A stretch of DNA of 64,000 nucleotides, taken from positions 1 to 64,000 of IMG/VR virus record IMGVR_UViG_3300017991_004328. One strand, written 5' to 3'. The position numbers and the translations under genes were made by a program. This document shows positions 1-64,000 of this stretch, in pieces. The notes under the pieces are model-generated. The model saw only the letters and a program-made list of their open reading frames with translations. It made no database searches and was not told the origin of the DNA. Position 1 is the first letter of the stretch, and each line of letters starts with the position of its first letter. Source of the DNA: a virus.

Positions 1-364
1 TGGTTTTGGCAGTATCTATGGAAGAAAACTGAATGTCAGTCATCGATCTGCCGTAATTTCTTGCAGTATTAGCCACTCTTTCTAATTGAGTACGTGTGTG
101 TTTTAAAAGGCCTGTGCTTTTTTTGAGAGATTCTGCTTCGTCCGCTCTGCTTTTGGCAGTATCTCTGGCATTTTTTGCAACTTCTCTTGATGATTTAGCG
201 GCATCTCCAAACAAACTACTCGCAGAGAAATTTTGAAGGTCCCCCAGTGACCTTGCTAAACCGGTTAGCTGAGTTTTTACCGCCCCGGCTCGTGTGCTCA
301 TCTCGTTTAAGGCTTTTGTTGCAGCCGTAATAGACGAAGGGTCAACACTAAATTCGTCAGCCAT
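1..364 (-). CDS. Tape measure protein, N-terminal part (runs off left edge)
   Basis: Open reading frame on the minus strand that starts with ATG at 364 and has no stop before position 1, so only the first ~121 residues are visible. It begins MADEFSVDPSSITAATKALN and continues as a helical, Ala/Ser/Lys/Arg-rich sequence without Cys, as expected for the start of a tape measure protein. Its ATG shares one base with the stop of the upstream chaperone frame (TAATG). The order sheath, tube, frameshifted chaperones, then this gene is the standard position of the tape measure gene, which sets tail length. The assignment rests on position and composition, because most of the protein lies outside the window. 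Confidence 0.75.
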   Translation of the reverse strand, partial: MADEFSVDPSSITAATKALNEMSTRAGAVKTQLTGLARSLGDLQNFSASSLFGDAAKSSREVAKNARDTAKSRADEAESLKKSTGLLKHTRTQLERVANTARNYGRSMTDIQFSSIDTAKT

Positions 365-803
365 TAGCCCAGTTCTCCGTCGTCAATTTTTTCCCAGTGT
401 CTCTGCAGTTCCTCAACAGTCATGTTTTGCAGTCTAGCCTGGTTTTCTAATCTTAGTTTTTGGTACGCATCCATTTGGGATTGAGGGATCGTCAATTTGC
501 CTGTGGCGTTGCCTTCGGCAGAATGCTTAGCAAAGTCTTGGTTGACGCGATCGAACGGAGCTTCTTTCGTTGAGACTGGCTTTTTTTCACTTGGGGGGCT
601 TAGATTATTAACAATTCCCCCCAAAGCACCTAGCCCTCCAGCACCAGACATCGCAATTTCTTCCTTGCGCCAATCGAGCACGTATTCAGCAAGCAAAAGT
701 TTGTGAAAGCCCGTCAGGTTTCGGTAGCGGTCGTCGGTTGGTAGGATTTGAAAGTAACGTAGTATTTCTAAGTCAAGCCGAATTAGAACGTTGTCTTTGA
801 CTT
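364..803 (-). CDS. Tail assembly chaperone, frameshift extension (T domain)
   Basis: This frame has no ATG near the end of the upstream chaperone gene, but it is continuously open from the A-run at 802-810 to TAA at 364-366. It encodes about 145 residues that would be fused to most of the upstream protein by a -1 slip. It contains the segment LLAEYVLDWRKEEIAMSGAG and then a Gly- and Pro-rich linker. The tape measure ATG overlaps its stop by one base. A TTG at 696 could start a shorter independent product, but no good ribosome site precedes it. The fusion reading is preferred because gene order and length match G/GT chaperone pairs. Confidence 0.72.
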
Positions 804-1268
804 TTTTTTTAGATCGTTCATTTTTTCGTCAATGCTTCCCGCAAAGTCTTGGTAAGCATCAAACAGAGCGTCTAGGATTGGCGTGGAGCGTAGCTTTTGG
901 GTTAAGATGTACTTTGCCTGGTCTAGCGAGTCTACGGGCTTAGAACCGAACACAGCCGTTTTAGAGGCGGTGTCCAAAACTAAGGGAGTGTCGTTGACAA
1001 GCACAATGGATCGAGCTAAGGTTTCAATCTGCTCTACGATAAACTTACCTGCTGGACTTGAGTACCTTTCCGACACCTCTGCAATATCCCGAATTTCGTA
1101 AGGCAGTAGGGTGCGAAACTGCACGGTAAGTTTATTTTTCTCGCCGTCGTCAAAAATAACAATTCTATCCGACTTAGCGTAGCCCAGCATGAACATGTCT
1201 TCGTAAAGAGCAACCTGTTCTGGCGTAATGCCGTCAACGCTATCGGGTTTGGTAGGTTCTGCGGTCAT
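783..1268 (-). CDS. Tail assembly chaperone, zero-frame product (gpG-like)
   Basis: A 161-residue protein placed directly between the tail tube gene and the tape measure gene. It is mixed alpha/beta with an acidic N-terminus and a basic Lys-rich end (DLKKKSKTTF). Phages with long tails usually make two chaperones here, the second by programmed frameshifting, which help the tape measure protein assemble. The last codons contain a run of nine A bases on the coding strand, in phase for a -1 slip, and the -1 frame stays open through the next coding segment. ATG at 1268 follows a GAGG-like ribosome site. Sequence family was not recognised directly; the role comes from position plus the slippery site. 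Confidence 0.7.
   Translation of the reverse strand: MTAEPTKPDSVDGITPEQVALYEDMFMLGYAKSDRIVIFDDGEKNKLTVQFRTLLPYEIRDIAEVSERYSSPAGKFIVEQIETLARSIVLVNDTPLVLDTASKTAVFGSKPVDSLDQAKYILTQKLRSTPILDALFDAYQDFAGSIDEKMNDLKKKSKTTF
802..810 (-). promoter_or_regulatory. Probable programmed -1 frameshift slippery site (nine A)
   Basis: On the coding strand the zero frame reads CTA AAA AAA AAG TCA and ends at TAA 23 bases later. Slipping back one base gives AAA GTC AAA GAC AAC and opens a frame with no stop down to position 364. A-rich heptamers in this context are known slippery sites for tail chaperones of the lambda G/GT type. Confidence 0.75.
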
Positions 1269-1310
1269 AGGCGGGCCTCGTTTCGTGGGTGCTACTAAGG
1301 TTTTGTTGAA

Positions 1311-1781
1311 CTAGTCTTCGTCTTCCTCGTCGAACCCTTCCTCTTTTTTCTGCCAGAGGTCGTAAACTTTTTCGCGGAGGTCTTGTTCCATCAAATAGAA
1401 CGTGGTGATGGTAGCGATTTCGGAAAAGGTTTTTCCCGAATAGATGTCGGTACCCATCTCTGAGGTCACGTCGTCAGCGTCGCCCTTAGCCGCCTCGATT
1501 ACAGGAATGTTGTAGGCATTGTAGATGATCCATTGGTGGCCATCCACAACTTCCCAAACACGCTCCATCGCTTCTTCTTCAGACTCCGCCTCGTCTACGA
1601 TGTCTTCAGCTAACGCATCGAGTTCTTTTTCATATTCGCTAGTTGTAATTTCTGCAGCCTTACGGCGGATACTCGCACGTCTGGGCACCGGTCGGCGTGT
1701 AGCTTTGCGAATATTTTGACGAGCTTTTCTACGCAGAGCAGCACGACGGGCTTTGATTCTCAAAGAATTTGTTTTGCGCAT
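1311..1781 (-). CDS. Virion-type protein with basic Arg-rich head and acidic body
   Basis: The ATG at 1781 is chosen over an in-frame start 36 bases upstream because a GAGAGAGAAG ribosome site precedes it, the same arrangement as in the neighbouring gene. The protein starts MRKTNSLRIKARR, continues as about 45 Arg/Lys-rich residues ending IRRKAAE, and then switches to an acidic helical domain of ~110 residues with an Asp/Glu-rich tail. The basic head resembles those of the next gene, of the scaffold-like protein at 22.8-24.3 kb and of modules inside the 1045-residue protein at 44-47 kb. It may be a virion protein with a processed or DNA-binding head; the function is not known. Confidence 0.75.
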   Translation of the reverse strand: MRKTNSLRIKARRAALRRKARQNIRKATRRPVPRRASIRRKAAEITTSEYEKELDALAEDIVDEAESEEEAMERVWEVVDGHQWIIYNAYNIPVIEAAKGDADDVTSEMGTDIYSGKTFSEIATITTFYLMEQDLREKVYDLWQKKEEGFDEEDED

Positions 1782-1803
1782 TAGCTTCTCTCTCTCTTGT
1801 TGG

Positions 1804-2355
1804 TTAGCCTTCTTCAACTTCTATTTCGTCGGTCAGTTCTTCTTTACCGGGAGGTCCTGACACATACACAAACGAACCGTCTTGCTCAATGTTGCTACCT
1901 TCGACGCTTTGGTAGTAATGTTTGACTGCCTTGGCACAAGCATCTGTCGGACAGTACATGTGATAAGTCCACCAACCGGGTTCCACACCTTCAGGATACA
2001 TATCTTTGTCGGAATCCTCCGACCACTCGGCAGTCCAAACAAAAGCCGTATCATCGAAGTCCAGCAGAGCATACCAAGCATCGTACTCCGTATCGTACAG
2101 CCCAAGAAGAGTTCGGTCCATGTAGCCCGGAGCGCTAAACTCTGCGAAAAACCCTTTTTGCAATTCTAAGTCTTCGCCGTACCCTTCTTCAATCACGTCA
2201 TCTTTTGAAAACATACTGGCCGGGAACCAGTCTCCCTCGCCATATTTGTTTTCCCCGTACCAGTATTCTCCCTCTGTAACCATGGGCTGCATAAACCCGG
2301 CACGACGGAAGATCGGTTGTCCTTGGGTTGCCTTTCGTTTATTTGTTTTGCGCAT
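1804..2355 (-). CDS. Acidic virion-type protein with short basic head
   Basis: A 183-residue protein beginning MRKTNKRKATQGQPIFRRAG, followed by a Trp-, Tyr- and Asp/Glu-rich globular region. The first residues match the start of the adjacent gene (MRKTN) and the break from basic to acidic occurs at a similar RRAG motif. A GAGAGAGAGAG ribosome site precedes the ATG. Content with many Trp and Tyr residues suggests a folded protein rather than a linker. It lies between tail tube and chaperone genes, where few proteins are expected, so it may be an accessory virion or tail component. No family was recognised. Confidence 0.72.
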   Translation of the reverse strand: MRKTNKRKATQGQPIFRRAGFMQPMVTEGEYWYGENKYGEGDWFPASMFSKDDVIEEGYGEDLELQKGFFAEFSAPGYMDRTLLGLYDTEYDAWYALLDFDDTAFVWTAEWSEDSDKDMYPEGVEPGWWTYHMYCPTDACAKAVKHYYQSVEGSNIEQDGSFVYVSGPPGKEELTDEIEVEEG

Positions 2356-2375
2356 GGCTCTCTCTCTCTCTTAAA

Positions 2376-2867
2376 TTATTCGATTGAACCTGTTACGGTA
2401 CGTACCATAACACTCATGGTCTCAACAACCCGAGCAGTACCAGTGTCTAACGTTTTGCCCCAAGACGTGGGAACACAGTCATGATAAACAAGCGTTCTGA
2501 TTTTAGCGGGTTCTTCGGGGTCGGGCATTGGACGAGCACGGGGGGATACGGGAACACGCATTTGCTCCTGGATATCGAAGCTGGTGTTCAAATCCTCGAT
2601 CGAATAAACGTCGTAGCCCAAAGCTTCGTACAACGATTGTGTGTACAGCTCGGTGTAATTTAGGTCTAGGGTGGTGTCAGTACCACTCCACACAATCTCG
2701 TTAATCTCGGCACCCGCAGAAAACAACACCTCACGAATCGATTCGGCATTGCGCTGCGAACGAGAACTAATCGAATTCAAAGATCCTACGGGACTGCCGT
2801 TAATAAAAATCGTGTACGAGTAGAAAACACTGTGTGCAGTGTTTGGAATCGTAGTTTTGTAAGGCAT
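2376..2867 (-). CDS. Probable tail tube protein
   Basis: A 163-residue beta-rich protein encoded immediately downstream of the tail sheath gene, the usual place of the tail tube gene in contractile-tailed phages. The ATG at 2867 has an excellent ribosome site (AAGGAGGAG). Size fits a single-domain tube protein that forms stacked hexamers inside the sheath. The sequence itself did not give a family motif that I can name, so the call depends on size, predicted beta content and synteny with sheath and chaperones. Confidence 0.65.
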   Translation of the reverse strand: MPYKTTIPNTAHSVFYSYTIFINGSPVGSLNSISSRSQRNAESIREVLFSAGAEINEIVWSGTDTTLDLNYTELYTQSLYEALGYDVYSIEDLNTSFDIQEQMRVPVSPRARPMPDPEEPAKIRTLVYHDCVPTSWGKTLDTGTARVVETMSVMVRTVTGSIE

Positions 2868-2880
2868 GGTCTACTCCTCC

Positions 2881-4248
2881 TTATCCGAAGGTCAGGACGA
2901 AGGTAAATGTTACGTCCATGTAAGCCAGGCCGAACGCGGGTTGAACTTCTCCAGCGACATTCAACTGGCGCGGTTCTGTACCGTCTTGCAGGACAGTCAC
3001 GTTTCGGTAATCTGCAATCGTCTCTTCCTGCTGCAAGTACGCCAAAATACCTTCCGAACTTTGCTTAACGGCATTCGGCAAGGTGTTTGTTATTGGCTTG
3101 TTGCGGTACACTTGCCAGAGCTTTTCCCGCCAGTACTTCTTGACGTAGTCTTTGACATCCTGCACGCCTAAGTCTTCCGTCAATGCCGATGTGGTATCGG
3201 TTGAAATCGCCATAATGTTTCTAACGATTCCGGAAGCACTCTTCGCAGGGCTTACTCCATTTTGCACCATGTAGTTTTGTTGACTTCGACTGAAGTTGTC
3301 GGTGAAGGTCAAGCCAGCAATGATCTCGTCGTAAATCGTCGCGCCGATTGGACCTGCGCAAAGCTTACCCGCAAGACCCGCGCAGTAGTAACGAGAATCT
3401 TTTGTACCTGTAAAGCCCGTTACCTGTAGCGTGCTGGGGATTGCTGGTACGATCATGCGCTCGTTTGCGTACGCTTGGGCACGAGTAGCGTAAGCAGTGT
3501 AGGCTGTGTTTTTAGGCATCGGATGCAGCACAGACCGTTCTTGCTTTTGCTCTGGCTGGCTTGCCAAAACGGCGTGGTTGAACAAAATGTTTGCCGCCGT
3601 TGTAGTGTTCAATGTCCCAGAACTCATCGGAACAAGCCAAAGCTTAGAATCAAAAATTTCTTCGAGTACGTCTACGGCATTCTCAAAAGCCGTTTCTAAC
3701 TCGCTGTTTGAGGGATTATCGGGATCAGAAAATTCGCGATCGTCTAACTGAACTACGTACACACCATTAGCACCGTTTTGAAAAGCTAGGTTAGCTCCTA
3801 CAGATATGTCGTTGAGACTGCCGTCGGTACGTGTTTTGTTGCCGTGGTCGGTATAAACTAAGTTTTCGTTGAAGTACAAAGTCGCCTGGTATGCACTTGC
3901 AGCCCGCGTCTCTGTGTACGTGATGTAGTACTGATTTCCCTCTGTCGGTTGCGACCCGGCAGGACTCCAACTAATTCGATTCGAGCTGTCCCCGATAAGG
4001 TAGTAATCAGTGCCTTCGGTGTAGCTAGCACTCCCAGGCAAGGCACCCACCGAGACAATTTCGTTCACAGTTGAAATTGACGGGATATCATCCACCGACC
4101 CCACGCTACGGACGATCGCAGTGTTCTCTACGAGACGGTACGGATCGCCAAGGCCAACAATGCAAGGGTAGCGTTGAAAGGCGGGTGGAGCGACAGTACC
4201 GGTGGAGTTAACCACTCGAACGATAATTCCGGGAATTCTTTCGGCCAT
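2881..4248 (-). CDS. Tail sheath protein
   Basis: A 455-residue protein that starts with the typical sheath opening (MAERIPGIIVRVVNSTGT), has an N-terminal beta-rich half, a central alpha/beta region with the string VDVLEEIFDSKLWLVPM, and ends with a C-terminal segment that matches the subtilisin-like sheath fold family in layout (VKDYVKKYWREKLW near residue 380 and beta strands TFTFVLTF at the end). Sheath subunits contract around the tail tube during DNA injection, and their presence identifies a myovirus. Tail tube gene follows 13 bases downstream. Length is within the normal range. Confidence 0.85.
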   Translation of the reverse strand: MAERIPGIIVRVVNSTGTVAPPAFQRYPCIVGLGDPYRLVENTAIVRSVGSVDDIPSISTVNEIVSVGALPGSASYTEGTDYYLIGDSSNRISWSPAGSQPTEGNQYYITYTETRAASAYQATLYFNENLVYTDHGNKTRTDGSLNDISVGANLAFQNGANGVYVVQLDDREFSDPDNPSNSELETAFENAVDVLEEIFDSKLWLVPMSSGTLNTTTAANILFNHAVLASQPEQKQERSVLHPMPKNTAYTAYATRAQAYANERMIVPAIPSTLQVTGFTGTKDSRYYCAGLAGKLCAGPIGATIYDEIIAGLTFTDNFSRSQQNYMVQNGVSPAKSASGIVRNIMAISTDTTSALTEDLGVQDVKDYVKKYWREKLWQVYRNKPITNTLPNAVKQSSEGILAYLQQEETIADYRNVTVLQDGTEPRQLNVAGEVQPAFGLAYMDVTFTFVLTFG

Positions 4249-4305
4249 GGTTTTCGCTCCATTATTTGATTTGTGTTGATCTTAGCTTTTTAAGCTTAGT
4301 CAATG

Positions 4306-4920
4306 TTAACTCTCGTCTAAATCCAAGCTCGCAGAAATATCCACAATGATATTTGCAAGAGTGTCCTCAGTATCGTTCCACTGTTCCCAACTCGCTGCTA
4401 ACTCCCAGCTTAGGTTACTTGTGTAAACAGGGTAGTCCACAGCAGGCTCAAACACTTTGCCTTCACCAGACATCGCAGGAGGACTAACAATTTTGATGTC
4501 CTGGTCGAGAAAGTAATCTTTTGCTTCAGGACGAGATAAAAAAATCGAGACGATGTCCGAAAGATTATCTCTTTCGTGTGTGGTACGCGACAGACACATC
4601 AACGAAGCACTAATGTCAATGTCACCGCCCTCAAAATTGTAACCTGCAACCACCTCTCCGGGGGACACCAAAAGATTTTTCGTTATCGTCCTCTCTTGGA
4701 AGGTTGCATTCATCGAACCGATCAGCACTGCTGGAAGCTCGGGTCTCGATACCCAACTGTCTTCGGACGTAACGTAAGGAGTGTTGCTAAAAACTATTTT
4801 TTTGGTGCCGTCTGTAAAAAGGATAGCTTCTTTTTCGTAGGCCAAAAAGACGCTTCGTAAAAACTTAGTAATGTAGTCTTTTACGAAGCGCACTCCTCGA
4901 TAATGCATCGTAATCGCCAC
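4306..4920 (-). CDS. Neck/tail completion protein, putative
   Basis: Start placed at GTG 4920, preceded by GGGGAGCT at good spacing, giving MAITMHYRGVRFVKDYITKF; an upstream in-frame start would overlap the previous gene. About 204 residues, with an N-terminal helix and then an alternating beta-rich sequence ending in an acidic tail (SASLDLDES). Located between connector-like genes and the tail sheath, where tail terminator or tail completion proteins usually lie. No diagnostic motif was identified, so this is a positional call. Confidence 0.55.
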   Translation of the reverse strand: MAITMHYRGVRFVKDYITKFLRSVFLAYEKEAILFTDGTKKIVFSNTPYVTSEDSWVSRPELPAVLIGSMNATFQERTITKNLLVSPGEVVAGYNFEGGDIDISASLMCLSRTTHERDNLSDIVSIFLSRPEAKDYFLDQDIKIVSPPAMSGEGKVFEPAVDYPVYTSNLSWELAASWEQWNDTEDTLANIIVDISASLDLDES

Positions 4921-4924
4921 GGGT

Positions 4925-5836
4925 TTAGCTCCCCACCACAGCAACGTTGTAGATACTACTTTTTGGATCGAGCAAACTCATCTCAAATTGCTGACTCACC
5001 AAAATGTTTTCTACGTAGATAGGCGTTGCGTTTGTGATCTGGTAGCGCTGACTAGTAGATAAACGAATAACAACGTCGTGCTCTACAAGATCGGGGGAAT
5101 ACGGCGGCGGGCTTGTCCAATAATTGTTGACGCTTGTTTGCAAAAACCCACCTGCAACAACTTCGAAGTTTGTTAGGATGCCGGGAAAAGCAACTAAGAA
5201 TTGATTAGGCGTCGGCTGTTTTCTAATTCTTGCGTTGGCATCTTCCCACTGCTCAAAAGAGAACAAGCTTGCCTGGTAAACGGGTTGGTTGTCCCGGATC
5301 GGTTGCATCCGGTATTGGTTGTTCAACGGGTTTATCGGCCCGTACTGGAAACTAACGTGCTTGCCTGTGGTAAATGGTGGAGTGTTGAAAACAACGTAGA
5401 CAGCATCGATGATCGAATTGCCATCGGAGTCTAAATCGTCTTGGTAGACATCGAAGGCGTATTCGTTGCGTCCGGAAATAAACGAGTGCTTGTCAACCGC
5501 GTCTTCCCACACCTCGGTCGCACCGCCGCCGCTGGCGGATACCGTAGTGGTTAGCGTACCGATGTCCGGGTACGTCTCAACGGAATCTGTGTCGGCCCCC
5601 CAAAGCTTGTATCGCAGGTACCCCGTATCTGGGTCTAAGGTGTAGCTTGTGGCTTCTTTAGTCAGCCAATCCGCTCGACGACTAGCAAAAGCTTGTATTT
5701 CGTTAGCCCGACGAAGACGCTTGAGCAAATAGCAAGCTTCCCCGCCTGTCTCAAGTAAGGTGTGGTTCTGCCGTACTGCATAACTTAGCAGGCGTGTAGA
5801 TCGTCGAGTCTTGTATGGTGCAACCCAGTGAGGCAT
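4925..5836 (-). CDS. Head-tail connector or neck protein, unidentified
   Basis: A 303-residue protein in the head-to-tail joining region, upstream of the completion protein and sheath genes. The N-terminal ~60 residues are Arg-rich and helical, the rest is beta-rich with repeated Tyr/Asp segments and a C-terminal half rich in Gln, Asn and Tyr (LSTSQRYQITNATPIYVENI). ATG at 5836 lies close behind the preceding gene. The composition fits a structural protein. No family recognised. Confidence 0.6.
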   Translation of the reverse strand: MPHWVAPYKTRRSTRLLSYAVRQNHTLLETGGEACYLLKRLRRANEIQAFASRRADWLTKEATSYTLDPDTGYLRYKLWGADTDSVETYPDIGTLTTTVSASGGGATEVWEDAVDKHSFISGRNEYAFDVYQDDLDSDGNSIIDAVYVVFNTPPFTTGKHVSFQYGPINPLNNQYRMQPIRDNQPVYQASLFSFEQWEDANARIRKQPTPNQFLVAFPGILTNFEVVAGGFLQTSVNNYWTSPPPYSPDLVEHDVVIRLSTSQRYQITNATPIYVENILVSQQFEMSLLDPKSSIYNVAVVGS

Positions 5837-5839
5837 TAC

Positions 5840-6202
5840 TTACTCCAACTGATCCCAAACCCTGTCGGCTTTTTCAAACATCTCCTCGACAGGCATAGAT
5901 AAGAATTTTTTTCTTTTTCTAAGTTCAAGAGACTCGATCACATCGATCATTTTTTCGGCGGAAATGGGATCAATTAACAAGCCGTTAATCTCGCCTGGAC
6001 TTTTTTTAGTCCAAATTTGCTTCAACGCATCAAACACGTCTTCACCCTGCACGTCCTTAAACTCCATTTGGGCTAAACGTCTGAGGGTTCGGGACATAGG
6101 GATGTCCGCTGTTTTACGGAGGTGCTTAGCAAGCTTTTGGCACGCTTGCCGATAAGTAAGCCCCTCAGAAATAAACTTCAGAAGTAGCCGGTGGCTTGTC
6201 AT
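5840..6202 (-). CDS. Small helical protein of the connector region
   Basis: Start at ATG 6202 (MTSHRLLLKFISEGLTYRQA), 22 bases after the stop of the previous gene with an AGGATC ribosome site; the longer frame would overlap that gene. The ~120-residue product is almost entirely helical, with many Lys, Arg and Leu residues and two likely coiled segments (AEKMIDVIESLELRKRKKF). It could be a head completion or regulatory protein. Function unknown. Confidence 0.6.
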   Translation of the reverse strand: MTSHRLLLKFISEGLTYRQACQKLAKHLRKTADIPMSRTLRRLAQMEFKDVQGEDVFDALKQIWTKKSPGEINGLLIDPISAEKMIDVIESLELRKRKKFLSMPVEEMFEKADRVWDQLE

Positions 6203-6224
6203 AGGCGAGATCCTACCCTCGTGA

Positions 6225-6521
6225 TTAGCTTTCGTCTTCAGGTGCGTATTCAACTAATTCTTCTTCTGTCGAATCTTCCTGCATTAGTTCTTCCATCGAA
6301 GCCAGGTACTCGTAATACTTTGGGTGTTCTTCTAAATGAGCCCAAGCAATCTTTGCGGTTAGCTCTTCGTCGTCGTCTGTCACATTTGCAGCGGGAAAAC
6401 GGGAACCATGCTCAAGCTCAATTTCCATACCTCGTGCGAGATCGATCGGCTCAAATGCCACCAAGCCCCAATCGATTCCAATCCGTTCACCGATTTCTTT
6501 AGCTGTGTCCGCCGTCCACAT
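6225..6521 (-). CDS. DUF5661-like small protein
   Basis: Start at ATG 6521 (MWTADTAKEIGERIGIDW), four bases after the preceding gene's stop; the longer frame overlaps that gene. About 98 residues. It carries a string typical of the DUF5661 family as I recall it: ELEHG, then a VTDDD segment, then AHLEEHPKYYEYLASMEEL. This family is common in phages and has no assigned biochemical role. The C-terminus is very acidic (EDSTEEELVEYAPEDES). It is coupled to the large GNAT-HAD gene upstream. Confidence 0.65.
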   Translation of the reverse strand: MWTADTAKEIGERIGIDWGLVAFEPIDLARGMEIELEHGSRFPAANVTDDDEELTAKIAWAHLEEHPKYYEYLASMEELMQEDSTEEELVEYAPEDES

Positions 6522-6523
6522 AA

Positions 6524-8437
6524 CTAACCTCGTTCCTTGTTGATCATGTCCCACAAAACCGGCGCTTCGAGAATTGCAGCATAAGGAGAAAGCGCCCACA
6601 GGTTACCGTTTTCATCGTCTACTACGGTAAACTCCGCGTCCTCTTCGACTAAGTTATTCAGAAAAAGTTCGTGTTTGATTATGCTGCTTGCGCGGGTGTC
6701 GCCGTTGGGGCGCATAAGCAGTTCAGGCTCTTCAATTTGGTAGTGGTTGTTTAGCCAATTCGTAGTCACCTGTTTTAGCTTTTCGGGCCTGCCGGTCATA
6801 TACACAACTCGATCAAAAAGCGACAGAAGGTCTCCTAGACACTTTTGGGCTTGCGGGATCGGCTCGTCTTTTTCCACCAGACGTTCTTCAAAAAATCCGT
6901 CGTAGTCCCCCTCTTGTGCTAGGTGCTGTCGGTGGCTAGCGTCAGCTAAGGTGCCGTCAATGTCTAAGATTAGTACCTGTGGGAGGTTCTGAGCCTGTCT
7001 AAGAAGCTCGGCTGCCTTCTGCAGCTCCATGCCCCTATCTTCGGCTTCCTCAGCCTCCTGGGGGCTTAGATCAAGAATAATGGATTGCTTAGGGCCTTGG
7101 TTGAAAAAGTCGATTAGGTTCTTGTTTACGCTAAGTCCAAATTGGTCCAGGTACTGGTGGTACCATTTCCATCCACCTTCGGGGCGGGGACCAATTGTGT
7201 GGAAATACTTATCGGCGTACTTTTTTAGTTTTTGTGATGCCTCTTCTTCAAACAACTTATCTTCAGGAACCGCAGGCTCTACGTCACTTTGTTTCAAGTA
7301 GTCTTGGTACAGCGTACGTACGTCGTAACTTGACTTCTCCAACGCACCGAGGATTTTTTCTTGTCCTGCTCGTTGCAACAATTCAGAAGCATGTTGCTTA
7401 AAGTCTTCGTCAAAATCGTCCCAGAAGTCTTCAAACTCATCCATCTGTTGCAGCTTAGCTCGATCTGATTGAGCGTAGGCAGGGAGTTTGTAAGAAGGAG
7501 AAGCTTTTGAAGCTTCAAGCAAGGCATCGTAGACAACATCGTACATTCCCAACAACAAGTCATCGAGAAGGCCAAGTTCGATAATTACTTCGTTGTTGTA
7601 TGGACGGTCTTCGATCCACAGCACAAAGCTAATCAAGTCGTCTAAATTAGCAGGTTCAAGTTGAGCCTTTTTTAGTTTTTGTGCAATCTGATCAACTAGC
7701 TCGTGTTCAAGTATTTCGTGAAAACCCAATCCAGTCTGTTCAAACTTGTCCATAACCATTTGCCGGAAGAACCGTGGATCGTCCTCCAGTTCCTCCAAGT
7801 ACTCTTGTTTGTACTCGGCCATTTCGTTGACGATGTCGTCTATTCTAGTTTGCAACTGTTCATCGGACAGAAACGGAACAAGCTCAAACGAGGCTATTTC
7901 GTCTTCAGTCAGAGGACGATCATACACCACAACCCCGTGCCGAAACTTTGGGTGCTGCTCAACACCAATGTACCCTTTTGGAACGGTCGCAAATCCAATC
8001 GGTCTCAAAGGCACGCCATACCAATATTCAAGAGCGCTCACTTTGTACCTTCCAAGTTCGGTTTCTTGCTTAGATAAACCGTATTCCCTCTCCAAAAACT
8101 TAACTATGTTTGGGTTAACGACGTCTAAGTTCAAAACAGCGTCTGGTTCTACGTTTTTGTACATCTCAAAGTTGCCCATCGCGATTTCAATAAGCTCTTT
8201 ACCAAGGCCTTGCTTTTGGTAACGATGGTCAACAGCAACGTCGAAAGAGTATTCTCCGTTGCCGTAACCTTCCACAAGCGCAGACACGATAATTCCTTCG
8301 TCAGTGTCCACGTGCCCTGCTACAAATTCTTTGTCAGATAGAAAATTGATACCTTCCCTTTGTGCTAAAGCCCAAGGATCGTTGTTCACGAGGTCTGCGT
8401 CAAAAAGATCGTCTCCAAACAACAATTCGATTTTCAT
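6524..8437 (-). CDS. Fusion: GNAT acetyltransferase, helical linker, HAD phosphatase (PNKP type)
   Basis: A 637-residue protein with two recognisable catalytic domains. Residues ~1-130 look like a GNAT N-acetyltransferase, with the acetyl-CoA-binding motif RYQKQGLGK at 72-80. Residues ~487-637 form a HAD hydrolase: LDIDGT with nucleophile Asp492 and Asp494, YMTGR with Thr548, Lys588, and DD at 607-608, an arrangement like the 3'-phosphatase domain of T4 polynucleotide kinase. The middle 350 residues are acidic and helical. The ATG follows the adhesin stop directly (TAAATG). Placement in the late virion operon suggests it may be packaged, but that is inference. The substrates are unknown. Confidence 0.75.
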   Translation of the reverse strand: MKIELLFGDDLFDADLVNNDPWALAQREGINFLSDKEFVAGHVDTDEGIIVSALVEGYGNGEYSFDVAVDHRYQKQGLGKELIEIAMGNFEMYKNVEPDAVLNLDVVNPNIVKFLEREYGLSKQETELGRYKVSALEYWYGVPLRPIGFATVPKGYIGVEQHPKFRHGVVVYDRPLTEDEIASFELVPFLSDEQLQTRIDDIVNEMAEYKQEYLEELEDDPRFFRQMVMDKFEQTGLGFHEILEHELVDQIAQKLKKAQLEPANLDDLISFVLWIEDRPYNNEVIIELGLLDDLLLGMYDVVYDALLEASKASPSYKLPAYAQSDRAKLQQMDEFEDFWDDFDEDFKQHASELLQRAGQEKILGALEKSSYDVRTLYQDYLKQSDVEPAVPEDKLFEEEASQKLKKYADKYFHTIGPRPEGGWKWYHQYLDQFGLSVNKNLIDFFNQGPKQSIILDLSPQEAEEAEDRGMELQKAAELLRQAQNLPQVLILDIDGTLADASHRQHLAQEGDYDGFFEERLVEKDEPIPQAQKCLGDLLSLFDRVVYMTGRPEKLKQVTTNWLNNHYQIEEPELLMRPNGDTRASSIIKHELFLNNLVEEDAEFTVVDDENGNLWALSPYAAILEAPVLWDMINKERG

Positions 8438-10300
8438 TTAGTACACCCCTAACCTTTTTGTGATTGCGTACTGTCCTTGGGGGCTAGCTATTGCTAACTT
8501 ATCTCCTGCGTCCATTTCACAAACCATGTATTCCGCGCTTTCAAAACTGGTATCTGTCGCAACACTACCAATGGCAGTACCATCTACGTAAACATAAAAG
8601 TCACCCGGATTGTTACGGGTAACTTTAATGTGGTGCCAAGTATTAGCAGAGACAGGAGTTGCATCACTATTACGCAGGGTTGTAGCACTTCCCGCAGTCA
8701 GTTTTCTTAGTTGCAAAGACCCGTCTGTATTGAATTGCAAGAAATAGCCATTTTGGCTTCCGCTGTTCCAAACTAATTTTTCTTGGGCAGCAAACATTAT
8801 TTGAGATGCTGTGCTTTGAGCATGAGAAAACCAAAATTCCCAAGTTCCGTATGCAGCATCATTAGAAGACATAACACCTGTCCAAGGCAAAACAACTTCG
8901 TGCCCATTCCCGCCACCTTTGTCTAATACTTTGCAAAGCTGACCTTGAATCGTGTCGGAAGTTAATTGCCAATCATTGCCATTCAAAACCTCGAATGGGC
9001 CAACAAAGTCACCAGCAGTAGAACTTGATTTCTCCCGGTATCCCCACTCGGTCTTGAATTGAATTGCTTGTGCGCCTTCTTGATACTCGGCAAGTACTTC
9101 GTCAGCAGTAAGTGCTTGGTTATAAATACGAGCACGGGTAGATTGGCCTTGAAGTGTAGACACATAGCCAGCATCAAAACCATATCTCATTGTAGCAACG
9201 GCTGGCCAATTTGTGGTGTAAGAATCGGTTACCCCATCGGGCACACCATCACGATACATAGTAATTGTCCCATCACTTTCGTGAGTAACGCAAAGGTGAG
9301 TCCAAACGCCTTCAACCATATCATCCTGAAAATAAACAATTTTATTATTGGCATTAAGTCGGTAGCTCATCCCAAGACCTGCTTGATAAACAAATCGATA
9401 TCCTGCAAACGTATTTCCCCAAATGATTTGATTGCTAGAGTCATCATCCATCCTGACCCAACAAGACATGGTCAAAGGTCTGCCAGTTAGATTAGCTTTT
9501 GTTGTTGTATACTCGGCCATTTTAACACTTGTGCCAAGTAAACACTTTTCAGTAACGTTCGGCTCTCCACCCGTATCATTAGAAAACTCGGCAATAACAC
9601 TAGGCTCTGCTCTGTTGACCAAGCCGCTTTGCGCCCACTGTCCGTCAATTGCAGCCACACAACTACTGGGCAAAGGAGAAAGATTGGCTGGTACTTGGCT
9701 GTATTGTTTGGTTGGCCACTTGACGTTCTTGAGTTCTTGGTATACCGCTGCATGTTCTTCGGCAGTTAGTTGACGATTGAAAAATACCGCAGCATCCAAC
9801 ACATAATTTCGACTGCCGTAAACACTGTGCCCACAAGCAACGTTGCCAGCACCGTCTGTAATGTTATTTAGAGTATTAGCACCTTGGTCAACAAAAGCAC
9901 CATCTAAGTAAAAAGATGCTTTGGACCCATTGCCGAAAGAAGCTCCTGCACATTCAAAGTTTTTGTATTCGCCGAAGGAATAAGTAGAAAAAGTAGTTCC
10001 ATCGTACACATTAAGGTCGTCGTCATAAGAGTAAAAATACCACTCATTAGCTCCTTTTACTGCAAATGCAAGACCGGATGAATCTTGTTGTTGAAACTTA
10101 CCAAAAACAACCACAGATCCACCATTGCGAAAGTCAAAGTCATCGCTGTCTGCAATAGACATGTATTGACGTTGAAAAAAGGAAGCATCTGTTGCAGATG
10201 CATTATTGCCATTTTCAGACCAATCTCTGGTTAGCCCAGACCGATAATCGATATAACAAATACATGTCCCGTCTGCAATTAAACTTTGCAAGTTGTTCAT
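8438..10300 (-). CDS. Tail fibre/adhesin with concanavalin-A-like (LamG) domains
   Basis: Start at ATG 10300, which overlaps the upstream stop as ATGA and has GGAAGTG before it. About 620 residues arranged as three lectin-like beta-sandwich repeats. Each has the features of LamG/ConA-like domains: an FTxxCWVRM-type strand, a WTHLCVTHESDGTITMYRDG segment, and an RIYNQALTADEV end with a conserved acidic turn. Such domains bind sugars. Together with the next gene it forms an adhesin pair likely to recognise host surface glycans. The lack of a trimerisation or chaperone tail means the exact place in the fibre is unclear. Confidence 0.75.
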   Translation of the reverse strand: MNNLQSLIADGTCICYIDYRSGLTRDWSENGNNASATDASFFQRQYMSIADSDDFDFRNGGSVVVFGKFQQQDSSGLAFAVKGANEWYFYSYDDDLNVYDGTTFSTYSFGEYKNFECAGASFGNGSKASFYLDGAFVDQGANTLNNITDGAGNVACGHSVYGSRNYVLDAAVFFNRQLTAEEHAAVYQELKNVKWPTKQYSQVPANLSPLPSSCVAAIDGQWAQSGLVNRAEPSVIAEFSNDTGGEPNVTEKCLLGTSVKMAEYTTTKANLTGRPLTMSCWVRMDDDSSNQIIWGNTFAGYRFVYQAGLGMSYRLNANNKIVYFQDDMVEGVWTHLCVTHESDGTITMYRDGVPDGVTDSYTTNWPAVATMRYGFDAGYVSTLQGQSTRARIYNQALTADEVLAEYQEGAQAIQFKTEWGYREKSSSTAGDFVGPFEVLNGNDWQLTSDTIQGQLCKVLDKGGGNGHEVVLPWTGVMSSNDAAYGTWEFWFSHAQSTASQIMFAAQEKLVWNSGSQNGYFLQFNTDGSLQLRKLTAGSATTLRNSDATPVSANTWHHIKVTRNNPGDFYVYVDGTAIGSVATDTSFESAEYMVCEMDAGDKLAIASPQGQYAITKRLGVY

Positions 10301-13300
10301 GAGTTCACTTCCTTGAGCCAATGGGCCGCCAAAGATCTAAGCTGTAGTTCGCTTAGCGGATCTAGCCACACCGCTGCTTTGTAGACGTACCCTAATAAAT
10401 CCGAATCCCCGTCATTCAACTCGGGGTTTCTCCCAATATGGAATCCTAATTGAGGATCTGTGTAATAGGAATTATTTGCGGTACTGTAGACGGAACCGTA
10501 TAAACTTGAGGTAAAATTTTCATAAACACTAAATCCCGCAAACCTAGTATCTGCCATTCCATAAAGAAGTTTGGAATAAGCGATTCCCGAAGTCGTTCCT
10601 CCGGAATTGTAAGATGCAAATTGCAAAGCATTAGAACTGGTGGCACGCATAAAAACGCCTTGAATATTAGCTCCTGTCCAATCGGCGTTGCCCATAACAT
10701 GGGCATACTGTTCTTGAGAACCAGGATCGTATTTCACTAAGCAGGCTAGTGTAAACGGTTTACAAGGCAACAGATTGTTATTATTTACGGTTAGGTAACT
10801 CGATCCGTCCCCAGGAAAGTAATATCCAGACCCGGCCAACTTTTCGAGATTGCCGTTGATAGTAAAATGAAATCCATTACCAGACACATCCAAAGACTGA
10901 TCACTAACTAACCGCACATCTAAATCATCCACTTCCAAGTATTGACCCGCGCCTGACGACGCTGATCTCACGTACAAGGCAGTTCCGGCTGTATGGCTAA
11001 CAGTCCTTGTGAAATACGTCCAAGAGGTGGTTGCAGGAAGGGTTAGGTTGATCGATCCGTCTTGAGAAATTATCACTCCGTTGCTGGCACCATCTGTTCT
11101 GTACCACCCCGAGATCTGATAAGTTTCACCGTTGGTAAGAACATTTTGAAATACTCCAGGATTGGCAGTACCCTGGTAAGCAATTTTTCCGTATCGAGTT
11201 CCTTTGCCACCTGTTCTAGCACCACTTTCTTTAGTCAACAATGGATTGTTTTGGTTAACCCAAACATCCCCAAATGTGCTTAGTTCCATATTCGCATCGC
11301 GAAATAAATTCGGACTTCCCGCCACACTGTCTGTGTCATGCGTGTCTGCGGTCATTGGCCAGTAGGCGTGTGCCCTATTCAACAAAGATACTGCATCGTC
11401 TTCGTGACTAACCTTAGTCAGGTAGTTAGACCCCGTATTTGTAAATTCATAAACACCAGAGCCTCGCTGTTCTTCGTAGCCAAAAACAGGACATCCACCA
11501 ACAGCAAATTTGTAAGCGGTAGCATCTTGCGTCGTGAGGTTACCGCTATTAGGGTCTGACCTAAAATCAGCCCACATCATAACGTCGCCTAAGTCGTCCT
11601 CAGTCAACGTTCCCGCACGCCACAAGGCCATAAGGTTTTCAGCTTCGGCTTCGGACAACGCAGTGCCATCCCAGAAGGCAATAAACTCGATGTCACCGGG
11701 GAATTGATAATTTTGGGACTGCCAGTGGTTGCCGATAGAAGCTCCCAACGTAGAGCTTTCTACAGGCCCTGTAGCGCCTGCGGTAGTTGTCGTAGGAAGG
11801 TCGTCTACGTACAGGTTCAATTCACTTGTACCGTCCCCGACGTATTCGTAGGTACCAACAACACAACTAAGCTTTTTATCGACAACTGCTCCTGCAGCTT
11901 GGCAACTAGAGCTACCTGTCGTAGAGCGTACGAAAAGACCGTAATCGGTCCCTCCAGAAACTCTAAGGTCCCAACCTGAATTGAACACATCGCCAGCAGT
12001 CATGATCATGTGGGTTCCGGAAGCTCCATTAGAACGAACACACGCCATAACTGTAAAAGACCCCGAAGGGAAAAAGTCGGATCCTCCGTCCGCATTACGA
12101 GTCAAAAGCTCGTCTTGAACCCCATCAAAAGTCCATTTTGGGTACTTTTTACCGTCTAAGCTTTGGGTGTACACAGGTGACTTTTCAGGGTCTACCGAGA
12201 AATCCTGAATAAACACGGCATCGGTCAAATCGATGCTATCTCTGTTGTCGTTAAAATCAGAGATCAAAGCTAGCGCTTCAGCTTCTGTGAACTTTTTATT
12301 GAAGTATCCAACAAAACTAAGACTGCCATCTAAAGTATTAGCGCCGTCTAGAAAAATTCCTAAGCCGAATGTGTTGGTATCGAAGTTAGGCGGACCTACG
12401 GCATTGCTTACTTCAGATTTGTTTGTGCTGTCGATAAACAGGCCCATCTCGCTGGTGCCGTCAGCGACGTACTTGTACGTTGCTACGTAGGTCAGAGTCT
12501 TTGATACTTGTGCAACCGAGGCAAGAGCTAATGCTGTCGAGCTGCCTGCGCCAATCCCCCCATCTTTGCTAACGAAGTAGCTTAGACCGTCGTTGAAGGT
12601 ATACGTGGCCCAACCGTACTTAGCTGCAGCACCGGAGTTGCTGACATGCCAATGGCTACCGGAGACAGTGTTAGGGATTACAGACACCAACACCGAGAAC
12701 TCGTTCAAGTCGAGTTCAGTGCCCTTAGTTGCTGCACGAGACAAGTAGTCACTAGAACCATCTAATGTCCAATAGTGACGGTTGTTGTAGCGACTTATCT
12801 TTTCCGCAACCTCTGTACCGAAAGTCGCATTGAAAATTTTTATTCCATGAACCGTACCTTTGAATGGAACCGTTCCGCCTACATTAGCGTTGTGCGCTCC
12901 TACGGTAAGCCTCGTGTGCGTTCCGACACTCCAAGCGGTAGCGTCTGCTATTGTTAGTCCCACACCATTTAGAAAAACGTCTGTGTTGCCAGAAGTAGAA
13001 GCAACCACTAAGCGGTTGCATTGATTTGTTTTCCACGAAGTTTCTACTTCGTTTTCGTTGATTGAATCAATCGCTGTGCTATTGAAGCTTAGTAAATAAT
13101 AATTTGCATTGCTGTCGTGCAAAAACCTATGTCTATTGGAACCAGAACCATTTTCGATATCCCAAAAGTAACGCACTACACCTTCGTCGTGCTCAAACTC
13201 AGGAGTAAATTCAAAAACAACGCTGCACGAATTCACATTTAGAAGGGTAGGCAAACGGAACTGTAAGTAGTCGGCAGTTCCGTCCAACGTTACCCCTTCA

Positions 13301-13431
13301 GGCCCAAAAGAGGGGTCTCCAAGAATAATCCCTCCAGCACCTAAAACAGCTTCAGCAGAATCAAATCGGTGCGCCCACACACAACCCATCTGTCGATCTG
13401 CTACAGTGCAGTATGTGTCAATGAAACTCAT
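10297..13431 (-). CDS. Large adhesin with tandem ConA-like domains and a carbohydrate-binding module
   Basis: A 1044-residue protein built from at least four ConA/LamG-like beta-sandwich repeats; the second and third share the frame YVADGTSEMGLFIDSTNK and YVGDGTSELNLYVDD. Around residues 690-840 a different segment (FRDANMELSTFGDVWVNQN followed by YQISGWYRTDG) resembles a CBM4/9-type carbohydrate-binding module. A final LamG repeat ends the protein. The overlap with the next adhesin suggests coordinated production. It probably forms a distal tail fibre that binds polysaccharide; no enzymatic residues were noticed. Confidence 0.75.
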   Translation of the reverse strand: MSFIDTYCTVADRQMGCVWAHRFDSAEAVLGAGGIILGDPSFGPEGVTLDGTADYLQFRLPTLLNVNSCSVVFEFTPEFEHDEGVVRYFWDIENGSGSNRHRFLHDSNANYYLLSFNSTAIDSINENEVETSWKTNQCNRLVVASTSGNTDVFLNGVGLTIADATAWSVGTHTRLTVGAHNANVGGTVPFKGTVHGIKIFNATFGTEVAEKISRYNNRHYWTLDGSSDYLSRAATKGTELDLNEFSVLVSVIPNTVSGSHWHVSNSGAAAKYGWATYTFNDGLSYFVSKDGGIGAGSSTALALASVAQVSKTLTYVATYKYVADGTSEMGLFIDSTNKSEVSNAVGPPNFDTNTFGLGIFLDGANTLDGSLSFVGYFNKKFTEAEALALISDFNDNRDSIDLTDAVFIQDFSVDPEKSPVYTQSLDGKKYPKWTFDGVQDELLTRNADGGSDFFPSGSFTVMACVRSNGASGTHMIMTAGDVFNSGWDLRVSGGTDYGLFVRSTTGSSSCQAAGAVVDKKLSCVVGTYEYVGDGTSELNLYVDDLPTTTTAGATGPVESSTLGASIGNHWQSQNYQFPGDIEFIAFWDGTALSEAEAENLMALWRAGTLTEDDLGDVMMWADFRSDPNSGNLTTQDATAYKFAVGGCPVFGYEEQRGSGVYEFTNTGSNYLTKVSHEDDAVSLLNRAHAYWPMTADTHDTDSVAGSPNLFRDANMELSTFGDVWVNQNNPLLTKESGARTGGKGTRYGKIAYQGTANPGVFQNVLTNGETYQISGWYRTDGASNGVIISQDGSINLTLPATTSWTYFTRTVSHTAGTALYVRSASSGAGQYLEVDDLDVRLVSDQSLDVSGNGFHFTINGNLEKLAGSGYYFPGDGSSYLTVNNNNLLPCKPFTLACLVKYDPGSQEQYAHVMGNADWTGANIQGVFMRATSSNALQFASYNSGGTTSGIAYSKLLYGMADTRFAGFSVYENFTSSLYGSVYSTANNSYYTDPQLGFHIGRNPELNDGDSDLLGYVYKAAVWLDPLSELQLRSLAAHWLKEVNS

Positions 13432-13440
13432 AAGCTAACC

Positions 13441-14025
13441 TCACAAAGTAGTTTCAGCTTGGGTGCCGGGTTTATCTATCTCATAGTGGAAATCTAATTC
13501 AAGAAGAGCCGGTCTATTTCCAGCGGTGTTTGTGGACCAAGAGTCTCCAGCGAGCCTGTACACTCTGCCAACGATCATATGAGAAAAACTTAATCCGGTA
13601 CCACTCATCGAGGCTGTTGCTTCTTGGTACTGGTGCTTATCGTTGGTTCCATCACACGTAGCAGTGCAGTCAAACGTTGTAGTTGCGGGGAATGTGTCGT
13701 CTATGGTAGCAGCAGTGAGTTCCACACGCCAATTGACGGTATTTCCATTTTCTGCAACTCCTCTTGAATGAGGGGTCCAGTGAATGTGTACGTTCAAATC
13801 GCTTCCTGGTTTATAATAATGAGGCATTTGAGTTGCAAAATAAAGAACATCTCCCTCATCAAAGCACACAAGCTGTAAGTTAGTTTTCCAAGTTATTATT
13901 TCTGGGTCAGTTCCTGCACCAGTGGGTTTATAAATAGTTTGGGCAGCTACTCTCAAATCTGTCCAATGGGTATCACGGTACTCTATTCGATCAACACCAC
14001 TCTTCGTCGATGCTACCAAAGACAT
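13441..14025 (-). CDS. Conserved phage structural protein next to tailspike
   Basis: A 194-residue beta-rich protein with a central motif QMPHYYKPGSDLNVHIHW, a pattern I associate with a common phage structural family of unknown function found near tail fibre genes. The ATG overlaps by one base the end of the broken tailspike remnant (TAATG), so it was probably coupled to that gene when intact. It ends close to the start of the large adhesin. Likely a virion or tail-fibre-associated protein. Confidence 0.6.
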   Translation of the reverse strand: MSLVASTKSGVDRIEYRDTHWTDLRVAAQTIYKPTGAGTDPEIITWKTNLQLVCFDEGDVLYFATQMPHYYKPGSDLNVHIHWTPHSRGVAENGNTVNWRVELTAATIDDTFPATTTFDCTATCDGTNDKHQYQEATASMSGTGLSFSHMIVGRVYRLAGDSWSTNTAGNRPALLELDFHYEIDKPGTQAETTL

Positions 14026-14445
14026 TAGTCTATCCTCCTGGCAAACGTTAGATAGGTTGTATCTGTGTTGATATCACCGTCGCTTTGGAAATCTCCTGAA
14101 GTAGCAAAATCTCCGTAGCTTAATGTTCCGGTACCTTCATCAATCGTAATGTTGCCGGAGTCTCCTGTTAGACCAGTGTCACTAGTTATAAACAAGTGAG
14201 ATCCATTTCTAATCGCACTGACGGCTTACTAACAAGGCACCCGTAAAGTTGCCAGAGCCCACGTTGATCACAACGCTGTGGTTGATTAGAAAAGGCAATC
14301 GATCAAAAGCTTCTTGTAACGTTGCTAAAGGAGCTGCTGCAGTACCGGGAGCGTCATCGTCACCCGTGATTTCGACATAAAACGTAATGTTTTGCGTAGT
14401 CTGTTCAACACGATCAAAAGGAGTGCTAGATAGCTTAATTGCCAT
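14026..14445 (-). pseudogene. Broken paralogue of the adjacent beta-helix tailspike
   Basis: The first 67 residues (from MAIKLSSTPFDRVEQTTQNI) match the start of the neighbouring 486-residue tailspike, including the TGDDD and PLATLQEA segments. The frame then stops at TAG 14209. In another frame, 14026-14208 encodes RNGSHLFITSDTGLTG to ARRID, which matches the last ~60 residues of the same tailspike (NGSRAIITGDTDVTG to YIRRKD). The whole beta-helix core is missing. The simplest reading is tandem duplication, deletion of the core and a frameshift at the junction. A frameshifted short protein made of cap and tail only cannot be excluded. Confidence 0.75.
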
Positions 14446-15903
14446 TTAGTCCTTCCTGCGAATGTACGTAGCAAATCCCGAGTCAAAGCGTTTGTCATCG
14501 TCGCTAGCAAAATCAGTGCCCCAAACTAACGTATTGGCACCCTCATCAATGGTCGCATCGCCTGTTGTTCCAGTGACGTCTGTATCGCCTGTAATAATGG
14601 CCCTGGAGCCGTTTGTTAGCTCCAACCCGTACCCTGTATTGCCTGTTCCAGTGACGTCGTCTAGGGACACGCAGGATCCGAACTGGGCGCAAATACCAGA
14701 AGCTCCGTTATCTGAAATTGTTGCAGCAGCAATATCGATTGACGAACTACCTGTGCGATTACCTACTCCCGCTGCAACTTCGTCAATTAGAATTCCGTAA
14801 GATCCGTTATCACTAATGGTGCCTCCATCAATATTCACAGATAGGACAGACTTGATGTAGAGACCAGAATTTGTGGCGTTGGTAATTGACAGCTCATCGT
14901 CAAAATCCAAGTAGTTGCAAGCAATGGCTCTTACACCGCAATCTGTGCAACTATCAGATCTAAACTTAGGAAAACTTACTAAACTACAATAAAGAACACG
15001 CAAACCGATCGCACAAGCGTCTGCTACAAAGCCCGTTCCTTGGCCAATAACATTTGCTGAATAAACAGTAATTCCTTCTGAACTACAATTGTACGCCATT
15101 GCTCCTGAACCGTCTCGAACACGACCCCCGGACTCACCTAAAAAGTAAATTCCATAAACAGTGCTTTCCGCGTAAATATTTTCATATTCAACTTCGCCAT
15201 ACCACACCTGCCAAATAAACCCAACTACTCCACCTGTTGTGTTACAATTTTTATAATAAAGCGGAACAGAACGTGAGCAGCCAAAACCAAAAGAGACTCC
15301 ACTCGTTTTCATATTCTCGACAGTGATGGCGTTCCTAGGAACGTCTGAATTTTTTATAGCTAATCCAGAAGCACCTTCAACAGGGTCTGCGGAGTTAATA
15401 ATCGTTTTTTGCTCTACAATCGAATAAGCTTTGCCGTTAGAAGCACCTGACAGGTCATCTACTAACTCCATACTTGTTGCGTCATTACTTCTAATGTGCC
15501 GATACTCACCGTCAACCAAAACCAACATCCCACGAAGTTCGTTGACAGTCCACGCTTGCCCAGAGTCGCCAACCGTGTCTGTATCGCCGCTGTCGGCAGT
15601 ACCGGAAGCAGTTCCACCAGTCAAAGTAGGAGCACCGAGTTCTCCGGTAATAGTAAGCGAGCCGCTTGAATCAAACGTAACGCCATCGATCAAAGCGCCT
15701 TGAAAATTACCATCGCCTACGTTGATCTGATACGTGTTGCTGTTGTACTTAGGAATCCTATTAATCGCTTCTTGAATTGTGGCTAACGGTGTGGCTGCAG
15801 TAATTCCGTTGGCGTCGTCGTCCCCGGTAGTTTCCACGTAGTACGTAATATCCTGCGTAGATCTCTGCAACCTATCAAAAGGCGTTGAAGACAACTGAGC
15901 CAT
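14446..15903 (-). CDS. Parallel beta-helix tailspike-like protein
   Basis: ATG at 15903 is preferred over the ATG six bases upstream because of its spacing from AAGGGG. About 485 residues. After an N-terminal domain with TGDDD and PLATIQEAINRIPK (the usual entry to right-handed beta-helices of pectate-lyase type), there are many short repeats with Asn/Gly turns such as SGLYIKSVLSVNIDGGTISD and GSYGILIDEVAAGVG. Such spikes bind and often cleave host polysaccharides; no catalytic acid pair could be assigned by eye. A truncated copy lies directly downstream. Confidence 0.75.
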   Translation of the reverse strand: MAQLSSTPFDRLQRSTQDITYYVETTGDDDANGITAATPLATIQEAINRIPKYNSNTYQINVGDGNFQGALIDGVTFDSSGSLTITGELGAPTLTGGTASGTADSGDTDTVGDSGQAWTVNELRGMLVLVDGEYRHIRSNDATSMELVDDLSGASNGKAYSIVEQKTIINSADPVEGASGLAIKNSDVPRNAITVENMKTSGVSFGFGCSRSVPLYYKNCNTTGGVVGFIWQVWYGEVEYENIYAESTVYGIYFLGESGGRVRDGSGAMAYNCSSEGITVYSANVIGQGTGFVADACAIGLRVLYCSLVSFPKFRSDSCTDCGVRAIACNYLDFDDELSITNATNSGLYIKSVLSVNIDGGTISDNGSYGILIDEVAAGVGNRTGSSSIDIAAATISDNGASGICAQFGSCVSLDDVTGTGNTGYGLELTNGSRAIITGDTDVTGTTGDATIDEGANTLVWGTDFASDDDKRFDSGFATYIRRKD

Positions 15904-15915
15904 TAGCATCCCCTT

Positions 15916-16269
15916 TTACGGTCCGGCGTCTACGTCAGGCGGGTTCAATTCTTGGTGGCGCTCTCGAAGGGCTGTGTGGATGGCTCTGATTTGCTCTAGC
16001 GTAAGGCTTTTTCCATTACGATCCTTACACGTCGGATGGCGTTTGACGTCGTGATAGCTGTCCCCCAACAAAAGCCTAGCCACAACAGCGTCTACCAAGT
16101 CTGCTGTAACCCTAATGTCGTTCGACCCTTGATTTACAGGGCGATCAAACACAGTTCCTTCGAACGCCGCAGCGTTGAGCCTACTGACCCGATTTTCTAT
16201 GGTCTGTGCGTCTTGCTCGGACAATTCGGTAATTCCCGGCTTTTTTCTTATTCTTGAAGGTGGTTCCAT
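15916..16269 (-). CDS. Small protein of unknown function, tail-fibre region
   Basis: Start at ATG 16269, with GGGAGAAAG before it; a longer frame begins at a TTG inside the previous gene and is less likely. About 117 residues, basic at the N-terminus (MEPPSRIRKKPGITELSEQD) and helical afterwards, with a Cys/His-containing stretch DSYHDVKRHPTCKDRNGKS. It could be a small DNA- or protein-binding factor; nothing more specific is visible. Confidence 0.55.
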   Translation of the reverse strand: MEPPSRIRKKPGITELSEQDAQTIENRVSRLNAAAFEGTVFDRPVNQGSNDIRVTADLVDAVVARLLLGDSYHDVKRHPTCKDRNGKSLTLEQIRAIHTALRERHQELNPPDVDAGP

Positions 16270-16307
16270 TTCTTTCTCCCAATTGTGTATATTGACATCT
16301 AGACCTC

Positions 16308-16880
16308 TCAAACCGGTACGATACTTCCGCCATCTAGTTCTAGGTAGGTAAAAAACACATCCATGGTAAAGTCCACGGGGTTGTCCGTTGTGGTGTAATT
16401 AAATCTTATGTAAGTAGTTGCTCCGCTTTTGGCAGTTACAATAAACGGTTGGCCTACTTTTTTGTTAGAGGCCTCCATCACCCTGCACTGATTTGCCAAG
16501 TTAACCAAATAGGGTTCTGTGCTAGCATCCATTTTACTAAACAAAGTTCCCACCGAGGCGTTACTCAAAGTAGCTCCAGGGGAGTTGTCAGTCAGCAAAA
16601 CCGAATTGGTTCCATCCCAAAGGTCCGCATAAACAGCAGTCATGTTAGTTAGGGTTGTGACACTTTTAATGATCGCCCACTGCTCCATAATCAGAACGCT
16701 ACCCGTCAGAACAAAAACGTTAACATTCACAGACCCTGTACCGGTGATTGCAACGTCTTCAACAACTAACAGTCTTCCTGCGGATCTTTCTGAGTAACAA
16801 GCTACTGAATTGTGTAAATACCCACCGTCGCTATGGGGGGTAACAACCTTATACAAATCACATGAGCTAAGTTTTGCCAT
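16308..16880 (-). CDS. Virion-type protein, beta-rich, unknown
   Basis: Start at ATG 16880 (MAKLSSCDLYKV) after GGCGGGAA; an earlier in-frame codon lacks a ribosome site. About 190 residues, mostly beta strands rich in Thr, Val and Asn, without enzyme motifs. Together with the next two genes it forms a run of small beta-rich proteins between the adhesins and the head genes, as expected for tail fibre attachment or baseplate proteins. Function not recognised. Confidence 0.6.
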   Translation of the reverse strand: MAKLSSCDLYKVVTPHSDGGYLHNSVACYSERSAGRLLVVEDVAITGTGSVNVNVFVLTGSVLIMEQWAIIKSVTTLTNMTAVYADLWDGTNSVLLTDNSPGATLSNASVGTLFSKMDASTEPYLVNLANQCRVMEASNKKVGQPFIVTAKSGATTYIRFNYTTTDNPVDFTMDVFFTYLELDGGSIVPV

Positions 16881-16898
16881 TTCCCGCCCCAAACCTAT

Positions 16899-17615
16899 TT
16901 AGTAAAGCTTCTTACAGTAGATCGTCCAGTCACCTGTGTTGCCTCCGGTTGCGGCAACTATTTTAACTCGAACGTATTTCATCAAACTCAACGATTCGGC
17001 ATTGTCCAACAACATGTCGGAAGTAGAACCAGCAGCGGCCACGACAGAAGCTACGCCAAACACATCGTTTGTAATGTCTTGGTACGTACAGCTTCCAGGT
17101 GCGGTCCCGTCGTCTTGAATGGTACCTTCTACGGTTACCGTTACCGTACCTGCTGCACAATCTAACTCCAACTGGTAAGCAATTTTGCGGAACCCGTTCA
17201 TGTCGACGTAGTAATAGTACGTATCGTCGGTTCCGTTGGTCACGTCCGCCAACGTAATTGTTTGGTAGTGCTGGCTAACGGGATCCGATTCTGCGGTTGC
17301 TAAGTTATTAGCAGCCCACGAATAACCCGCTAACACTAATTGACCGTACAAGTCAGCGGTCAAAAACACCGCGTCGTTTTGCGCAACGCCAGCGGCTTGA
17401 GAGCTTCTTGCACGAGCACCTGCCAAAGCTACTTTTTGAGCGGCTATTGCAGTGTCGTGATCGATCTCAAACTCGGTTTGCACCAAAAAGTCTGCGTCGG
17501 TTGGAGGAGCGACACGAACACCGTTTGCGGCCAACCCCGTACCAAGACGGTTTTTAGTATCGGGGTTACTACCGTCAACGATACGAACGCTATCTGGCTG
17601 CGGTCCCTTGCCCAT
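16899..17615 (-). CDS. Virion-type protein, Ala/Thr-rich, unknown
   Basis: A 238-residue protein with an N-terminal Gly/Pro segment (MGKGPQPDSVRIVDG), an Ala-rich helix and a C-terminal beta-sandwich-like half that includes GNTGDWTIYCKKLY at the end. The composition is that of a structural protein. It is encoded in the same direction and spacing as the adjacent genes, which supports it being part of the late virion operon. Confidence 0.6.
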   Translation of the reverse strand: MGKGPQPDSVRIVDGSNPDTKNRLGTGLAANGVRVAPPTDADFLVQTEFEIDHDTAIAAQKVALAGARARSSQAAGVAQNDAVFLTADLYGQLVLAGYSWAANNLATAESDPVSQHYQTITLADVTNGTDDTYYYYVDMNGFRKIAYQLELDCAAGTVTVTVEGTIQDDGTAPGSCTYQDITNDVFGVASVVAAAGSTSDMLLDNAESLSLMKYVRVKIVAATGGNTGDWTIYCKKLY

Positions 17616-17629
17616 AATCTACGCTCCTC

Positions 17630-17965
17630 TTAGCTATCCAACACAGCAATAACTTTGTACGTCACGTTTGCTACAGTCGAACGCAACGTAATGGAGTCAA
17701 CCTGTGTTTTGATGTGCAAGTCTCGTAAAGAATAAATTTCGAGGTACGTCGCACCTCCGTCAAAACTTACTTCAAAATTGTCGGCGTCGTCTGTATTGAA
17801 AACGTAGACATCGGTAGTGCTGTTACTAAAAGAAATATTAGTTACGCCGACCCCTAACGATCCCGAAAACACCTCAGGCGGGCCGGACGTAGTTGCGTAA
17901 CCGGTTCCCTCACCACCGCCACCGCCACCACCTCTTTGACCCCATACAAAATAATTGACTGGCAT
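17630..17965 (-). CDS. Small Gly-rich beta protein of the virion module
   Basis: A 111-residue protein with a glycine run (RGGGGGGGEGTG) after the first ten residues and a beta-rich C-terminal domain containing FEVSFDGGATYLEIYSLRDL. Gly-rich tips like this are seen in phage fibre and tip proteins. The neighbours are the unknown beta proteins of the same operon. No family identified. Confidence 0.55.
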   Translation of the reverse strand: MPVNYFVWGQRGGGGGGGEGTGYATTSGPPEVFSGSLGVGVTNISFSNSTTDVYVFNTDDADNFEVSFDGGATYLEIYSLRDLHIKTQVDSITLRSTVANVTYKVIAVLDS

Positions 17966-17979
17966 CGTCTCCTCCAGAT

Positions 17980-18840
17980 TTATGTCGTGAACCCGCTCAA
18001 CAAGCGTGACCAGAATCCTGAGGGCAAGGAGCTTAGATAACGCATCTCTCTAACCCCGCCTGGTGTGAATTGGTACAGCACAGCTCCCTTTGTCAAATAG
18101 AGCTTTTTCAACGCGCTTACTTGCTCCGAAAATCTCCCAAGCAAACTCGCAAGCATCGAACTAATGTTTCCAAAGTGGCTTACTGAGAAGCTGTTGCCAC
18201 CTAAGCTGTAATCGTAATCTGTATCGATCGCGAAAATTCCCTGCGCTTCTAATGCTGCAATCGTCGCAGCGTCGATCATTAGCCCACCAAACTGGCTAAA
18301 CGGGAAAGTATCGACAGTTAGGGCGGTGTAAGGAGGAAACAAGTTTATATACTGCACACCTCGTTCGAGGTAAAAAATTAGGTGCTTATCGTCGTACCCG
18401 TAAAAGAACCTTATCGGATCTTCGTCGTTGCGGTCCATGTTTTCAATGTAATCAACAACGCTCTTTCGAGCCTTGTCTACTTGGCTACGAAGTATCGCGG
18501 CGTACTTGAAGTATTTAGCGGGAACGCTTCGGGCGTAAACGTTGTTGTTCAACACGTCGTTGGTGAGAATGCACCGAAAGTTAGCTAAGTACTCGTTGCC
18601 GTATGTCGACGTGTTGAGGTTGTAATGGTAGACACCCGAAGCACTGTGGGTAATTGTAGAATTCCCTTCGGGCGGAAAACTTACATTTACGACGGCTGAA
18701 TCGTTGGTCAAGTCAATCAGCTTGAACGTACTATCGGTAACTACGTCGGTCAAAATGCCTGTCCGAGGATCCCGAACAAAGATCGTTAGTTTTTCAGAAG
18801 TGTTCTCCAGGAACACGTCAAAATCTGTAACTGTCTGCAT
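17980..18840 (-). CDS. Virion-associated protein, unknown (possible baseplate component)
   Basis: A 286-residue protein with an N-terminal beta-sandwich (TDFDVFLENTSEKLTIFVRD) and a C-terminal helical/aromatic half. The first domain resembles assembly domains of baseplate or fibre-attachment proteins. The gene lies between the tail fibre block and the capsid genes. Without a recognised family, only an association with the virion is inferred. Confidence 0.55.
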   Translation of the reverse strand: MQTVTDFDVFLENTSEKLTIFVRDPRTGILTDVVTDSTFKLIDLTNDSAVVNVSFPPEGNSTITHSASGVYHYNLNTSTYGNEYLANFRCILTNDVLNNNVYARSVPAKYFKYAAILRSQVDKARKSVVDYIENMDRNDEDPIRFFYGYDDKHLIFYLERGVQYINLFPPYTALTVDTFPFSQFGGLMIDAATIAALEAQGIFAIDTDYDYSLGGNSFSVSHFGNISSMLASLLGRFSEQVSALKKLYLTKGAVLYQFTPGGVREMRYLSSLPSGFWSRLLSGFTT

Positions 18841-18842
18841 TG

Positions 18843-19082
18843 CTACTCCTCGCTGAAGAGGATTTTTTTGATCTTGCGTACTGCGTCATCAAATCGAGCA
18901 CATTCAGAATTCACATAAGCAAATCGCAGACGTTCGATCTCAGGGGAGTAATTAAAGACAAACTGGTAGGACTTGCCGAATTTTTTAGCTCGGGAAAGGT
19001 CGTAACCTTTCATAAGCAGATAAGCGGCAAAACTAAGGTCATTCGTCACAAAAGGCTTACTTTGGCTAACCGCGTCTTGCAA
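18843..19082 (-). CDS. DUF5659-like small protein
   Basis: A 79-residue product beginning at TTG 19082 inside the end of the upstream gene. It carries the DUF5659-like pattern TNDLSFAAYLLMKGYDL, then FVFNYSPEIERLRFAYVNSE and a terminal helix DAVRKIKKILF. Members of this family occur in phages and bacteria and have no established activity. The short overlap with the upstream gene suggests translational coupling. Confidence 0.6.
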   Translation of the reverse strand: MQDAVSQSKPFVTNDLSFAAYLLMKGYDLSRAKKFGKSYQFVFNYSPEIERLRFAYVNSECARFDDAVRKIKKILFSEE

Positions 19083-19767
19083 TGTTCCACACGTCCTCGA
19101 TCACACTGATCCCACCGTGTTTGTTAGCCGCCACTATGTGGCCGTCTACCTTCTTCAAAAAAGACAGTCTGTCACCTGTCAAAGTGTATTCCAACTCATC
19201 GCCAGCTTCGTAATGCTGCGAGACATCGTTACCCGCTTCAATTTCGAAAGCAGCGCGGTTTAGTTCTGACGCCAGTGCTTTCATTTGATCCTTGTAGCCT
19301 GCTTGAGCTAACAAAAACTCGGCGTAAAGCTTATCTCCCGATCTGGGCATCTCCGAATTGAGGACCAAAATACTTTCCTCGACGTTCTTTTGGATTGCGG
19401 CGCGTTCTAAAGCCCTTAGATAGCCTTTGAGGGTACACCCTTGGTCGAGGTAGAAGAACTTGTCCTGAGGCTTCTCGGCATGCATTCTGGCCGTTGAGAG
19501 CAGCCATTCAGAAAACTTACCTGGCAACGCAGCGCACTTCTTCAACGGATCGTAGTGGTGCTGGAACAAAAAGCGGTGAAGCCCGTCAAAAAAATTATTC
19601 GGATGGGACATACCCGCGTCCTCAGCCCACTTGATAATGCTGTCGCGGTTGCCACCATTCTCGTTCCACAAATGCTCCCAACCTGCTCGGTGTTCCTCGA
19701 AGAACTCCAAACGTGTCGCCAAGGGTTGGTCGTCCCACCGCGAAGTTGCGTTTTTTAGCATCGGCAT
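19066..19767 (-). CDS. Unknown protein in head-completion region
   Basis: ATG 19767 is chosen because AGAGGTG precedes it; an upstream GTG overlapping the preceding stop is possible. About 233 residues with a helical N-terminal half (RLEFFEEHRAGWEHLWNENG, many Trp and His) and a C-terminal part with YEAGDELEYTLTGDRLSFL that looks like a small beta domain. It sits between the capsid genes and tail genes, so head completion or an accessory role is possible. Confidence 0.55.
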   Translation of the reverse strand: MPMLKNATSRWDDQPLATRLEFFEEHRAGWEHLWNENGGNRDSIIKWAEDAGMSHPNNFFDGLHRFLFQHHYDPLKKCAALPGKFSEWLLSTARMHAEKPQDKFFYLDQGCTLKGYLRALERAAIQKNVEESILVLNSEMPRSGDKLYAEFLLAQAGYKDQMKALASELNRAAFEIEAGNDVSQHYEAGDELEYTLTGDRLSFLKKVDGHIVAANKHGGISVIEDVWNIARRG

Positions 19768-19772
19768 CTTGA

Positions 19773-20186
19773 TCACCTCTTGATAATCTGGGACCCGACT
19801 AAGGCCTCGAACGAAGTTTGCACTGTGAAGGTTCGAGAGGTTGGCTCGTTGTTGGTGATTTTTAGTTGAAAGCCCAAAAAGCCTGGATCGAACCCAAGCT
19901 TAGGACGTGTTTTTAGCCCAATGTTTGGAGGGAAGTTGAAATCGTAGTAAGAAAAATATGAGGAGTCTCTACGATTGGCTGTCGTGTAATTCTGGGTCTT
20001 AGAAACAAGACCGTCCAGGTACACAACAATTTGATGTCGGAAATTGGTGTGGATGTCCGCTACAGGCGTCACGGTAATCGAGACGTTTTTGTACACCTCG
20101 TTACTAAGCAACGGTTGGATCGTTTGCGAACCACTAGCTGTAAGCGTAACAGTAATTACCTGGCTGTGTCCCTGGACGTCTTGCAT
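19773..20186 (-). CDS. Beta-rich structural protein, unknown
   Basis: A 137-residue protein made mainly of beta strands (ITVTLTASGSQTIQPLLSNE, IVVYLDGLVSKTQNYT), without Cys and with a basic C-terminus (GSQIIKR). Good ribosome site before ATG 20186. Its size and position downstream of the major capsid protein fit a head-tail joining or decoration protein. No family recognised. Confidence 0.55.
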   Translation of the reverse strand: MQDVQGHSQVITVTLTASGSQTIQPLLSNEVYKNVSITVTPVADIHTNFRHQIVVYLDGLVSKTQNYTTANRRDSSYFSYYDFNFPPNIGLKTRPKLGFDPGFLGFQLKITNNEPTSRTFTVQTSFEALVGSQIIKR

Positions 20187-20197
20187 GTACTTTCCCC

Positions 20198-20818
20198 TTA
20201 GCTCTCTTCAGCCCTACGCTCTTTCAAAACCCCGGCGAGGTATTCCTTGAACGAAGGGTCTTTGACATTGTTGTAGAGATAAGTTAGGTCCTCGTACTTA
20301 GCAGTGTGGCGAATTATCTCCACCTTTTCCACAGCCTCTTTCACAGCAATCGTCTCACCATTGATTTGCAAAGCGAGATTGAGCACGGTACCGTCTACCT
20401 GAGGTTTGCGGGCGTCGTCTTCTTGTTTGCCCTTAGGCGAATCTGCGATGTTTCTCTCAATGCGACTAATCTTGTCTTGCACAACCCGCTGACGTTCTTT
20501 GTTCTTGCGGTAGTAGTCACGTGCGTGCTTCGGGTCCATTAAAGTAAGAAACCCGTTGTCCGTTAGCAAAAACAAGTCAGTGCAGTTTTGCAAGAGACGG
20601 TGTGGTGCTTTGTCCGTAAGGCAAACAGGATCAGGACCAACCGGAACGATGAGCGCCCGTCGTCCTTCCCCTTCACCGATCTGCATCGTTACAGGACCCG
20701 GCTTGTTGTACCGGTATCCTTGAGAGGCTTCGGCGGAATTGTTTTTTACCCAGATCTCTGTTCGAGACTTAAGTAAGTTTTGCAGCGTCAACCGCGAGGA
20801 TGTTTGTTTTTCGGGCAT
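20198..20818 (-). CDS. Unknown protein, basic helical centre
   Basis: A 206-residue protein; AAGGAGAGAAAC precedes the ATG. The N-terminal half is beta-rich, and the middle is a charged helix (HARDYYRKNKERQRVVQDKI) that may form a coiled coil. It is the first gene downstream of the major capsid protein after a 122-base gap that contains no gene and no clear terminator. It may be a neck or head-completion protein. Confidence 0.55.
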   Translation of the reverse strand: MPEKQTSSRLTLQNLLKSRTEIWVKNNSAEASQGYRYNKPGPVTMQIGEGEGRRALIVPVGPDPVCLTDKAPHRLLQNCTDLFLLTDNGFLTLMDPKHARDYYRKNKERQRVVQDKISRIERNIADSPKGKQEDDARKPQVDGTVLNLALQINGETIAVKEAVEKVEIIRHTAKYEDLTYLYNNVKDPSFKEYLAGVLKERRAEES

Positions 20819-20940
20819 TAGTTTCTCTCCTTACGTTTCGTGGGTACAACTAGAGTTATGGAGATTATTCTAGAGGGCAAGCTTAGGGATTAGTTAATAG
20901 GCGATAGAAGGCGGGGAGTACTAAAAAACCGCTAAAAAGA

Positions 20941-22092
20941 TTAGCTGGTCTTCTGACCCAACGCGACACCAGCCGAGTGGCCTAGTCCCAAAAAGCACAG
21001 TTCGTAGTAGTACCAACCACGCCGGGGCTTGCCCTCGTTGAACTGGGTCACGGGCTCGGAGATCAACTCCTGCCGCACACCGAAGCCGCCCAAGTACTCA
21101 GGCTGCGTCACGCCGATCACTTCACCCGGATTCAGCAACTGGAAGCGGTTGTTGGTACCGGCTGTGGTGATTACCATCGCATTCAAGATGATCCCGACGA
21201 ATCCGCCCATGATCAACTCGCGCTGCGTCACGGGATCCACCTGCTGGCTGATCGTGGTGACGAAGTCAGAAATTTCCTGACGGTGCACGATGAACTTGTC
21301 GAGGATCAACCGGTGGCGCTCCACCTGGTAACGAATGCTTTCCAACGCCGAAATGTTGCAGGTGGCGAAGTAAGTGATGTCGTTTTCGGTGGTGCCTGCG
21401 TTCTGCAGCAGGGTCAAACCAGCCAAGTCCTCTTGGTACTCGATCGCCTGGCGGGCACGATCCTGGGTACGTTCGAGGATATTGAACTGCGCTCGAGAGA
21501 TGTCCTTCAGCTCCAACAGCGGGAACGTGGAGACCTCAAACTCAGGCGGGTAAATGTACTTACCTTCGACCTGGGATTCCGGGGTCTGGCCGTCTTCGGC
21601 AATCTGCCAGCCAACCACGTATGGGTCTTTGTCGTAACGCACAACCTCACCGGGCTTTACGTCACGCGGGTACCAAACCTTCCGGGTCATGCCCTCGAAG
21701 TCGATGACTTCCTTGATCGGATTGAGCAGAGCCTGCCCACACCGGGCAAAGCCTTCACTGGTGGGGTCGGACATCGCCATCTGCACCAACGCATCCTTAT
21801 CGGCTGCGTCGACTTTGAGCGAGGCATGCTTGGAGTGCACAGCAACCTGCTGCACGTCGAAGGTTCCATCGCTGGCACCGTCGAGCAGGCCCTTGATCTT
21901 GTCAAGGACTTCAGCGTTGTCACTGGCGTTGATTTCGCCTTTGTTGTCGAACATACGCTCGTTAGAGCTAACCTTACGATTGCCGCTGCGGCCCTGTCGA
22001 CCGAAGGACATTGGGTTAAACTCTTCGCCCGCGTTGCTGTCGACGGTGCGCAGTTTGCTGGCCGCCTTCAAGTAGGGATTCATTTTCGCCAT
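20941..22092 (-). CDS. Major capsid protein
   Basis: A 383-residue protein with the layout of HK97-fold capsid proteins: a ~100-residue charged N-terminal region that may be removed in maturation (MAKMNPYLKAASKLRTVDSN and a Lys/Asp-rich delta-like stretch), then a helix-strand core ending with LISEPVTQFNEGKPRRGWYY. Codons are strongly biased toward G/C-ending forms compared with neighbours, typical of a very highly expressed gene. GGAGGATACCC precedes the ATG. Upstream genes are a putative decoration protein, a scaffold-like protein and a protease, the standard head operon. Confidence 0.8.
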   Translation of the reverse strand: MAKMNPYLKAASKLRTVDSNAGEEFNPMSFGRQGRSGNRKVSSNERMFDNKGEINASDNAEVLDKIKGLLDGASDGTFDVQQVAVHSKHASLKVDAADKDALVQMAMSDPTSEGFARCGQALLNPIKEVIDFEGMTRKVWYPRDVKPGEVVRYDKDPYVVGWQIAEDGQTPESQVEGKYIYPPEFEVSTFPLLELKDISRAQFNILERTQDRARQAIEYQEDLAGLTLLQNAGTTENDITYFATCNISALESIRYQVERHRLILDKFIVHRQEISDFVTTISQQVDPVTQRELIMGGFVGIILNAMVITTAGTNNRFQLLNPGEVIGVTQPEYLGGFGVRQELISEPVTQFNEGKPRRGWYYYELCFLGLGHSAGVALGQKTS

Positions 22093-22137
22093 TTGGGTAT
22101 CCTCCAGATTACCTTGTTCGTATTTACCCAGTCGCTG

Positions 22138-22836
22138 TTAAACGCTTGCAACCGCAATCTGGGCGACACCCAGCCACGGATCGGAGACGGTTGGAACGGA
22201 GATCACACGACCGCAAACGGGGTAAGAATTGGTTGCAGAAGTCCACTTGCTGTTGGCGTCGGGGCGCAACGCAGCAGACAGGGTGTAAGTTTGGGTGACG
22301 TCGTACTGGTCCGTCCAAATGTGCGCGAAGCCTTCGACGATCGCGCAGCGATTTGAACCGGTGGTGTCATCGGCACTTTGGGTGTAGTTGGTGCCGCCGC
22401 TGTAACCAATCTCATCGGCGGGAATCGTGTACTCGTACCAAATGATCACAGACTCAGAAGCCGAGATGCTTCCACCGCCCACGCGACCAACAATACCGTT
22501 GTTGGTGTTCAACGTGTAATCGGTGCCGTGGGTGTACTCGGTGCCCGAACTATCGGTCACCTTAATGTAGCTGGTGCCGCGCACATTGGCGTGCTTGAGC
22601 TGAATTTGGTCGTTGCTATCGAAGGTGCCGCTTTCGACGGTGGAACGACGGTAGGTCAGCTCGTGGTCTTTCCAGAAGGTGCCGATGGGCACTGTTCCGG
22701 AGGCTGCGGTCGTTACAACGTTTTCTCCACCGGAACGCACCAGAAATGCAACCTGGCCCGCGCTCCACTGGACGTTGGTATCGACCTTGTAGAACGGACG
22801 ATTGAAGGGGTAGCCTTTGGTTTTGTTCAGCGCCAT
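22138..22836 (-). CDS. Putative head decoration/stabilisation protein
   Basis: A 232-residue protein just upstream of the capsid gene, with the same strong G/C-ending codon bias, which argues for very high expression. It is beta-rich with Gly/Thr/Ser-rich turns (HGTDYTLNTNNGIVGRVGGG) and many aromatic residues. A capsid decoration protein or another abundant head protein would fit. No family match is visible. Confidence 0.65.
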   Translation of the reverse strand: MALNKTKGYPFNRPFYKVDTNVQWSAGQVAFLVRSGGENVVTTAASGTVPIGTFWKDHELTYRRSTVESGTFDSNDQIQLKHANVRGTSYIKVTDSSGTEYTHGTDYTLNTNNGIVGRVGGGSISASESVIIWYEYTIPADEIGYSGGTNYTQSADDTTGSNRCAIVEGFAHIWTDQYDVTQTYTLSAALRPDANSKWTSATNSYPVCGRVISVPTVSDPWLGVAQIAVASV

Positions 22837-22848
22837 TTGATACTCTCC

Positions 22849-24303
22849 TTATTTATTACTCTGGAACACGTTTAGCTGCGCCAGTTTTGGACGTGGAGCC
22901 GCAGCCTGAATACGTGCCCACTCGTCAACTTCTGGTTCAGACTCGCTTGTGGTCGAAAAAGGCATCGAGGACTGAGCAGCACGTTGCCGCAACTGTCGAG
23001 CCTCGTCACTAGTTTGCTTATGCGCCGAAGGCACAGCAACAGACGAGTCGAGGATCATACTTTCCGCTTCAACGAAAGCCTCGTCGCTCATGTCCATGTA
23101 CCGCTGGGTATGCTGCAACGCTGTTTCGAAGTGCTCGTCGGCGGCTTGCGCAAAAGCCGACTCGATGATAGGGGCGGGGTCATCGATCCCCATTTCGCCC
23201 ATCAGCTCAAACAAAGCACCCTTCAGCGGGTTGTCGCCCACTAGGTTCTTGTTCATAGCAGTCAGAGCAAGCTTCAACGCACGGCGGAAGCGACGACCAT
23301 AGTCCGCCGCGTCGTGCTTACTGGCCACCGAAGCACTTGCCTCGATCGGGATGTTGAGCTTTTTCGCATCGGATTTGGTCGAAAGCTCTCGACCAAACAC
23401 AGCCTTCTTAGGCGTAGCAGCCTTTTTGCTAAGCTTGCGAGCCTTGAACTTACGTAGCGCGGCCTTCAGACCCAACTTGTTCATCGTCTTGATCACGAGA
23501 TGGGCAAACTTCGGGCTCTTGTACTCATCCGCACTGAACTCGCCTCGAGGGATGGTGCAGAAAGCACGTTCGTTTGCATCGAGCACCTGCCAGGAACCCT
23601 TTTTGTATTCCATGGTCAGGTTAGCCACCGCAAACAGATCCGGGGTCTTGTCATTGACGGGCTTGCCCATCGTCGGTTTTTGTTCCATGGGCTTGAAGGA
23701 CTTGTCCTTCATCTTTTTGACCATCCACTGATCACGCAGATACTCTTCACCCTTGGCTTTCTTCATGGCAGCGCGGCGGGCCATAAGCTTACGCCGCAGC
23801 CGGGCTTTGATTTGAGCCCTTGCCAGTTTTGGGTTTCGGGGCGTTTGACGGCGGTTACCGGAACTCTTCCGCAGGTTGCGTTTGCTACGCAACTCAGAAC
23901 GGATCTTGCGGTAACGCGCAAGATTAGTTTTGTTCATTCTTGCTTCCTCCTCTAGTCCGAACTCATCTTCGGTTACCTCTTCCTCGTCTTCTTCGTCTTT
24001 CTCTTCCAGAAACTCTTCAAAGCCGTCAGATCCGGAATCGCTATCTTCGTCTAACAGCAACTCTTCGATTACTTCTTTATGTTGCTCCAAACCATCAACA
24101 ACGATGTCCATCGTCTCTTCGAGCTTTTCGACGCGGTCTTCTACTTCACCTTCGTCCGCTTCTTCCACCGCTGCTTCCTCGTCAGGGTCGCCTAACGAGT
24201 CCATAGGAAAATCGGGAGCGGGCCCCTCTTCGGCAGGAGCCTCTTCTTCCTGCGCCTTTTTCAAAAAGGCATTCACCTTATCTAATGTCGCTTTTCGTAG
24301 CAT
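22849..24303 (-). CDS. Scaffold-like protein with acidic front and basic Arg-rich middle
   Basis: Start at ATG 24303 after GAGG. About 484 residues. Residues 1-120 are extremely acidic (EEEVTEDEFGLEEEARMNKT at the end), followed directly by a basic segment (NLARYRKIRSELRSKRNLRK and ARLRRKLMARRAAMKKA), then a folded domain with EYKKGSWQVLDANERAFCTI and a helical end. Position between protease and capsid genes is where capsid scaffolds are encoded. The sharp acidic-to-basic switch starting at an internal MNKTN echoes the MRKTN heads of two tail-region genes. It may be a scaffold fused to a cargo or DNA-binding domain. Confidence 0.65.
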   Translation of the reverse strand: MLRKATLDKVNAFLKKAQEEEAPAEEGPAPDFPMDSLGDPDEEAAVEEADEGEVEDRVEKLEETMDIVVDGLEQHKEVIEELLLDEDSDSGSDGFEEFLEEKDEEDEEEVTEDEFGLEEEARMNKTNLARYRKIRSELRSKRNLRKSSGNRRQTPRNPKLARAQIKARLRRKLMARRAAMKKAKGEEYLRDQWMVKKMKDKSFKPMEQKPTMGKPVNDKTPDLFAVANLTMEYKKGSWQVLDANERAFCTIPRGEFSADEYKSPKFAHLVIKTMNKLGLKAALRKFKARKLSKKAATPKKAVFGRELSTKSDAKKLNIPIEASASVASKHDAADYGRRFRRALKLALTAMNKNLVGDNPLKGALFELMGEMGIDDPAPIIESAFAQAADEHFETALQHTQRYMDMSDEAFVEAESMILDSSVAVPSAHKQTSDEARQLRQRAAQSSMPFSTTSESEPEVDEWARIQAAAPRPKLAQLNVFQSNK

Positions 24304-24312
24304 TAGCACACC

Positions 24313-25197
24313 TCAAAACAGTTTTTGGGCCAGGTTGATCATGCTTTGTGGAAGGCTGTTAATGTTAGTTTCAAAGTAGCGCCCAACCTCCACAGCATCG
24401 TTACGATCAAGCAATCGGGACACAAGCGGCGGTAGGGAACTGTTGTTTTGTTTTAGAGACGCTGCCTTGCTTTGCATAAGGTACTGACGAACCGCTTTCG
24501 GGTCGGCGGGAATTTCAACGCCGCTTAGCTCAACAAAACATACCTCCAAGCAGTCTTCGCAAATTACCTCACCGCCCACTACCTGCAGCATTTGATTTTT
24601 CAAGTGCGAGCACTTTTCGTTCTCGGTGCGGGCTATCTTTCTACATGCGCTGTGGCTACACTGAACGGCACCACACCAGCACCCCATTGAGAACTTATCG
24701 TTTCTGCCGCTAACAAGACCTTCGGCATAGGCTGCGTCTTTTGTGGTATCAACCGCAACAACACAGGTTACGTACTTATCTTCGGGACCGGTCACATAGG
24801 CAGCGTCGGGCAAAAAGCCTCGTGCGGTACGAGGGTCGTCTGCCATGTGCTCAATATGCAGTGGCACGTTACGGAAGGTCTCATAAACTAAGCAACGGCA
24901 ATCTGCGTCGTACCTTAGTAACTCTTGCTCGGTGAACCGGTCACCGTTACCATTGGCTTCATTGGCTGTCACCGCACGAGCTACAGCGAACACGTAGTCA
25001 TCAATGTTCGAACTAAGCTCATAATTCTGGGCGATGCTTTTTAGGCCCGGTCCTTCCGACACCAGCTCGATCGCCTTTTTTGTGTGGGCAGCAACCCGAG
25101 GGTGCATCCGTTGAAATTGAGCGGTGATTCGAAAATTGTTATTTTGACTGGCTTGGAAAACTCCAAGTACCGGCAGACTCGCTGTTTTGAAAAACAA
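24313..25197 (-). CDS. Prohead maturation protease with inserted Cys/His cluster
   Basis: A 294-residue protein that starts at TTG 25197 after AGGGGAT. It matches the pattern of HK97-type (S78/U35-like) capsid proteases: a His in VPLHIEH (His114 or His117) and a Ser in the strand NDKFSMGCW (Ser170). Directly after the Ser comes a Cys/His-rich insertion, CWCGAVQCSHSACRK then EKCSH and ICEDC, which could bind zinc and is not a normal part of this fold. It probably cleaves scaffold and capsid N-termini. The gene order protease, scaffold, capsid supports this. Confidence 0.72.
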   Translation of the reverse strand: MFFKTASLPVLGVFQASQNNNFRITAQFQRMHPRVAAHTKKAIELVSEGPGLKSIAQNYELSSNIDDYVFAVARAVTANEANGNGDRFTEQELLRYDADCRCLVYETFRNVPLHIEHMADDPRTARGFLPDAAYVTGPEDKYVTCVVAVDTTKDAAYAEGLVSGRNDKFSMGCWCGAVQCSHSACRKIARTENEKCSHLKNQMLQVVGGEVICEDCLEVCFVELSGVEIPADPKAVRQYLMQSKAASLKQNNSSLPPLVSRLLDRNDAVEVGRYFETNINSLPQSMINLAQKLF

Positions 25198-25293
25198 TAT
25201 CGTATCCCCTATCGCTTAGATTCTTCGGCCAGTATGAGATTAGTTTCCTCGGGTGAGTTAACTTGCGTTTAGGCGCTAACCTAAAAACTAATG

Positions 25294-25321
25294 TTGACTA
25301 TTTGCGAAAACGCGGTATGAT
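25294..25321 (+). promoter_or_regulatory. Sigma70-type promoter, rightward
   Basis: TTGACT at 25294-25299, a 16-base spacer and TATGAT at 25316-25321, each one base away from the bacterial consensus. It faces right, opposite to the surrounding late genes, and leads into a structured leader, a terminator and the tRNA genes. This suggests early or constitutive expression by host RNA polymerase. Confidence 0.75.
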
Positions 25322-25327
25322 TTTCTT

Positions 25328-25487
25328 GTTACTGGACGAGTGACTCGGAGAATGTGTCTATGTTACCGCTAGTTGGCTACCTCTATTATTTACCTTTGGT
25401 TCTCGAACCCCGAGGGCGAATGCTAGATTAGCGTTCAGCGGTGATAAAGACACAAAGCCCTCGGGAGAAATTCCGAGGGCTTTTTTG
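25328..25487 (+). ncRNA. Leader RNA with mutually exclusive hairpins (attenuator candidate)
   Basis: RNA predicted to start about 25328 and reach the terminator at 25456-25487. The segment CCCGAGGGC at 25409-25417 is perfectly complementary to GCCCTCGGG at 25457-25465, which is the left arm of the terminator. If they pair, the terminator cannot form. Between them lies a stable hairpin (GAATGCTA / TAGCGTTC, 25418-25436, three-base loop), and GGTTCTCGAACC at 25398-25409 can compete with the first segment. This is the organisation of an attenuator or riboswitch-like switch ahead of the tRNA genes. No known riboswitch family was recognised, and no sizeable ORF lies in the leader. Confidence 0.5.
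25456..25487 (+). terminator. Rho-independent terminator, rightward
   Basis: Nine-base-pair stem AGCCCTCGG / CCGAGGGCT with an eight-base loop, followed by a T run. It lies between the promoter at 25.3 kb and the tRNAs, so tRNA expression requires read-through or antitermination. Confidence 0.8.
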
Positions 25488-25509
25488 TTGGTGACGAAAG
25501 TGGAGACAA

Positions 25510-25592
25510 CGGCAGGTGCTTGAGCGGTCAAAAAGGGCGGGCTGTACGAAGCCCTAGGGCAGCGGGTTTGTGTTCGAATCACACCCTGCCGA
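25510..25592 (+). tRNA. tRNA-like gene with abnormal anticodon loop, identity unclear
   Basis: Seven-pair acceptor CGGCAGG / CCTGCCG, a Ser/Tyr-like D arm (GAGCGGTCAAA), a T loop TTCGAAT and a long variable region (type II size, 82 nt plus discriminator A). The anticodon arm is odd: GGGC/GCCC pairs leave an eight-base loop TGTACGAA, or GGGCT/AGCCC leaves six bases. A normal seven-base loop does not fit. The T stem also has one mismatch. It resembles tRNA-Tyr (GTA) in its D arm but could instead expose ACG. It may be a degenerate gene or a specialised decoder. Confidence 0.5.
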
Positions 25593-25596
25593 TTTT

Positions 25597-25670
25597 GCCT
25601 GTGTAGCCCAATTGGAAGAGGCGCTAGACTTAGGATCTAGAGGTTGGAGGTTCGACCCCTCTCGCAGGCA
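25597..25670 (+). tRNA. tRNA-Leu (anticodon UAG) with short variable loop
   Basis: Complete cloverleaf: acceptor GCCTGTG / CGCAGGC, D arm with GG in the loop, anticodon stem CTAGA / TCTAG with loop CTTAGGA (anticodon UAG, reading CUA), T arm GGAGG-TTCGACC-CCTCT, discriminator A; CCA is not encoded. The variable loop is only five bases, whereas bacterial leucine tRNAs carry a long variable arm. Confidence 0.8.
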
Positions 25671-25676
25671 TTAGAC

Positions 25677-25750
25677 GCGCGGATGGTCCAACTGGTAGAG
25701 GCATTCGACTTAAAATCGAATTGTTGCGGGTTCGAATCCCGCTCCGCGCA
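25677..25750 (+). tRNA. tRNA-Leu (anticodon UAA) with short variable loop
   Basis: Acceptor GCGCGGA / TCCGCGC, anticodon stem TTCGA / TCGAA with loop CTTAAAA (anticodon UAA, reading UUA), T arm GCGGG-TTCGAAT-CCCGC, discriminator A, no encoded CCA. The variable loop is five bases (TTGTT), again unlike the type II leucine tRNAs of bacteria. Six bases separate it from the preceding tRNA, so both come from one transcript. Confidence 0.82.
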
Positions 25751-25772
25751 TATCCGTCTTTTGGCAAGCTTT

Positions 25773-25964
25773 TCAACTCTCTTGGTTTGACCGCTGCTTG
25801 CGAGCCCACCGAACAACATTTCGCGGAAGGTGCGCTTCGTCCATCGGCTCCCCTAATTCGTGGAGCCTTAGTAAGTAACGTGCAAGCTCTTGGACAGGGT
25901 AGTCCCCTCCAATGGTCCTAAGCAACGTGTCCATAGATTGTCTGTCTTCGTCACGAGGTTTCAC
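25773..25964 (-). CDS. Small unknown protein, coupled to DUF5662-like gene
   Basis: About 63 residues from GTG 25964 (AAGGA just upstream), overlapping the end of the preceding gene; an ATG at 25934 is the alternative. It is helical and basic at the end (WARKQRSNQES), with EPMDEAHLPRNVVRWARKQ. It may be a small regulator. Convergent with the tRNA transcript. Confidence 0.5.
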   Translation of the reverse strand: MKPRDEDRQSMDTLLRTIGGDYPVQELARYLLRLHELGEPMDEAHLPRNVVRWARKQRSNQES

Positions 25965-26442
25965 AACCAGTTCCTTGCGACGGTTCCAAAACAATGCGAG
26001 GATCAATCTTTACTAATTCTTTTTCCACCTGCACCAATGTCTTAAGATTTAGCTTACGCACAGGGCGTGTCTGCGAATACCAAGTACTGATATCCTGCTT
26101 TCCGTACGCCTTATCCGCCCCCAACCAGTCACAAAGCATTTCCAGCCTGTACTTACTGGGCATCTCCTGGATCTTAGTTTTTCCAGAGTCTTCCTGCAAC
26201 ACCCAATATTGCCAATGGTGCTTATTTCGGTGCTGGTGTTTGAGCCAAGCTGCTTCGAACGCTTTATTAGTTTTTTCTGTCCTGTCCCCGTAGAAATAAT
26301 TTGCGTACGGAAAAAACTCGCTGGGCCGGAATTTGGAAATGTCGTGCATAAGCCCGCGCCAGATCAAACCGCGTTTGGCGCACTCGACAAACACAAACCA
26401 TTTATGTCTTAGTACTGCCTTTGCGTATTTCACATATTTCAT
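25951..26442 (-). CDS. DUF5662-like protein
   Basis: Start at ATG 26442 (MKYVKYAKAVLRHKWFVF), whose ATGA overlaps the upstream stop. About 163 residues with features I recall for the DUF5662 family of phage proteins: MHDISKFRPSEFFPYANYFY, AWLKHQHRNKHHWQYWV and MPSKYRLEMLCDWLGADKA. Clustered His/Asp pairs could bind metal. The biochemical function is not established. It is part of a three-gene run of small accessory genes. Confidence 0.7.
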   Translation of the reverse strand: MKYVKYAKAVLRHKWFVFVECAKRGLIWRGLMHDISKFRPSEFFPYANYFYGDRTEKTNKAFEAAWLKHQHRNKHHWQYWVLQEDSGKTKIQEMPSKYRLEMLCDWLGADKAYGKQDISTWYSQTRPVRKLNLKTLVQVEKELVKIDPRIVLEPSQGTGCETS

Positions 26443-26615
26443 TCTGCTACCCCTACATTTGGCCAGGTGGTTTTTGCAAGATCGGGCAGTATCCAATCAG
26501 CCGGGTCTTCCACGTCCCGCCACGCACCACAAACCGAACACCATTCGATAGCACCGCCTGGATACTCTTTTTGCGCGATCGTCTCGATCTTATCTTCCGG
26601 ATGCTTGCATTTCAT
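26439..26615 (-). CDS. Small zinc-ribbon-like protein
   Basis: Start at ATG 26615 after GAGGGCAAA, 58 residues. One end has CKHP, the other WCSVCGAWRD, giving a possible four-ligand zinc site. The ATGA overlap with the next gene shows coupling. Such tiny zinc proteins in phages are often regulators of host enzymes or adapters; no role can be assigned here. Confidence 0.6.
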   Translation of the reverse strand: MKCKHPEDKIETIAQKEYPGGAIEWCSVCGAWRDVEDPADWILPDLAKTTWPNVGVAE

Positions 26616-26735
26616 TTTGCCCTCGGTTTGGGATAAAATTCTAAGGTGGGTTGGCCTTTGCAACTAATTTACAAAACCCCTAACGCATTTTGGAAATTGT
26701 ACTGGGAGAACGCAGGAAAGTAAACAATAAAAAAC

Positions 26736-27203
26736 TTAACTTCTAGAGATGGCCTTCATAAGCCACATTGCGGATTCTTCGAGCTTCGTAATTGCCAAAG
26801 CCCGACTTCGGCTGTTTTCAACCTCGTCCTCGATGCAACTTAGCAAATCGCCATAAGCCGCTCTAAAGCCATCTGCCACCAGATGCTTAGCCTCATTCAT
26901 CTCCACGTGATCAAACGGTCCTAGCGGCTCTGTGTCCGTCTCAGCGGTATTCTGAAAGTTGCCCTCGACCACGTTATCGTTTTCGTCGCTCATCTCTTCT
27001 TCCTCCTCTATTGGGACGACCACGTGAAAGTCGTGATCACCGCAATCACAAGGTTCTAAAAACCCAGCTTGGCAATCGTCTTTTATCGAACCGCAAGGGG
27101 CCAAGTCTTGAGTCTCACAGGCACACCCGTCTTCTTCGTTGTACAACCCTCCATACCCGTACTCGTCGAGGCACTCTTTGACGAAGTCTTTTACGGTAGG
27201 CAT
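26736..27203 (-). CDS. Fusion of a Cys-rich phage domain with an Acb2/Tad1-hairpin-like domain
   Basis: A 155-residue protein. Residues 1-62 form a Cys-rich domain (GCACETQDLAPC, EPCDCGDHDFHVV) that I associate with a common small phage protein. Residues ~93-155 (PFDHVEMNEAKHLVADGF, then SRALAITKLEESAMWLMKAI) resemble the helical hairpin of Acb2/Tad1-hairpin proteins, phage sponges that bind cyclic oligonucleotides and block CBASS or Thoeris signalling. An ATG at 26993 (residue 71) has a very strong GAGGAGGAAGAAGAG site before it, so a separate 85-residue hairpin protein may also be made. Family assignment is from memory and moderate. Confidence 0.55.
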   Translation of the reverse strand: MPTVKDFVKECLDEYGYGGLYNEEDGCACETQDLAPCGSIKDDCQAGFLEPCDCGDHDFHVVVPIEEEEEMSDENDNVVEGNFQNTAETDTEPLGPFDHVEMNEAKHLVADGFRAAYGDLLSCIEDEVENSRSRALAITKLEESAMWLMKAISRS

Positions 27204-27315
27204 CCACGTCTCCTGGTTTCTTTCGTAGTCAAGCTACGCATCGAATCACCGAGTTAGGTCAACCACGGTATAAAGCTCGCACACGTGCTGCACTCGGGTG
27301 GTGTAGTTCATTCCT

Positions 27316-29796
27316 CTAAAGGTCAACAGCGCGAATTCTAACTAAGTGCACGGTAAACGGGTTCATCGTCAAAGACAAGCTCATGCTTCCCGATCTTACC
27401 GTCTTGATTTCCTTTGTGGCGGGTTGTACAGCACCATAACTTTTTATGATCCGCACCCCCTCTAGCAAATCCCAAGACAATCCGGAAAAACTTACTCCAG
27501 AAGCGCCTAAGGAAATATCGGTGTTGTCAACGTCGTAGTACCAAACCGCGTACGTACCCTTAGCCAGTCCAGTCAAGTCTAAAGACGTGGTACGGGTTAG
27601 GATGTCAAAGTTTACGCTTAGAACCGAAATATCTCGTCCGGAAAGGCTAGAAGTAACAATCGTATCTAAATGCTCTGCCGTTGTCGCGCTTGCTACAACC
27701 GTCGGGTGCAAAAACGAATAGAACTGAAATACTTGGTGCAGCGGAGTAAACTCCGTCAACGTGTAATCGGTGAAGTTGTTGTCTGGACAAGTAACGTCGG
27801 CAGTAGAAGTAAAGTTAACCAAGGCATTCGTTGCAGAGGCAAATCCTGCAGCATTCCAAAAAAAGAACATATCAACGCCTTCGGCCAAAAGCTTATTCAC
27901 TACTGTGGCAACGTAAGCGGCTTGCCATTGATCTCCGGGGTCGTTGTCAATGTCGTTGCTAGGACACGCCTCAAGTGCACCTGTTGTTCCTCGACCAAAC
28001 TCCTCGATAACTACTTCGGCACTTGTGTACCCTGCGTCATCTAAGTAAGTTCGTGTGTTCTCGTACGTCCTAAACACTTCACGAGGATCACAACTGTAGC
28101 GGTGCACACTCATAAAATCCATTGGGCTATTTGCAGGAAGCTGTGAAAGAAAAGCAGGTATCCACGTGGCTGAAGGAAACGCATCGTTGCAGGACAAATA
28201 GCACGGATCGCCATACCCACCTATCTTTGTGTCAGCTCGTACTTTAGGAGCGAGCGCTTCGGCAGACTCATTGTAGAAGGTGTAGAAGCTAGATGCGTCT
28301 GTAGGATCCCAAAAATACCCTAAGGGCTCGTTCGGCTCATTACCAATACTCCACCACTCGATTTGGTGGAAGTGTCGAATCATGTAATTTAGTACGCTAG
28401 CCCATTGGGTATAGTTCGCAGGAGGAGAAATATTCCAACGGATATTAGTTGCCGCCGCAGCATAAGCCGGGGAAAAGTCACCTTGGTCAGAAGCTAAGCA
28501 CAATTCTGGAGTGGGCCCGCCTTGCCTACAATCAGAAGTAGGTTGTCGAGGAACTGTCTCTACAGTCATGTACGCATCAACTTTCATCGTAAAAACAGTG
28601 TCCATAAAATCATCCAAACCTAACCCAGCGTCGTAGGTTTCCCCTGCCAAGGTATCGGTTGCAGCAATTAAGTTATTACCTGGACAGGTGTACATCGCCA
28701 CGGGGTAGAGCCCTTGTGAAAAATCGATCGTCTCCAAAGCCCGGTCGTATTTTAGTCGGTCCATGGGAAATGTCATTCGGATCATCGGTCGCTGGCTTTG
28801 ATGGGGGTTAGTCGCAGCAAACGCCGCTAAGCTAGCAAAGTCATCTCCCGAATAAAGATCTCCGGATCGTTTTACCCCCACCGAGCCTGGAGTAAAGATG
28901 TTCAAGCCGATCATAGGTACGTGGTTTAGGGTTTGCGCAACCGTAGAAGTATCGATTGCGATTGTCGGGCTTTGCGTTTTGCAGTACCCGTCAGTGTCAG
29001 CGGAGTAGATGTTAGAAATTGCAGCAGCGCTTAGCGCGTCATTGTGGATCAAAACCTCGTCGACGTATCCAATAAAGTACCCAAAGCTACCGCCTCCAAT
29101 ACCACCAGTGTCGCCAAAAAAGTAACCGCCAACTATTCCTGGATGCAAGGTAACGCCATCTGCATTTGATCGAGTTCTCGTATCTACGCTGCTACCATTG
29201 ACGTAAAGCTCGTATTCTGTATTAGCTCCCTGATCGTCTACCGTAACAGCGACATGGGTGTAGTTTGCGTCACTAATCGCAGCTTCATAAACAAGCATTG
29301 CAGGCATCCAGTTGCCTGCGTGTTCGTAAACAGAAATTCCATTAGTTCCAACCGAAACACCTACCGTAGCCTCGAACGGACCTACTAAACAATTTCCCGA
29401 GTACAGACAATCGCCCTGCGGGGGCCACAGAGCATAATTTTGTCCTTCCGTACCCGCAACATCGGAGCTTCCTGGATCTCCGTATTCAATATCGATGTCG
29501 TGTGTCGTAGTGGGCTTGACCCACATTTCCAGCGTAAAACTTGTTCCGACCGCACTTACTTCGTCGCAATTGACGTACAGGCTCGTCGAGCCGGTAAAGT
29601 CAAAACCCTTGCCTACCTTAGCAGCGGGAAATGCGATCGAACCCGTGCCCTCAATTTTCCCGTCGTTAGCTCCTGCACTATCTAAGTAGGTGTCGTTTCC
29701 TGACCACCAATTAGTCGCAGTTGACGGAAGGGTTAGGCAAGCAGCAAAAACAACTCGGGAAATTAGAAGTGCAGTGAAAAAGGCTAGAGTCTTCAT
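27316..29796 (-). CDS. Secreted glycoside hydrolase (clan GH-A type) with N-terminal LamG domain
   Basis: ATG 29796 starts a Sec signal peptide (MKTLAFFTALLISRVVFAAC). About 826 residues: a LamG/ConA-like lectin domain (~20-270), then a TIM-barrel-like hydrolase. The sequence WWSIGNEPNEP holds the probable acid/base Glu (~487) and EVVIEEFGRG the probable nucleophile Glu (~598), the spacing seen in clan GH-A families such as GH39 or GH30. A C-terminal beta-sandwich follows. Phage enzymes for capsule entry normally ride on the virion; this one carries an export signal, so it may act outside the infected cell or spread the burst. The substrate is unknown. Confidence 0.72.
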   Translation of the reverse strand: MKTLAFFTALLISRVVFAACLTLPSTATNWWSGNDTYLDSAGANDGKIEGTGSIAFPAAKVGKGFDFTGSTSLYVNCDEVSAVGTSFTLEMWVKPTTTHDIDIEYGDPGSSDVAGTEGQNYALWPPQGDCLYSGNCLVGPFEATVGVSVGTNGISVYEHAGNWMPAMLVYEAAISDANYTHVAVTVDDQGANTEYELYVNGSSVDTRTRSNADGVTLHPGIVGGYFFGDTGGIGGGSFGYFIGYVDEVLIHNDALSAAAISNIYSADTDGYCKTQSPTIAIDTSTVAQTLNHVPMIGLNIFTPGSVGVKRSGDLYSGDDFASLAAFAATNPHQSQRPMIRMTFPMDRLKYDRALETIDFSQGLYPVAMYTCPGNNLIAATDTLAGETYDAGLGLDDFMDTVFTMKVDAYMTVETVPRQPTSDCRQGGPTPELCLASDQGDFSPAYAAAATNIRWNISPPANYTQWASVLNYMIRHFHQIEWWSIGNEPNEPLGYFWDPTDASSFYTFYNESAEALAPKVRADTKIGGYGDPCYLSCNDAFPSATWIPAFLSQLPANSPMDFMSVHRYSCDPREVFRTYENTRTYLDDAGYTSAEVVIEEFGRGTTGALEACPSNDIDNDPGDQWQAAYVATVVNKLLAEGVDMFFFWNAAGFASATNALVNFTSTADVTCPDNNFTDYTLTEFTPLHQVFQFYSFLHPTVVASATTAEHLDTIVTSSLSGRDISVLSVNFDILTRTTSLDLTGLAKGTYAVWYYDVDNTDISLGASGVSFSGLSWDLLEGVRIIKSYGAVQPATKEIKTVRSGSMSLSLTMNPFTVHLVRIRAVDL

Positions 29797-29892
29797 GCAT
29801 CCCTCTCTTTTGTTTTTCTGAGAGGGTACCACAAAGATCGATTAACTTATTTCTGGCTTTCTTTCAACACGTACGTAATTTTTTTCAATTCT

Positions 29893-30066
29893 TCAAGGTC
29901 CTAGATCCTCGTGGGAAGATACGTTTAACTTAGAATCCAGTTTTTTGTATGGGAACTGGTAAAGTTTGAAGAATTTGTTTAGGTACGTACCCTTACTTGT
30001 AGCTTCCAAAAAGTCTTGGTAAACTTCCTCTGGAACATCGCTGTATTCATAACAGTAACTCGTCAA
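29893..30066 (-). pseudogene. Truncated KTSC-domain gene fragment
   Basis: The frame ending at TGA 29893 encodes CYEYSDVPEEVYQDFLEATS then KGTYLNKFF, which matches the second half of KTSC domains (VPxxVYxxFLxAxSxGxYLN). The first strands of the domain are missing. The only start in this frame is TTG 30066. A good ribosome site (GAGAGGG) instead leads to ATG 30100 in a different frame, which gives a 17-residue peptide that stops at TGA 30047-30049 inside the KTSC part. This looks like a frameshifted or truncated gene. The rest of the gap between 29.80 and 30.10 kb holds no further gene. Confidence 0.5.
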
Positions 30067-30096
30067 ACTCCTGATCTGTCATCTTTGAATAATCCG

Positions 30097-30588
30097 TCAT
30101 TTCAAACCCTCTCTTTTCTCTAATTCACACCACCAAATTGGTTTCGATCTTCCTTTTTCCCATCGGGCAAAATGTTTCTTCTCACTCCAATAATAACATC
30201 GATAAGCATAAACCGGATTGATGTTTCGATATTGATCCGGCATCGCCTGTGCCGGTACACTAAATATATCCGAATCCACCATCCCATCGGGAATCACAAC
30301 CAAGTAGCCTTGCAACACTCTTCGGCAAGCATGAGGTTTCCCGTAACGAAAATAAAATTCATCTGCCAAAGCCATCGCGTATTTGTACAACCACAAATAA
30401 TTCTGCCGACACTTGCGCGCCCACAGACTACATGGATGATTGTAGTGCGTGCGTCGATAGGGCACGTTCTCTTGCGGATGGCAATTGCAAAGCAACTGAG
30501 TTGCTTCGATCAGCATTTTGTTAACGTGCTTATCGCAAAGCATTTGAGCAGCGGCAACTGGGGCTGCGTCGAGAAAAAAAATATTCAC
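30097..30588 (-). CDS. Conserved phage protein with CDKHVxKM signature
   Basis: GTG 30588 is chosen as start because AGGGGA precedes it and the product then begins with NIFFLDAAPVAAAQMLCDKH, the conserved opening of a widespread phage family; the longer frame from 30678 adds unrelated residues. The motifs CDKHVNKMLIEATQLL, YNHPCSLWARKCRQNYLWLY and PAQAMPDQYR all fit this family. Conserved His, Cys and Lys residues suggest an enzyme, but I cannot name its activity. Confidence 0.65.
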   Translation of the reverse strand: MNIFFLDAAPVAAAQMLCDKHVNKMLIEATQLLCNCHPQENVPYRRTHYNHPCSLWARKCRQNYLWLYKYAMALADEFYFRYGKPHACRRVLQGYLVVIPDGMVDSDIFSVPAQAMPDQYRNINPVYAYRCYYWSEKKHFARWEKGRSKPIWWCELEKREGLK

Positions 30589-30679
30589 GATCCGTCCCCT
30601 TTGAAGCGACCTGCTTTGTATCACACCCCCATCCAACACGTAGCGCCAACAATCCGCCTGCGTTTTTAGATTTGTCATT

Positions 30680-31345
30680 CTAGGAGTCTTCTTTTAACAA
30701 GTCTTCTGCCGCACGACTGCCTAGCTTCGTAACCGTGTACCGATAAGCCTCGTCAAACTCAACAAGAAACTTAGTTTTTAGCCTTCCTAAAAGATGCCTG
30801 GCCCATTCTCTACACCGAATAGATGCGTTCGGTCCCACCGGATTATGACCAGTGACGGTACTGTACAAATTCTTTCCTAACTCAGCGGCAGTAACAGGGC
30901 TTTGCAAGTCGTAGAGATAGGTCAACACTTTTGCTTCCGAAGGGCCTATGTAAAACCCCACCGAAGGCAGCCAGATACGGTTAGAAACCTTTACGGCTCT
31001 TGGTTTTCGATGGCGTTTGATGCTTTGCGCAACCCTACGCAAAGCCTTCTTCAGAGCCTCGTACTTTCGATCTGCGGGCCGCTCTGTAATTTTAGGGGTG
31101 GTGGGTAGTAACCTTATGGGAGGAGGAGCCTGGCACCCCTCAGGAACAAGATAGTGACCTAAGGTATTTTCGTACCTACCTCCTTTGAGCCACCAGACGG
31201 ACCCATCTGCTAAAGTAAGCTTCGACCCATCGTTGTGGGCAATCATCGCCTTACTTTTTAGAGTTTGGTGCTTACGTGTCCGGATCTCGACAAACGCCTT
31301 GTCCTCATAACCTTTTGGCCTGTCGGCGGAATTGCTATTGCTCAT
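30680..31345 (-). CDS. Two-domain protein with C-terminal winged-helix-like region
   Basis: Start at ATG 31345 (MSNSNSADRPKGYEDKAFVE), overlapping the end of the preceding gene, after AGAAGAG. About 221 residues. The first part is a small beta domain with DGSVWWLKGGRYENTLGHYL; the second (GPSEAKVLTYLYDLQSPVTA, then HLLGRLKTKFLVEF and YRYTVTKLG) has the order of a winged helix with a beta wing. A phage transcription regulator is plausible. No family recognised. Confidence 0.6.
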   Translation of the reverse strand: MSNSNSADRPKGYEDKAFVEIRTRKHQTLKSKAMIAHNDGSKLTLADGSVWWLKGGRYENTLGHYLVPEGCQAPPPIRLLPTTPKITERPADRKYEALKKALRRVAQSIKRHRKPRAVKVSNRIWLPSVGFYIGPSEAKVLTYLYDLQSPVTAAELGKNLYSTVTGHNPVGPNASIRCREWARHLLGRLKTKFLVEFDEAYRYTVTKLGSRAAEDLLKEDS

Positions 31346-31625
31346 TGGTCTTCTCTTCTGCAATTCGGCACAAGGCGTAGCCTGCGATGTCTTTCCAAGG
31401 GTCCTCGCCAAACGCTTGTTTGTGGTGGGAGATCCTAGATATTTTTTCTAGGACACGAGCGATCATTACAAAGTCTAAGTACTGGTTTGGTTCCACTTTT
31501 TCGGCGTACAGATCTCTTAAGATCTTGTTCACAAAACCGTATGCGCTACCGTAGGACTCATTTTTTTGGCTGATAAACTTGCCTATTTGTTCTGCAACCT
31601 CGACAATAGCCTTAGAGCGATTCAT
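31335..31625 (-). CDS. DUF1599/Nmad1-like small protein
   Basis: Start at ATG 31625 (MNRSKAIVEVAEQIGKFISQ) with GAGGAAA before it. The ~96 residues include the order KNESYGSAYGFV, DFVMIARVLEKISRISHHK and EDPWKDIAGYALC, similar to the DUF1599 or nucleotide-modification-associated family found in phages. In that family the conserved acidic and Lys residues suggest a nucleotide-related fold. No catalytic role is proven. Confidence 0.55.
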   Translation of the reverse strand: MNRSKAIVEVAEQIGKFISQKNESYGSAYGFVNKILRDLYAEKVEPNQYLDFVMIARVLEKISRISHHKQAFGEDPWKDIAGYALCRIAEEKTNEQ

Positions 31626-31854
31626 GATCATTTTCCTCAACACGCCGTTCAACGTAGACACCTTCTTCGAGTTTCATTTGGGTAACAACCTTGCCGTTGA
31701 CGCAAAGGTACACGACTTCTCCCTTATCTAACGCCTCCTGGGCTTTTTCGTAGAGCTTCTGGTCAAGGCACCGAACATTGGCCTCCTTGTCTCTTTCCAG
31801 GAGCAGACCGTTTGACCAATCGATAAAATTTCTTCTATTTAGTTTGTAGGGCAT
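31612..31854 (-). CDS. Small unknown protein
   Basis: An 80-residue protein with GAGGAC before ATG 31854. N-terminal helix MPYKLNRRNFIDWSNGLLLE, then a short beta part with VVYLCVNGKVVTQMKLEEGV. Overlaps the next gene slightly. Nothing diagnostic is present; probably a small early regulator. Confidence 0.55.
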   Translation of the reverse strand: MPYKLNRRNFIDWSNGLLLERDKEANVRCLDQKLYEKAQEALDKGEVVYLCVNGKVVTQMKLEEGVYVERRVEENDHESL

Positions 31855-31912
31855 TGCTTGTCCTCATAATCTAAATAATTTTACCGGGTTTCGGTTTAGG
31901 AGTGGGGGTAGA

Positions 31913-32197
31913 CTAGCCAATGGCTTTTAGGACTTGGATCAGATCCTCGATTCGGCTGAATTCGACACGATGGCCTGCCGGTGTGTGAAGAACTAAGGGG
32001 CCTTTTGATTTTGTCAACGGGACAGGTTCAGCGTTTTCCTGCTGCTGCTTTTCCCACGTCCTCAATGTGATGTAGGGCAGACCTAACTTTGCCGCTGCCT
32101 GCTGCGCTGCTACACCGTCTGCCTTGAGTTTTCGGTAGCGTTTTACGAGTTCCGCTTTTTGTTCTGGTGTTTTGTTGTTTCTTTTTTTCACTTTCAT
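31913..32197 (-). CDS. Helix-turn-helix protein related to transposase accessory proteins
   Basis: A 94-residue protein. The N-terminal half (TPEQKAELVKRYRKLKADGV then QQAAAKLGLPYITLRTWEKQ) is a clear helix-turn-helix. The C-terminal half (GPLVLHTPAGHRVEFSRIED then LIQVLKAIG) has the strand-helix pattern seen in IS66-family accessory proteins. No transposase lies next to it and no inverted repeats were seen, so a domesticated DNA-binding regulator is more likely than an active element. Confidence 0.6.
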   Translation of the reverse strand: MKVKKRNNKTPEQKAELVKRYRKLKADGVAAQQAAAKLGLPYITLRTWEKQQQENAEPVPLTKSKGPLVLHTPAGHRVEFSRIEDLIQVLKAIG

Positions 32198-32208
32198 AAG
32201 GGTACCTC

Positions 32209-32394
32209 CTAACGTTTTACCACGTCCAACAAACGAGAAAACCGATAAACAACATCTAATATTTCTTTTGCAGATTCATCCCCATTCTTTGCTTGTTTTT
32301 CTACTTGCTCTAAAAAAGCGCGAAGTTGAACAAAGCAGTCACCCCCATCGGCACCAGAAAAAACATCAGTAATTTTTTGCAGAGAAGTTTTCAT
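32209..32394 (-). CDS. Small acidic helical protein
   Basis: A 61-residue product (MKTSLQKITDVFSGADGGDC and VEKQAKNGDESAKEILDVVY) predicted as two helices. It precedes the HTH gene by 12 bases and may be coexpressed with it. No function recognised. Confidence 0.5.
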   Translation of the reverse strand: MKTSLQKITDVFSGADGGDCFVQLRAFLEQVEKQAKNGDESAKEILDVVYRFSRLLDVVKR

Positions 32395-32492
32395 TAGGCT
32401 TACCTCCTACCTATGATCGTAGTAAATCGCATCGATTCAAAACAGCAAAGTCAACATCCAACCATCTGGCTTGGCAACAGGTTCGAAGCGAA

Positions 32493-33566
32493 TCATCCCT
32501 CGCCCCCGTCAGCCGCTTCATGCTTGACGACCCATCGTGGCCAGAACGAATCGTGGCCAGCCAAAGTTCGAATGAGTTCTCGCAATGTAACGCTGTTGTC
32601 CTGCAAATCGAGCAGGAACACCCCGTCACGTTCCTCTTCGAAGATCAGCTCAATTGAGGCAAGAACCAGCGGCGAGTGTGTAGCGGTAATAAGTTGCGTC
32701 TTGGCGTTGTGCTCTCCAGTCAGGGCTTCCATCACTTCGAGCAAGGCCGGGACTACGCGTCGCTGCCATTCTGGATGCAGATGGGCTTCTACCTCGTCGA
32801 TGAGGAAGATAATCTCTGAGACAGGTGTCTCGCCACGAAGCTTGCACGCCTCCAAATGCTCTTGCCAAGTCCAGACCAAAAGATAGGCCAGGGCCACTAC
32901 TCGGCGCATACCAGCCGAGGCGTGGATGAGGGCGACGTCCTCGCCATAGGGCATCTTCAGGGTTGGGTACCTTTTCGGATCATCCAGAGAAACCTTGCGA
33001 AGATCCCCGGGGATGAGCTGTGATGGTGAGAGCGACTTCAGAACGCTCTTGAGCTGTTGAAAAGCCTCTCCGTCTTCTCTTTGCCAAGATGCCCAATCAC
33101 GAATGAGGCCTTCGCAGAGGTCGTTGCCTTCCCAGACCTGGTCGGAAGTGAAAAGATAGGACTTAGGACGATCTGAATCATCTTTTTTCCAATAGTTGCG
33201 AGCGGGATCCCAGACCGAGAACCCGCCGTCGACCTGGGCGTAGATCACCATACTCGGAATAGGCGGGCGGCCTCGCTTGACGCTCCACTCTTCGCTTTCA
33301 CGATCAAACGTGCTTGTGTAGTCGTACGTCCCACCGGCCTTCGCTTTGTAACGATAACTAATGCTCGGTCTTGCAAGTGGAGGATGAGGCACCATGGGAA
33401 GGCGCGCCCAGGTGCAAGTGAGCGCCCACCATGCGACATCAAGAAGAAAAGTCTTGCCGAGCCCATTGTCCCCAGCGAGAAAGTTCAAACGCTCTTTGAA
33501 GTCGATCTTGAGCGATGGCGCTGGGCCGACGTTTTGAAACTTCAGTGATTCAAGCTGTTTGCTCAT
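32493..33566 (-). CDS. ABC-type AAA ATPase (OLD/SMC-like head), last gene of a four-gene cassette
   Basis: Start at ATG 33566, whose ATGA overlaps the upstream stop. 357 residues. Walker A GDNGLGKT at 32-39, an ABC-signature-like SAGMRRVV near 217-224, Walker B IIFLIDEVEAHLHPEW at 252-267, and ATHSP at 295-299 as the switch-His region. The fold is that of the ATPase head of OLD, RecF or AbiL-type defence proteins, but no TOPRIM or HNH nuclease follows. Its G+C content is higher than that of the surrounding phage genes, suggesting transfer. Likely the motor of a small defence or exclusion system, with effector function supplied by the partner genes. Confidence 0.72.
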   Translation of the reverse strand: MSKQLESLKFQNVGPAPSLKIDFKERLNFLAGDNGLGKTFLLDVAWWALTCTWARLPMVPHPPLARPSISYRYKAKAGGTYDYTSTFDRESEEWSVKRGRPPIPSMVIYAQVDGGFSVWDPARNYWKKDDSDRPKSYLFTSDQVWEGNDLCEGLIRDWASWQREDGEAFQQLKSVLKSLSPSQLIPGDLRKVSLDDPKRYPTLKMPYGEDVALIHASAGMRRVVALAYLLVWTWQEHLEACKLRGETPVSEIIFLIDEVEAHLHPEWQRRVVPALLEVMEALTGEHNAKTQLITATHSPLVLASIELIFEEERDGVFLLDLQDNSVTLRELIRTLAGHDSFWPRWVVKHEAADGGEG

Positions 33567-33871
33567 TCCTTGCCCTCCACAATGCGCTGTGCGTCGCCCC
33601 ATTCTTTGCCATATTTCCAATCCAAATCTTGGCAGCAATCCCGCAAATCTCTGATCAGCCAAATGGCCACAGCCAGGCGGGCCCTGAGGTCGTCATCTTC
33701 ACCAAAACAACGACCGCACATGATGTTGGCCGCAGGCTCCCTGCCGCAACGGTGGCATCTAGCAAATACCTTTTTGTCAACGTCAACACAATGGTTCATG
33801 CCGTACAGCCTCTCGCAGATTTGCCTCACGCAAATCAGTCCAACACAGATCAGCCTCTCGCAGATGATCAT
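33563..33871 (-). CDS. Small zinc-ribbon protein; 5' end made from shifted pentapeptide-repeat DNA
   Basis: The conserved part begins at ATG 33799 (MNHCVDVDKKVFARCHRCGR) and has a CHRCG / MCGRCF zinc ribbon followed by a helix (ARLAVAIWLIRDLRDCCQDL). An ATG at 33871 overlaps the stop of the upstream gene as ATGA, in the same frame, and adds 24 residues rich in ICERL/ICVGL repeats. That extra DNA is pentapeptide-repeat sequence read in the wrong frame. Both starts are possible. Stop overlaps the start of the ATPase gene. It may link the pentapeptide protein and the ATPase. Confidence 0.65.
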   Translation of the reverse strand: MIICERLICVGLICVRQICERLYGMNHCVDVDKKVFARCHRCGREPAANIMCGRCFGEDDDLRARLAVAIWLIRDLRDCCQDLDWKYGKEWGDAQRIVEGKE

Positions 33872-34386
33872 ATTCTCACCCCACATTCTTTGGCTATCAT
33901 CTCCCACAGCTCCCAAAGGGGTTTGGCTGGCCCAGGCGACCATAGCCTTTTTTTCTCTTTGAAAAGCACAACACGATCCTTCCCGCCCATGCGCAGTGGG
34001 CAGGACCCGCCATTCGTCCAATCGTTCATCAACGCCTCTCCGTTCGGCAACGCAGACGCGTCAAGCCTCATCAACTCAACAGTCAGATCGTCTGATAATT
34101 CTCCCCAACTTGCCATCATTATCTGCACCACAGAATACCCAGCCCCACGCAGGTCGGCATCATGCATATAGGCTCCACGCAGATCAGCACCGATAAAAGA
34201 AGAATCACGCAAATCAGCCCGACACAGATTGACTCTACGCAGATCAGCCTCTCGCAGATCAGCCTCTCGCAGATCAACCTCTCGCAGATCAACCTTTCGC
34301 AAATCAGCCCAACACAGATTGACTCCACGCAAGACAGCCTTTCGCAGGTTGGCTCCTGGCTTGATTTCATATCCGTTGATGATCAT
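33868..34386 (-). CDS. Pentapeptide-repeat protein with C-terminal domain
   Basis: A 172-residue protein. Residues ~13-80 are clear pentapeptide repeats (ANLRKAVLRGVNLCWADLRK, and DLREADLREADLRRVNL), which fold as a right-handed square helix. The remaining ~90 residues (DDLTVELMRLDASALPNGEA, MNDWTNGGSCPLRMGG, KPLWELWEMIAKECGVRI) form a separate domain that I associate with several phage and bacterial pentapeptide proteins, function unknown. ATG 34386 lies 5 bases behind the upstream stop. Such proteins can mimic DNA or serve as scaffolds. Confidence 0.75.
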   Translation of the reverse strand: MIINGYEIKPGANLRKAVLRGVNLCWADLRKVDLREVDLREADLREADLRRVNLCRADLRDSSFIGADLRGAYMHDADLRGAGYSVVQIMMASWGELSDDLTVELMRLDASALPNGEALMNDWTNGGSCPLRMGGKDRVVLFKEKKRLWSPGPAKPLWELWEMIAKECGVRI

Positions 34387-34390
34387 ATTC

Positions 34391-34777
34391 TCACCTCAAC
34401 GTAGCAAACACCTTGCCGTCACCCTCTACACCAAAATAACCTTCTCCCGAATGAAAATCCTCAGTGGGGCCAAAAGCGGCTAGCCACCACTTCACGGCTT
34501 CCAAAGAGGTTTCCGCAGAAACGGTTTGTTCAATTTGCAGCCCAACCAACTTGCCCTCCACAAAGGTGAAGGTGTTTTCTTCCCCGGCAACGTCGGTTGT
34601 TAGGTCTTGACCTTTCTGATCTTCGATAAGGCACACGTACCGCCCATTGACGGGATCTTGCCGGTTACACAGTTTTGAAAACGTGTACATCCTCTTGACT
34701 TGTTTTGGGCTTTGACCCCAGGAGACACCCTGGTGAAAAGGTGCTGCTACCAACGCTACCAAAATAAGTGCTTGCAT
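34391..34777 (-). CDS. Exported small protein, first gene of the ATPase cassette
   Basis: A 128-residue protein with a signal peptide (MQALILVALVAAPFHQGVSW) and a mature part with GQSPKQVKRMYTFSKLCNRQ and ETSLEAVKWWLAAFGPTED. A strong CTAGGAGGG ribosome site precedes the ATG. It is the first gene downstream of a 17-base palindrome that looks like an operator, so the four genes to 32.5 kb probably form one regulated operon. An envelope role (sensing or exclusion) is an inference from the signal peptide. Confidence 0.65.
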   Translation of the reverse strand: MQALILVALVAAPFHQGVSWGQSPKQVKRMYTFSKLCNRQDPVNGRYVCLIEDQKGQDLTTDVAGEENTFTFVEGKLVGLQIEQTVSAETSLEAVKWWLAAFGPTEDFHSGEGYFGVEGDGKVFATLR

Positions 34778-34796
34778 TTTTCCCTCCTAGTAAACC

Positions 34797-34813
34797 TTAG
34801 TAAAGTTTACTAA
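34797..34813 (-). promoter_or_regulatory. Palindromic operator candidate upstream of the ATPase cassette
   Basis: TTAGTAAAGTTTACTAA is a 17-base palindrome (one central base unpaired) 20 bases before the first gene of the cassette. Related TAGTAAA half-sites flank it at both sides. Layout suits binding of a dimeric repressor. No close -10/-35 pair could be assigned with confidence. Confidence 0.55.
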
Positions 34814-35012
34814 AGAAGGTCACTAGTAGTAAAGTATTTTTTGTGGCTAGATTACAAGTCCGGATTATTGTTGTAAAAAATAGTGCCCGAAAAAGCGGCT
34901 TTGCTTGTGTGTGCCCAAGTGACTTTTGCAGTTAATCAAAAAAAACACGAAGCGGCTTTTATCGAGCACTTTCTGAAAAATAACTTGTCGGCAAAAGACC
35001 GTCAAATTAAAA

Positions 35013-35222
35013 TTACAGTTTGGAGCCTTTTTCTTCTAGTATTTTTGCGGTCCCTGCCTTTATTTCCTGAAGAGTTTGACGGGGGAGCATATTTCCTACG
35101 TAGATTTTAGAGCCCGCTGAGAACTTGACCAGATAAAAAGTCAATCCTCTGTCCCTAGCGTAGGTTTCAGCCTTTCGGCGCTGTCGTTTGTTGTCTGCAG
35201 GAAACCAGCGAGAAGCGGGCAT
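35013..35222 (-). CDS. Small basic protein
   Basis: A 69-residue protein (MPASRWFPADNKRQRRKAET) with AAGGAT before the ATG and a lysine-rich end. It contains KFSAGSKIYVGNML, a short beta hairpin-like part. Between it and the ATPase cassette, 34.78-35.01 kb holds only the operator region and no supported gene. Unknown function. Confidence 0.5.
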   Translation of the reverse strand: MPASRWFPADNKRQRRKAETYARDRGLTFYLVKFSAGSKIYVGNMLPRQTLQEIKAGTAKILEEKGSKL

Positions 35223-35231
35223 TCATAATCC

Positions 35232-35744
35232 TTACGTAAAAAGCGCCATTAGAAAATTGAAAAACTGTTGCTTGGGCACCTCAAGGGTCATTTTTACCAT
35301 TGCGTTATTGGTGCTTTCAACCTGCAACGTCAAGGTCTCTTCAATGTTGCGTGGCTTACTTGGACTAATATTCGCGGGGGGAGTAACCTTTTTGCGTGCG
35401 CCTTTTTCAACTTGCTTCTCAGCTTCCGCTTTGACGTTAGAGTCAATAACCGGGGTTCTCTTCGGTGCCCCGGTTTTACCCTGACCCACCGTATCTGGGA
35501 TTCCCAACGTTTTACGAAGAGCAGCATCGATTTGTTTTTGAGTGCGTTTAGATTTGACCTTTACCGGCAAAGGCCGATCCAAACGCACCAACCGTGCTAA
35601 GTGGTGCCCCGGAGGAAGATCCACGTTATGCCTTTCTCGCAACAAAGACACAATTTTCCCCCACCGAGTTCCTTCTTTTTGAAGCACTAGTGCCTCGTTT
35701 TTGATTGTTGCCCACATGTCATAAGTAAGTTCCTTGTAGTGCAT
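35232..35744 (-). CDS. Unknown protein, Lys/Pro-rich linker
   Basis: Start at ATG 35744 after GGAGGTAGAAGA, overlapping the end of the preceding gene. About 170 residues: an N-terminal helix-turn-helix-like domain (TRWGKIVSLLRERHNVDLPP), a basic disordered middle (KQVEKGARKKVTPPANISPS) and a small C-terminal beta strand-helix part. A DNA-binding regulator is possible. Confidence 0.55.
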   Translation of the reverse strand: MHYKELTYDMWATIKNEALVLQKEGTRWGKIVSLLRERHNVDLPPGHHLARLVRLDRPLPVKVKSKRTQKQIDAALRKTLGIPDTVGQGKTGAPKRTPVIDSNVKAEAEKQVEKGARKKVTPPANISPSKPRNIEETLTLQVESTNNAMVKMTLEVPKQQFFNFLMALFT

Positions 35745-35968
35745 TCTTCTACCTCCAAAAAGTCCCTGCGTGCTTGCTGTAAGATGTTCCAAAAATGTTC
35801 GTAAGGTACGCCTAAGCTTTTACAGATCGAACTTGTTGCAGCAACAATGCCTGCAGCAAGAGGGTATAGGTACTTAGCCTCGATGTAGGTCTCGGCAGTA
35901 AGAATTCCAACAGCCACACTTTTAGCGTAGCTCTCAAACTCTTTTTTCGTTGCATCTCGATCTTTCAA
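35687..35968 (-). CDS. Small helical protein
   Basis: About 93 residues if started at TTG 35968, which has AGGGAG at proper spacing; a TTG at 35986 is the alternative. Helical sequence with YPLAAGIVAATSSICKSLG and a terminal Cys/His-containing segment. It overlaps neighbouring genes on both sides, as is common in this island. No family recognised. Confidence 0.45.
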   Translation of the reverse strand: MKDRDATKKEFESYAKSVAVGILTAETYIEAKYLYPLAAGIVAATSSICKSLGVPYEHFWNILQQARRDFLEVEECTTRNLLMTCGQQSKTRH

Positions 35969-36305
35969 AAGAAGCTCCCTGCACAACCGCCGCGTGACCG
36001 CAAGAGGTTTGGCTGTTCACATACTCAACCATATTAGGATTTCTGTTTATTACACAATCAACGAACTTCTTGATATCGCTCTTCACAAATTTATAAGCGA
36101 GGTAAACTTGTTCCCCGCGAATATTCATGTCATCGAGGTGAAAAAGCACCTCGATCATTTCCACCAAATCCGCTTGTAACTGCGTAAGGACAGATAGGGC
36201 CCCAGGATTGCCTTCGCTCATCAAAAGCAACAAGTCTTTGACGGACATATCGGGAGTTATGGATTCCCGCGCTGCTACCAAACCTTCATTTTTTTCGGAG
36301 CCCAT
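35934..36305 (-). CDS. Conserved phage hypothetical protein
   Basis: Start at ATG 36305 (MGSEKNEGLVAARESITPDM). About 123 residues with MSVKDLLLLMSEGNPGALSV, FHLDDMNIRGEQVYLAYKFV and CVINRNPNMVEYVN, a pattern I recall from an unnamed phage family. It is helical. The upstream 150 bases contain a perfect palindrome and a long inverted repeat that may control it. Confidence 0.6.
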   Translation of the reverse strand: MGSEKNEGLVAARESITPDMSVKDLLLLMSEGNPGALSVLTQLQADLVEMIEVLFHLDDMNIRGEQVYLAYKFVKSDIKKFVDCVINRNPNMVEYVNSQTSCGHAAVVQGASFERSRCNEKRV

Positions 36306-36394
36306 TAAACAAATTCCTTCTCTTGAAGTTTTCAATCGCATACCGCAGTGCCCGAAAACTAACTTAGTTTTATCTAGTAGTCAATTGGAAAACA

Positions 36395-36406
36395 CCAGGG
36401 CCCTGG
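36395..36406. repeat. Perfect 12-base palindrome CCAGGGCCCTGG
   Basis: An exact palindrome in the intergenic stretch 36342-36486, 13 bases from a second, larger inverted repeat. Possible protein binding site. Confidence 0.6.
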
Positions 36407-36418
36407 CGTCCCGTACTT

Positions 36419-36474
36419 TGCATCTTAGTGCATTATTGCCTGCTCTGAACAGCAAGAATCTGCACTAAGATGCA
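36419..36474. repeat. Perfect 14-bp inverted repeat, 28-base spacer
   Basis: TGCATCTTAGTGCA (36419-36432) and TGCACTAAGATGCA (36461-36474) are exact reverse complements. No T run follows on either strand, so a terminator is unlikely. It may be a regulatory or recombination site or a remnant of mobile DNA. The intergenic gap of 145 bases holds no gene. Confidence 0.7.
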
Positions 36475-36486
36475 TCATCTCCGCGA

Positions 36487-36810
36487 TTAAACCCGTTGCT
36501 TAGCACGGGCATGCAGGTGCAAGTGGCTCGTCGCTTCCTTCTGACTGTAGTCTACCCACCAATTATTCGTCCCGTACCAATCATCGGCTACCGGCTTCAA
36601 AGCTCGATCCATCCGTAAAAGTAATCCAGGGCTAAAGTTTCTGGTGTGCTGTTTGAGCGTGGCGACGAAGTCTAAACAAATAGGACAACGAAAAACTAAA
36701 AACTCCTCAGTCTCTTTTATTATCTTTTGCGGTAGTTTGCACAAGGCACACCGCACCCGTGATCGCAAATTCCAATCGATAACCGTTTCTAGATTTTCGA
36801 ATTCGTTCAA
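36487..36810 (-). CDS. Zinc-ribbon-like small protein beside the IS element
   Basis: A 107-residue protein from TTG 36810 after GAGGAG. Two Cys pairs, RCALCKLP and RCPICLDF, ~20 residues apart form a likely zinc ribbon, followed by a His-rich C-terminus (ATSHLHLHARAKQRV). No activity is known. The insertion element starts 60 bases upstream of it. Confidence 0.6.
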   Translation of the reverse strand: MNEFENLETVIDWNLRSRVRCALCKLPQKIIKETEEFLVFRCPICLDFVATLKQHTRNFSPGLLLRMDRALKPVADDWYGTNNWWVDYSQKEATSHLHLHARAKQRV

Positions 36811-36871
36811 CTCACTCCTCTATCTAAATCCAAATCGTACTCCTGGATGACCGTATGTATTTGTGCATGAA

Positions 36872-38137
36872 CTACACCACCTGAGCAAAAGGCGCTTCAG
36901 GTGGAGTTTCGTGCTTCAACGGCGGGTCCAACGACCCACCTCCACACCACGCCGGTTCCCGACGTGAAAGCTTCTTCAAAGCCCAAGCAAGCATCACTCT
37001 GGCTGCGTTTTCATCTCGTCCGCAGATGACCCCGCATTTGCACTCATGCATGCGATCAGACAGAGACTTGCGTCTCTGCTTTCCGCATACATGACAAGTC
37101 TGCGACGGCTTGACATGACGAGTTGGAATCTCCACCCACTCGACACCAGCTTCTTCCGCTTTGTATCTGAGGAGTTGGAGGAACGCAGACGGAGATGTGT
37201 CTAAGATAGACCGATTCAATCCGGCCTTTTGCCTCACGTTTTTGCCGGGGTCTTCTTTGGTCCCACGAGCTGAACTGGTCATCGCCTTGACGTTGAGCTT
37301 CTCGGTGGCAATCAGTGCCAACATCCCAATCAACTGAGCCGATAGCTTGTGCAAAAAATCCCTGCGCTTGTTGGCCACCTGGGCATGCAGTCTGGCTACT
37401 TGGCCACGAGCCTTGGTGCGATTCTTGGAGCCTCGTTTCTTGCGGGACAAATTGCGTTGGGCTTTTCTAAGCTTGCCCATGGCTTGGTTGATGTGTCTGG
37501 GGTTCTCAATCTCCTTGGTGCAACCGTCTTCGAAGGCCAATGTGCTGAACTTTGCCGTTCCCCAATCTAGGCCTGCTGCCAATCTTCCTTTTTGCCTCTT
37601 GGGTTCACAATTCAGCGTCACAGATGCGTACCATTTGCCCTGCCTGTGCTGAATCTCCATCGTCTTTGGAGTCCCAGGCGTTCTTGCTCGGCCACGTATC
37701 GTGATCAACCCAACCCCGGACACTCTCAGCTTGCCGTTGCGCTGGCCCTCCCCAGCCAGCAGGCGCCATCCATCGCCGTGGGTTTTGTATCCCCAGCCTG
37801 AAAAGCGACGAAGAGACTTGAACCTGGGAAATCCTGCCTTGCCCTTACGGGTCCGCACTCGACGAAAGAAGTGCTGAAAAGCCAGGTCTAGGCGCTTCAA
37901 AGTCACCTGGCATGATTGAGCATTGAGCTTCTGGTAATCAGGATCATCTCTGCGGAGCTGGGTCAACTCACGGCATTGCTGGGAAAAACGAACCGTCTCT
38001 TGGCGAGACCGATAAGCCCAGATTCGATGTTCAAGCGCTGCATTGTACAGCCTTTGGTGGGCTTGCAATTGTCCTTGAAGCTGCTCCTGTTGCTTCTTTG
38101 TTGGATACAGTTGATATGTGACCTTGCGTTGTTCCAC
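36872..38137 (-). CDS. tnpB: TnpB, RuvC-type RNA-guided nuclease of the IS element
   Basis: A 421-residue TnpB with N-terminal MEQRKVTYQLYPTKKQQEQL. RuvC catalytic residues are in place: Asp191 in GLDWGTAKF, Glu279 in ATEKLNVK and Asp375 in GRDENAA. A zinc finger uses CHVCG (348-351) and CKCG (366-368). TnpB proteins use an RNA from the element end (omega RNA, here expected to overlap the tnpB 3' end and the left hairpin) to cut DNA next to a short motif and so help the element persist. All motifs are intact. Confidence 0.88.
   Translation of the reverse strand: MEQRKVTYQLYPTKKQQEQLQGQLQAHQRLYNAALEHRIWAYRSRQETVRFSQQCRELTQLRRDDPDYQKLNAQSCQVTLKRLDLAFQHFFRRVRTRKGKAGFPRFKSLRRFSGWGYKTHGDGWRLLAGEGQRNGKLRVSGVGLITIRGRARTPGTPKTMEIQHRQGKWYASVTLNCEPKRQKGRLAAGLDWGTAKFSTLAFEDGCTKEIENPRHINQAMGKLRKAQRNLSRKKRGSKNRTKARGQVARLHAQVANKRRDFLHKLSAQLIGMLALIATEKLNVKAMTSSARGTKEDPGKNVRQKAGLNRSILDTSPSAFLQLLRYKAEEAGVEWVEIPTRHVKPSQTCHVCGKQRRKSLSDRMHECKCGVICGRDENAARVMLAWALKKLSRREPAWCGGGSLDPPLKHETPPEAPFAQVV
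36877..36904 (-). repeat. Subterminal hairpin of the IS element (tnpB end)
   Basis: CCACCTGA and TCAGGTGG form a perfect eight-base stem with a 12-base loop, inside the last codons of tnpB. It fits a TnpA recognition hairpin and would also be part of a guide RNA. Confidence 0.7.
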
Positions 38138-38204
38138 GTCTAAGTCTCACCCCAAGCTCAAACTCTTTGACTTTATCACCCATCTCTGACACAAACTCTT
38201 AGTT

Positions 38205-38621
38205 ATGGCAAGCAAAATTGAACTAGAAACCCTTTCTCACTGCTCATATTCAATGCATGTGCATTTAGTTCTAGTCACAAAGTACCGCCGCAAGTGTATT
38301 GATCGCCAAGTCCTAAACCGCCTAAGAGAGATCTTCGAAGCCACAACCGCGAAATGGAACTGTCGGCTCTTGGAGTTCAACGGAGAACGGGACCATGTTC
38401 ACTTGCTCATGGCCATCAACCCGACCATCCAACCATCTAAGCTCATCAACAACCTCAAGACAGTCTCATCCAGACTGATTCGCAAAGAATTTCAGAAGCG
38501 GCTTGAGAAAGTGTACAGAAAACCGGTGTTCTGGAGCCGCACCTACTGCCTCATAAACTGCGGAGGCGCTCCCCTGAGCATCATCAAGCAGTACATCGAA
38601 AACCAAGATGACCTCGATTAA
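38205..38621 (+). CDS. tnpA: TnpA, Y1 HUH transposase
   Basis: A 138-residue Y1 transposase: HUH motif in RDHVHLLMA (His64, His66) and catalytic Tyr130 in SIIKQYIENQ. It has the usual length (130-155) and starts MASKIELETLSHCSYSMHVH. It cuts and joins single-stranded ends at the hairpins. Divergent from tnpB with a 67-base gap that probably holds both promoters. Confidence 0.9.
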   Translation: MASKIELETLSHCSYSMHVHLVLVTKYRRKCIDRQVLNRLREIFEATTAKWNCRLLEFNGERDHVHLLMAINPTIQPSKLINNLKTVSSRLIRKEFQKRLEKVYRKPVFWSRTYCLINCGGAPLSIIKQYIENQDDLD

Positions 38622-38920
38622 CACCGCCGCGCTTCACCACCAGCCAACGAAAACCCTGTTTGGCTGGAGCACTGCGCGGCATTTGGGTAGGCCCATTCAA
38701 TCGCGTCTTGCGGAGTTTTGAACTTTTCGTCTGCTGTTGTGTACTTCCGTACACTCCTAATCTCCGATTGATTGACCAGGTGGTACAACGCAAAAAACGC
38801 TTCTTGGGCATGCAGAACTGCATAAGCTTGTTCTTTAGGGACAACCAAAATAACTGTTTGGTTGTCAGGACTGGGTTGAATCGTGACCGCTGGTTTTTCT
38901 TGGCAACAATATTTTTTCAT
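38618..38920 (-). CDS. Phage protein with 3' end replaced by IS sequence
   Basis: A 100-residue frame whose first ~80 residues (MKKYCCQEKPAVTIQPSPDN, VVPKEQAYAVLHAQEAFFAL, KTPQDAIEWAYPNA) look like a normal small phage protein, while the last ~20 (AAQCSSQTGFSLAGGEARRC) are encoded by the IS hairpin. The original C-terminus was probably lost to the insertion; an open stretch on the other side of the element, ending at TAG 36820-36822, could be the displaced tail. Function unknown. Confidence 0.6.
   Translation of the reverse strand: MKKYCCQEKPAVTIQPSPDNQTVILVVPKEQAYAVLHAQEAFFALYHLVNQSEIRSVRKYTTADEKFKTPQDAIEWAYPNAAQCSSQTGFSLAGGEARRC
38626..38680 (+). repeat. Composite hairpin at the tnpA end of the IS element
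   Basis: Outer arms GCCGCGC (38626-38632) and GCGCGGC (38674-38680) enclose inner arms CCAGCCAA (38640-38647) and TTGGCTGG (38660-38667). Both pairs are perfect complements. This is the expected imperfect palindrome recognised by TnpA. Confidence 0.75.
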
Positions 38921-39311
38921 TCACTGCCCCTAGATCTATTACTTTTTCTTGATCTGGTTCAATCCCAAACTTACTAAACGCTACCGTGTACCACTCATTA
39001 TTCACAGCTTCTTGCGCTTGCTCTTTGGTGATTTTCTTGCCTGCCAACGCCATCCCGATTTCACACAAATAAAGGTTGCAAACCTTAGGACGACGAGACC
39101 TCTTCAATTTGCAACCTCGACGAGGTCTTTGATAGGGGCAAGAAAGATTAGCAGAGCGTCTCGGAAAGCGATCGGTGATTTCTGGAACGTCTACCCAAAA
39201 CTTACAACAGTTACCGCAACTGACTGGACACGGGATGTTTTCTAAGGGATTGCCGTCATCGTCGGCCAGGTACCGAATTACTTTTGTGGTGTCTTCGAAT
39301 TTTGCCAACAT
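38865..39311 (-). CDS. YkgJ-type zinc/iron-binding Cys-cluster protein
   Basis: A 148-residue protein with the CPVSCGNCCKFWVDVP motif near residue 28, CPYQRPRRGCKL and RPKVCNLYLCE, matching the CxxCxxCC cluster family (YkgJ-like) known to bind zinc or iron. The function of the family is not settled. The start overlaps the previous stop (TAATG). Confidence 0.7.
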   Translation of the reverse strand: MLAKFEDTTKVIRYLADDDGNPLENIPCPVSCGNCCKFWVDVPEITDRFPRRSANLSCPYQRPRRGCKLKRSRRPKVCNLYLCEIGMALAGKKITKEQAQEAVNNEWYTVAFSKFGIEPDQEKVIDLGAVNEKILLPRKTSGHDSTQS

Positions 39312-40066
39312 TATTTTGTGTACCTACTGTTTTGATCTTTGAAGCAATGCTCTCGGTAGGAACAATACCCGCACCACTTGAATTTTAAGTTGCGAAAAAA
39401 CCAATCCTCGTTCGTTCGCATCGCTTTCCTTACTTCAGCGGCCATTTCCCAAAACTTAGCAACCGTTTGCTTTATCTGATCCTCAGACACAGAAACAGAA
39501 ATTACTTTTCCAGGCTCCAAAAAAACATACTCCCCTTTAGCCGGGATGCGAAACTTTTTTCTGGCCCAATTAACGTAAGTAGGAATTTGGGGGCTGTTTA
39601 GTATTTCTTTCTTCGTCAGAGCCTTTTTGTTAGTTTTGTAGTCAACCACAACCAGTTCATTGTTCCTACTATCTACTCGATCGGCTTTTCCTACCACCAC
39701 CACGTCGTTGCCGATCGGGAGCTTGAACAACTGCTCTACGCTAACGATGTCTTGAGGATTTGGCTTAGGAGCGGTTTTGAGGTACCACAGAAGCATTCGT
39801 TTGATACGTTGCTTGTCAGGAGTAGTCAAGCCCTTCGATTGTCTCACAGCGGCTCTGAAGGATTCGGACATCAACTTAGAAAGGTTTTCGTCGCTGTCTT
39901 GCTGGTGCTTGTGAAAAAGCTCTAACGCAAGGTGCGCCGTATTACCAATCTCCAACGCAGTACTAGGAGGCTCGGGCCTTTTCTGAACGTACTTATAAAG
40001 GTAAAGCCTACGACAATTGTGATAAGTTTCTAACTTAGATACCGAGGTGTAGAACTTGTAAGCCAT
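39311..40066 (-). CDS. RecB/Cas4-like PD-(D/E)XK exonuclease with Fe-S cysteines
   Basis: A 251-residue nuclease of the Cas4/AddB-C-terminal type: TSVSKLETYHNC with Cys18, GNTAHLALE with His45, GKADRVD with Asp129, VVDYKTNKK with Asp142 and Lys144 of the active site, and C-terminal Cys232, Cys235 and Cys241 in WCGYCSYREHC. The four cysteines would hold an iron-sulfur cluster. In phages such enzymes act in recombination, DNA degradation or end processing. It lies just behind the portal gene, an unusual place. Confidence 0.78.
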   Translation of the reverse strand: MAYKFYTSVSKLETYHNCRRLYLYKYVQKRPEPPSTALEIGNTAHLALELFHKHQQDSDENLSKLMSESFRAAVRQSKGLTTPDKQRIKRMLLWYLKTAPKPNPQDIVSVEQLFKLPIGNDVVVVGKADRVDSRNNELVVVDYKTNKKALTKKEILNSPQIPTYVNWARKKFRIPAKGEYVFLEPGKVISVSVSEDQIKQTVAKFWEMAAEVRKAMRTNEDWFFRNLKFKWCGYCSYREHCFKDQNSRYTK

Positions 40067-40098
40067 GCGCCTTCCTTTTTGCAGAAGGCGTACCGGCT

Positions 40099-41715
40099 TT
40101 AGGCAGAAAGAAGGAAGTTATCTTTTTTGGAAGGTCTTTTAGACGTCTTCAAAACAGACTCAACGTTTGCCTGCAACTCGGCTTGCTTTCGTTGAGTGAT
40201 GTAAGGATTTACCTTAGACGCTTTTTTCGACGTTGTTTTGGTGTAGAAGTCGGGCTCTGGGTTAGCCTGGGCTTCAGCGTAAGCTTCCTCTTCCTTTTTG
40301 TTCCTTCTTTCGGTCTCAAGATCCACACCAGCACCAACCGCGTACGTGCGATCGCTAAGAATCCCTCTTTCTTTTAGATCTCGCCAAACACCTAGCAGAG
40401 CAGTGTCCTGCGTCGATTCAAGATTCTTAGCCCAACGAATTTTAGGAACGATTAGCTTACGCTCTTCGGGCTTATCGATCCTAATCCGATGCTCCAGTTG
40501 AGACTGCGGGCGTTCGTAAAAGTCATGCATTTCCGCAATCGGCTTACAAATCTTCTCGATAAGCCAACCGTACTCCCACGCCTCACGAAAAGAGTTGAGC
40601 CGATCAATAAGCGTTTGAAGACCTGCAACCGCCGCTGCAAAACTTGTCTCACCAACTAAGAAACTTTTCGCCATACCCATAGCTAGCAACTTCACACGTT
40701 CGATAAATTCCCACTCCCGAGAAATTAGCATCGCTTTGTCCGCAACACCGATGTAATCGATCGAGACAAACGGGTGCGTCACGATCGCAGCAAGCGGATC
40801 TACTTCCGCCATACTAAGCTGTTCCATGAACGCATCGACGTCTTCGTCCGTTGGCATCCACCCGTTAGGGCTGGGGTCTCCTAGTTTGATTAAACGCACA
40901 GGAGCAGCGTTGCGTTGACTTACAGCCAGGCTTGCGTTGACCGTAAAATCTTCGTACATCGTTGAGCGGAACAACCGGGTGTAAAAGCTCTCTCCACGAA
41001 CTTTGTCGCTGGTGCTTTGCCGTGGGAAATAACCTGTATTTAGGTTATCGAGCAGAATTTTTTGTCCGCTTCGAAAAGCGTTTACTAAGCTCGAAGGCAA
41101 CGCACGTACGAACCGCTGCACTCGCGGGTCAGGGGAATTTATTAAATTTAGAATTTCTGGGGTCGGATGCATCCACAACAAAGGCTGGTCCGCTACCAAT
41201 CCCAATCCCTGCACCTCAATGTAGTCAGGGTTGTGAGAGATTACTCTTTCCCAATAACCTTTGTTGCTGTTGAAAATGTTGTGCGGGATAAATTCCCCGG
41301 TAACCAAGAAGTCTCGGGTAAACGTAGGAAACTTAGGAACGAGGTTGAGATCGGTAAACATGTCCTCGTACAGGTTTCTAACAGTGGTATCTTCAATGCC
41401 ATCGATTTCAAAATTGCTCCAAGGCAATTCTGCGTAAACGTCAGTTCCGATCGCAATCGTGGGGTCCCTGCGATACATGTCTCTAAAAACAGAATTTGCA
41501 ATAGCTCGTTCTTTGGGGAAGTAAAACTTATCAGGTGTAGAGTAACGATAGTCGTAGAATAAGGGACTTTGAGAAATAGAGTTTGTCGCGCCACTGCCTG
41601 AAGTAGCTCCACCAGGCAAAACCGAAGCGGTTTTTGGGAACGCTTTGGGAAGCTTCTTCCCTCCCGTTCTTAGGATTCTTGGCGCTGGAGGAGTGTACTT
41701 TTTCTTCTTAGCCAT
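40099..41715 (-). CDS. Portal protein
   Basis: A 538-residue protein with portal traits: basic disordered N-terminus (MAKKKKYTPPAPRILRTGGK), helical stem region with ESFYTRLFRSTMYEDFTVNA, and KSFLVGETSFAAAVAGLQTL in the core, ending in a Lys-rich tail. Portals form the dodecameric DNA channel at one capsid vertex and dock the terminase. It follows the terminase module in the expected order, separated by the large 44-47 kb gene. Confidence 0.78.
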   Translation of the reverse strand: MAKKKKYTPPAPRILRTGGKKLPKAFPKTASVLPGGATSGSGATNSISQSPLFYDYRYSTPDKFYFPKERAIANSVFRDMYRRDPTIAIGTDVYAELPWSNFEIDGIEDTTVRNLYEDMFTDLNLVPKFPTFTRDFLVTGEFIPHNIFNSNKGYWERVISHNPDYIEVQGLGLVADQPLLWMHPTPEILNLINSPDPRVQRFVRALPSSLVNAFRSGQKILLDNLNTGYFPRQSTSDKVRGESFYTRLFRSTMYEDFTVNASLAVSQRNAAPVRLIKLGDPSPNGWMPTDEDVDAFMEQLSMAEVDPLAAIVTHPFVSIDYIGVADKAMLISREWEFIERVKLLAMGMAKSFLVGETSFAAAVAGLQTLIDRLNSFREAWEYGWLIEKICKPIAEMHDFYERPQSQLEHRIRIDKPEERKLIVPKIRWAKNLESTQDTALLGVWRDLKERGILSDRTYAVGAGVDLETERRNKKEEEAYAEAQANPEPDFYTKTTSKKASKVNPYITQRKQAELQANVESVLKTSKRPSKKDNFLLSA

Positions 41716-41733
41716 ACTTGGCTACCTTTCGGG

Positions 41734-41943
41734 TTACTGAGTTCGACAGATCAAACCTAAGTCGATGCTCAACCCTCTACCAAAAAATGCTTGTACAACC
41801 GCTTCACGGGCGTGCTTCGATCTCATACCCATAGCTTCAAGAGTTGCACGAGCGTTTGCCAAAGGACCTAAAAACTGAACCCCTTGATCACTTACGTAGG
41901 TGTAGGATCGTGACGCTGTGTCATAAACCAAACGTCCTTGCAT
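41734..41943 (-). CDS. Small protein next to portal
   Basis: A 69-residue product (MQGRLVYDTASRSYTYVSDQ) with TAGGAGGCG before the ATG. A beta hairpin followed by a helix (GPLANARATLEAMGMRSKHA). The tight spacing to the portal gene suggests a virion role. No family recognised. Confidence 0.6.
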   Translation of the reverse strand: MQGRLVYDTASRSYTYVSDQGVQFLGPLANARATLEAMGMRSKHAREAVVQAFFGRGLSIDLGLICRTQ

Positions 41944-41952
41944 TGTCGCCTC

Positions 41953-43116
41953 CTACCACACCAGCTTAGCAGACAGTTGGTTGATATGGGCTGTCTTCAA
42001 CAAAGCTTCCGCTTGGTCAAGGGCAGCAATCGACTCTGCTACCTTAGGATAAGTCTCGCCGCTAAGCTTGTTGCCAATTGCTTTGATCTTTTCCCAAAGG
42101 CCCTTGAAGAAATTTTTCACCTTAGTGAAAAGTTGGCTTTGCTTACGCGGATTCGGATTTTCTCTGAACGGGAAAACCGAAAGAACATTTTCCGCAGACC
42201 GGTTCGTTTCCTGAACGGTCTCTTTCCATTGTTCAAGCGCTTCGTAAACAGCCCCAACAATCTTAGGGTGATTTTCGTTCACCTGTTCAAGAATATTTCT
42301 AAGCGCGTTCAACTCATCTGCGGGCGTTGGGGGCTTACCTTCCTCATCGAGGGTACGTCGAAAAGCAGCGATCTTTCCTTTGTACTGCGTAAACACAACT
42401 TGATCTAACTCTTCTAAGTCTTGTTGAATCGTATCCATACTTAGAAAAGCGTTTTTTAGTTCGTCTTGCTGATCTTTCTTTAAGGTACTAAGTTGAGCAG
42501 CCAAAGGCTTCAATTGCTCGTCTTTTATTTTCTTTATCTGCGCAGTCAGTTCTTGCTCCATCTCTCGGAGCCCTTCAAGGTTATTGAGCATCTGAGACAA
42601 TTGCTCATCGGCTTCTTCCACGTCGCCTACATCCGGGGCTACGTCTCCTAACCCCTTCGGGGCACGCGTAAGCTCTTTGTACCGGTAGCCCTCGGGGTAC
42701 TCTTCGGGGACAACCTTAATTGGTTCGTTCTCAGGGGGATCGTACTTTTGGCCCAGCAAAGACATAGCTGCTTGCCGCATGTGATGTGCGTAAGCTAAGC
42801 TTTCTGTGGCGTCTTGGCTAAACTGGTTCTCACGAACCGTCAGCGAACCAAACAGTGGGTCCTCGACATCGACTTCGTCTTTGTTGATTGCCGCCACACG
42901 CACTAGGGAGCCCGTAGACAGTTGCGCCCACTGGCCCGGTGTGACGAAAGGACCCTTCGTCTCAAGGGCATGTACGGCTTCTTGTGCCTTCTCGACGGCA
43001 TTCTCAGCCTTACGTTCTGTTATCTCGTACTGTTCCACCAAGAGGTCTTCAACCTCAGGCCAAGACCAACCTAGCAACCAATACGCTTGGGCGATCTGTT
43101 CAACAGGCGTGTCCAT
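41953..43116 (-). CDS. Coiled-coil virion-type protein
   Basis: A 387-residue protein. N-terminus TPVEQIAQAYWLLGWSWPEV, then a small beta domain around residues 55-90, then a long predicted coiled coil (~165-310: LEGLREMEQELTAQIKKIKD and KFLSMD-like heptads) and a basic end. It lies between two other large unknown proteins and the portal gene. A head core or ejection protein fits best. No function known. Confidence 0.6.
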   Translation of the reverse strand: MDTPVEQIAQAYWLLGWSWPEVEDLLVEQYEITERKAENAVEKAQEAVHALETKGPFVTPGQWAQLSTGSLVRVAAINKDEVDVEDPLFGSLTVRENQFSQDATESLAYAHHMRQAAMSLLGQKYDPPENEPIKVVPEEYPEGYRYKELTRAPKGLGDVAPDVGDVEEADEQLSQMLNNLEGLREMEQELTAQIKKIKDEQLKPLAAQLSTLKKDQQDELKNAFLSMDTIQQDLEELDQVVFTQYKGKIAAFRRTLDEEGKPPTPADELNALRNILEQVNENHPKIVGAVYEALEQWKETVQETNRSAENVLSVFPFRENPNPRKQSQLFTKVKNFFKGLWEKIKAIGNKLSGETYPKVAESIAALDQAEALLKTAHINQLSAKLVW

Positions 43117-43132
43117 TAGAAGCTCCTGCTAC

Positions 43133-43993
43133 TTAGATTTCTTTTATGTCTTTGACACCGCGCTCCATCAAAACGTCTACGATTGCGTTAGACCACGCGG
43201 CTTCCCAGGCATCAACAGCTTTCTGAATTCCGCGATCACCGTTCAGCATTTCGTAAATGTGCTTCTGGTCTTCTGGGGTAATCAAATGATCCCAGTCACC
43301 ATCCATAAAAGTTATACCATGACCAAGAGCAGTCATCCACAAAAGATAGTTGGCGTCGGGCAGTTCAGCATTTTCATCGTTCATAAAACCCATTACGTGC
43401 TTATCGATAAAAGCGTCTAGCGCAGTATCAGCCTTATCAGAAGCTGCTTGCAATTCAGGGTTGTTTGCCAAGTCCTCTAGAAAATCAAAATCGTCCATCC
43501 AATCTTCGGCGTTGGTGCCATGCAACTGACTTTCGGCTTCTATTCGAGCGTAGTCATACAAAAACTCAGGGTCGCTGATATCGCCTTCCATCGCTTTCTT
43601 TTTTAGTGACGCCTTTCGCATTTCAGCTTCCTCCACAAAACACGGTTGATTGTTTTCAATTCCTAACGATTCACACGTACCGCCCACCAATTCCAACACC
43701 AAGTCAGCGTAGCATGACCAGCGTTCCTTAGTTCCTGGCTGCGCGTTGTGGACAACCTTAGCAACCCGATACTCATTTTGTTCTTTCCTAAGAAAGACAA
43801 TGTCAATCGGAAAACTAACGCTACCCATGTGAAACGTTGTTTGGTGCGGGGTGTTGAAAACAAAAAGTAAGCCTTCGTTAGAAGGCAAAGAGGCAACACC
43901 CTGCAAGCCCGTTGTCAGTTCTTGCTGTGTTTGCGCCAACGCAACGTTGAACGTTGCTGACCCAAAACTTACTTTTGTTTGCAGGGTGGCCAT
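43133..43993 (-). CDS. DUF192 domain fused to unknown C-terminal domain
   Basis: A 286-residue protein. Residues 1-120 match the DUF192 pattern (TTGLQGVASLPSNEGLLFVF, then TTFHMGSVSFPIDIVFLRKE and VLELVGGTCESLGI). The rest is an acidic helical domain with many Asp and Trp residues (TNAEDWMDDFDFLEDLANNP). DUF192 proteins are widespread and of unknown role. Fusion to a virion-type acidic domain in the terminase-portal region is unusual. Confidence 0.65.
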   Translation of the reverse strand: MATLQTKVSFGSATFNVALAQTQQELTTGLQGVASLPSNEGLLFVFNTPHQTTFHMGSVSFPIDIVFLRKEQNEYRVAKVVHNAQPGTKERWSCYADLVLELVGGTCESLGIENNQPCFVEEAEMRKASLKKKAMEGDISDPEFLYDYARIEAESQLHGTNAEDWMDDFDFLEDLANNPELQAASDKADTALDAFIDKHVMGFMNDENAELPDANYLLWMTALGHGITFMDGDWDHLITPEDQKHIYEMLNGDRGIQKAVDAWEAAWSNAIVDVLMERGVKDIKEI

Positions 43994-44002
43994 TGTCTAT
44001 TC

Positions 44003-47000
44003 CTAAATTTTTTCCCAGAAGTCGTAAGCCTGCTCCGGGGTGATATCCCCGTTGCTGACCGCGTAGCCAATCGTCATTCCACGCTTCCATATCGTTGCTG
44101 CGTCTTGCGCGTCGAGCCCCCAGTCTTCTAAAGCCTTTGCTGCGGAAGGCTCAAACACACCTACACGCATCCACTCTTCGGCGTCTTCTACATCAGGATA
44201 TTCGTCCATCCAATCTTGAGCAGTTTGTTCAATATCGTTACCATGAAATCTTTTACCCATGGACTGCAGAAGATTCACAAATTCGTCAAGTTCATCATCT
44301 TCATCATCGTCCATGGGATCACGGACAAACTCTTCAAAATCGTCGGCAACCTCGTCCCAGTCAACTTCGTCGAGATCAATATCAACACCCTCAATTCCGC
44401 CCATTGCGTGAACGTAATCATCGATCGCATCTGCAAGCTTTCTCAGCGACTCTGCTTCTTTAGCCAAAGAAACAACGTCGTGGTACATACCTTGATCATT
44501 CAACAGCCAACGAGACACCTCATCGGTGTCCCAACCCGCACGACGACGAATCTCGCTGCTGCGTTTTCGAACTGGTATTTTTCGGCCAACGCGGCGGGAA
44601 GGCTTACGGGTGCGAGAAGACAACTTGTTTGTTCGGCGTCTGATCATTTTTTTAGCCTTTCTTTTTTTTGAGCTTTCTTTTTCTTCGGGGGGAGGCCAAC
44701 CACCGTAAAGTTCTTTCCACGAATCTAACTCTTCTTGAATATGTTCCTTGCCCCGCTTGCTAGCAAGCATCGCATCTACAAACTCGCGTGCTGTCATCGT
44801 ATAAGAACGTCCGTCTACATTTTCCGTTAATACGTCATACGCTTCATCGCCCCACTCTTCCTCCAACTCCTTGACGTAATCCTTATCTTCCATCAATAAA
44901 TTTGTTGTGATTTCGTAAGCACCTTCAAGAGCATCTTGGTCAGAGCCGGTCCAATCTGCCACTAGTGCCCCGGCGTAACTAAGATAGCCTTCTTGACTCC
45001 ACGTAATCCCAACAAAAACAGGGTCTGAAGGGTCTTCAGGCAATCCGATCTCGGACTCCTTCAACATCACAGCCCCCAACACCCGCTCAAAATCTTCTTT
45101 AGCTCCCGCTTTCCGTCTAATCATTTTGTCTCCCTTAAACTTTGCAAGCTTTCGCTTAGCTGCTGTAGCGGGGAGCTTCTTGATTGTCTCAGCCAAAAGC
45201 TCACCCTGGTACAACAAGTTTTGAATTTCCTTACTTGCAGCTTGAGTCACGTCAACACGTTCGAGCATGTTCAAAAAGTCTTGAGCCACTTTCTGGGCCT
45301 GTCCTACGTCAACTTGCGCTTTTCGTTGATGTGCCAAAGCCAGGCGAATCTTTGTTTTCACCTTAGCGACACGGCGAGAGGCTAATTTGTTAGATCGTCT
45401 GCGTTGCAACACACTCTTCATTTTCTTTGTCTTCTTTCTTTTGTCACAAGACTTCGCCAACCGCCGGCGCTTAGCCCGCAACCTCGCCAACTCCAACGCG
45501 GGACCACCCATGTCCTCAAACTCAACAAATTCGCGATACTGCTCTGTGGGCCGCTCTTCCATATTGGTGTCTTCCTTGCCGTGCCAGAGGTCGTCCCAAA
45601 TTGACTTTACCTCTGCCCATGTGTCGCTCTCTTTGACACGTTGGAGCCACTGTTTGATATTGGGCAACGACGGAACCCAATCGCGAATGGCTTCAGCCAA
45701 TTCCTTCTTCTCGGTCTCTAATGCTTGGGCAAAAGCTAACTTACGCGCAGCCTCTTTTGCGTCGTTCTTTTTCTCAAACACTTCTGTGGACGCAACGGTA
45801 ACCGACTTGTCGAGAACGTTTGCCTTGTAGCCACCTTCGACCTTATAGATCTTGGCCTGGTAACTTTTGGGTTCGCGCATCATCGTATTTTCCTTATCTT
45901 GGTTAGCAGGTCTTGAACGCACAGACAGATTCGGATTGCGCAAACTAGCAGCGGTTTCATCGCTGTCCTCTTCGCTAGTGTTTTCATTTTCCTCGGTGTC
46001 GGAATCATTTTCGTCATCCTCCCACCAAGAGTCTTGTGCAGCGGTAATTTCGTCTTCGTGTTCTTCCTCAACCCTTTTAGCAGCTATGCTTTCTAAGTCG
46101 TACACAACAATCCCATCTTCTGTCAGCACAATAGGATGATTATAAGTTTCCGCAAACCAATAGGACAACTCCGGGTTATCGTGCGCCTCTGCATGATTAA
46201 CAATGTCCGAAGGGTTAAATTCCGCAGCTAACAACTCAAACGCCTCGGAAAGTTCGTCAGGGCTTGGATCGTCTACAGCATAACCTAACTCATTAAGGGA
46301 GTGTTCTACATATTCAGTAGTCACTCCTCCTTTGAGGTAGTCTTTCTCAATAGTTTTCGCAAGCTCGTTTTGGGCAGCTTCCGTACGCATATCGATCGGG
46401 TCTACAATAGGAGTGAACACCCAAACTGACCCGTCATCACCTGCGTACTGCTCTGCTACAGCCCAATCAACAGTACCGTAAATGTGCATACCAGTTTCTA
46501 AATCTTGCCTACTCGCCCTACCGTGGACGTACCAGCCCTCAGGAAGCTCATCCCAAATTTTTAGGTTTTTCACCTGCTCTAGAACAGGATGATCTGCACT
46601 AGACTTTTTAGGCATTTCGTTTTTGACGTTTGGGTTTTTCACCTTACGCTTTACTTCCTTCTGGTATTCGGAAGTCTCATTGCGAGAAGGCATCTTTTGT
46701 TTTGGAAGTGCCTGCAAAGCCGTTTTGCTTTCACCCAAAGGCAACCCGTGTAGCAAGATCCAATTGTTGATTTGCGCGGCAATAGAGGCGGACTTACTTT
46801 TCAGCAAGTCGTCATAGAAGCTTTCGTCAAGACTACCGTGCTCGTTGACGTAGCTTACCAACTCCAAGATCGCTTCGTCTGTTTCTGTCTGCGAGCTGTT
46901 CAAATTGTCTTGAACTCTGATCTCAGCCGACGCAAGACCCATCGTAAAAGCGTCTTGTTCTGTCTCCCCCAACTTAGTAAGAATGGTTTCGTACCACTCT

Positions 47001-47140
47001 GAATCAAGACGCTTGTCAACACTCTTTGCCAAAGCTAACGTAAGAGCATCGTCTATCGTCATATCCAAGACAGAATCTAAGTCACTAGGCGTGGCAACAG
47101 AAATCGAATCGCCGAAAACGTCTTGCGCCGAGATTTTCAT
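44003..47140 (-). CDS. 1045-residue multi-module virion-type protein (polyprotein-like)
   Basis: An unbroken frame composed of alternating acidic domains and Arg/Lys-rich segments. Basic segments occur near 565-605 (MKSVLQRRRSNKLASRRVAK), 673-680 (MIRRKAGA) and 832-869 (MIRRRTNKLSSRTRKPSRRV), each starting with Met. ATG codons at 45880, 45421, 45124 and 44647 are preceded by purine-rich ribosome-site-like bases (for example TAAGGGAGACAAA before 45124). It thus looks like several genes joined in one frame, with possible internal translation starts. The MRKTN/RTNKL heads recall other virion-type genes in the window. Single large virion protein or set of nested proteins are both possible. Confidence 0.7.
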   Translation of the reverse strand: MKISAQDVFGDSISVATPSDLDSVLDMTIDDALTLALAKSVDKRLDSEWYETILTKLGETEQDAFTMGLASAEIRVQDNLNSSQTETDEAILELVSYVNEHGSLDESFYDDLLKSKSASIAAQINNWILLHGLPLGESKTALQALPKQKMPSRNETSEYQKEVKRKVKNPNVKNEMPKKSSADHPVLEQVKNLKIWDELPEGWYVHGRASRQDLETGMHIYGTVDWAVAEQYAGDDGSVWVFTPIVDPIDMRTEAAQNELAKTIEKDYLKGGVTTEYVEHSLNELGYAVDDPSPDELSEAFELLAAEFNPSDIVNHAEAHDNPELSYWFAETYNHPIVLTEDGIVVYDLESIAAKRVEEEHEDEITAAQDSWWEDDENDSDTEENENTSEEDSDETAASLRNPNLSVRSRPANQDKENTMMREPKSYQAKIYKVEGGYKANVLDKSVTVASTEVFEKKNDAKEAARKLAFAQALETEKKELAEAIRDWVPSLPNIKQWLQRVKESDTWAEVKSIWDDLWHGKEDTNMEERPTEQYREFVEFEDMGGPALELARLRAKRRRLAKSCDKRKKTKKMKSVLQRRRSNKLASRRVAKVKTKIRLALAHQRKAQVDVGQAQKVAQDFLNMLERVDVTQAASKEIQNLLYQGELLAETIKKLPATAAKRKLAKFKGDKMIRRKAGAKEDFERVLGAVMLKESEIGLPEDPSDPVFVGITWSQEGYLSYAGALVADWTGSDQDALEGAYEITTNLLMEDKDYVKELEEEWGDEAYDVLTENVDGRSYTMTAREFVDAMLASKRGKEHIQEELDSWKELYGGWPPPEEKESSKKRKAKKMIRRRTNKLSSRTRKPSRRVGRKIPVRKRSSEIRRRAGWDTDEVSRWLLNDQGMYHDVVSLAKEAESLRKLADAIDDYVHAMGGIEGVDIDLDEVDWDEVADDFEEFVRDPMDDDEDDELDEFVNLLQSMGKRFHGNDIEQTAQDWMDEYPDVEDAEEWMRVGVFEPSAAKALEDWGLDAQDAATIWKRGMTIGYAVSNGDITPEQAYDFWEKI

Positions 47141-47715
47141 TACTCCAATCCTCTCTCCTCGTACTCATTGAGTACGTCGTCCAAAATTTCGGACTTCAGC
47201 CGGTAGTGGGTAGCAATCCCCAAACGCCCGGCTAGTTCCTTCAGATCGTTCAGAAGTAATTTTTCTACTTCTTCGATTTTGGGAAATTCCGACTTAGCAG
47301 CGATGGCCGATTCAATCGGATCCTCCACAACGGGCAAATCGAACTTAGTTTTCGCTACAAGCTCCTCGACCTTTTTAGGGGCCTCCTGAGCCTTCTCAAC
47401 AACGGGGACAGGCTCGGGGTTCAATTCCACCACCAACGGCTTCTCAGCGGCAGGAGGGATTCGAGGAGCCAAGTTTCTGGGCGGTACCTTCTTGGGTTTG
47501 GCCTTCAAGTTCTTTTTGGGAAGCTTGGCCTCAGAATCAAAGACCAAAACCAATGCTCCCCCTCGAAGCAATCTTTGAATTTCGTCTGAGGACTTAAGAA
47601 ATTCCCTAGAGCAGAATTTATCGAGATCCAGGGTTCCGCTTCGTCCGATCGTCGTGGATCCGTTTTCGACGCCAAACGACAAGGATCCGGGCATGGTGTT
47701 TTTTACTTTGAACAT
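47140..47715 (-). CDS. Protein with Pro/Lys linker and SAP/Rho-N-like C-terminal domain
   Basis: A 191-residue protein: a small beta domain (SLSFGVENGSTTIGRSGTLD), a Pro/Lys-rich disordered linker, and a C-terminal helix-extended-helix (LLLNDLKELAGRLGIATHYR LKSEILDDV) like SAP or Rho N-terminal domains, which bind nucleic acid or proteins. It follows the terminase gene, where small terminase subunits or head-tail connectors may be found. The C-terminal domain is clear; the role is not. Confidence 0.6.
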   Translation of the reverse strand: MFKVKNTMPGSLSFGVENGSTTIGRSGTLDLDKFCSREFLKSSDEIQRLLRGGALVLVFDSEAKLPKKNLKAKPKKVPPRNLAPRIPPAAEKPLVVELNPEPVPVVEKAQEAPKKVEELVAKTKFDLPVVEDPIESAIAAKSEFPKIEEVEKLLLNDLKELAGRLGIATHYRLKSEILDDVLNEYEERGLE

Positions 47716-47771
47716 TTTTTGGGGCCTCCCGTTGAAACTTAGTATCTAGCAAAACTCAACTACGCTGTAAA

Positions 47772-49670
47772 CTAACGTCGCATGCGATGACTTCTTGGTC
47801 TCATAGGTCTAGCACGCCTAACGTTTTTGCGGTTAGACAGCGTGCCTAAGTTTTTAGTAAGCATCCGGTGAACCCCCACGTAGCACTGGATCATATCGTT
47901 CGATCCGTTCTTGGGGTGGTCAACTTTAGTTCCTGTGTCTTCTAAGGTAGCTAACTCCCACAACGCTTTTGCACACGGCATACACCGCGACTCCGCAGGA
48001 TCTGCGGTGGCGTGCTCTCTTGTCGGAAGTAAGCAACTTCGGTTTCTGACGTCCGCCAAAAAGTCAACGTGCTCGTCTCTGGTAAGGTTTGCCTTGAAAG
48101 CGTGCACGTTGCTATCGAGCAAGCGCTGAATCTGCTCGGTGCTATTCCACCGGTCATATCCGACTGCCCCTAAACTTAGCGTATCGTTGAGCATCAAAAT
48201 GATCTCGGTTACGGCGGGAAAATAAACCGTATGCGGTGGTAGTCCCATTTTGTTATCAGCCCTGATCGGCCTAATCTCCAACGCACCGTCAATGCGTTTT
48301 ATGCTCTCCTCATTGTGACCGATAGCTAAACAAAAGCTATCTCCTGCCTCACCGGGGTCGCAATGAACGTAGTAGGTGTAGAGATGGTTAAAATCGATTC
48401 TGGAGACAAGCAAACGAACATAGTGGTAAGTCTTCTCAATAAGCTTAGTGCTAATGTGTTTTTTGAAAAACTCTTCGCGGTAGGTGAACATATTTTGCTT
48501 AGTCGGATCGATCGCCGCCTCGATAATGTCTGGGTCTTCTACGAAAGGGCTTTCAGCCCCCGGTGGGTTAGCACCGTAATCTCGTTCGGCTCCCAAAGGA
48601 TCTTTGGCGTACTCCTCGTTTAGCTCTTCTCTGGTAATCGTTGGGTTAAACTCCCACGTCGCTTTGTGAAAGGTGAACATTCTTTTTACAACCTTTGCCT
48701 GCTTCAACAAGTTCATGCTTTTGTCGGTAGAGAACAGCGGCGAGCTAATGCTAACCATAAAACCCGCAAGCAAGTCGTGTCGGTTTTCGTTTTTTCTTAT
48801 TTTATCGATCGCAGAACGCACCGTCCTCAAAGAGCGCTCCATTACTCGATACACCTCGGTAGCGGATTGCTTAGCGTTGCCCGCGTCCATACGACTAAGC
48901 TCATCGACAATCGCAAACAACCGCGTTCTACCAGCCTGGGTTGCCGAGTTAGCAGGAATGGATTCAGCCTTGATCTGTGCGTCTTTCCAATAAACGACAC
49001 GTGTGCTTTCTTGGTAGAGGTCACCACGCCTAAGGTTTGGCTCTGCTAACTCCACACGCATCAACTCTTGCTTGTACTGCTGGAACCAAGGGCTTTCGCT
49101 ATACATGCTTCTAAATTGCCCATACACGGTCTCTTGAGCCTGTTCCCCGGCTGCAGCAGCGAAGCTTGCGTCTAAACGCTGCGCACGAAAAATTCCAAGC
49201 TCCTGGGACATACGTTCGTAGGTTAGTGCGTAGTGAAGCAACGCAGCGGCTACAGACGCTGCCCATGCGCTCTTTCCGGCACGCATCCCCACCACACCGT
49301 TGACCGTATCGAAGAAGCGAAACGTACCCTCCTTAAAGTCTGCTTTCGTTTGTTTGCAAACCGGACAACGCCCCCACTCAAACAAAATTTGCTCGTCCCT
49401 TGGAATATCATCCTGGGTGTGGATCCTAACCAAGTCGTTGCACTTAGGGCAGAGCAGTTCAAACACGTCGCGAGTCATTTTGTACTGCTCGGGGAAGAGA
49501 GGGTTGGGACCAGATAAAAAGTCAGGGCTTTCGATAAACACGATTGGATTAGGCGCAACTGGCAACCTAACACGCCCTTGTGTGACGTGCTTGTTCTCGC
49601 CTTTGGTGCCTTCGATAAACGTGTCTAGGCTGGAGAAAATATCAGAAGGTTCGTGTTCTGCAGTAAGCAT
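47772..49670 (-). CDS. terL: Terminase large subunit with zinc ribbon
   Basis: A 632-residue terminase: Walker A GMRAGKSA at 128-135, Walker B LFAIVDE at 251-257, and nuclease motif CDPGEAGDSF in the second half with further Asp residues (GYDRWNS, ETIQRLLD-like). An unusual zinc ribbon (Cys74, Cys77, Cys102, Cys105) is inserted before the Walker A motif. The enzyme packages DNA into the capsid by ATP hydrolysis and cuts concatemers. C-terminus is Arg-rich (NRKNVRRARPMRPRSHRMRR). Confidence 0.85.
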   Translation of the reverse strand: MLTAEHEPSDIFSSLDTFIEGTKGENKHVTQGRVRLPVAPNPIVFIESPDFLSGPNPLFPEQYKMTRDVFELLCPKCNDLVRIHTQDDIPRDEQILFEWGRCPVCKQTKADFKEGTFRFFDTVNGVVGMRAGKSAWAASVAAALLHYALTYERMSQELGIFRAQRLDASFAAAAGEQAQETVYGQFRSMYSESPWFQQYKQELMRVELAEPNLRRGDLYQESTRVVYWKDAQIKAESIPANSATQAGRTRLFAIVDELSRMDAGNAKQSATEVYRVMERSLRTVRSAIDKIRKNENRHDLLAGFMVSISSPLFSTDKSMNLLKQAKVVKRMFTFHKATWEFNPTITREELNEEYAKDPLGAERDYGANPPGAESPFVEDPDIIEAAIDPTKQNMFTYREEFFKKHISTKLIEKTYHYVRLLVSRIDFNHLYTYYVHCDPGEAGDSFCLAIGHNEESIKRIDGALEIRPIRADNKMGLPPHTVYFPAVTEIILMLNDTLSLGAVGYDRWNSTEQIQRLLDSNVHAFKANLTRDEHVDFLADVRNRSCLLPTREHATADPAESRCMPCAKALWELATLEDTGTKVDHPKNGSNDMIQCYVGVHRMLTKNLGTLSNRKNVRRARPMRPRSHRMRR

Positions 49671-49671
49671 G

Positions 49672-49881
49672 TTACTCCTTCTTCTTGGCTCCTCCCTTTG
49701 CGATTATCGCAATATCCGTCGCAGTGTGGCCAAGAATCATCGCAGAGGTTAGGAAAATAAGGACTGTCTCCCAAATGTCTTGATCTACCTTTCCCAAAAT
49801 GAGCAGCACGGTTGACAAGATAAGACACAACAAAGCCCAACTAAACTTTTTACCACCCAGCATTTCAAGTATGGTATTCAC
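49672..49881 (-). CDS. Small two-helix membrane protein, holin-like
   Basis: Start at GTG 49881, which has a near-perfect AAGGAGG site; longer ATG starts upstream lack one. The 69-residue product has two membrane spans (FSWALLCLILSTVLLILG and ETVLIFLTSAMILGHTATDI) and a Lys-rich tail (AKGGAKKKE), typical of class II holins. No endolysin was recognised nearby, so holin remains a guess. Confidence 0.6.
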   Translation of the reverse strand: MNTILEMLGGKKFSWALLCLILSTVLLILGKVDQDIWETVLIFLTSAMILGHTATDIAIIAKGGAKKKE

Positions 49882-49927
49882 TGAATCCTCCTTTTTGTTT
49901 ACCTCTATTTTAGACATAGGAGATCTT

Positions 49928-50761
49928 ATGTACTTAATCACCGGCGCGGAAGGACAACTTGGAAGAGCCTTTGTTAGCTTATTTTGTCGCAAGGAGATTA
50001 GTTTCAAAGCTTTTGGGCACAGAGCCTGGGACATCACAAACGAGCCTCAGACCGCTGAGATTATGGCCCCCTACCCCGGATGCACCGTCATCAACTGCGC
50101 CGCTTACAACTTCGTCGACGGCGCTGAAGAGAATCAAGAGTTAGCAAAAAACATTAATTCTGAAGCTCCCGCAACCCTTGCGGCCCTGTGCAAACGGCGC
50201 GGTGGAAAGCTAATCCATTTCTCGTCGGACTTTGTCTTTTCAAGTAACGACCCTACAGCCACATTTAGTTGTGATGCCCCTGTCAACCCTATCAACTTCT
50301 ACGGACTAACAAAAGCGTGGGGCGAGGAAAGGGTAAGGAGCAACCTAAAAAATCATCTTATTGTTCGCACGTCCTTTGTTTTTGGGCATGCTCGCACACC
50401 CAACATTGTGCACAAGCTAAAAGATCTTTTGGAGCACGAACACAATCGAGGCGGAAAACCAATAATCGCCACCCGCCCCATAAGCAAAATGACTTACGCA
50501 CCGGACTTAGTCAAAGAGACATGGAAGCTGATACAGAAAAACGAGCAAGGGACTTTTCACATTACCAACAGTGAAACATTTTGCCCGTTTGAATTGGCGT
50601 CCTTTCTAGGGGATAAATTAGGTGTCTCGTGCGCAATACCGGGGGAGTATCAAACACGGGCTCCTCGTCCAATTTGCAGCACGCTAGATGACTGTCCTGA
50701 TCTTCCTAACTGGATGTCGCGGGTTGCTCTTTTTCTAAAGGAGTCACCCAGGGGGATTTAG
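49928..50761 (+). CDS. RmlD-like dTDP-4-dehydrorhamnose reductase (SDR)
   Basis: Rightward gene with AGGAG before ATG 49928; 277 residues. Rossmann motif GAEGQLG near residue 6, NCAAYNFVDGAEE, SSDFVFSS and a YGLTKAWGE active-site Tyr-Lys are typical of RmlD reductases that make dTDP-rhamnose. It is the first gene of the glycan island but on the opposite strand, and its 3' end overlaps the end of a leftward gene. Likely supplies a nucleotide-sugar for the glycosyltransferases downstream. Confidence 0.75.
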   Translation: MYLITGAEGQLGRAFVSLFCRKEISFKAFGHRAWDITNEPQTAEIMAPYPGCTVINCAAYNFVDGAEENQELAKNINSEAPATLAALCKRRGGKLIHFSSDFVFSSNDPTATFSCDAPVNPINFYGLTKAWGEERVRSNLKNHLIVRTSFVFGHARTPNIVHKLKDLLEHEHNRGGKPIIATRPISKMTYAPDLVKETWKLIQKNEQGTFHITNSETFCPFELASFLGDKLGVSCAIPGEYQTRAPRPICSTLDDCPDLPNWMSRVALFLKESPRGI

Positions 50762-51103
50762 TTTTACAACTTCAAACTTTTCGATCTCCCCTTTTTTTAC
50801 AGGAGATCCGCAAACAGGGCATACGTTGTCATAGACCTCTGTGAAGTCACAATTGCTGGGGCACGTAACACGCCGATGGGCCACAATGATTTTTCCCTCG
50901 GAATAAAAAATTCCATTAAGAACACCCAACACACCTACAAACCCTTTTCCTGAAGACCAGTGGGGAACCTTGCATTGAATTGTAGGGTGGTTTACGATCC
51001 CTTCGTTACACCACACTTCTTTTTCAAAAAGCTTACTAATCCCTCCTTGGTCCAATTGCAGGGCTTCATTTAGCAGCGCTGTCGTGTCTTCAATCGTTGG
51101 CAT
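50744..51103 (-). CDS. Unknown protein with C-terminal zinc ribbon
   Basis: Start at ATG 51103 (MPTIEDTTALLNEALQLDQG). About 119 residues with VTCPSNC and VCPVCG forming a zinc ribbon near the end. Convergent with, and overlapping by 18 bases, the rightward reductase. No function recognised. Confidence 0.55.
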   Translation of the reverse strand: MPTIEDTTALLNEALQLDQGGISKLFEKEVWCNEGIVNHPTIQCKVPHWSSGKGFVGVLGVLNGIFYSEGKIIVAHRRVTCPSNCDFTEVYDNVCPVCGSPVKKGEIEKFEVVKLNPPG

Positions 51104-51134
51104 TAGGAAAGGCTCCGTTTGATAGCTTTTACCT

Positions 51135-51857
51135 TCACAATTCACCCCATTTTCTTTGCGCGTTTACGATTGGACCTTTGTTATCTCGCTTGCCTAAAAA
51201 ACGTGCCTTGTTTTTTAGGATCAGATCATTTCGAAAGTATCCTGGGTTTCTTGCGTGCGGAAGATGGATCATACTTGTATCATCCATGTGCATCATCTTC
51301 CACGCGGCTAATTTGGCTCTCAGGTTTAGATCTTTGTCTTCGTATCCCCAACCTCGATAAGTCTCGTCAAACCCTTTGACGTAGTGCAACCAACTGGTTT
51401 TGACTCCCTGACAATTTCCTACGCCGTGCGGTTTCTTCGTAGCCGTTGCTAGTACGGTGTTGCGGTACTGTCGATACTTCTTCCAATTAAACTGGTGGGG
51501 ATCAAACTTCGGAGGTGAATCCGCAAAGTCCGTCAAGCACCTTACGAACCCATGTTCAATGTTCTGCATTACTTTATGAAAAAAGTTAGGTTGGAAAATT
51601 TGGTCTACGTCTGTGATCAAAGTGTAAGGGGTCTGCACTGCCTTAATCCCAATATTCAACGCGCGTGCTTTGTGGAACAAAGCCGTGTCACGCACCACAC
51701 GAATTACTTTTCCTTCTGTCTGCAACCTAACTGGCTTTGCAGATCCAAAGTCGACAACAATTAGCCGGGGCTTAGGATCGCAATAAGCAATCGAGTGTTC
51801 GCAGTAAGCTAAGTTTTCGGTGCGGTCTTTTACCGCTATAACAACAGTTAGGTCCAT
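51135..51857 (-). CDS. GT2/GT7-like glycosyltransferase
   Basis: A 240-residue GT-A glycosyltransferase: N-terminal MDLTVVIAVKDRTENLAYCE, DVDQI at the metal-binding DXD site and GWGYEDKDLNLRAKLA, a motif shared with chondroitin- and galactosyltransferase-type enzymes. It probably transfers a sugar in the phage glycan pathway. It lies next to three sulfotransferases. Overlaps the next gene's end by ten bases. Confidence 0.75.
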   Translation of the reverse strand: MDLTVVIAVKDRTENLAYCEHSIAYCDPKPRLIVVDFGSAKPVRLQTEGKVIRVVRDTALFHKARALNIGIKAVQTPYTLITDVDQIFQPNFFHKVMQNIEHGFVRCLTDFADSPPKFDPHQFNWKKYRQYRNTVLATATKKPHGVGNCQGVKTSWLHYVKGFDETYRGWGYEDKDLNLRAKLAAWKMMHMDDTSMIHLPHARNPGYFRNDLILKNKARFLGKRDNKGPIVNAQRKWGEL

Positions 51858-52474
51858 GTGTACCCAAACCTTTTAAAGTCGTCTGAGAACATTCCTGCGA
51901 CCAAGCTTACTGAACGAGGGGTGTAGTAGGACCGGTAATCTCGATGGGAGGTTTTGTTGGTGTGCGGTAGAAAAGAGTTTACCTGAACCTTTACTGAGAT
52001 CGATTTCCACGCACTTCCGATTTCTTCGAGCTTGTAATACTTACTTACGATTTGATTTCCGGCACGGTCCGACAAATACCACCATTGACCGTTGCGAATC
52101 GGGTGCCGGTAGGGATTTGATTTTTCGAACCACTCTACAAATTCAGGAAAGCCTAGCTTGTTAGCAATTTGATGTCTTGGATCGTGGGTGTCTTTTCGGA
52201 TGTAAAAATAAGCAGAGACCATCCAATCAAATGGGTTCCTCACTATCCCAAAGCTAAACATCTCTGCCCAGGAGGCATACCCCATGTGTTGCCTAAGGTC
52301 TCTGGCGGGGGCGTGCTTCCACAGTCTAGGATTTGCTTGCTTAGCTACCCCCGGTGGCGGATTGTGTTGGTAGACCCCGACGGTTGCGTGCTTGCCCAAA
52401 ACCTTTTTGATACTGGTCCCACCAGTTTTCGGGATGTGGACAAAAACAAATTTTTTGGTGTTGGAAATGATCAT
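51848..52474 (-). CDS. Sulfotransferase (Sulfotransfer_2 type)
   Basis: A 208-residue enzyme with the 5'-phosphosulfate loop FVHIPKTGGTSIKK near residue 10 and the 3'-phosphate motif FGIVRNPFDWMVSAYFY around residue 75, as in carbohydrate sulfotransferases. It would move sulfate from PAPS to a glycan. Phage-encoded carbohydrate sulfotransferases are uncommon. No PAPS-making genes were seen, so host PAPS is presumably used. Confidence 0.8.
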   Translation of the reverse strand: MIISNTKKFVFVHIPKTGGTSIKKVLGKHATVGVYQHNPPPGVAKQANPRLWKHAPARDLRQHMGYASWAEMFSFGIVRNPFDWMVSAYFYIRKDTHDPRHQIANKLGFPEFVEWFEKSNPYRHPIRNGQWWYLSDRAGNQIVSKYYKLEEIGSAWKSISVKVQVNSFLPHTNKTSHRDYRSYYTPRSVSLVAGMFSDDFKRFGYTWT

Positions 52475-53151
52475 TTTTTCCAGTGGACCAGTTTAGGGTC
52501 AATCCACGTCTCAACCTGTCGTTTATTGAGCGTTGGTTTTTCCTCGATGAACTTACAAATCTGCTTGTAGGTCTTCCACGGCTTAGTGAACAATTTCTTG
52601 AACTCCAAGTCCATGTACTTAGCAAAGCCGTAGTGAGCCCTCACACGCTTCTCGTGCTCTGCCCATGCTCTGATATGGGTTTTGATAGTTGGAAGGCTTG
52701 CATCGCGCTCCACGGGGTTCCTAGAGCCTTTCCACATTCTCTGCGTGCTCTTGGCTTGCGCATCGATGTCGCGCTGCATACACAACACGTACACTTCAAC
52801 GTCAGGCACGCCTGCGAGAAAAGCTAAGTGAAGGTATCGCTGGGCCTTGAACGCAACTAAGTTTTTCGCAAATTCCTTTTCGAGTATTTTTTTGAATTCG
52901 TCGGTATGTCTCTTCGCCACCGTTCTCAAGTTACTTATCTCAGGAACGTACTGCAGGTTGTCTCCGTAGAACATTCCCCAAACGTTGCGCTGGAATTCTC
53001 GAAAAGACCTTAGCTCAAAGTAGCCTTTTGGGTTCATCGGACTTTTACCCGTAAGACTTTTTCCAACGTCGCAGCCGTGGATCTTAAGCAACCCCATCGT
53101 TGCACTAGTGCCCATCCTCCCCAAACGACTTCCCACCAGAACGATTTTCAT
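52471..53151 (-). CDS. Sulfotransferase-like protein
   Basis: A 226-residue protein starting MKIVLVGSRLGRMGTSATMG, a degenerate P-loop-like phosphosulfate loop, followed by NPKGYFELRSFREF, as in the neighbouring sulfotransferase. Its 3'-phosphate region (VYVLCMQRDIDAQAKSTQRM) is similar in place but weaker. It overlaps the downstream gene by four bases. Likely a sulfotransferase or related nucleotide-binding transferase. Confidence 0.65.
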   Translation of the reverse strand: MKIVLVGSRLGRMGTSATMGLLKIHGCDVGKSLTGKSPMNPKGYFELRSFREFQRNVWGMFYGDNLQYVPEISNLRTVAKRHTDEFKKILEKEFAKNLVAFKAQRYLHLAFLAGVPDVEVYVLCMQRDIDAQAKSTQRMWKGSRNPVERDASLPTIKTHIRAWAEHEKRVRAHYGFAKYMDLEFKKLFTKPWKTYKQICKFIEEKPTLNKRQVETWIDPKLVHWKK

Positions 53152-53873
53152 TTTTTACTAAGCTCCTGGAGCTTGTTGTACAACGGTAAGAGGTTTTCAG
53201 GATAGCGCATTGGCTTAGACCGTTTTAGTTTTACGTCAGGAAATTTTCGATCAACATCGGCAATAACGGCATCAACCACTTTTTCGATTCCCGCCTTCGT
53301 CAGTATCTCGTCAAAGGAGATAAACTTCCAAGGGCGTGTACTGTCGGCATAGTGGTTTAAGATGTTTAGGTACATGTCTTCCCACACACCAAACAAGTAA
53401 GAGGCGTCGTGTTTGTAGTTTGCTAGGTACTTAGCTTTTCTTATCTCCTGCCGCATACTAGAAACCGTAATTCCAGGGTTTCGAAAGACGACCAAAACAA
53501 CGGTGTTGGAGGGAAGATAGGCGTCCCAGGTAGGAAATGTGTACGAAAGCCGGGGGTCCTTCAAACAAAACGGTTTGGGTCTTGGTTGCAGGTACTTTCT
53601 AATCAGCACCCGCTGTTGATAAGTCGAGTACAGCGGCGTACCTGGAGCTAATCTTTTTAACCACCAATGCCCCCTCGGTACCTGTCTTTGCGTTGTTTGC
53701 TTCAGTATCCCCTCATTGATCTCGTGGTTGACCGTAGAATCCTCGAAGAAGCCTTTCGGATTAGCAGGGCTCGGCGGAATAAGATTGTCGCCGTGCCAAT
53801 GCGTTTTGTTCATAAGCCCCGCCAGTAGGCTGCTTCCACTTCTACCGGACCCGAGAACCACGACGTTTTTCAT
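53148..53873 (-). CDS. Sulfotransferase-like protein
   Basis: A 241-residue protein with P-loop GSGRSGSSLLAGLM near the start, NPKGFFEDSTVNHEI and VVFRNPGITVSSMRQEI, again the sulfotransferase layout. It is the third such gene in a row and shares ATGA-type overlaps with both neighbours. Different acceptors for the three enzymes would explain the triplication; this is inference. Confidence 0.75.
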   Translation of the reverse strand: MKNVVVLGSGRSGSSLLAGLMNKTHWHGDNLIPPSPANPKGFFEDSTVNHEINEGILKQTTQRQVPRGHWWLKRLAPGTPLYSTYQQRVLIRKYLQPRPKPFCLKDPRLSYTFPTWDAYLPSNTVVLVVFRNPGITVSSMRQEIRKAKYLANYKHDASYLFGVWEDMYLNILNHYADSTRPWKFISFDEILTKAGIEKVVDAVIADVDRKFPDVKLKRSKPMRYPENLLPLYNKLQELSKK

Positions 53874-54772
53874 TTTGAGAAAACCTTTTTGAAGCTAGAA
53901 ATTATTGTTTGCGGGTGCGTCCACCGCGTATGTTGGTTGTTGGGCAACCACGGTTGTGCAAGCATTTTCAAATAAGCCTCGTCGTTGCTGTCCAAAAAAG
54001 CTACCTGATCTAGCAGTGCCCTCAGTACTGACGAGTATCCGCTAATGCCCTTGTGGTAGGGGTGAACAAAACTATCTCCGTTGAAGTCTCTGCACACCTC
54101 AGGATTACCCCAATAAATAGGAATCGCATTAGCTAGCATCGCATGGTAGATCTTCTCGGTTGTGTAACCGGGGTAAGCACTGTTCTCAAAGGAGATGACA
54201 AACTTGTACGGTTTGAGGTAGTCTATTTTTTCCTGAAAAAAGTTTGGACTGCTGTGCCTGCTGCTGTGCGGGTCTTTGTACCCACCGATCGGTTTTGCAT
54301 TGTTCCTGCAGTTACCCGGCGAATCGACTCGCTTGTACTTGTTCAAAACATCGAACATTTGATTTCGAATTGTAATGTTGTGGGCGTAGACGAATGCACA
54401 AAACTTAGTTTTGCTAGCTAGGATTTTTTCGGGGTCGTAATCCTTGGGTTTGATTAGGTCTTGTCCTGCACCATTCTTGACGTAGTTCGGCACCCGAAAG
54501 TAATGCGGCTTTTGAATCTCATCTTCGTAGTCAGTGCCCATGCACCAATCACAATTTTTTGTGTCCGGCCTTACGTTCTCGTTGTTGAAAAATATCCTGG
54601 TGTAATTTGTTCTTCCTTTGATCCCCTGCCCAGACAAGACATGTGTTGGGTTAGCCCGATCGTGAATAAACTCGAAGTGATCGAAGAGGTATGTCATTTT
54701 TCGGAAGAACCTGTTGGCGGTAAGTTGCTTGCTCCACATATTGCGAACGTCGGTGCGGACTCTTGTTTTCAT
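53870..54772 (-). CDS. GT10 alpha-1,3-fucosyltransferase
   Basis: Start at ATG 54772 (MKTRVRTDVRNMWSKQLTAN), 23 bases after the preceding stop. About 300 residues. It carries the GT10 signature: KFCAFVYAHN, YKRVDSPGNCRNN, FVISFENSAYPGYTTEKIYH and AIPIYWGNPEV. GT10 enzymes transfer fucose from GDP-fucose. A second GT10 gene lies at 58.6 kb. The two share a conserved DNA stretch around codons for ILASKTKFCAF. Confidence 0.82.
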   Translation of the reverse strand: MKTRVRTDVRNMWSKQLTANRFFRKMTYLFDHFEFIHDRANPTHVLSGQGIKGRTNYTRIFFNNENVRPDTKNCDWCMGTDYEDEIQKPHYFRVPNYVKNGAGQDLIKPKDYDPEKILASKTKFCAFVYAHNITIRNQMFDVLNKYKRVDSPGNCRNNAKPIGGYKDPHSSRHSSPNFFQEKIDYLKPYKFVISFENSAYPGYTTEKIYHAMLANAIPIYWGNPEVCRDFNGDSFVHPYHKGISGYSSVLRALLDQVAFLDSNDEAYLKMLAQPWLPNNQHTRWTHPQTIISSFKKVFSK

Positions 54773-55616
54773 GTCTTTTTCTTTCGTACGCACGCTCAAC
54801 TGGATCGAGTGCTTTTTCGATCGGGTCTTGCGAAATCGCTTGTGAGAACAGACCATGCGATCGCAGCCACTCCCGGAACCTGCCCATTTCCAGTGGCTTT
54901 GACGCGGTCCATCCGATTGGCCACCCCATCATCCACTCGCGCAAAGCGGGGTAGACGCCACCAGTCAGTGACTTCACACCTCCCTTGTTGCTGCCGTAGA
55001 GACTTGCTGTTGGTGTTGGCAATTTGTTCAGCACCGTAGCCAAACCATTGCCCGACCTGGAGGACGCCCCTTTCTTGTTGTAGTCTCCGCATACTGTCAA
55101 GGTTGGCAGCATTTCCAATCCACTCACTGGACACGGCAACGATCCACATTCGTCTTCGCTCATGGTTCGCACCGATGTCCCCAGCTCCCAATACCCCGAC
55201 CCGTCCCACATACCCCATGCTGATAAATCTCTCGACGATTGTGGCCAACCCCTTGGTACGTAGGTGCGGACTGTTTTCCGTGAACACAAACGTAGGCCGC
55301 ACTTCATCAACAATTCTGAGCATTTCGTAGACAAGCCCAGAACGTGATCCGGTAATTCCAGCACCTTGACCCGCCGCACTGATATCCTGGCATGGGAATC
55401 CTCCGCTAATGACATCAACGTGTCCGCGCCAGGAGCGCCCGTCGAACGTGCGAACGTCGTCCCATATTGGGAATCGGGGCAAGCACCCATCTCGCTGTCT
55501 GCCGAGCAATATCTGCTGGCAGTAGGGATCAAGCTCGACAGCGCAGACGGTGCGCCATCCAAGCAAGTGTGAGGCCAGCAAGCCGCCTCCTGCCCCTGCA
55601 AATAATGCCAGCTCAT
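54651..55616 (-). CDS. Overprinted frame with methyltransferase-associated sequence
   Basis: A 321-residue frame overlapping almost all of the cytosine methyltransferase in a different phase. The region residues ~55-245 contains strings that I recall from proteins annotated with phage Dcm genes: SRKTVRTYVPRGW, SGYWELGTSVRTMSEDECGS, LPTLTVCGDYNKKGASSRSG and ALREWMMGWPIGWTASKPLE. The last ~75 residues run past the end of the methyltransferase. No ribosome site was identified. It may be a real overprinted gene or may reflect old frame errors in databases. Confidence 0.45.
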   Translation of the reverse strand: MSWHYLQGQEAACWPHTCLDGAPSALSSLIPTASRYCSADSEMGACPDSQYGTTFARSTGAPGADTLMSLAEDSHARISVRRVKVLELPDHVLGLSTKCSELLMKCGLRLCSRKTVRTYVPRGWPQSSRDLSAWGMWDGSGYWELGTSVRTMSEDECGSLPCPVSGLEMLPTLTVCGDYNKKGASSRSGNGLATVLNKLPTPTASLYGSNKGGVKSLTGGVYPALREWMMGWPIGWTASKPLEMGRFREWLRSHGLFSQAISQDPIEKALDPVERAYERKRHENKSPHRRSQYVEQATYRQQVLPKNDIPLRSLRVYSRSG

Positions 55617-55620
55617 TCAC
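54796..55620 (-). CDS. DNA cytosine-5 methyltransferase (Dcm type)
   Basis: Start at GTG 55620 (GTGA overlap with the upstream stop) giving MNELALFAGAGGGLLASHLL, the family's usual opening. 274 residues: motif I FAGAGGG, motif IV GGFPCQDIS with catalytic Cys77, motif VI FTENSPHL, motif VIII NHERRRMWIVA, and at the end VANRMDRVKATGNGQVPGVA as motif X. It methylates cytosine in DNA and would protect phage DNA from restriction. A second long frame on the same strand overlaps most of it. Confidence 0.82.
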   Translation of the reverse strand: MNELALFAGAGGGLLASHLLGWRTVCAVELDPYCQQILLGRQRDGCLPRFPIWDDVRTFDGRSWRGHVDVISGGFPCQDISAAGQGAGITGSRSGLVYEMLRIVDEVRPTFVFTENSPHLRTKGLATIVERFISMGYVGRVGVLGAGDIGANHERRRMWIVAVSSEWIGNAANLDSMRRLQQERGVLQVGQWFGYGAEQIANTNSKSLRQQQGRCEVTDWWRLPRFARVDDGVANRMDRVKATGNGQVPGVAAIAWSVLTSDFARPDRKSTRSS

Positions 55621-56255
55621 GCCTGTCTCGACCAAGAAGGGAATTTACGAACAAAGGGGCTTTCGGTTTTATTCAGTTCCAACAGACCCCAGCCCACCAA
55701 AGGATGGTAGGGACTGGTCTTTTCTTCGTAACTCGGATAAACAACAGTGTGCGGTACCGTACAACAATCTTTGATGTAAGCGTAGGAGCAAACCTGGTTG
55801 TTGTACCGGTCGAACTGAAATTGCTTTTTACCAGGCACCTGAAAATCGTCGATGAGGATAAACCAAGAACGATCACCAACGTGCTTGCAAATCATTCTTA
55901 CTTCGTCTCTCAAAGGCCATTGAAAGCCCCTGCCGTGCGCGTCTAACCAAAAGACAGCACTATACACGTCCAACTTTGGCAGGAGCTTAGGAAGGAACTG
56001 TTGACTTGTGGCATGGTACAACCGAACATTGTTCATCCCAGCACAATTTTGCTTAGCTCTGGCAAACTGCTTTTCGTCCGCTTCACAACTGTAGCAAAGC
56101 AAAGAAGGGTGGTTGCCTGCTACGTAGTGCAAGGTGGCCCCGATATTAGTTCCTGTCTCCACAAACACTAGCGTATTCTTGAGCAGGTACGCGGCACCTT
56201 GCATTAGGTAGTAATCGCCGTGGAAGCCTACCGGGGGATAAATTTTTCTGTTCAC
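55617..56255 (-). CDS. Class I methyltransferase-like protein
   Basis: A 212-residue protein from GTG 56255 (GTGA overlap). TLVFVETGTNIGATLHYVAG matches a SAM-binding motif I, FWLDAHGRGFQWPLRDE a downstream motif, as in enzymes that act on glycans or small molecules. It lies between a DNA methyltransferase and an FkbM methyltransferase. The acceptor is unknown. Confidence 0.65.
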   Translation of the reverse strand: MNRKIYPPVGFHGDYYLMQGAAYLLKNTLVFVETGTNIGATLHYVAGNHPSLLCYSCEADEKQFARAKQNCAGMNNVRLYHATSQQFLPKLLPKLDVYSAVFWLDAHGRGFQWPLRDEVRMICKHVGDRSWFILIDDFQVPGKKQFQFDRYNNQVCSYAYIKDCCTVPHTVVYPSYEEKTSPYHPLVGWGLLELNKTESPFVRKFPSWSRQA

Positions 56256-56965
56256 AACTTTCCTGCCTTCTTGAGATCGTTGCAGGGGTGGTCGGTGTGG
56301 ATAAGCTGCGCTCGTGGAATATTTGCGGCGTTGTGAACCTTATCGACGAATCGTGCGGGGGTAAAGAAAAGGTTGTTTGCAAGCTTTCGTGCTCGATGGT
56401 AGCCAAAAGTCTTTAGGTAGACCTCCAGCTCGATTTCTTTTTCCCGGTCGATTGCCTCGCAAACGATAATGCTGGGGGCGTACTTTCTAAGGTCAAACCC
56501 CTTCAGCACTCTTAGTTCTGCACCCTCCACGTCGATCGTTACCATATCGACCTTAGGAACTTGAGCTTCGGTAAGAAGAGTGTTCAAACACCTTGCGGGA
56601 ACCTTTACTTTCTTGTACCCCCGAAAAGCTTTGGGATAAGCTTTTTTGAAGTACTCGCCCATGCTCGGATCGATCGTGCTAAGCGTTCCAAGCTCGTTCA
56701 AGTAGAAATCCATCTCTTCTTGATCACACTCACAACACGCGCCTGAAAACACCACTGACTTAGGCCGATTCTTTTTTACGAGTTCTGCGTAGGCCGGGTG
56801 CACCTCGACGCAGAGCCCTTGCCAACCAGCCTGCTCGAAGCTGTAGGAGTTAGAAAAGCGCTTACCGTCAAGCGCCCCCACATCCACAAAAAACCCCTTG
56901 TAGCCAGGATCAAACACCGACCAAAGAATTTTGTCTTCGCCGTTTTGGGAGTAGTATTTAGGCAC
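56252..56965 (-). CDS. FkbM family methyltransferase
   Basis: Start at GTG 56965 with AGGAG seven bases upstream. 237 residues with the FkbM hallmarks YYSQNGEDKILW, GFFVDVGALDGKRFSNSY (SAM-binding) and VDMVTIDVEGAELRVLKGF. These enzymes methylate sugars or secondary metabolites. The position in the glycan island suggests sugar O-methylation. Confidence 0.8.
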   Translation of the reverse strand: MPKYYSQNGEDKILWSVFDPGYKGFFVDVGALDGKRFSNSYSFEQAGWQGLCVEVHPAYAELVKKNRPKSVVFSGACCECDQEEMDFYLNELGTLSTIDPSMGEYFKKAYPKAFRGYKKVKVPARCLNTLLTEAQVPKVDMVTIDVEGAELRVLKGFDLRKYAPSIIVCEAIDREKEIELEVYLKTFGYHRARKLANNLFFTPARFVDKVHNAANIPRAQLIHTDHPCNDLKKAGKL

Positions 56966-57065
56966 CTCTAATCTCCTTTGGTGTGATCTCACGCCATTCA
57001 GGAAAAAGTTGCAGAAAGCGATCGACTGCTAAATCATCTGCCCGCAGTACCTCGCCAGCTCCAAT
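56958..57065 (-). other. Open fragment overlapping the FkbM start
   Basis: A coding-like frame (GAGEVLRADDLAVDRFLQLF then PEWREITPKEIRGA) ends at TAA 56958 and overlaps the FkbM start. It has no ATG, GTG or TTG start in frame and begins right after a stop. It may be the end of a frameshifted gene that began at the 46-residue ORF next to it. Confidence 0.35.
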
Positions 57066-57174
57066 TCAGATCTCTTCGGTGCCACAAGCCGTGTTTGCCG
57101 CGCTTAACCCAAAACTTGTGCATCTTAGCCGCGTTCTTCCTGGTTTTCCTTAGCCACCTTGCTGTCTTTTTCAT
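57034..57174 (-). CDS. Small basic protein (46 residues)
   Basis: ATG 57174 with GGAGG five bases upstream encodes MKKTARWLRKTRKNAAKMHK, continuing with KRGKHGLWHRRDLNWSW. Very basic and Trp-rich. Its ribosome site is excellent, so it is likely translated. It may be intact or the first part of a frameshifted gene continued by the fragment at 56958-57065. Confidence 0.55.
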   Translation of the reverse strand: MKKTARWLRKTRKNAAKMHKFWVKRGKHGLWHRRDLNWSWRGTAGR

Positions 57175-57196
57175 AGCAACCTCCAACAAATGAAAT

Positions 57197-58033
57197 TTAC
57201 TTCTGCAAAGCCTTCCTTTTCATCCGCTCTGCTTTGGCATCTACCCAAATATCCTTCAAAGGAATAAACGTCGGCTCCTTCTGTCTTCCGAGATTAGCTT
57301 GCTTCAATCGCTTAGTTACCTCGTAAGGGTGTTTTCTCGTCGTCTCCCAAATACTTCTACGGTGCCACAACAAAAACTTCGAGTAGCCTTTTGCGTGCCA
57401 CAGGTGGTAGAGCTTGTGATCAAACTTATGCTCTTTACCTAAAATGTGCTTAGCTCGCCAAGCGATGTCATTGTCGTTACCGCCCCACCCCAAGTAGTTT
57501 TCGTTGTACCCACCGAGGCGATCCCAAAAAAACTTAGCGTTGGCTGCTACGGAATACCCTGCGAACAAAAGTGTTCCCGACTTCTGACGTTCAGCCTTTT
57601 CTAAGTGCTTACGTTCAAGCTTCTTCGTCTGCATTACTTCTGCAGAAGCTTTTGCATCCATAGCCAGCATCGTACTCCACGCAATAAAGTAAGGCGCTCT
57701 AAAATTTCTTACTGCTTGAAGATACGTCTCCGAACACACCAAATCGATGTCGTAAAACAAGTAACGTTCGCCGTTGGCAATCTTCGCCCCGACGTTGGCC
57801 ATCCAGGGTTGGTTGAAGTGGTTTTCTCCAGGGCCTTCGATTTGAATGTACTTGTCGACTGGAAGATCCTGGTAGTACGGTCCACCTGTTCTTAACCCGC
57901 CTAACAAAGCATTGATTTGTTCGACAAGAATAATCTCGTATTCGACGTTTCTGCTTTGCCTAAGAAAATGGATGCACGTTTGCGCGTGCTCTTGCCTGTT
58001 TTTCCCTGTGATGGGAATTATGACCGAGAGCAA
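57197..58033 (-). CDS. GT2/GT7-like glycosyltransferase
   Basis: Start at TTG 58033, which has GAGGAGGT in front, immediately after the preceding stop; longer frames lack a site. 278 residues: LLSVIIPITGKNRQEHAQTC, ERYLFYDIDLVC as the DXD region, NENYLGWGGNDNDIAWRAKH as the GT7-like ending, and a basic tail. Similar in layout to the transferase at 51.1 kb. Likely a sugar or amino-sugar transferase of the glycan pathway. Confidence 0.75.
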   Translation of the reverse strand: MLSVIIPITGKNRQEHAQTCIHFLRQSRNVEYEIILVEQINALLGGLRTGGPYYQDLPVDKYIQIEGPGENHFNQPWMANVGAKIANGERYLFYDIDLVCSETYLQAVRNFRAPYFIAWSTMLAMDAKASAEVMQTKKLERKHLEKAERQKSGTLLFAGYSVAANAKFFWDRLGGYNENYLGWGGNDNDIAWRAKHILGKEHKFDHKLYHLWHAKGYSKFLLWHRRSIWETTRKHPYEVTKRLKQANLGRQKEPTFIPLKDIWVDAKAERMKRKALQK

Positions 58034-58035
58034 GG

Positions 58036-58272
58036 CTACCTCCTCAATAGCTTTGTTTGTACGGTTTTCAGACCAGTAATCGAAACCTGCTTGTTGTGCC
58101 CCTTGTTCAAACAAGGACCAACACACTCACCTTTTGAGTTCACTAAGGTTAGCCCACAACCCTCACAAAGGACAGAAGCTAAGTAGCCATGTTCAACCAG
58201 CCCCACAAAGTCATTTGGTTGGTCTAAATCCGGATACACGTCTTTCATACATTGTTGGCAGTACGATCCCAT
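58036..58272 (-). CDS. Small double zinc-site protein
   Basis: A 78-residue protein with YCQQCMKDV near the start, LCEGCGLTLVNSKGECVGPC in the middle and a basic end. Several Cys pairs suggest one or two zinc sites. It is similar to small phage zinc proteins that I have seen without assigned function. ATG 58272 is 1 base behind the preceding gene. Confidence 0.6.
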   Translation of the reverse strand: MGSYCQQCMKDVYPDLDQPNDFVGLVEHGYLASVLCEGCGLTLVNSKGECVGPCLNKGHNKQVSITGLKTVQTKLLRR

Positions 58273-58473
58273 TTACGCATCCTCCGTTGGCGGAATGTAA
58301 CCCAGGCCCACCTTTTTAACAAAAAGCGCTTCCGGAAAATACTCGGCAACCTCTTCCAGATTTTTAGCAAGACAGTAAATGTGTCCGTCCTGCACGTCGA
58401 TGTAGTCGCCATCTACTTCAGCGGTGCTTTTCAATGCGTTCGTTGTTTTGAGTTCTACTAAGTAGCAATTCAT
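58273..58473 (-). CDS. Small unknown protein
   Basis: ATG 58473 overlaps the previous stop as ATGA. 66 residues (MNCYLVELKTTNALKSTAEV, ALFVKKVGLGYIPPTEDA), a likely small beta-alpha fold. No function recognised. Confidence 0.55.
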   Translation of the reverse strand: MNCYLVELKTTNALKSTAEVDGDYIDVQDGHIYCLAKNLEEVAEYFPEALFVKKVGLGYIPPTEDA

Positions 58474-58574
58474 TTTAGGGAACTCCACAAAACATCGTCA
58501 TCCCGAACAAGAAATTCTGGAACCCAGAAGCACCCTTCCGCAATACTGAATAACTGGACAAGGCTAATATCCAT
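58470..58574 (-). CDS. Very small protein (34 residues)
   Basis: ATG 58574 with AAAGGGAC in front encodes MDISLVQLFSIAEGCFWVPE and ends DDDVLWSSLK. Its stop overlaps the next start as ATGA, which supports it being a real coupled gene. Hydrophobic first half. Function unknown. Confidence 0.5.
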   Translation of the reverse strand: MDISLVQLFSIAEGCFWVPEFLVRDDDVLWSSLK

Positions 58575-58588
58575 TTTTGGGTCCCTTT

Positions 58589-59482
58589 CTATTTGGGTTG
58601 CAGTAGGATCTTATCAAATTGTTTTCTAATCTTTTCGGGGTCGACCCAATCGGTGTACGTGTTGTTGGGAAGCCAGGGTTGCCTAAGCTTAGCTAAGTAT
58701 TTGTTAGGATCCTTGTCAACAGCCTCAACCTTATCCACCAACGCGGCAAAGCTGCCATCGAAATTAATAAAGCTCTTGGGGTTAAAATCGCGGTGAACTT
58801 GAGTGTTGCCCCAATAAATCGGAATGCAGCCAGCGAGCATGGCAAGATAAAGTTTTTCGGAGGTGTACCTGTTATCTCGTTCGTTCTCGAAGGCAATGAC
58901 AAACTTGTACTGCCGGTAGAACTCCACCACCTCATCAAACTTACGGTACAGACGGCGTCTAAGGTGGTGTCTGAGGTTTTGTCGGGTTGCCCCACCCAAA
59001 GGAGCCATGTTGTTACAAACCGCCCCAGGGGCGTCTACGCGCTTGTAGCGTGACAACAGTTCAAAGAACCTCATTCGATTAGGTTCAGGGTTTGAGTAAA
59101 CAAACGCGCAAAACTTAGTTTTGCTAGCTAGGATTTTTTCGGGGTTGTAGTGGGGAGGTTTGATCAAATCAGGACCGGCTCCAATCCTGGCATAGTTTGG
59201 CAACCGATAATGCCTCGGGTTGTTGTCCACGTCTTCGGGGTAGAAAAACGTAAACGAGTAGTCAGCCTGCTTGAGATTCGGACCGTGGTTCTCAACAGGA
59301 ATCCAAACCTTCTTGGCTGTCTTAGGAATGTTCTTAGCCTGGTGGGGCTTAGAATAAAAAACAACTCTTGGGTTTGAAGGAACAAAATCGTAGTTGTTAG
59401 CCACGCATTTGAGCCTAGCAAACAAAATATTGGCACTTATCTCCGGACGCCACATCCAAGCTACTGCAGGCACTTCAATCAT
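58589..59482 (-). CDS. GT10 alpha-1,3-fucosyltransferase, second copy
   Basis: ATG 59482 overlaps the upstream stop as ATGA; an ATG at 59497 is possible. 297 residues with the GT10 motifs KFCAFVYSNPEPNRM, YKRVDAPGAVCNN, KFVIAFENERDNRYTSEKLY and CIPIYWGNTQVHRDF, and the ending PWLPNNTYTDWVDPE shared with the first copy (PWLPNNQHTRWTHPQ). The two copies are clearly paralogous but diverged, perhaps to different acceptor sugars. Confidence 0.82.
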   Translation of the reverse strand: MIEVPAVAWMWRPEISANILFARLKCVANNYDFVPSNPRVVFYSKPHQAKNIPKTAKKVWIPVENHGPNLKQADYSFTFFYPEDVDNNPRHYRLPNYARIGAGPDLIKPPHYNPEKILASKTKFCAFVYSNPEPNRMRFFELLSRYKRVDAPGAVCNNMAPLGGATRQNLRHHLRRRLYRKFDEVVEFYRQYKFVIAFENERDNRYTSEKLYLAMLAGCIPIYWGNTQVHRDFNPKSFINFDGSFAALVDKVEAVDKDPNKYLAKLRQPWLPNNTYTDWVDPEKIRKQFDKILLQPK

Positions 59483-59679
59483 TTTAGGTTTTCCCATAGC
59501 CTTGGTTCTCCTTCCTCGCAACCGTAGCCTAAGGGACACCAACAACCCACCATCCCTAATAGGTGGGTACAGCAACCCTGCCCCTCTTCTATTCCAGTTG
59601 GGCGACAGAACTCTTTGTGCTCACAATCCTTGCAGAGTTTTATGTAGACGCACTCAGCACAAAGAATTCGCTTAGCCAT
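59479..59679 (-). CDS. Small Cys-rich protein
   Basis: A 66-residue protein with many cysteines: CAECVYIKLCKDCEHKEFC and CCTHLLGMVGCWCPLGYGC. A compact zinc or disulfide protein. Coupled to the fucosyltransferase downstream by ATGA. Function unknown. Confidence 0.6.
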   Translation of the reverse strand: MAKRILCAECVYIKLCKDCEHKEFCRPTGIEEGQGCCTHLLGMVGCWCPLGYGCEEGEPRLWENLK

Positions 59680-60022
59680 TTTTGCGACTCGTGTTTAGTA
59701 TTGCTTGCTGGTACGAATTTGAGATTGCTTGATAGTGGGCAAGCTTTTCGATCTGTTTTTTTAGGCTCGCTGAGAGAACCCGCACCCCCCGCTCGTCGTA
59801 AAGACGATCAACCAGTTCTCGCAACACTTCTCTTTCCGTATTTCTAATTTCTAACATTTCTTTGTCTTTCCGCTCTCTAATCTCGGACCTAGACTGAATA
59901 AGCTCAATTTCTTTGCGAGACAACCGTGCTTCTAACTTGATTACTTTTTTTCGTAACTTACTGTTTTCTTCCTTAGTGCACTTCCACTCAGAAAACAAAG
60001 GACACTCTTGAGGGCAAGGCAT
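59672..60022 (-). CDS. Coiled-coil protein
   Basis: A 116-residue protein with CPQECPLFSEWKC at the N-terminus (possible metal site) followed by a long highly charged helix (RKKVIKLEARLSRKEIELIQ, REVLRELVDRLYDERGVRVL). A coiled coil is very likely. No function can be assigned. Confidence 0.6.
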   Translation of the reverse strand: MPCPQECPLFSEWKCTKEENSKLRKKVIKLEARLSRKEIELIQSRSEIRERKDKEMLEIRNTEREVLRELVDRLYDERGVRVLSASLKKQIEKLAHYQAISNSYQQAILNTSRKNG

Positions 60023-60031
60023 AGGGATCTC

Positions 60032-60241
60032 CTAACAACAGCTTTTGAGAAGTTCTGATTGCAGTTCAACGTAAGAAAGATCTTTGAACCGAATAGGTGC
60101 ACCTACCGACTTGAGAATAACAACCACGGCGTCAGGCTCTTCCCAAAAAGCCACGATGTCATTGATTCGAAAAGCGTGCTCCCCCCGATCTCCCACAAAC
60201 ACAAAGTCAGATGCTTTCACGTTACGCTCCGTATCCTGCAT
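60032..60241 (-). CDS. Small beta-rich protein
   Basis: A 69-residue protein (MQDTERNVKASDFVFVGDRG and VVVILKSVGAPIRFKDLSYV), with beta-strand character similar to small SH3-like or PRC-type folds. It overlaps the methyltransferase gene upstream by 20 bases. No family recognised. Confidence 0.55.
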   Translation of the reverse strand: MQDTERNVKASDFVFVGDRGEHAFRINDIVAFWEEPDAVVVILKSVGAPIRFKDLSYVELQSELLKSCC

Positions 60242-60917
60242 AGGGGTAAAACTTAGGTCGGGCTTTTAGTACTTGTTTACAGGGTTTTCCCACCCAAAGC
60301 ACATAGACAAAGGATCGGTAAATCGGAGGGCACAGAGGCTTACGAGGCTTGGCTCCTTCTTTTATGTACAGATCGCACATAGAGTTCAATGCCTCGCAAT
60401 AGGAGTTCGAGGCAGCATCCAAGGGTATGATGTCCTGTGAGTCGGTACTGTTTAGCAGGGGCTTTTCGATAAGCAAAGAGTACGGCAGTTTTAGGCTTGC
60501 GGCGCAAGCTTGCAAAAAGCTTGTGGTGACCCTTGTTTTGTGACCGCATCCATCTCTCCAATAAAACTTAGTTCCCTTCTGCTCCAAGTAGTCGTCGAAG
60601 TCGAAACTAGGTCCTTCGACGTAAACAAATTCCCGGCTCTTCTTGCAAGCCGTTTTTAGAGCCGTGTAAACGTCTTCGTAGCTAGGAAGGTGTTCTAAGA
60701 CGTGGCAAGCCATCGAAAAGCGCACAGTGCCCTGTAGCTTGTCTAGTTGCTGAATAGGAAGGCACGCTGCAACGTAACCTGCATCTTTTAGCAATTTGAC
60801 ACGTTCAGGATTCTTGTCGATGCACAAACCAACCTTGCCCCCAAACTTGTGCTTCGCGATTTTGTAACTACCCCCGTGACCAGCACCGAGATCAAGAAAA
60901 TCAACTTGAACTTTCAC
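60222..60917 (-). CDS. Class I SAM methyltransferase
   Basis: A 231-residue protein from GTG 60917 with motif I FLDLGAGHGGSYK, an acidic loop after the second strand (GLCIDKNPERV) and ACHVLEHLPSYEDVYTAL, the standard pattern of ubiE/methyltransf_11-type enzymes. A C-terminal part with YCEALNSMCDLYIKEGAK may bind the acceptor. Adjacent to the SpeD-like gene with overlapping starts. Confidence 0.72.
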   Translation of the reverse strand: MKVQVDFLDLGAGHGGSYKIAKHKFGGKVGLCIDKNPERVKLLKDAGYVAACLPIQQLDKLQGTVRFSMACHVLEHLPSYEDVYTALKTACKKSREFVYVEGPSFDFDDYLEQKGTKFYWRDGCGHKTRVTTSFLQACAASLKLPYSLLIEKPLLNSTDSQDIIPLDAASNSYCEALNSMCDLYIKEGAKPRKPLCPPIYRSFVYVLWVGKPCKQVLKARPKFYPYAGYGA

Positions 60918-61248
60918 ACGACCCCCTAATTACAGAACGTGACTCGAAATAAGTCGGTTTGTACAACAAAATTAGTTTAGCCAAAATAACCTCGGGATTT
61001 TCAAACCCGTAGATATCAAGGCACGCCGCTTTGTTCTCAGGCCACGTGTGGATCGTAATGTGCTTGTGGTCGTCTAGTAAGATGGCGGACATTCCTTGAG
61101 GCTCAAATTTGCGTACCAGCAATTCTGCGTCTAAAAGGTTTAGTTCTTTCAAAATGCATTCATCGTCAAGATCATGTTCTGAGATTAGGTTCACGATACA
61201 ATGGGCCTTTTCCATAAGCTCCTCGGGGATTGAATAGCATTTACCCAA
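60901..61248 (-). CDS. SpeD-like (AdoMet decarboxylase) homologue lacking catalytic serine
   Basis: A 115-residue protein with the SpeD core, SAILLDDHKHITIHTWPENK. Aligning it with known enzymes, the Ser that forms the pyruvoyl group (in ES-H[LI]-x-IHTWPE) is Lys62, and the active-site Cys that donates a proton is Phe82 (YGFEN instead of FTCGD). The fold may be kept but decarboxylation by the known chemistry is not possible. Starts at TTG 61248 with AAGG upstream. It may be a regulator or a binding protein for SAM or polyamines. Confidence 0.7.
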   Translation of the reverse strand: MGKCYSIPEELMEKAHCIVNLISEHDLDDECILKELNLLDAELLVRKFEPQGMSAILLDDHKHITIHTWPENKAACLDIYGFENPEVILAKLILLYKPTYFESRSVIRGSCESSS

Positions 61249-61332
61249 AAACCTTAGTTTTAGCTAGGAGGCTAGGTATTAACTAAGGATACGAAAAAAG
61301 ACGTACGTTAGGGTAAGCCACAGGAGACGCAG

Positions 61333-61532
61333 ATGCGAATTCGAGCAATTGATGTCCTGGCGGTTATGACGTTGCCCTTACCGAGGTTGCAAAAAGGTTC
61401 ATCGAGGAACATCCCGAATATTACCTCGAAGAAGCGAAAAAGGCTCTGAACGAATTTATCGAACGCGAGGCCAAAAAATTAGTCTCTCTAGCGGTTTCGA
61501 GTGACCGAAAAACTCGCTATTCAGGTATGTAG
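61333..61532 (+). pseudogene. Rightward small gene broken by a frameshift
   Basis: AGGAG leads to ATG 61333 (MRIRAIDVLA), but a shift near 61356-61359 is needed to stay in the conserved frame, which reads GGYDVALTEVAKRFIEEHPE and EAKKALNEFIEREAKKLVSL to TAG 61530. Without the shift a 37-residue product results. Either a one-base change or programmed frameshifting explains it. Strong helical character of the second frame argues that it was a functional gene. Confidence 0.5.
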
Positions 61533-61747
61533 CGCTGCAGAGCTATGTACTCGTTGACAAGGTGGACTGGAGGATTGCTTGCAATCCGTAGAAGGTATGA
61601 AGCCAAGTCTTCGAATATACTAAAAATGAATATGTTAGCCAAACCTAGAGAGACTATTTTTTTTTGCGTGGTGCCGATTTGCGTGAACTTGGATCGGGTG
61701 TCTTGGGAATTCCTAGCAGACCACGTTGTTGATTCTTCTACGTTCAT
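61517..61747 (-). CDS. Small unknown protein
   Basis: AGGAAGG six bases before ATG 61747. 76 residues (MNVEESTTWSARNSQDTRSK, IFIFSIFEDLASYLLRIASN), Ser/Thr-rich and then helical. It overlaps the ends of the flanking genes on both sides. The good ribosome site is the main evidence. Confidence 0.5.
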   Translation of the reverse strand: MNVEESTTWSARNSQDTRSKFTQIGTTQKKIVSLGLANIFIFSIFEDLASYLLRIASNPPVHLVNEYIALQRYIPE

Positions 61748-62000
61748 GTAAGACCTTCCTGTAAGTCTTCCTCAACAACTTTTTCCAAGCCTTAGTTAGC
61801 CTTTTGTAATCGATCGAAGACTGGTTGACGTACTTTGTACTTGTATCCTCGGTGCTCTCAGAAGGTTCTACCTGCAACACACTAAGCATTTGGTTGGTTG
61901 TTTTGACTAATCTTTTCTGAAAGTCGTACCACCCTTGAACTAGTTTTTCGTTATTCGACATCGATCGGTTGCTTTTCTCGAACGTCTTCTGTTTCAACAT
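61713..62000 (-). CDS. Small basic helical protein
   Basis: ATG 62000 (MLKQKTFEKSNRSMSNNEKL) follows GGAAG; a longer frame to 62120 exists but overlaps the previous gene. ~95 residues, strongly basic at the end (YRKVLHERRRINNVVC) with coiled-coil-like middle. No family recognised. Confidence 0.45.
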   Translation of the reverse strand: MLKQKTFEKSNRSMSNNEKLVQGWYDFQKRLVKTTNQMLSVLQVEPSESTEDTSTKYVNQSSIDYKRLTKAWKKLLRKTYRKVLHERRRINNVVC

Positions 62001-62070
62001 CAAAGCCGTCTTCCATTTGATGTCATTAGGCGCTATTAGAACTTGTGCAGGGTAACATCCACGAGGTATT

Positions 62071-62424
62071 TCATTCGTTCCCCTTATCCACCAACCAAGC
62101 CTCAACATTAATTTCCTCAACCTCTACAGGCTTTGCGTAAAAAGGTAGCCACTCATACTTTAGGGTATCGGCTAACTTAGCTGCGTAGTCCTTCGTGTCG
62201 TTAGACAGCGTAACATCCTCTTCGCACACGCGGTAGCGTTTATCTAAGCTGTCTAGGATACGAAAAATAATATCTGATTCAGGGTCTACTTCGAAGTCGT
62301 CGGTTTGGTATTTTTCCAAGGTAATTACCTCTGGTTCGTATCCTTGCGTTTCTCGCAGTACCTGAAAGATTAGTGAATCCTTATCCACGCTTCTTTCGGT
62401 CTTATTGTAAAACCACAGGTACAT
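62071..62424 (-). CDS. Unknown acidic protein, first gene behind the 62.7 kb promoter
   Basis: A 117-residue protein (MYLWFYNKTERSVDKDSLIF), acidic, with ESDIIFRILDSLDKRYRVCE. AAGGGAG precedes the ATG. It is the first gene downstream of a strong promoter with an operator-like double repeat, so it may be expressed early. No function recognised. Confidence 0.6.
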   Translation of the reverse strand: MYLWFYNKTERSVDKDSLIFQVLRETQGYEPEVITLEKYQTDDFEVDPESDIIFRILDSLDKRYRVCEEDVTLSNDTKDYAAKLADTLKYEWLPFYAKPVEVEEINVEAWLVDKGNE

Positions 62425-62671
62425 TTTTTCTCCCTTAGGTGGGTTGTACCGGGATTAGTTTGCGGGGGAGTTTAGCAGAAAGGAAAAAACTTGGCCTGTA
62501 AAATCGCCCAAATACAGAGGCGGTTGATCAAACCACGTGTCTTTGGGTCTGGCACAGACAAGCCTACTTAAACAGCAGGAGGAGCCGCGCACTACCCTCC
62601 GGCGTGCCAACCTTCGGTAGATATTGAGGCCCAATTGCTGCTTCGGCAAGGATTCCACAGACCAAATCTAA
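62425..62671 (-). other. Untranslated leader, no convincing gene
   Basis: About 250 bases between promoter and first ATG. The only frame here (62455-62658) lacks a ribosome site and is Arg/Cys-rich nonsense-like, so it is not annotated. The stretch contains short GGAG/CTCC complementarities that might form a structured 5' leader. Nothing further was seen. Confidence 0.4.
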
Positions 62672-62677
62672 GATAAA

Positions 62678-62706
62678 ATTTTACTGTTTTTCAAAAACGC
62701 TGTCAA
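62678..62706 (-). promoter_or_regulatory. Sigma70-type promoter, leftward, near consensus
   Basis: On the minus strand TTGACA (62706-62701), 17-base spacer, TAAAAT (62683-62678). -35 is perfect and -10 has one mismatch. The spacer is almost entirely one copy of an 18-base repeat. Likely a host-polymerase promoter for the genes at 62.4 kb and below. Confidence 0.78.
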
Positions 62707-62730
62707 GGCTAATTTACTGTTTTTCAAAAA
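62680..62730. repeat. Direct repeat (18 bases, 33-base period) over the promoter, operator-like
   Basis: TTTACTGTTTTTCAAAAA occurs at 62680-62697 and 62713-62730. Each copy has a palindromic core (TTTTTCAAAAA). One copy lies in the promoter spacer, the other just upstream of the -35, which is the layout of a repressor or activator operator pair. Confidence 0.65.
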
Positions 62731-62744
62731 GCCCTTTTGCCCTA

Positions 62745-63439
62745 TCAAGTAAGTTTTTCAAACCTCAAATTTGGGAATTCTTTTTTCAACCGCGCTACCG
62801 CTATTTTGAGGTAGCTTTTTTCTAGGTCAACTCCGATAACTCTGTGACCATTTTTCAAAGCCGCTAGTGCTGTTGTCCCGGAACCCAAAAACGGATCAAA
62901 TACAATTGCGTTAGGAGGAGACACCAACCGAACTAAATAATCAACCAGTGCTAGAGGCTTGACTGTCGGGTGGGTGTTTATTTCTCCACGTTCTTTTTTC
63001 GACGCTTTCGCTGCATAAAAAAACCTGGCAGCAGACCCTATCGAGGTATCTGTTTTTGAGGTTTCGTAATTAGTCGGATCGCCATTGTTGTTGAAATGCC
63101 GTGCACCTTGGGTTCTGTTCCACGTCCCGCCCTTCGCGTCCGGGAATAATTCTTTTACCTCTTTGCTACCGTCGTGCAAAAAGTTAGCTGGCCAACGACC
63201 GTCTTTTTTGTATTCCATCGTACTGTTCTGCTCGTGGGCTTTTTTTCTTGGCTAGCGCTTTAGACACGTTCAAGGACTTAGGAAAACCCGAGGAGTACAC
63301 CCATTGCATTTGATCACGTATTTCCCACGTATGGAGGATCCGTCACAATTGCGTCTACTGAATTTTCTTTTAGGGCTCTTGCTACTCTCAGACTGTCTGC
63401 GACAAACAGATTTATTTTTTTAGCGTGTATTTTGAGCAT
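62745..63439 (-). pseudogene. Decayed adenine-specific DNA methyltransferase
   Basis: Pieces of one methyltransferase in three frames. 63439-63314: MLKIHAKKINLFVADSLRVA through IVTDPPYVGNT then stop (motif IV DPPY). 63315-~63205: DQMQWVYSSGFPKSLNVSKA in a second frame. 62745-63218: GRWPANFLHDGSKEV, SIGSAARFFYAAKASKKERG, HPTVKPLALVDYLVRL and FDPFLGSGTTALAA in a third frame (motif I). In intact homologues these follow in this order, with about 100 residues between the first two that are missing here. Deletion and frameshifts make it non-functional, although a 157-residue C-terminal product might still be made. Confidence 0.75.
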
Positions 63440-63627
63440 CGTTTCGGATAACCTTCATGGAATCTCGGAAAAACATCCGCCGACCTTTTGATCAGAAAGT
63501 ATTCGTACCCATCGATGCAATAAACCTCTAATTCATACGGAAACTCACTAAGGGGTTTTGTTCTTCTTTCTTCCGGGCTCTCGGAACAGCAAAAAAAGAA
63601 AATGCACAGCAACAAAAAAGCTTTCAT
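63412..63627 (-). CDS. Small lipoprotein-like exported protein
   Basis: A 71-residue protein with a short signal and lipobox (MKAFLLLCIFFFCCSESPEE, Cys14 or Cys15). The mature part contains YELEVYCIDGYEYFLIKRSA and GYPKRC, with two cysteines that may pair. Such small phage lipoproteins can act in envelope exclusion. It lies between the decayed methyltransferase and the glycosyltransferase. Confidence 0.6.
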   Translation of the reverse strand: MKAFLLLCIFFFCCSESPEERRTKPLSEFPYELEVYCIDGYEYFLIKRSADVFPRFHEGYPKRCSKYTLKK

Positions 63628-63630
63628 AGG

Positions 63631-64000
63631 CTACTCCAAAAACTTAGTAAGTGATTGCTCGAACCGATCCACAACGTTCTGCCACTTGAATTTAGGGTGC
63701 TGCGCTGTTTTGAGCCCATGCGCTTTTAGAGCCCGTCTAAGCGACTTGTCTGCCAAAAGCTTAGCAACCCCTTTCCAAATCCCTTGAGGGCTTCTGGGGA
63801 CAACTACGGCGTTGCGGTTGTTCCTTACAAAGTCTCGGCTTCCCCCGTCGTCAGTACACACCACCGGGCACCCACAACTCATCGCTTCGAGGATCGGAAA
63901 ATTAAATCCCTCTACCTGGCATGCCGACACAAAAAGCGTGCTTCTGTTGTACAGATGCCACATTTTTTCTTGTGGTGTGTTTAGCCCGTGCATTTTTAGT
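63631..64000 (-). CDS. GT4-type glycosyltransferase, C-terminal part (runs off right edge)
   Basis: The frame is open to the window edge. The visible ~123 residues carry the end of a GT-B glycosyltransferase: LYNRSTLFVSACQVEGFNFP, ILEAMSCGCPVVCTDDGGSR with the conserved E-G-F..P-x-E-A-M motif, and a closing helix (WQNVVDRFEQSLTKFLE). The N-terminal half is outside the window. It extends the glycan island to the right. Confidence 0.75.
   Translation of the reverse strand, partial: LKMHGLNTPQEKMWHLYNRSTLFVSACQVEGFNFPILEAMSCGCPVVCTDDGGSRDFVRNNRNAVVVPRSPQGIWKGVAKLLADKSLRRALKAHGLKTAQHPKFKWQNVVDRFEQSLTKFLE

Follow-up and report, generated by a model that had tools for sequence, protein, structure and literature searches.

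Does a small phage gene encode a sponge for immune signals, and what is the sponge doing in one reading frame with a cysteine-rich domain and a second, internal start? The gene lies on the minus strand of a window of 64,000 nucleotides (the whole stretch of DNA that was analysed), which belongs to a virus record of 87,270 bases, IMG/VR IMGVR_UViG_3300017991_004328. The original prediction, made from the letters alone, described two genes fused in frame, the first Cys-rich and the second resembling the hairpin of Acb2 and Tad1, with a strong ribosome site at 26993 from which the second might still be made alone; an anti-defence function, with block of CBASS as the model, was expected.

Layout of the fusion gene

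The gene and its parts are as follows.

26736–27203 (minus strand), fusion gene of 155 amino acids, stop included, with an ATG start and two in-frame domains that each have homologues
27210–27214 (minus strand), Shine-Dalgarno-like AGGAG of the full-length start (ATG 27201–27203) with a 6-nt spacer, from the sequence and a duplex energy of -7.4 kcal/mol
27012–27203 (minus strand), Cys-rich N-terminal domain, residues 1–64, modelled as a helix and four strands (pLDDT 89.5), with relatives in about 40 records
27072–27125 (minus strand), invariant four-Cys motif C27-x-C29-x7-C37-x6-C44 with DLxPC, a candidate metal site (27 of 27 sequences)
27002–27008 (minus strand), internal Shine-Dalgarno-like GAGGAGG with an 8-nt spacer to the ATG (duplex -12.0 kcal/mol)
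26991–26993 (minus strand), in-frame internal ATG (Met71) at which an 85-aa product with the hairpin alone might start, from sequence, duplex energy and accessibility
26916–27011 (minus strand), acidic linker of low model confidence, residues 65–96 (lowest pLDDT blocks 63–65)
26739–26915 (minus strand), Acb2/Tad1-type hairpin domain with a short lead-in, residues 97–155, from PF24729 and predicted helices
26742–26879 (minus strand), Pfam PF24729 match, residues 109–154

The reading frame runs across all 155 residues with no internal stop. A chance open reading frame is excluded by two independent homologies in one frame, one before and one after the joint. Nor does anything point to a frameshift introduced by the assembly: over 10,465 bp the window is matched, without any difference, by a second contig of 136,432 bp, and that explanation was dismissed on the identical contig together with the two homologous domains in one frame. 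Being identical, the contig cannot inform on how the internal start evolved. The fusion gene's immediate upstream neighbour (27316–29832, minus strand) encodes an 838-aa protein with matches to a LamG-like lectin and to glycoside hydrolase family 39.

The C-terminal hairpin

By sequence similarity, the C-terminal half belongs to the Acb2/Tad1 hairpin superfamily (PF24729), many members of which are, to our knowledge, uncharacterised. The Pfam model Acb2_Tad1_hairpin scores 37.1 bits with the full protein (residues 109–154) and 38.8 bits with residues 71–155, both above the curated gathering cut-off of 27 bits. It scores 38.7 bits in the search of virus records, and none of the 14 control genomes matched. 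The C-terminal half also matches PHROG 1454, a family of unknown function, at 6e-7, and in a phage genome collection the whole protein matches proteins of Curtobacterium phages that carry the annotation "cyclic nucleotide sequestering protein". The NCBIfam search gave no family for either half. Profiles built from seven or 44 hairpin relatives and run against all solved proteins recovered Acb2 homolog 43 (PDB 9ptq, 4.5e-11), Tad1 chains (about 4e-5), and T4 Vs.4 (7e-4); classical Acb2 was marginal in this search (E 0.44).

The AlphaFold model contains two antiparallel helices (residues 104–127 and 132–154; block pLDDT 90–99). With the hairpin model as query, Foldseek ranked T4 Vs.4 bound to cGAMP first of 350,542 chains, with Tad1 and Acb2 chains within the top 12, and in VIA-align ranks 1, 3, and 4 went to Vs.4 and Acb2 (Z about 7). 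A two-helix hairpin is a common protein shape; no Foldseek E-value is better than 0.6, and unrelated helical proteins also attain VIA Z values in the range of 7. For such a fold the structural scores prove nothing alone; they agree with the sequence family. The predicted resemblance to the Acb2/Tad1 hairpin is thus borne out by a profile match above the curated cut-off and by a model that is a two-helix hairpin and no other fold.

Four residues (R132, T139, E142, and W147) are invariant across the 44 hairpin relatives and all are kept in the window protein, as is R114, which is present in 40 of the 44. There is therefore no sign of decay at the conserved hairpin positions; these key positions were judged by conservation rather than by mapping contact residues. 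The hairpin relatives at 80 viral loci are, with few exceptions, free-standing proteins about 60–75 residues long. Their hairpin is preceded by a lead-in of the form F-x-Y/H-x-x-P. The corresponding F97-x-H99 of the window protein aligns with these relatives and with 9ptq, and AlphaFold predicts no helix there.

The Cys-rich domain and the internal start

Residues 1–64 have no match in Pfam, PHROG, or NCBIfam. Iterated searches found the same domain as a whole protein of 67–74 residues in Vibrio phage IKEMa6-1 and podovirus ctQWt234, and within an Alicycliphilus plasmid protein. It is also present, mostly free-standing and in some cases joined to unrelated partners, in about 40 other phage or prophage-like contigs. 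Eight positions (G19, L20, C27, C29, D33, P36, C37, and C44) are invariant in all 27 aligned sequences, and the window protein carries every invariant position of this unnamed stand-alone family, GL...CxC-x7-C-x6-C with DLxPC. The Cys-rich first half of the original prediction is accordingly a conserved domain, and its separate existence in other phages fits the proposed in-frame fusion. The domain is probably zinc-binding, as suggested by four invariant cysteines in a presumably intracellular phage protein.

The fold of the domain gave few leads. Its profile has no sequence match to solved chains, Tad1 included. Comparison with PDB folds gave no match to rely on (best Foldseek E 2.3, best VIA Z 2.3), and Tad1 is missing from these lists of matches, an absence that does not amount to exclusion. 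The search of BFVD returned only A0A6J5PD24, a phage protein of unknown function (E 8.9e-5).

At six loci (L013, L016, L017, L030, L135, and L139) the domain heads unrelated proteins, and inspection by eye of the neighbours of stand-alone copies revealed no consistent partner. Its recurrence on many unrelated phage proteins suggests that it is probably an accessory module that binds a partner or ligand or affects stability or localisation. At another locus (L140, 2941–3711) two tandem, near-identical copies are followed by another domain, which looks like a recent in-gene duplication.

The combination with a hairpin is unique within this sample. Two search rounds gave 39 other records with the N-terminal domain (27 and 12). 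PF24729 exceeds its cut-off in one of the 39, on a different contig of a bacterial bin, and another record (one of the 27) has a sub-threshold match elsewhere in the record. No other fetched locus has the hairpin motif within about 3 kb of the domain, and the motif of the domain is near none of the 80 hairpin loci except on the identical contig. The two domains were modelled separately, as a joint MAFFT alignment misaligned their relatives. As a natural fusion to a putative sponge, the gene marks its partner as a domain that was worth tethering for the phage, and so offers a guilt-by-fusion clue to a phage domain that is common but has no known function.

Between the domains, the ribosome site that the original prediction placed at 26993 proved to be strong. 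The internal ATG has a duplex with the anti-Shine-Dalgarno of -12.0 kcal/mol, against -7.4 kcal/mol for the gene's own start. None of the 180 internal in-frame ATGs with which it was compared, from 32 open reading frames of the window, is as strong; the best reaches -9.5 kcal/mol. Only one of the 32 ATG starts of these reading frames has an equally strong site, and the accessibility of the internal site is at least the median of the 32 real starts.

These values can be set against an explanation that we give a little under an even chance, in which the protein is the same sponge made as a single 155-aa product, the run EEEEE being an acidic linker and the Shine-Dalgarno-like sequence its little-used by-product. 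The internal site is encoded within the codons for the five Glu, and 29% of synonymous EEEEE codings, weighted by phage codon use, are equally strong. The full-length start has an adequate Shine-Dalgarno of its own, and its AUG is open in the accessibility analysis. Met71 is 26 residues before the conserved Phe; stand-alone hairpin relatives start nearer to it (about 2–20 residues before). A single product does not sit easily with the strength and 8-nt spacing of the internal site, which are at the top of the real starts in this phage, nor with the position of Met71 at the domain boundary, where it opens an ordinary-looking protein start, MSDEN. The Shine-Dalgarno is strong but lies in poly-Glu coding, and the relatives start closer to the hairpin, so internal initiation at 26993 is plausible and a good hypothesis from the sequence, with the chances about evenly balanced. 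The fusion gene is a clear and cheap test case for internal initiation in a phage anti-defence gene.

Proposed function and related proteins

We think it somewhat probable that the gene encodes a phage anti-defence fusion, an Acb2-like sponge for cyclic di- and trinucleotides with a Cys-rich accessory domain, and with an internal start that is possibly used. The C-terminal hairpin would most likely self-assemble into a hexamer that sequesters cyclic oligonucleotide alarm signals, the cyclic di- or trinucleotides of CBASS. These may include cA3, which is common to CBASS and type III CRISPR. With the signal sequestered, the host effector would not be switched on. The four-Cys domain, which probably binds zinc, would be tethered to the hairpin by the flexible acidic linker, and the ribosome site in the linker may yield the hairpin alone and so a mixture of subunits with and without the tag.

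Sponges of the Acb2 type are almost always tiny proteins with a single domain. Acb2 (PaMx33/PaP2 p26, T4 Vs.4, and the 9ptq homolog 43) shares with the window protein the PF24729-type hairpin and the key positions, with a short lead-in that can be aligned between them, and Acb2 and its homologs are the best structural and profile matches of the hairpin. Acb2 is a single domain of about 60–95 aa, whereas the window protein adds a 64-residue Cys-rich domain and an acidic linker. Given the extra domain in frame, the protein is filed as a hairpin-superfamily fusion and not as Acb2 proper; only the hairpin-only product, if made, would be single-domain. In the Acb2 hexamer each protomer has a short helix and two long helices, three cyclic dinucleotides occupy pockets to which paired protomers contribute N- and C-terminal parts, and the trimer interfaces hold two cyclic trinucleotides (PMC12043709; PMC10419184). 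The fused domain and linker directly precede the lead-in, a segment that contributes to the dinucleotide pocket in Acb2, and could disturb such a pocket.

The hairpin could instead be an oligomerisation module that binds no nucleotide and only gathers the Cys-rich domains, which would then be the functional part. We regard this as unlikely. It would suit a domain that heads several unrelated proteins and occurs as two tandem copies in L140. The conserved Arg, Thr, Glu, and Trp of the hairpin family are all retained, however, and hairpin relatives are overwhelmingly free-standing, with nothing to oligomerise.

Fusion of the hairpin to other domains has precedents in the beta-domain of Tad1 and in an RyR protein, and the novelty here lies in how domains are combined and does not amount to a new kind of system. 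The second precedent came from Sulfitobacter phage phiCB2047-B, where SUFG_00048 (L042, 608–1174; 188 aa, annotated as hypothetical) matches RyR (PF02026, 40.5 bits) and PF24729 (33.4 bits). Like the window gene, it encodes an N-terminal phage domain and a PF24729 hairpin in one open reading frame; its partner is RyR, while the partner in the window is a domain without known function. Phage RyR-type proteins have recently been reported to break down or sequester the ADPR-based signals of Thoeris (PMC13232231), which makes it plausible that the phiCB2047-B fusion combines two modules directed against signals. By analogy, a similar anti-signal role for the Cys-rich domain is thinkable but not likely. 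The stand-alone proteins of IKEMa6-1 and ctQWt234, and A0A6J5PD24 by predicted fold only, have the same N-terminal domain (CxC-x7-C-x6-C with DLxPC) and differ in having no hairpin attached.

A bolder reading is a two-headed anti-defence protein, which we consider quite unlikely. The Cys-rich domain would be a second immune-evasion module that binds or destroys another signal or a defence protein, and both forms would be made from one mRNA by internal initiation and assemble into mixed hexamers. If true, this would name a new anti-defence family, the domain being widespread in phages.

Tad1 (Thoeris anti-defence 1) also ends in a hairpin of this Pfam family, preceded by an N-terminal domain. 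Its gcADPR pockets combine loops and the C-terminal tail of one protomer with helices from the other (PMC12043709; PMC10419184). That the window protein is a Tad1-like anti-Thoeris protein, its N-terminal domain replacing the beta-domain and helping to form such a pocket, is very doubtful: the order of a beta-containing domain and then a hairpin is kept, the motif SR..A.TKLEE..MW is close to that of Tad1, and the model of the domain has four strands, but the domain is Cys-rich, has no relation to the beta-domain of Tad1 that its profile or structural matches could detect, is joined by a flexible linker of about 32 residues, and exists alone in other phages. With the hairpin and a lead-in present and the Tad1 beta-domain undetected, the Acb2-like di-/trinucleotide sponge is our best guess.

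Several other genes in the window were noted, all on the minus strand except the tRNA genes. A 637-aa protein (6524–8437) combines GNAT-like, DarA C-terminal (defence against restriction), and PNKP-type HAD phosphatase matches in one chain. An AAA_21/AAA_15 ATPase (32493–33662, AbiEii/OLD-like) lies in a region of small genes, and 36872–38137 encodes an IS605 OrfB or TnpB-like protein with a Cas12f1-like TNB domain. The window also encodes a glycosyltransferase of family 10 (53870–54856, alpha-1,3-fucosyltransferase type). On the plus strand, opposite to most genes, are two tRNA-Leu genes (TAG and TAA) and a third tRNA with an unclear anticodon (25510–25750).

Follow-up and report, generated by a model that had tools for sequence, protein, structure and literature searches.

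A myophage operon joining sulfotransferase-family and GT10 genes, and its possible role in glycan synthesis

The analysed window, 64,000 nucleotides of viral DNA, carries sulfotransferase-family, GT10 and other glycosyltransferase genes packed together near a terminase gene, and raises the question of what glycan the phage could build and where it would be attached. The 87-kb source record is contained, with one mismatch, in a 136-kb contig (G001). PHROG matches among the 30 window proteins scanned include the Caudoviricetes myophage markers terminase, portal, major head, head protease and tail sheath. A nucleotide search of phage records with a 25-kb query gave no match, and a search of bacterial genomes with the terminase, aimed at the host, found no relative. 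The comparison below relies on a diverged phage (G003, 120 kb read). Since G001 and G003 are linear and possibly incomplete contigs, genes absent from them could be missing sequence.

Layout of the operon

The minus strand of the window encodes, between positions 51135 and 59575, three sulfotransferase-family proteins, two GT10 enzymes, two GT2/GT7-like enzymes, an FkbM methyltransferase and another methyltransferase (Table 1). These domain matches bear out the first-pass annotation, which had listed three sulfotransferases, two GT10 and two GT2/GT7-like enzymes with coupled starts. In the order GT10a-SULT3-SULT2-SULT1-GT7a, neighbouring genes overlap by 4–10 bp; from GT10a through a Zn-ribbon ORF the overlaps are 4, 4, 4, 10 and 11 bp, and the FkbM and MTx genes overlap by 4 bp. 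The genes are as densely packed as had been claimed, but the operon does not end at the proposed boundary, position 61248. Additional glycosyltransferase genes follow to the window end at 64000 and further, where the full GT4 gene is succeeded by more GT4, GT2 and GT4 genes as far as 69413 (window numbering). The RmlD-like reductase that had been counted as part of the island is genuine, but it is encoded by the other strand, next to the terminase gene and outside the operon. The several methyltransferases of the annotation include FkbM and others, but one of the genes encodes a DNA cytosine-5 methyltransferase, probably a passenger of the operon rather than a glycan enzyme, and another is AdoMetDC-like.

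Table 1 Features of the window and their homologues in the diverged phage G003
Feature	Position	Strand	Evidence	G003 homologue (identity)
Terminase large subunit (late-gene context marker)	47772..49670	-	PHROG 17415, E 3e-61; 30% to Virus Rctr197k	
RmlD-like dTDP-4-dehydrorhamnose reductase, 277 aa	49928..50761	+	RmlD_sub_bind E 1.5e-52	
GT7a (GT2/GT7-type)	51135..51857	-	Glycos_transf_2 E 6e-11; Glyco_transf_7C E 2e-7	50%, within operon
SULT1	51848..52474	-	Sulfotransfer_2 E 2e-15; KTGGTS, RNPFDWMVS motifs	45%
SULT2	52471..53151	-	Sulfotransfer_3-like, E 3e-5, under cut-off; GRMGTS P-loop	no separate counterpart found
SULT3	53148..53873	-	Sulfotransfer_3-like, E 1e-3, under cut-off; GRSGSS P-loop	43% over 227 aa
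GT10a	53870..54856	-	Glyco_transf_10 E 2e-16; FucT_N E 2e-7	45%
DNA cytosine-5 methyltransferase	54796..55635	-	DNA_methylase E 2e-31; PHROG 363 E 1e-55	
MTx, class I SAM methyltransferase	55617..56255	-	Pfam Methyltransf_35 only, below cut-off	48%
FkbM-family O-methyltransferase	56252..56992	-	Methyltransf_21 E 5e-18; TIGR01444 over cut-off	55%
GT7b (GT7-like)	57197..58126	-	Glyco_transf_7C E 5e-7	56%
GT10b	58589..59575	-	Glyco_transf_10 E 9e-16; FucT_N	44%
MT23, SAM methyltransferase	60222..60917	-	Methyltransf_23 E 0.005, under cut-off	36%, equivalent position in operon
AdoMetDC-like	60901..61248		pyruvoyl Ser replaced	
GT4 glycosyltransferase, truncated by window end	63631..64000	-	Glycos_transf_1 E 2e-19	52%

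Putative sulfotransferases and fucosyltransferases

SULT1 scores 58 bits against the 22-bit cut-off of Sulfotransfer_2 and matches PHROG 3347 'Galactose-3-O-sulfotransferase' (E 7e-19). SULT2 and SULT3 fall below the Pfam cut-off of Sulfotransfer_3 (27 bits), which the G003 homologue of SULT3 passes at 31 bits; SULT2 and SULT3 share their P-loop and an SPxNPKGxFE motif. Motif alignment showed that the sulfotransferase-type P-loop is retained in all three proteins. The 3'-phosphate R...S motif corresponds to RNPFDWMVS in SULT1 and FRNPGITVSS in SULT3, and is less clear in SULT2. For SULT2 and SULT3, AlphaFold prediction from the single sequence gave uninformative models (pLDDT 35–37). A phage-encoded supply of PAPS was considered and rejected because the G001 contig contains no APS kinase, and PAPS must be supplied by the host.

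Both GT10 enzymes score 58–61 bits against the Glyco_transf_10 cut-off of 23.9 and keep the donor motif R...EN...(T/S)EK, and GT10a resembles an alpha1,3-fucosyltransferase of solved structure (PDB 2nzw, E 2e-17). Comparison with G003 indicates that translation of GT10a probably begins at Met29; the start of GT10b is probably Met27. Judged by family membership, both enzymes would transfer fucose from GDP-fucose. Thus, the island described earlier as sulfated and fucosylated is real as a set of sulfotransferase and GT10 genes, while its sulfate and fucose are predictions from protein families.

Nucleotide-sugar donor genes

The de novo pair for GDP-L-fucose, GDP-mannose dehydratase (GMD) and GDP-fucose synthase, is present in G001 with its catalytic residues. 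GMD (G001 108429-109400) scores 410 bits against a cut-off of 415, with GMD as the best family, and aligns to a solved enzyme with key residues kept (E 1e-104). GDP-fucose synthase (G001 126226-127173) likewise has its own family as the best match, at 432 bits against a cut-off of 500, and the SSC and Y-x3-K residues are conserved in its alignment to a GDP-fucose synthetase of known structure (E 1e-99). Like GMD and GDP-fucose synthase, the RmlC/B/A-like genes, at 103.7-106.7 kb of G001, are located outside the window; the RmlD-like reductase would catalyse the final step of the dTDP-L-rhamnose route to which they are assigned. The best NCBIfam models for RmlA, B, C and D are Rml models, with the cut-off exceeded by RmlC only; for the RmlD-like reductase, the best family is TIGR01214, at 163 bits against a 224-bit cut-off, and the alignment to PDB 3sc6 (E 2e-26) keeps YGLTK. 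Together with the RmlD of the window, these genes suggest that the phage encodes a GDP-fucose branch and, probably, a route of the dTDP-rhamnose type. The position directly upstream of the terminase gene is occupied in relatives by an RmlA-type gene or by RmlB/RmlC. A full dTDP-rhamnose role is assigned to RmlA only with caution, since relatives in which neither RmlC nor RmlD was seen also keep the RmlA-type gene beside the terminase.

Conservation in a diverged phage and spread among viruses

The first-pass annotation had proposed comparison with related phages as a check, and the core of the operon is indeed kept in diverged G003, where about twenty operon genes, including both GT10s, two sulfotransferases and GMD, form one run. 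The gene content, linkage and conservation of the operon are directly established, and its retention as one run argues that the core is a selected unit. GMD of G003 adjoins GT10 and the sulfotransferases, and also the gene of a DegT aminotransferase, whose similar proteins include perosamine synthetases. The G003 operon has no DNA methylase, AdoMetDC-like gene or RmlD, and neither GDP-fucose synthase nor RmlB/C/D was seen in the 120 kb read. Since the synthase was not seen there, GT10 in G003 may draw on GDP-fucose of the host or on a different GDP-sugar. The G003 operon leads, without a change of strand, into replication genes, and the structural genes are on the other strand. This orientation weakens the proposal of late expression drawn from the position upstream of the terminase, and late expression is therefore not a conserved feature.

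The statement that phage sulfotransferases are rare holds only in part. Matches to SULT1 were obtained by tblastn in 4 of 50,697 phage records and matches to SULT2 or SULT3 in none, but a sulfotransferase domain is encoded by 11 of the 41 other GT10-bearing viral contigs (weakly in one), and APS kinase by eight of the 41. In six of the seven GT10 records that have both, Sulfotransfer_2 genes are located at most about 6 kb from GT10, and APS kinase adjoins a sulfotransferase or GT10 in large phages. Stenotrophomonas phage DLP6, which can be cultured, is one phage that carries a sulfotransferase gene. GMD or GDP-fucose synthase flanks 39 of 77 other viral GT10 loci, and an MTx homologue, a recurrent neighbour of GT10, is present at 12 of the 77. 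Relatives identified by their terminase, mostly short fragments, gave no match to Sulfotransfer_3 or GT10. Our literature search found no description of a phage operon combining a sulfotransferase and a fucosyltransferase.

Possible products and acceptors

From these genes we infer enzymatic activities, sugars and an acceptor. GMD and GDP-fucose synthase would produce GDP-L-fucose, and the RmlA/B/C/D-like enzymes a dTDP-6-deoxyhexose, for example dTDP-rhamnose. Assembly of an oligosaccharide would fall to roughly a dozen soluble enzymes of the GT4, GT2, GT7-like and GT10 families, of which the GT10 enzymes may add branches of fucose or of some related GDP-deoxysugar. FkbM and further methyltransferases, together with two or three of the sulfotransferases, would then cap the chain, using SAM and PAPS supplied by the host. 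The most likely acceptor is a virion protein, to which the glycan would be attached in the cytoplasm, and the charged, methylated coat may alter adsorption or hide the particle. We consider this largely autonomous glycan pathway of a myophage, with a cytoplasmic virion-protein acceptor, the leading explanation, and hold it tentatively, at somewhat short of an even chance. 

A close rival, which we regard as possible although improbable on balance, is that the operon remodels host lipopolysaccharide, capsule or S-layer glycan via the lipid carrier, flippase and ligase of the host, for example to exclude other phages. Such a role was proposed for the glycosyltransferase clusters of jumbo cyanophages (PMC7824862) and S-SCSM1 (PMC9602691). 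O-antigen clusters typically contain genes of the GMD, fucose synthase, rhamnose, DegT and GT4 kinds, the position of the G003 operon ahead of same-strand replication genes fits early expression, and cytosolic glycosyltransferases and sulfotransferases could equally supply a host lipid-linked pathway. However, a hydropathy scan of G001 (136 kb) and G003 (120 kb) revealed no flippase-, polymerase- or ligase-like polytopic protein, and neither contig encodes an initiating phosphoglycosyltransferase (Bac_transf). A chain of about a dozen glycosyltransferases is long for adjusting a host polymer, and nucleotide-sugar genes adjoin the terminase in relatives. Some genomic features, namely the absence of recognised export and initiating proteins and the location of nucleotide-sugar genes upstream of the terminase in relatives, lean towards the virion rather than the host surface. 

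The sulfotransferase-like genes might instead be mixed cargo in an otherwise active glycan operon, decayed or directed at another acceptor, so that no sulfate reaches the glycan. Two of the three score below Pfam cut-offs, G003 lacks a separate equivalent of SULT2, and APS kinase is absent from the phage contig; nevertheless, their frames are open, their P-loops intact and their translation coupled to GT10, and SULT1 and SULT3 are conserved beside GT10 in G003 despite only about 45% identity there, which makes this explanation unlikely. Hypermodification of phage DNA, in which C5-methylated cytosines would be oxidised, glycosylated and sulfated, is suggested by the DNA methyltransferase inside the operon, and phages reportedly possess glycosyltransferase and sulfotransferase systems that modify nucleotides (as stated in PMC10829341). 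It is very improbable: G001 encodes no TET/JBP dioxygenase (PF12851), no thymidylate-synthase-type enzyme (PF00303) is present in G001 or G003, and the otherwise conserved G003 operon has no DNA methylase. We give equally little credence to a diffusible sulfated or methylated metabolite, such as a glycolipid, a signal or an antibiotic-like compound. FkbM, sulfotransferase and aminotransferase genes are known also from secondary metabolism and such products were suggested for jumbo phages (PMC7824862), but no PKS, NRPS or RiPP scaffold enzyme was recognised among the operon genes, and glycosyltransferases dominate the core.

The virion-protein reading has a bolder form, in which phage enzymes make nearly all of a virion-coating glycan that is sulfated and methylated and contains fucose and rhamnose, and sulfation is a recurring, undescribed phage strategy, with APS kinase encoded by some large phages. 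We consider this form doubtful. If virions were so coated, this would be relevant to receptor choice, to evasion and to the ecology of phages, and the phages would be a source of new sulfotransferases and fucosyltransferases. In G001 and G003, a compact gene set keeps sulfotransferases, GT10s and one GDP-sugar enzyme together, so that what phages sulfate becomes testable with few enzymes and one glycan.

Comparison with known systems

If the bolder form is true, the phage would parallel, among viruses of bacteria, the self-glycosylating chloroviruses. In chloroviruses and mimivirus (PMC9614988), a virus-encoded set of nucleotide-sugar enzymes and transferases, including those for deoxysugars, decorates the virus's own particles. 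However, these are eukaryotic viruses with demonstrated particle glycans, whereas the phage is known from its genes alone, and the review text on giant-virus self-glycosylation (PMC9614988) does not include a sulfotransferase. Among groundwater virus auxiliary metabolic genes, GMD and dcm are over-represented (PMC10980836), but as a single-gene listing, in contrast to the linked sulfotransferase-GT10 operon. The 'capsular polysaccharide modification' clusters of jumbo phages (PMC7824862) likewise combine paralogous glycosyltransferases with nucleotide-sugar enzymes and sometimes O-methyltransferases, but sulfotransferases, fucose and rhamnose are unmentioned in that text. The T4-like cyanophages S-SKS1, S-SCSM1, P-SSM2 and S-SRM01 encode GMD and GDP-fucose synthase (about 51% identical), fucosyltransferases and other glycosyltransferases (PMC9602691); unlike in our phage, tblastn with SULT1-3 detected no sulfotransferase in them, and no operon joining sulfotransferases with GT10 was seen in S-SKS1. 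A Sulfotransfer_3 protein was named in S-SRM01 (PMC10580990).

In the uncultivated huge phage LR756508 (484 kb), several Sulfotransfer_2-like genes adjoin a GT10 gene, and a stretch of about 10 kb holds them together with an MTx homologue (31% identity), GMD and GDP-fucose synthase; in another, LR756500 (462 kb), a sulfotransferase gene is situated among glycosyltransferase genes, as in the window. Both deposited records are unannotated. They are different genomes, their transferases are only 25-35% identical, and no Sulfotransfer_3 pair was recognised in one operon, although there are two further candidates with no Pfam match. Phages with such sugar genes were already known, but the combination described here is new, and this phage encodes more sugar donors of its own and more sulfate-adding enzymes than the phages compared here.

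Genome of the phage and a conserved glycan operon

The window phage is a myophage, as identified by the families of its portal, terminase, major head protein, head protease, and tail sheath. Its 87,270-bp source record is contained, with one mismatch, in a contig of 136,432 bp found by protein search (IMGVR_UViG_3300018080_000117, G001). A terminase search of bacterial genomes for the host returned no relative. Judged by eye, the contig also has a TnpB-like/TnpA-like pair of the IS200/IS605 type and, further on, another TnpB-like gene; ARAGORN calls a tRNA with a two-base anticodon in the window (Table).

The glycan operon is real, conserved, and functionally coherent; its gene content, coupling, and conservation are observed directly, and the activities are those expected from the protein families. 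Its genes from GT10b to GT7a (Table) lie on the minus strand between positions 59575 and 51135. Neighboring genes from GT10a through GT7a overlap by 4, 4, 4, and 10 bp, which makes coupled translation of this stretch plausible. The GT10 family assignment is firm at the sequence level for both genes (58–61 bits against a cut-off of 23.9; GT10a matches a solved α1,3-fucosyltransferase with E 2e-17). SULT1 is likewise a firm member of the sulfotransferase family. SULT3 itself scores below the Pfam cut-off and gains its family assignment from a 43% identical relative in the diverged phage G003, which exceeds it. SULT2 scores below the Pfam threshold, has a clear P-loop in common with SULT3, and is the least secure call of the three.

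The first-pass annotation ended the glycan island at 61248, but GT4, GT4, GT2, and GT4 genes continue to 69413 in window numbering. One of its several methyltransferases is a DNA methylase, and the gene at 60901-61248 is AdoMetDC-like. The RmlD-like reductase assigned to the island is present, but lies on the strand opposite the operon, where it adjoins the terminase and is separated by about 10 bp from a small membrane gene transcribed divergently.

Table. Coordinates of the operon genes (in operon order) and other features; positions without a contig or locus name are those of the window
Feature	Position	Strand	Remark
GT10b	58589-59575	-	
GT7b	57197-58126	-	
FkbM methyltransferase	56252-56992	-	
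MTx	55617-56255	-	
DNA C5 methyltransferase	54796-55635	-	between glycan genes
GT10a	53870-54856	-	
SULT3	53148-53873	-	
SULT2	52471-53151	-	
SULT1	51848-52474	-	
GT7a	51135-51857	-	
RmlD-like	49928-50761		
AdoMetDC-like	60901-61248	-	HKH where solved enzyme has pyruvoyl-forming ESH
RmlC, RmlB, RmlA-type nucleotidylyltransferase	G001 103.7-106.7 kb		
GT, GMD, cupin-like, DegT aminotransferase, methyltransferase, two GT2	G001 107.4-113.0 kb		in that order
GDP-fucose synthase	G001 126.2-127.2 kb		
TnpB-like	36872-38137	-	IS pair
TnpA-like	38205-38621	+	IS pair
Second TnpB-like	G001 74586-76124	+	
tRNA	25510-25592	+	two-base anticodon; adjoins two ordinary Leu tRNAs
CysC beside sulfotransferase or GT10	L109 11655-14828; L110 10193-12269; L112 7451-11882		large uncultivated phages
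KdsA-, KdsB-, KdsD-like	L023 14744-17709		LR756500; by eye; near sulfotransferase

That the glycan core is probably one selected pathway is best supported by G003 (IMGVR_UViG_3300015370_000011, 121 kb), a diverged relative picked up by searches with GT10 and with the methyltransferase MTx alike. The two phages are 48% identical in terminase, 54% in sheath, and about 59% in major head protein. Twenty-one genes from the two glycan blocks of the window phage match G003 (36–64% identity), where they are grouped on one strand from 56.4 to 37.2 kb in the order GT4, small gene, GT2, GT4, GT4, MT23, GT10b, GT7b, FkbM, MTx, GT10a, SULT3, SULT1, GT7a, GT, GMD, cupin, DegT, MT, GT2, GT2. In the window phage, the GMD-containing block from GT to GT2 is relocated to the other arm. 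The G003 run lacks the DNA methylase, AdoMetDC-like gene, and RmlD, and no separate gene in it corresponds to SULT2, which argues that these four are accessory. With its altered self-cleavage site, the AdoMetDC-like protein probably does not act as an ordinary decarboxylase; it should not form a pyruvoyl group and possibly has an altered function. A homologue also occurs at another viral GT10 locus (L048).

Sugar donors and sulfate supply

GMD (GDP-mannose dehydratase) and GDP-fucose synthase can each be aligned almost end to end with solved enzymes, and the expected catalytic residues are retained. RmlC scores above its curated cut-off; for RmlA, B, and D the best model is likewise Rml, at scores below the cut-offs. 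Since G001 encodes GMD, GDP-fucose synthase, and RmlA/B/C, and the window RmlD, phage enzymes probably make both a fucose donor and a rhamnose-type donor. The identity of the sugar as fucose is uncertain, because GDP-fucose synthase was not found in G003 and the DegT adjoining GMD resembles perosamine synthetases among others; a different GDP-sugar is possible. No APS kinase was found in the 136,432 bp of G001, and therefore PAPS must come from the host. Both contigs, G001 and G003, are linear, and genes may be missing from either.

Distribution among other viruses

Of the 77 other viral loci in the GT10 alignment, 39 carry in their fetched flanks a match to GMD or GDP-fucose synthase, counted from 38% identity over 200 aa upward; the GDP-fucose synthase matches are 49–54% identical. 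Sulfotransferase domains occur in 11 of 41 other GT10-bearing records, one of them weak. Sulfotransfer_2 adjoins GT10 or lies within about 6 kb of it in the window phage, G003, G039, G035, G033, and G038; in G030 the distance is 23 kb. Eight of the 41 records encode APS kinase. In G007, G008, and G011 its gene and a Sulfotransfer_3 gene are no more than about 3 kb apart, with fiber-like genes nearby in the former two; in G009 the APS kinase gene is in line with GT10. In large uncultivated phages, where the APS kinase gene (CysC) adjoins a sulfotransferase or GT10, a phage-encoded PAPS supply is possible. Searches of named phages gave four records matching SULT1 and none matching SULT2 or SULT3. 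In LR756500, an uncultivated huge phage, Kds-like genes suggest KDO synthesis.

Proposed mechanism and acceptor

Judging from the enzyme families, a mechanism can be proposed. Phage-supplied GDP- and dTDP-deoxysugars would be substrates for soluble glycosyltransferases, the GT10 enzymes would add fucose or a close relative, and FkbM, other methyltransferases, and sulfotransferases would finish the chain. Neither G001 nor G003 encodes a Bac_transf initiating enzyme, and a simple hydropathy scan of both showed no polytopic protein resembling a flippase, polymerase, or ligase. Other relatives of the terminase have an RmlA-type gene, or RmlB/RmlC, directly upstream of it. Because of these two features, the evidence leans towards a cytoplasmic acceptor made late, that is, virion proteins. 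We regard decoration of the virion tentatively, as slightly short of an even chance. An RmlA-type gene with two small, lysis-like one-TM proteins recurs directly upstream of the terminase in L113–L119 and L121; in the window phage this block has moved and now lies near 105 kb of G001.

In G003 the operon continues into replication genes, which counts against a late virion-protein acceptor and favors modification of the host surface, the explanation given for cyanophage glycan clusters of similar type (PMC7824862, PMC9602691). The lack of export and initiating enzymes points the other way, and we give host-surface modification somewhat lower odds than virion decoration, about one in three. Modification of DNA by the operon enzymes is unlikely, with no TET/JBP in G001 and no thymidylate-synthase-type enzyme in G001 or G003.

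For virion decoration, a precedent exists in chloroviruses, whose virion proteins are glycosylated (PMC9614988). Among named phages, the island most similar to that of the window phage is in LR756508, an uncultivated huge phage. Phage glycan clusters carrying GDP-fucose genes are already known. What is new here is that two to three sulfotransferases, two GT10s, and two deoxysugar routes occur together, which brings the function of phage sulfotransferases within reach of experiment.
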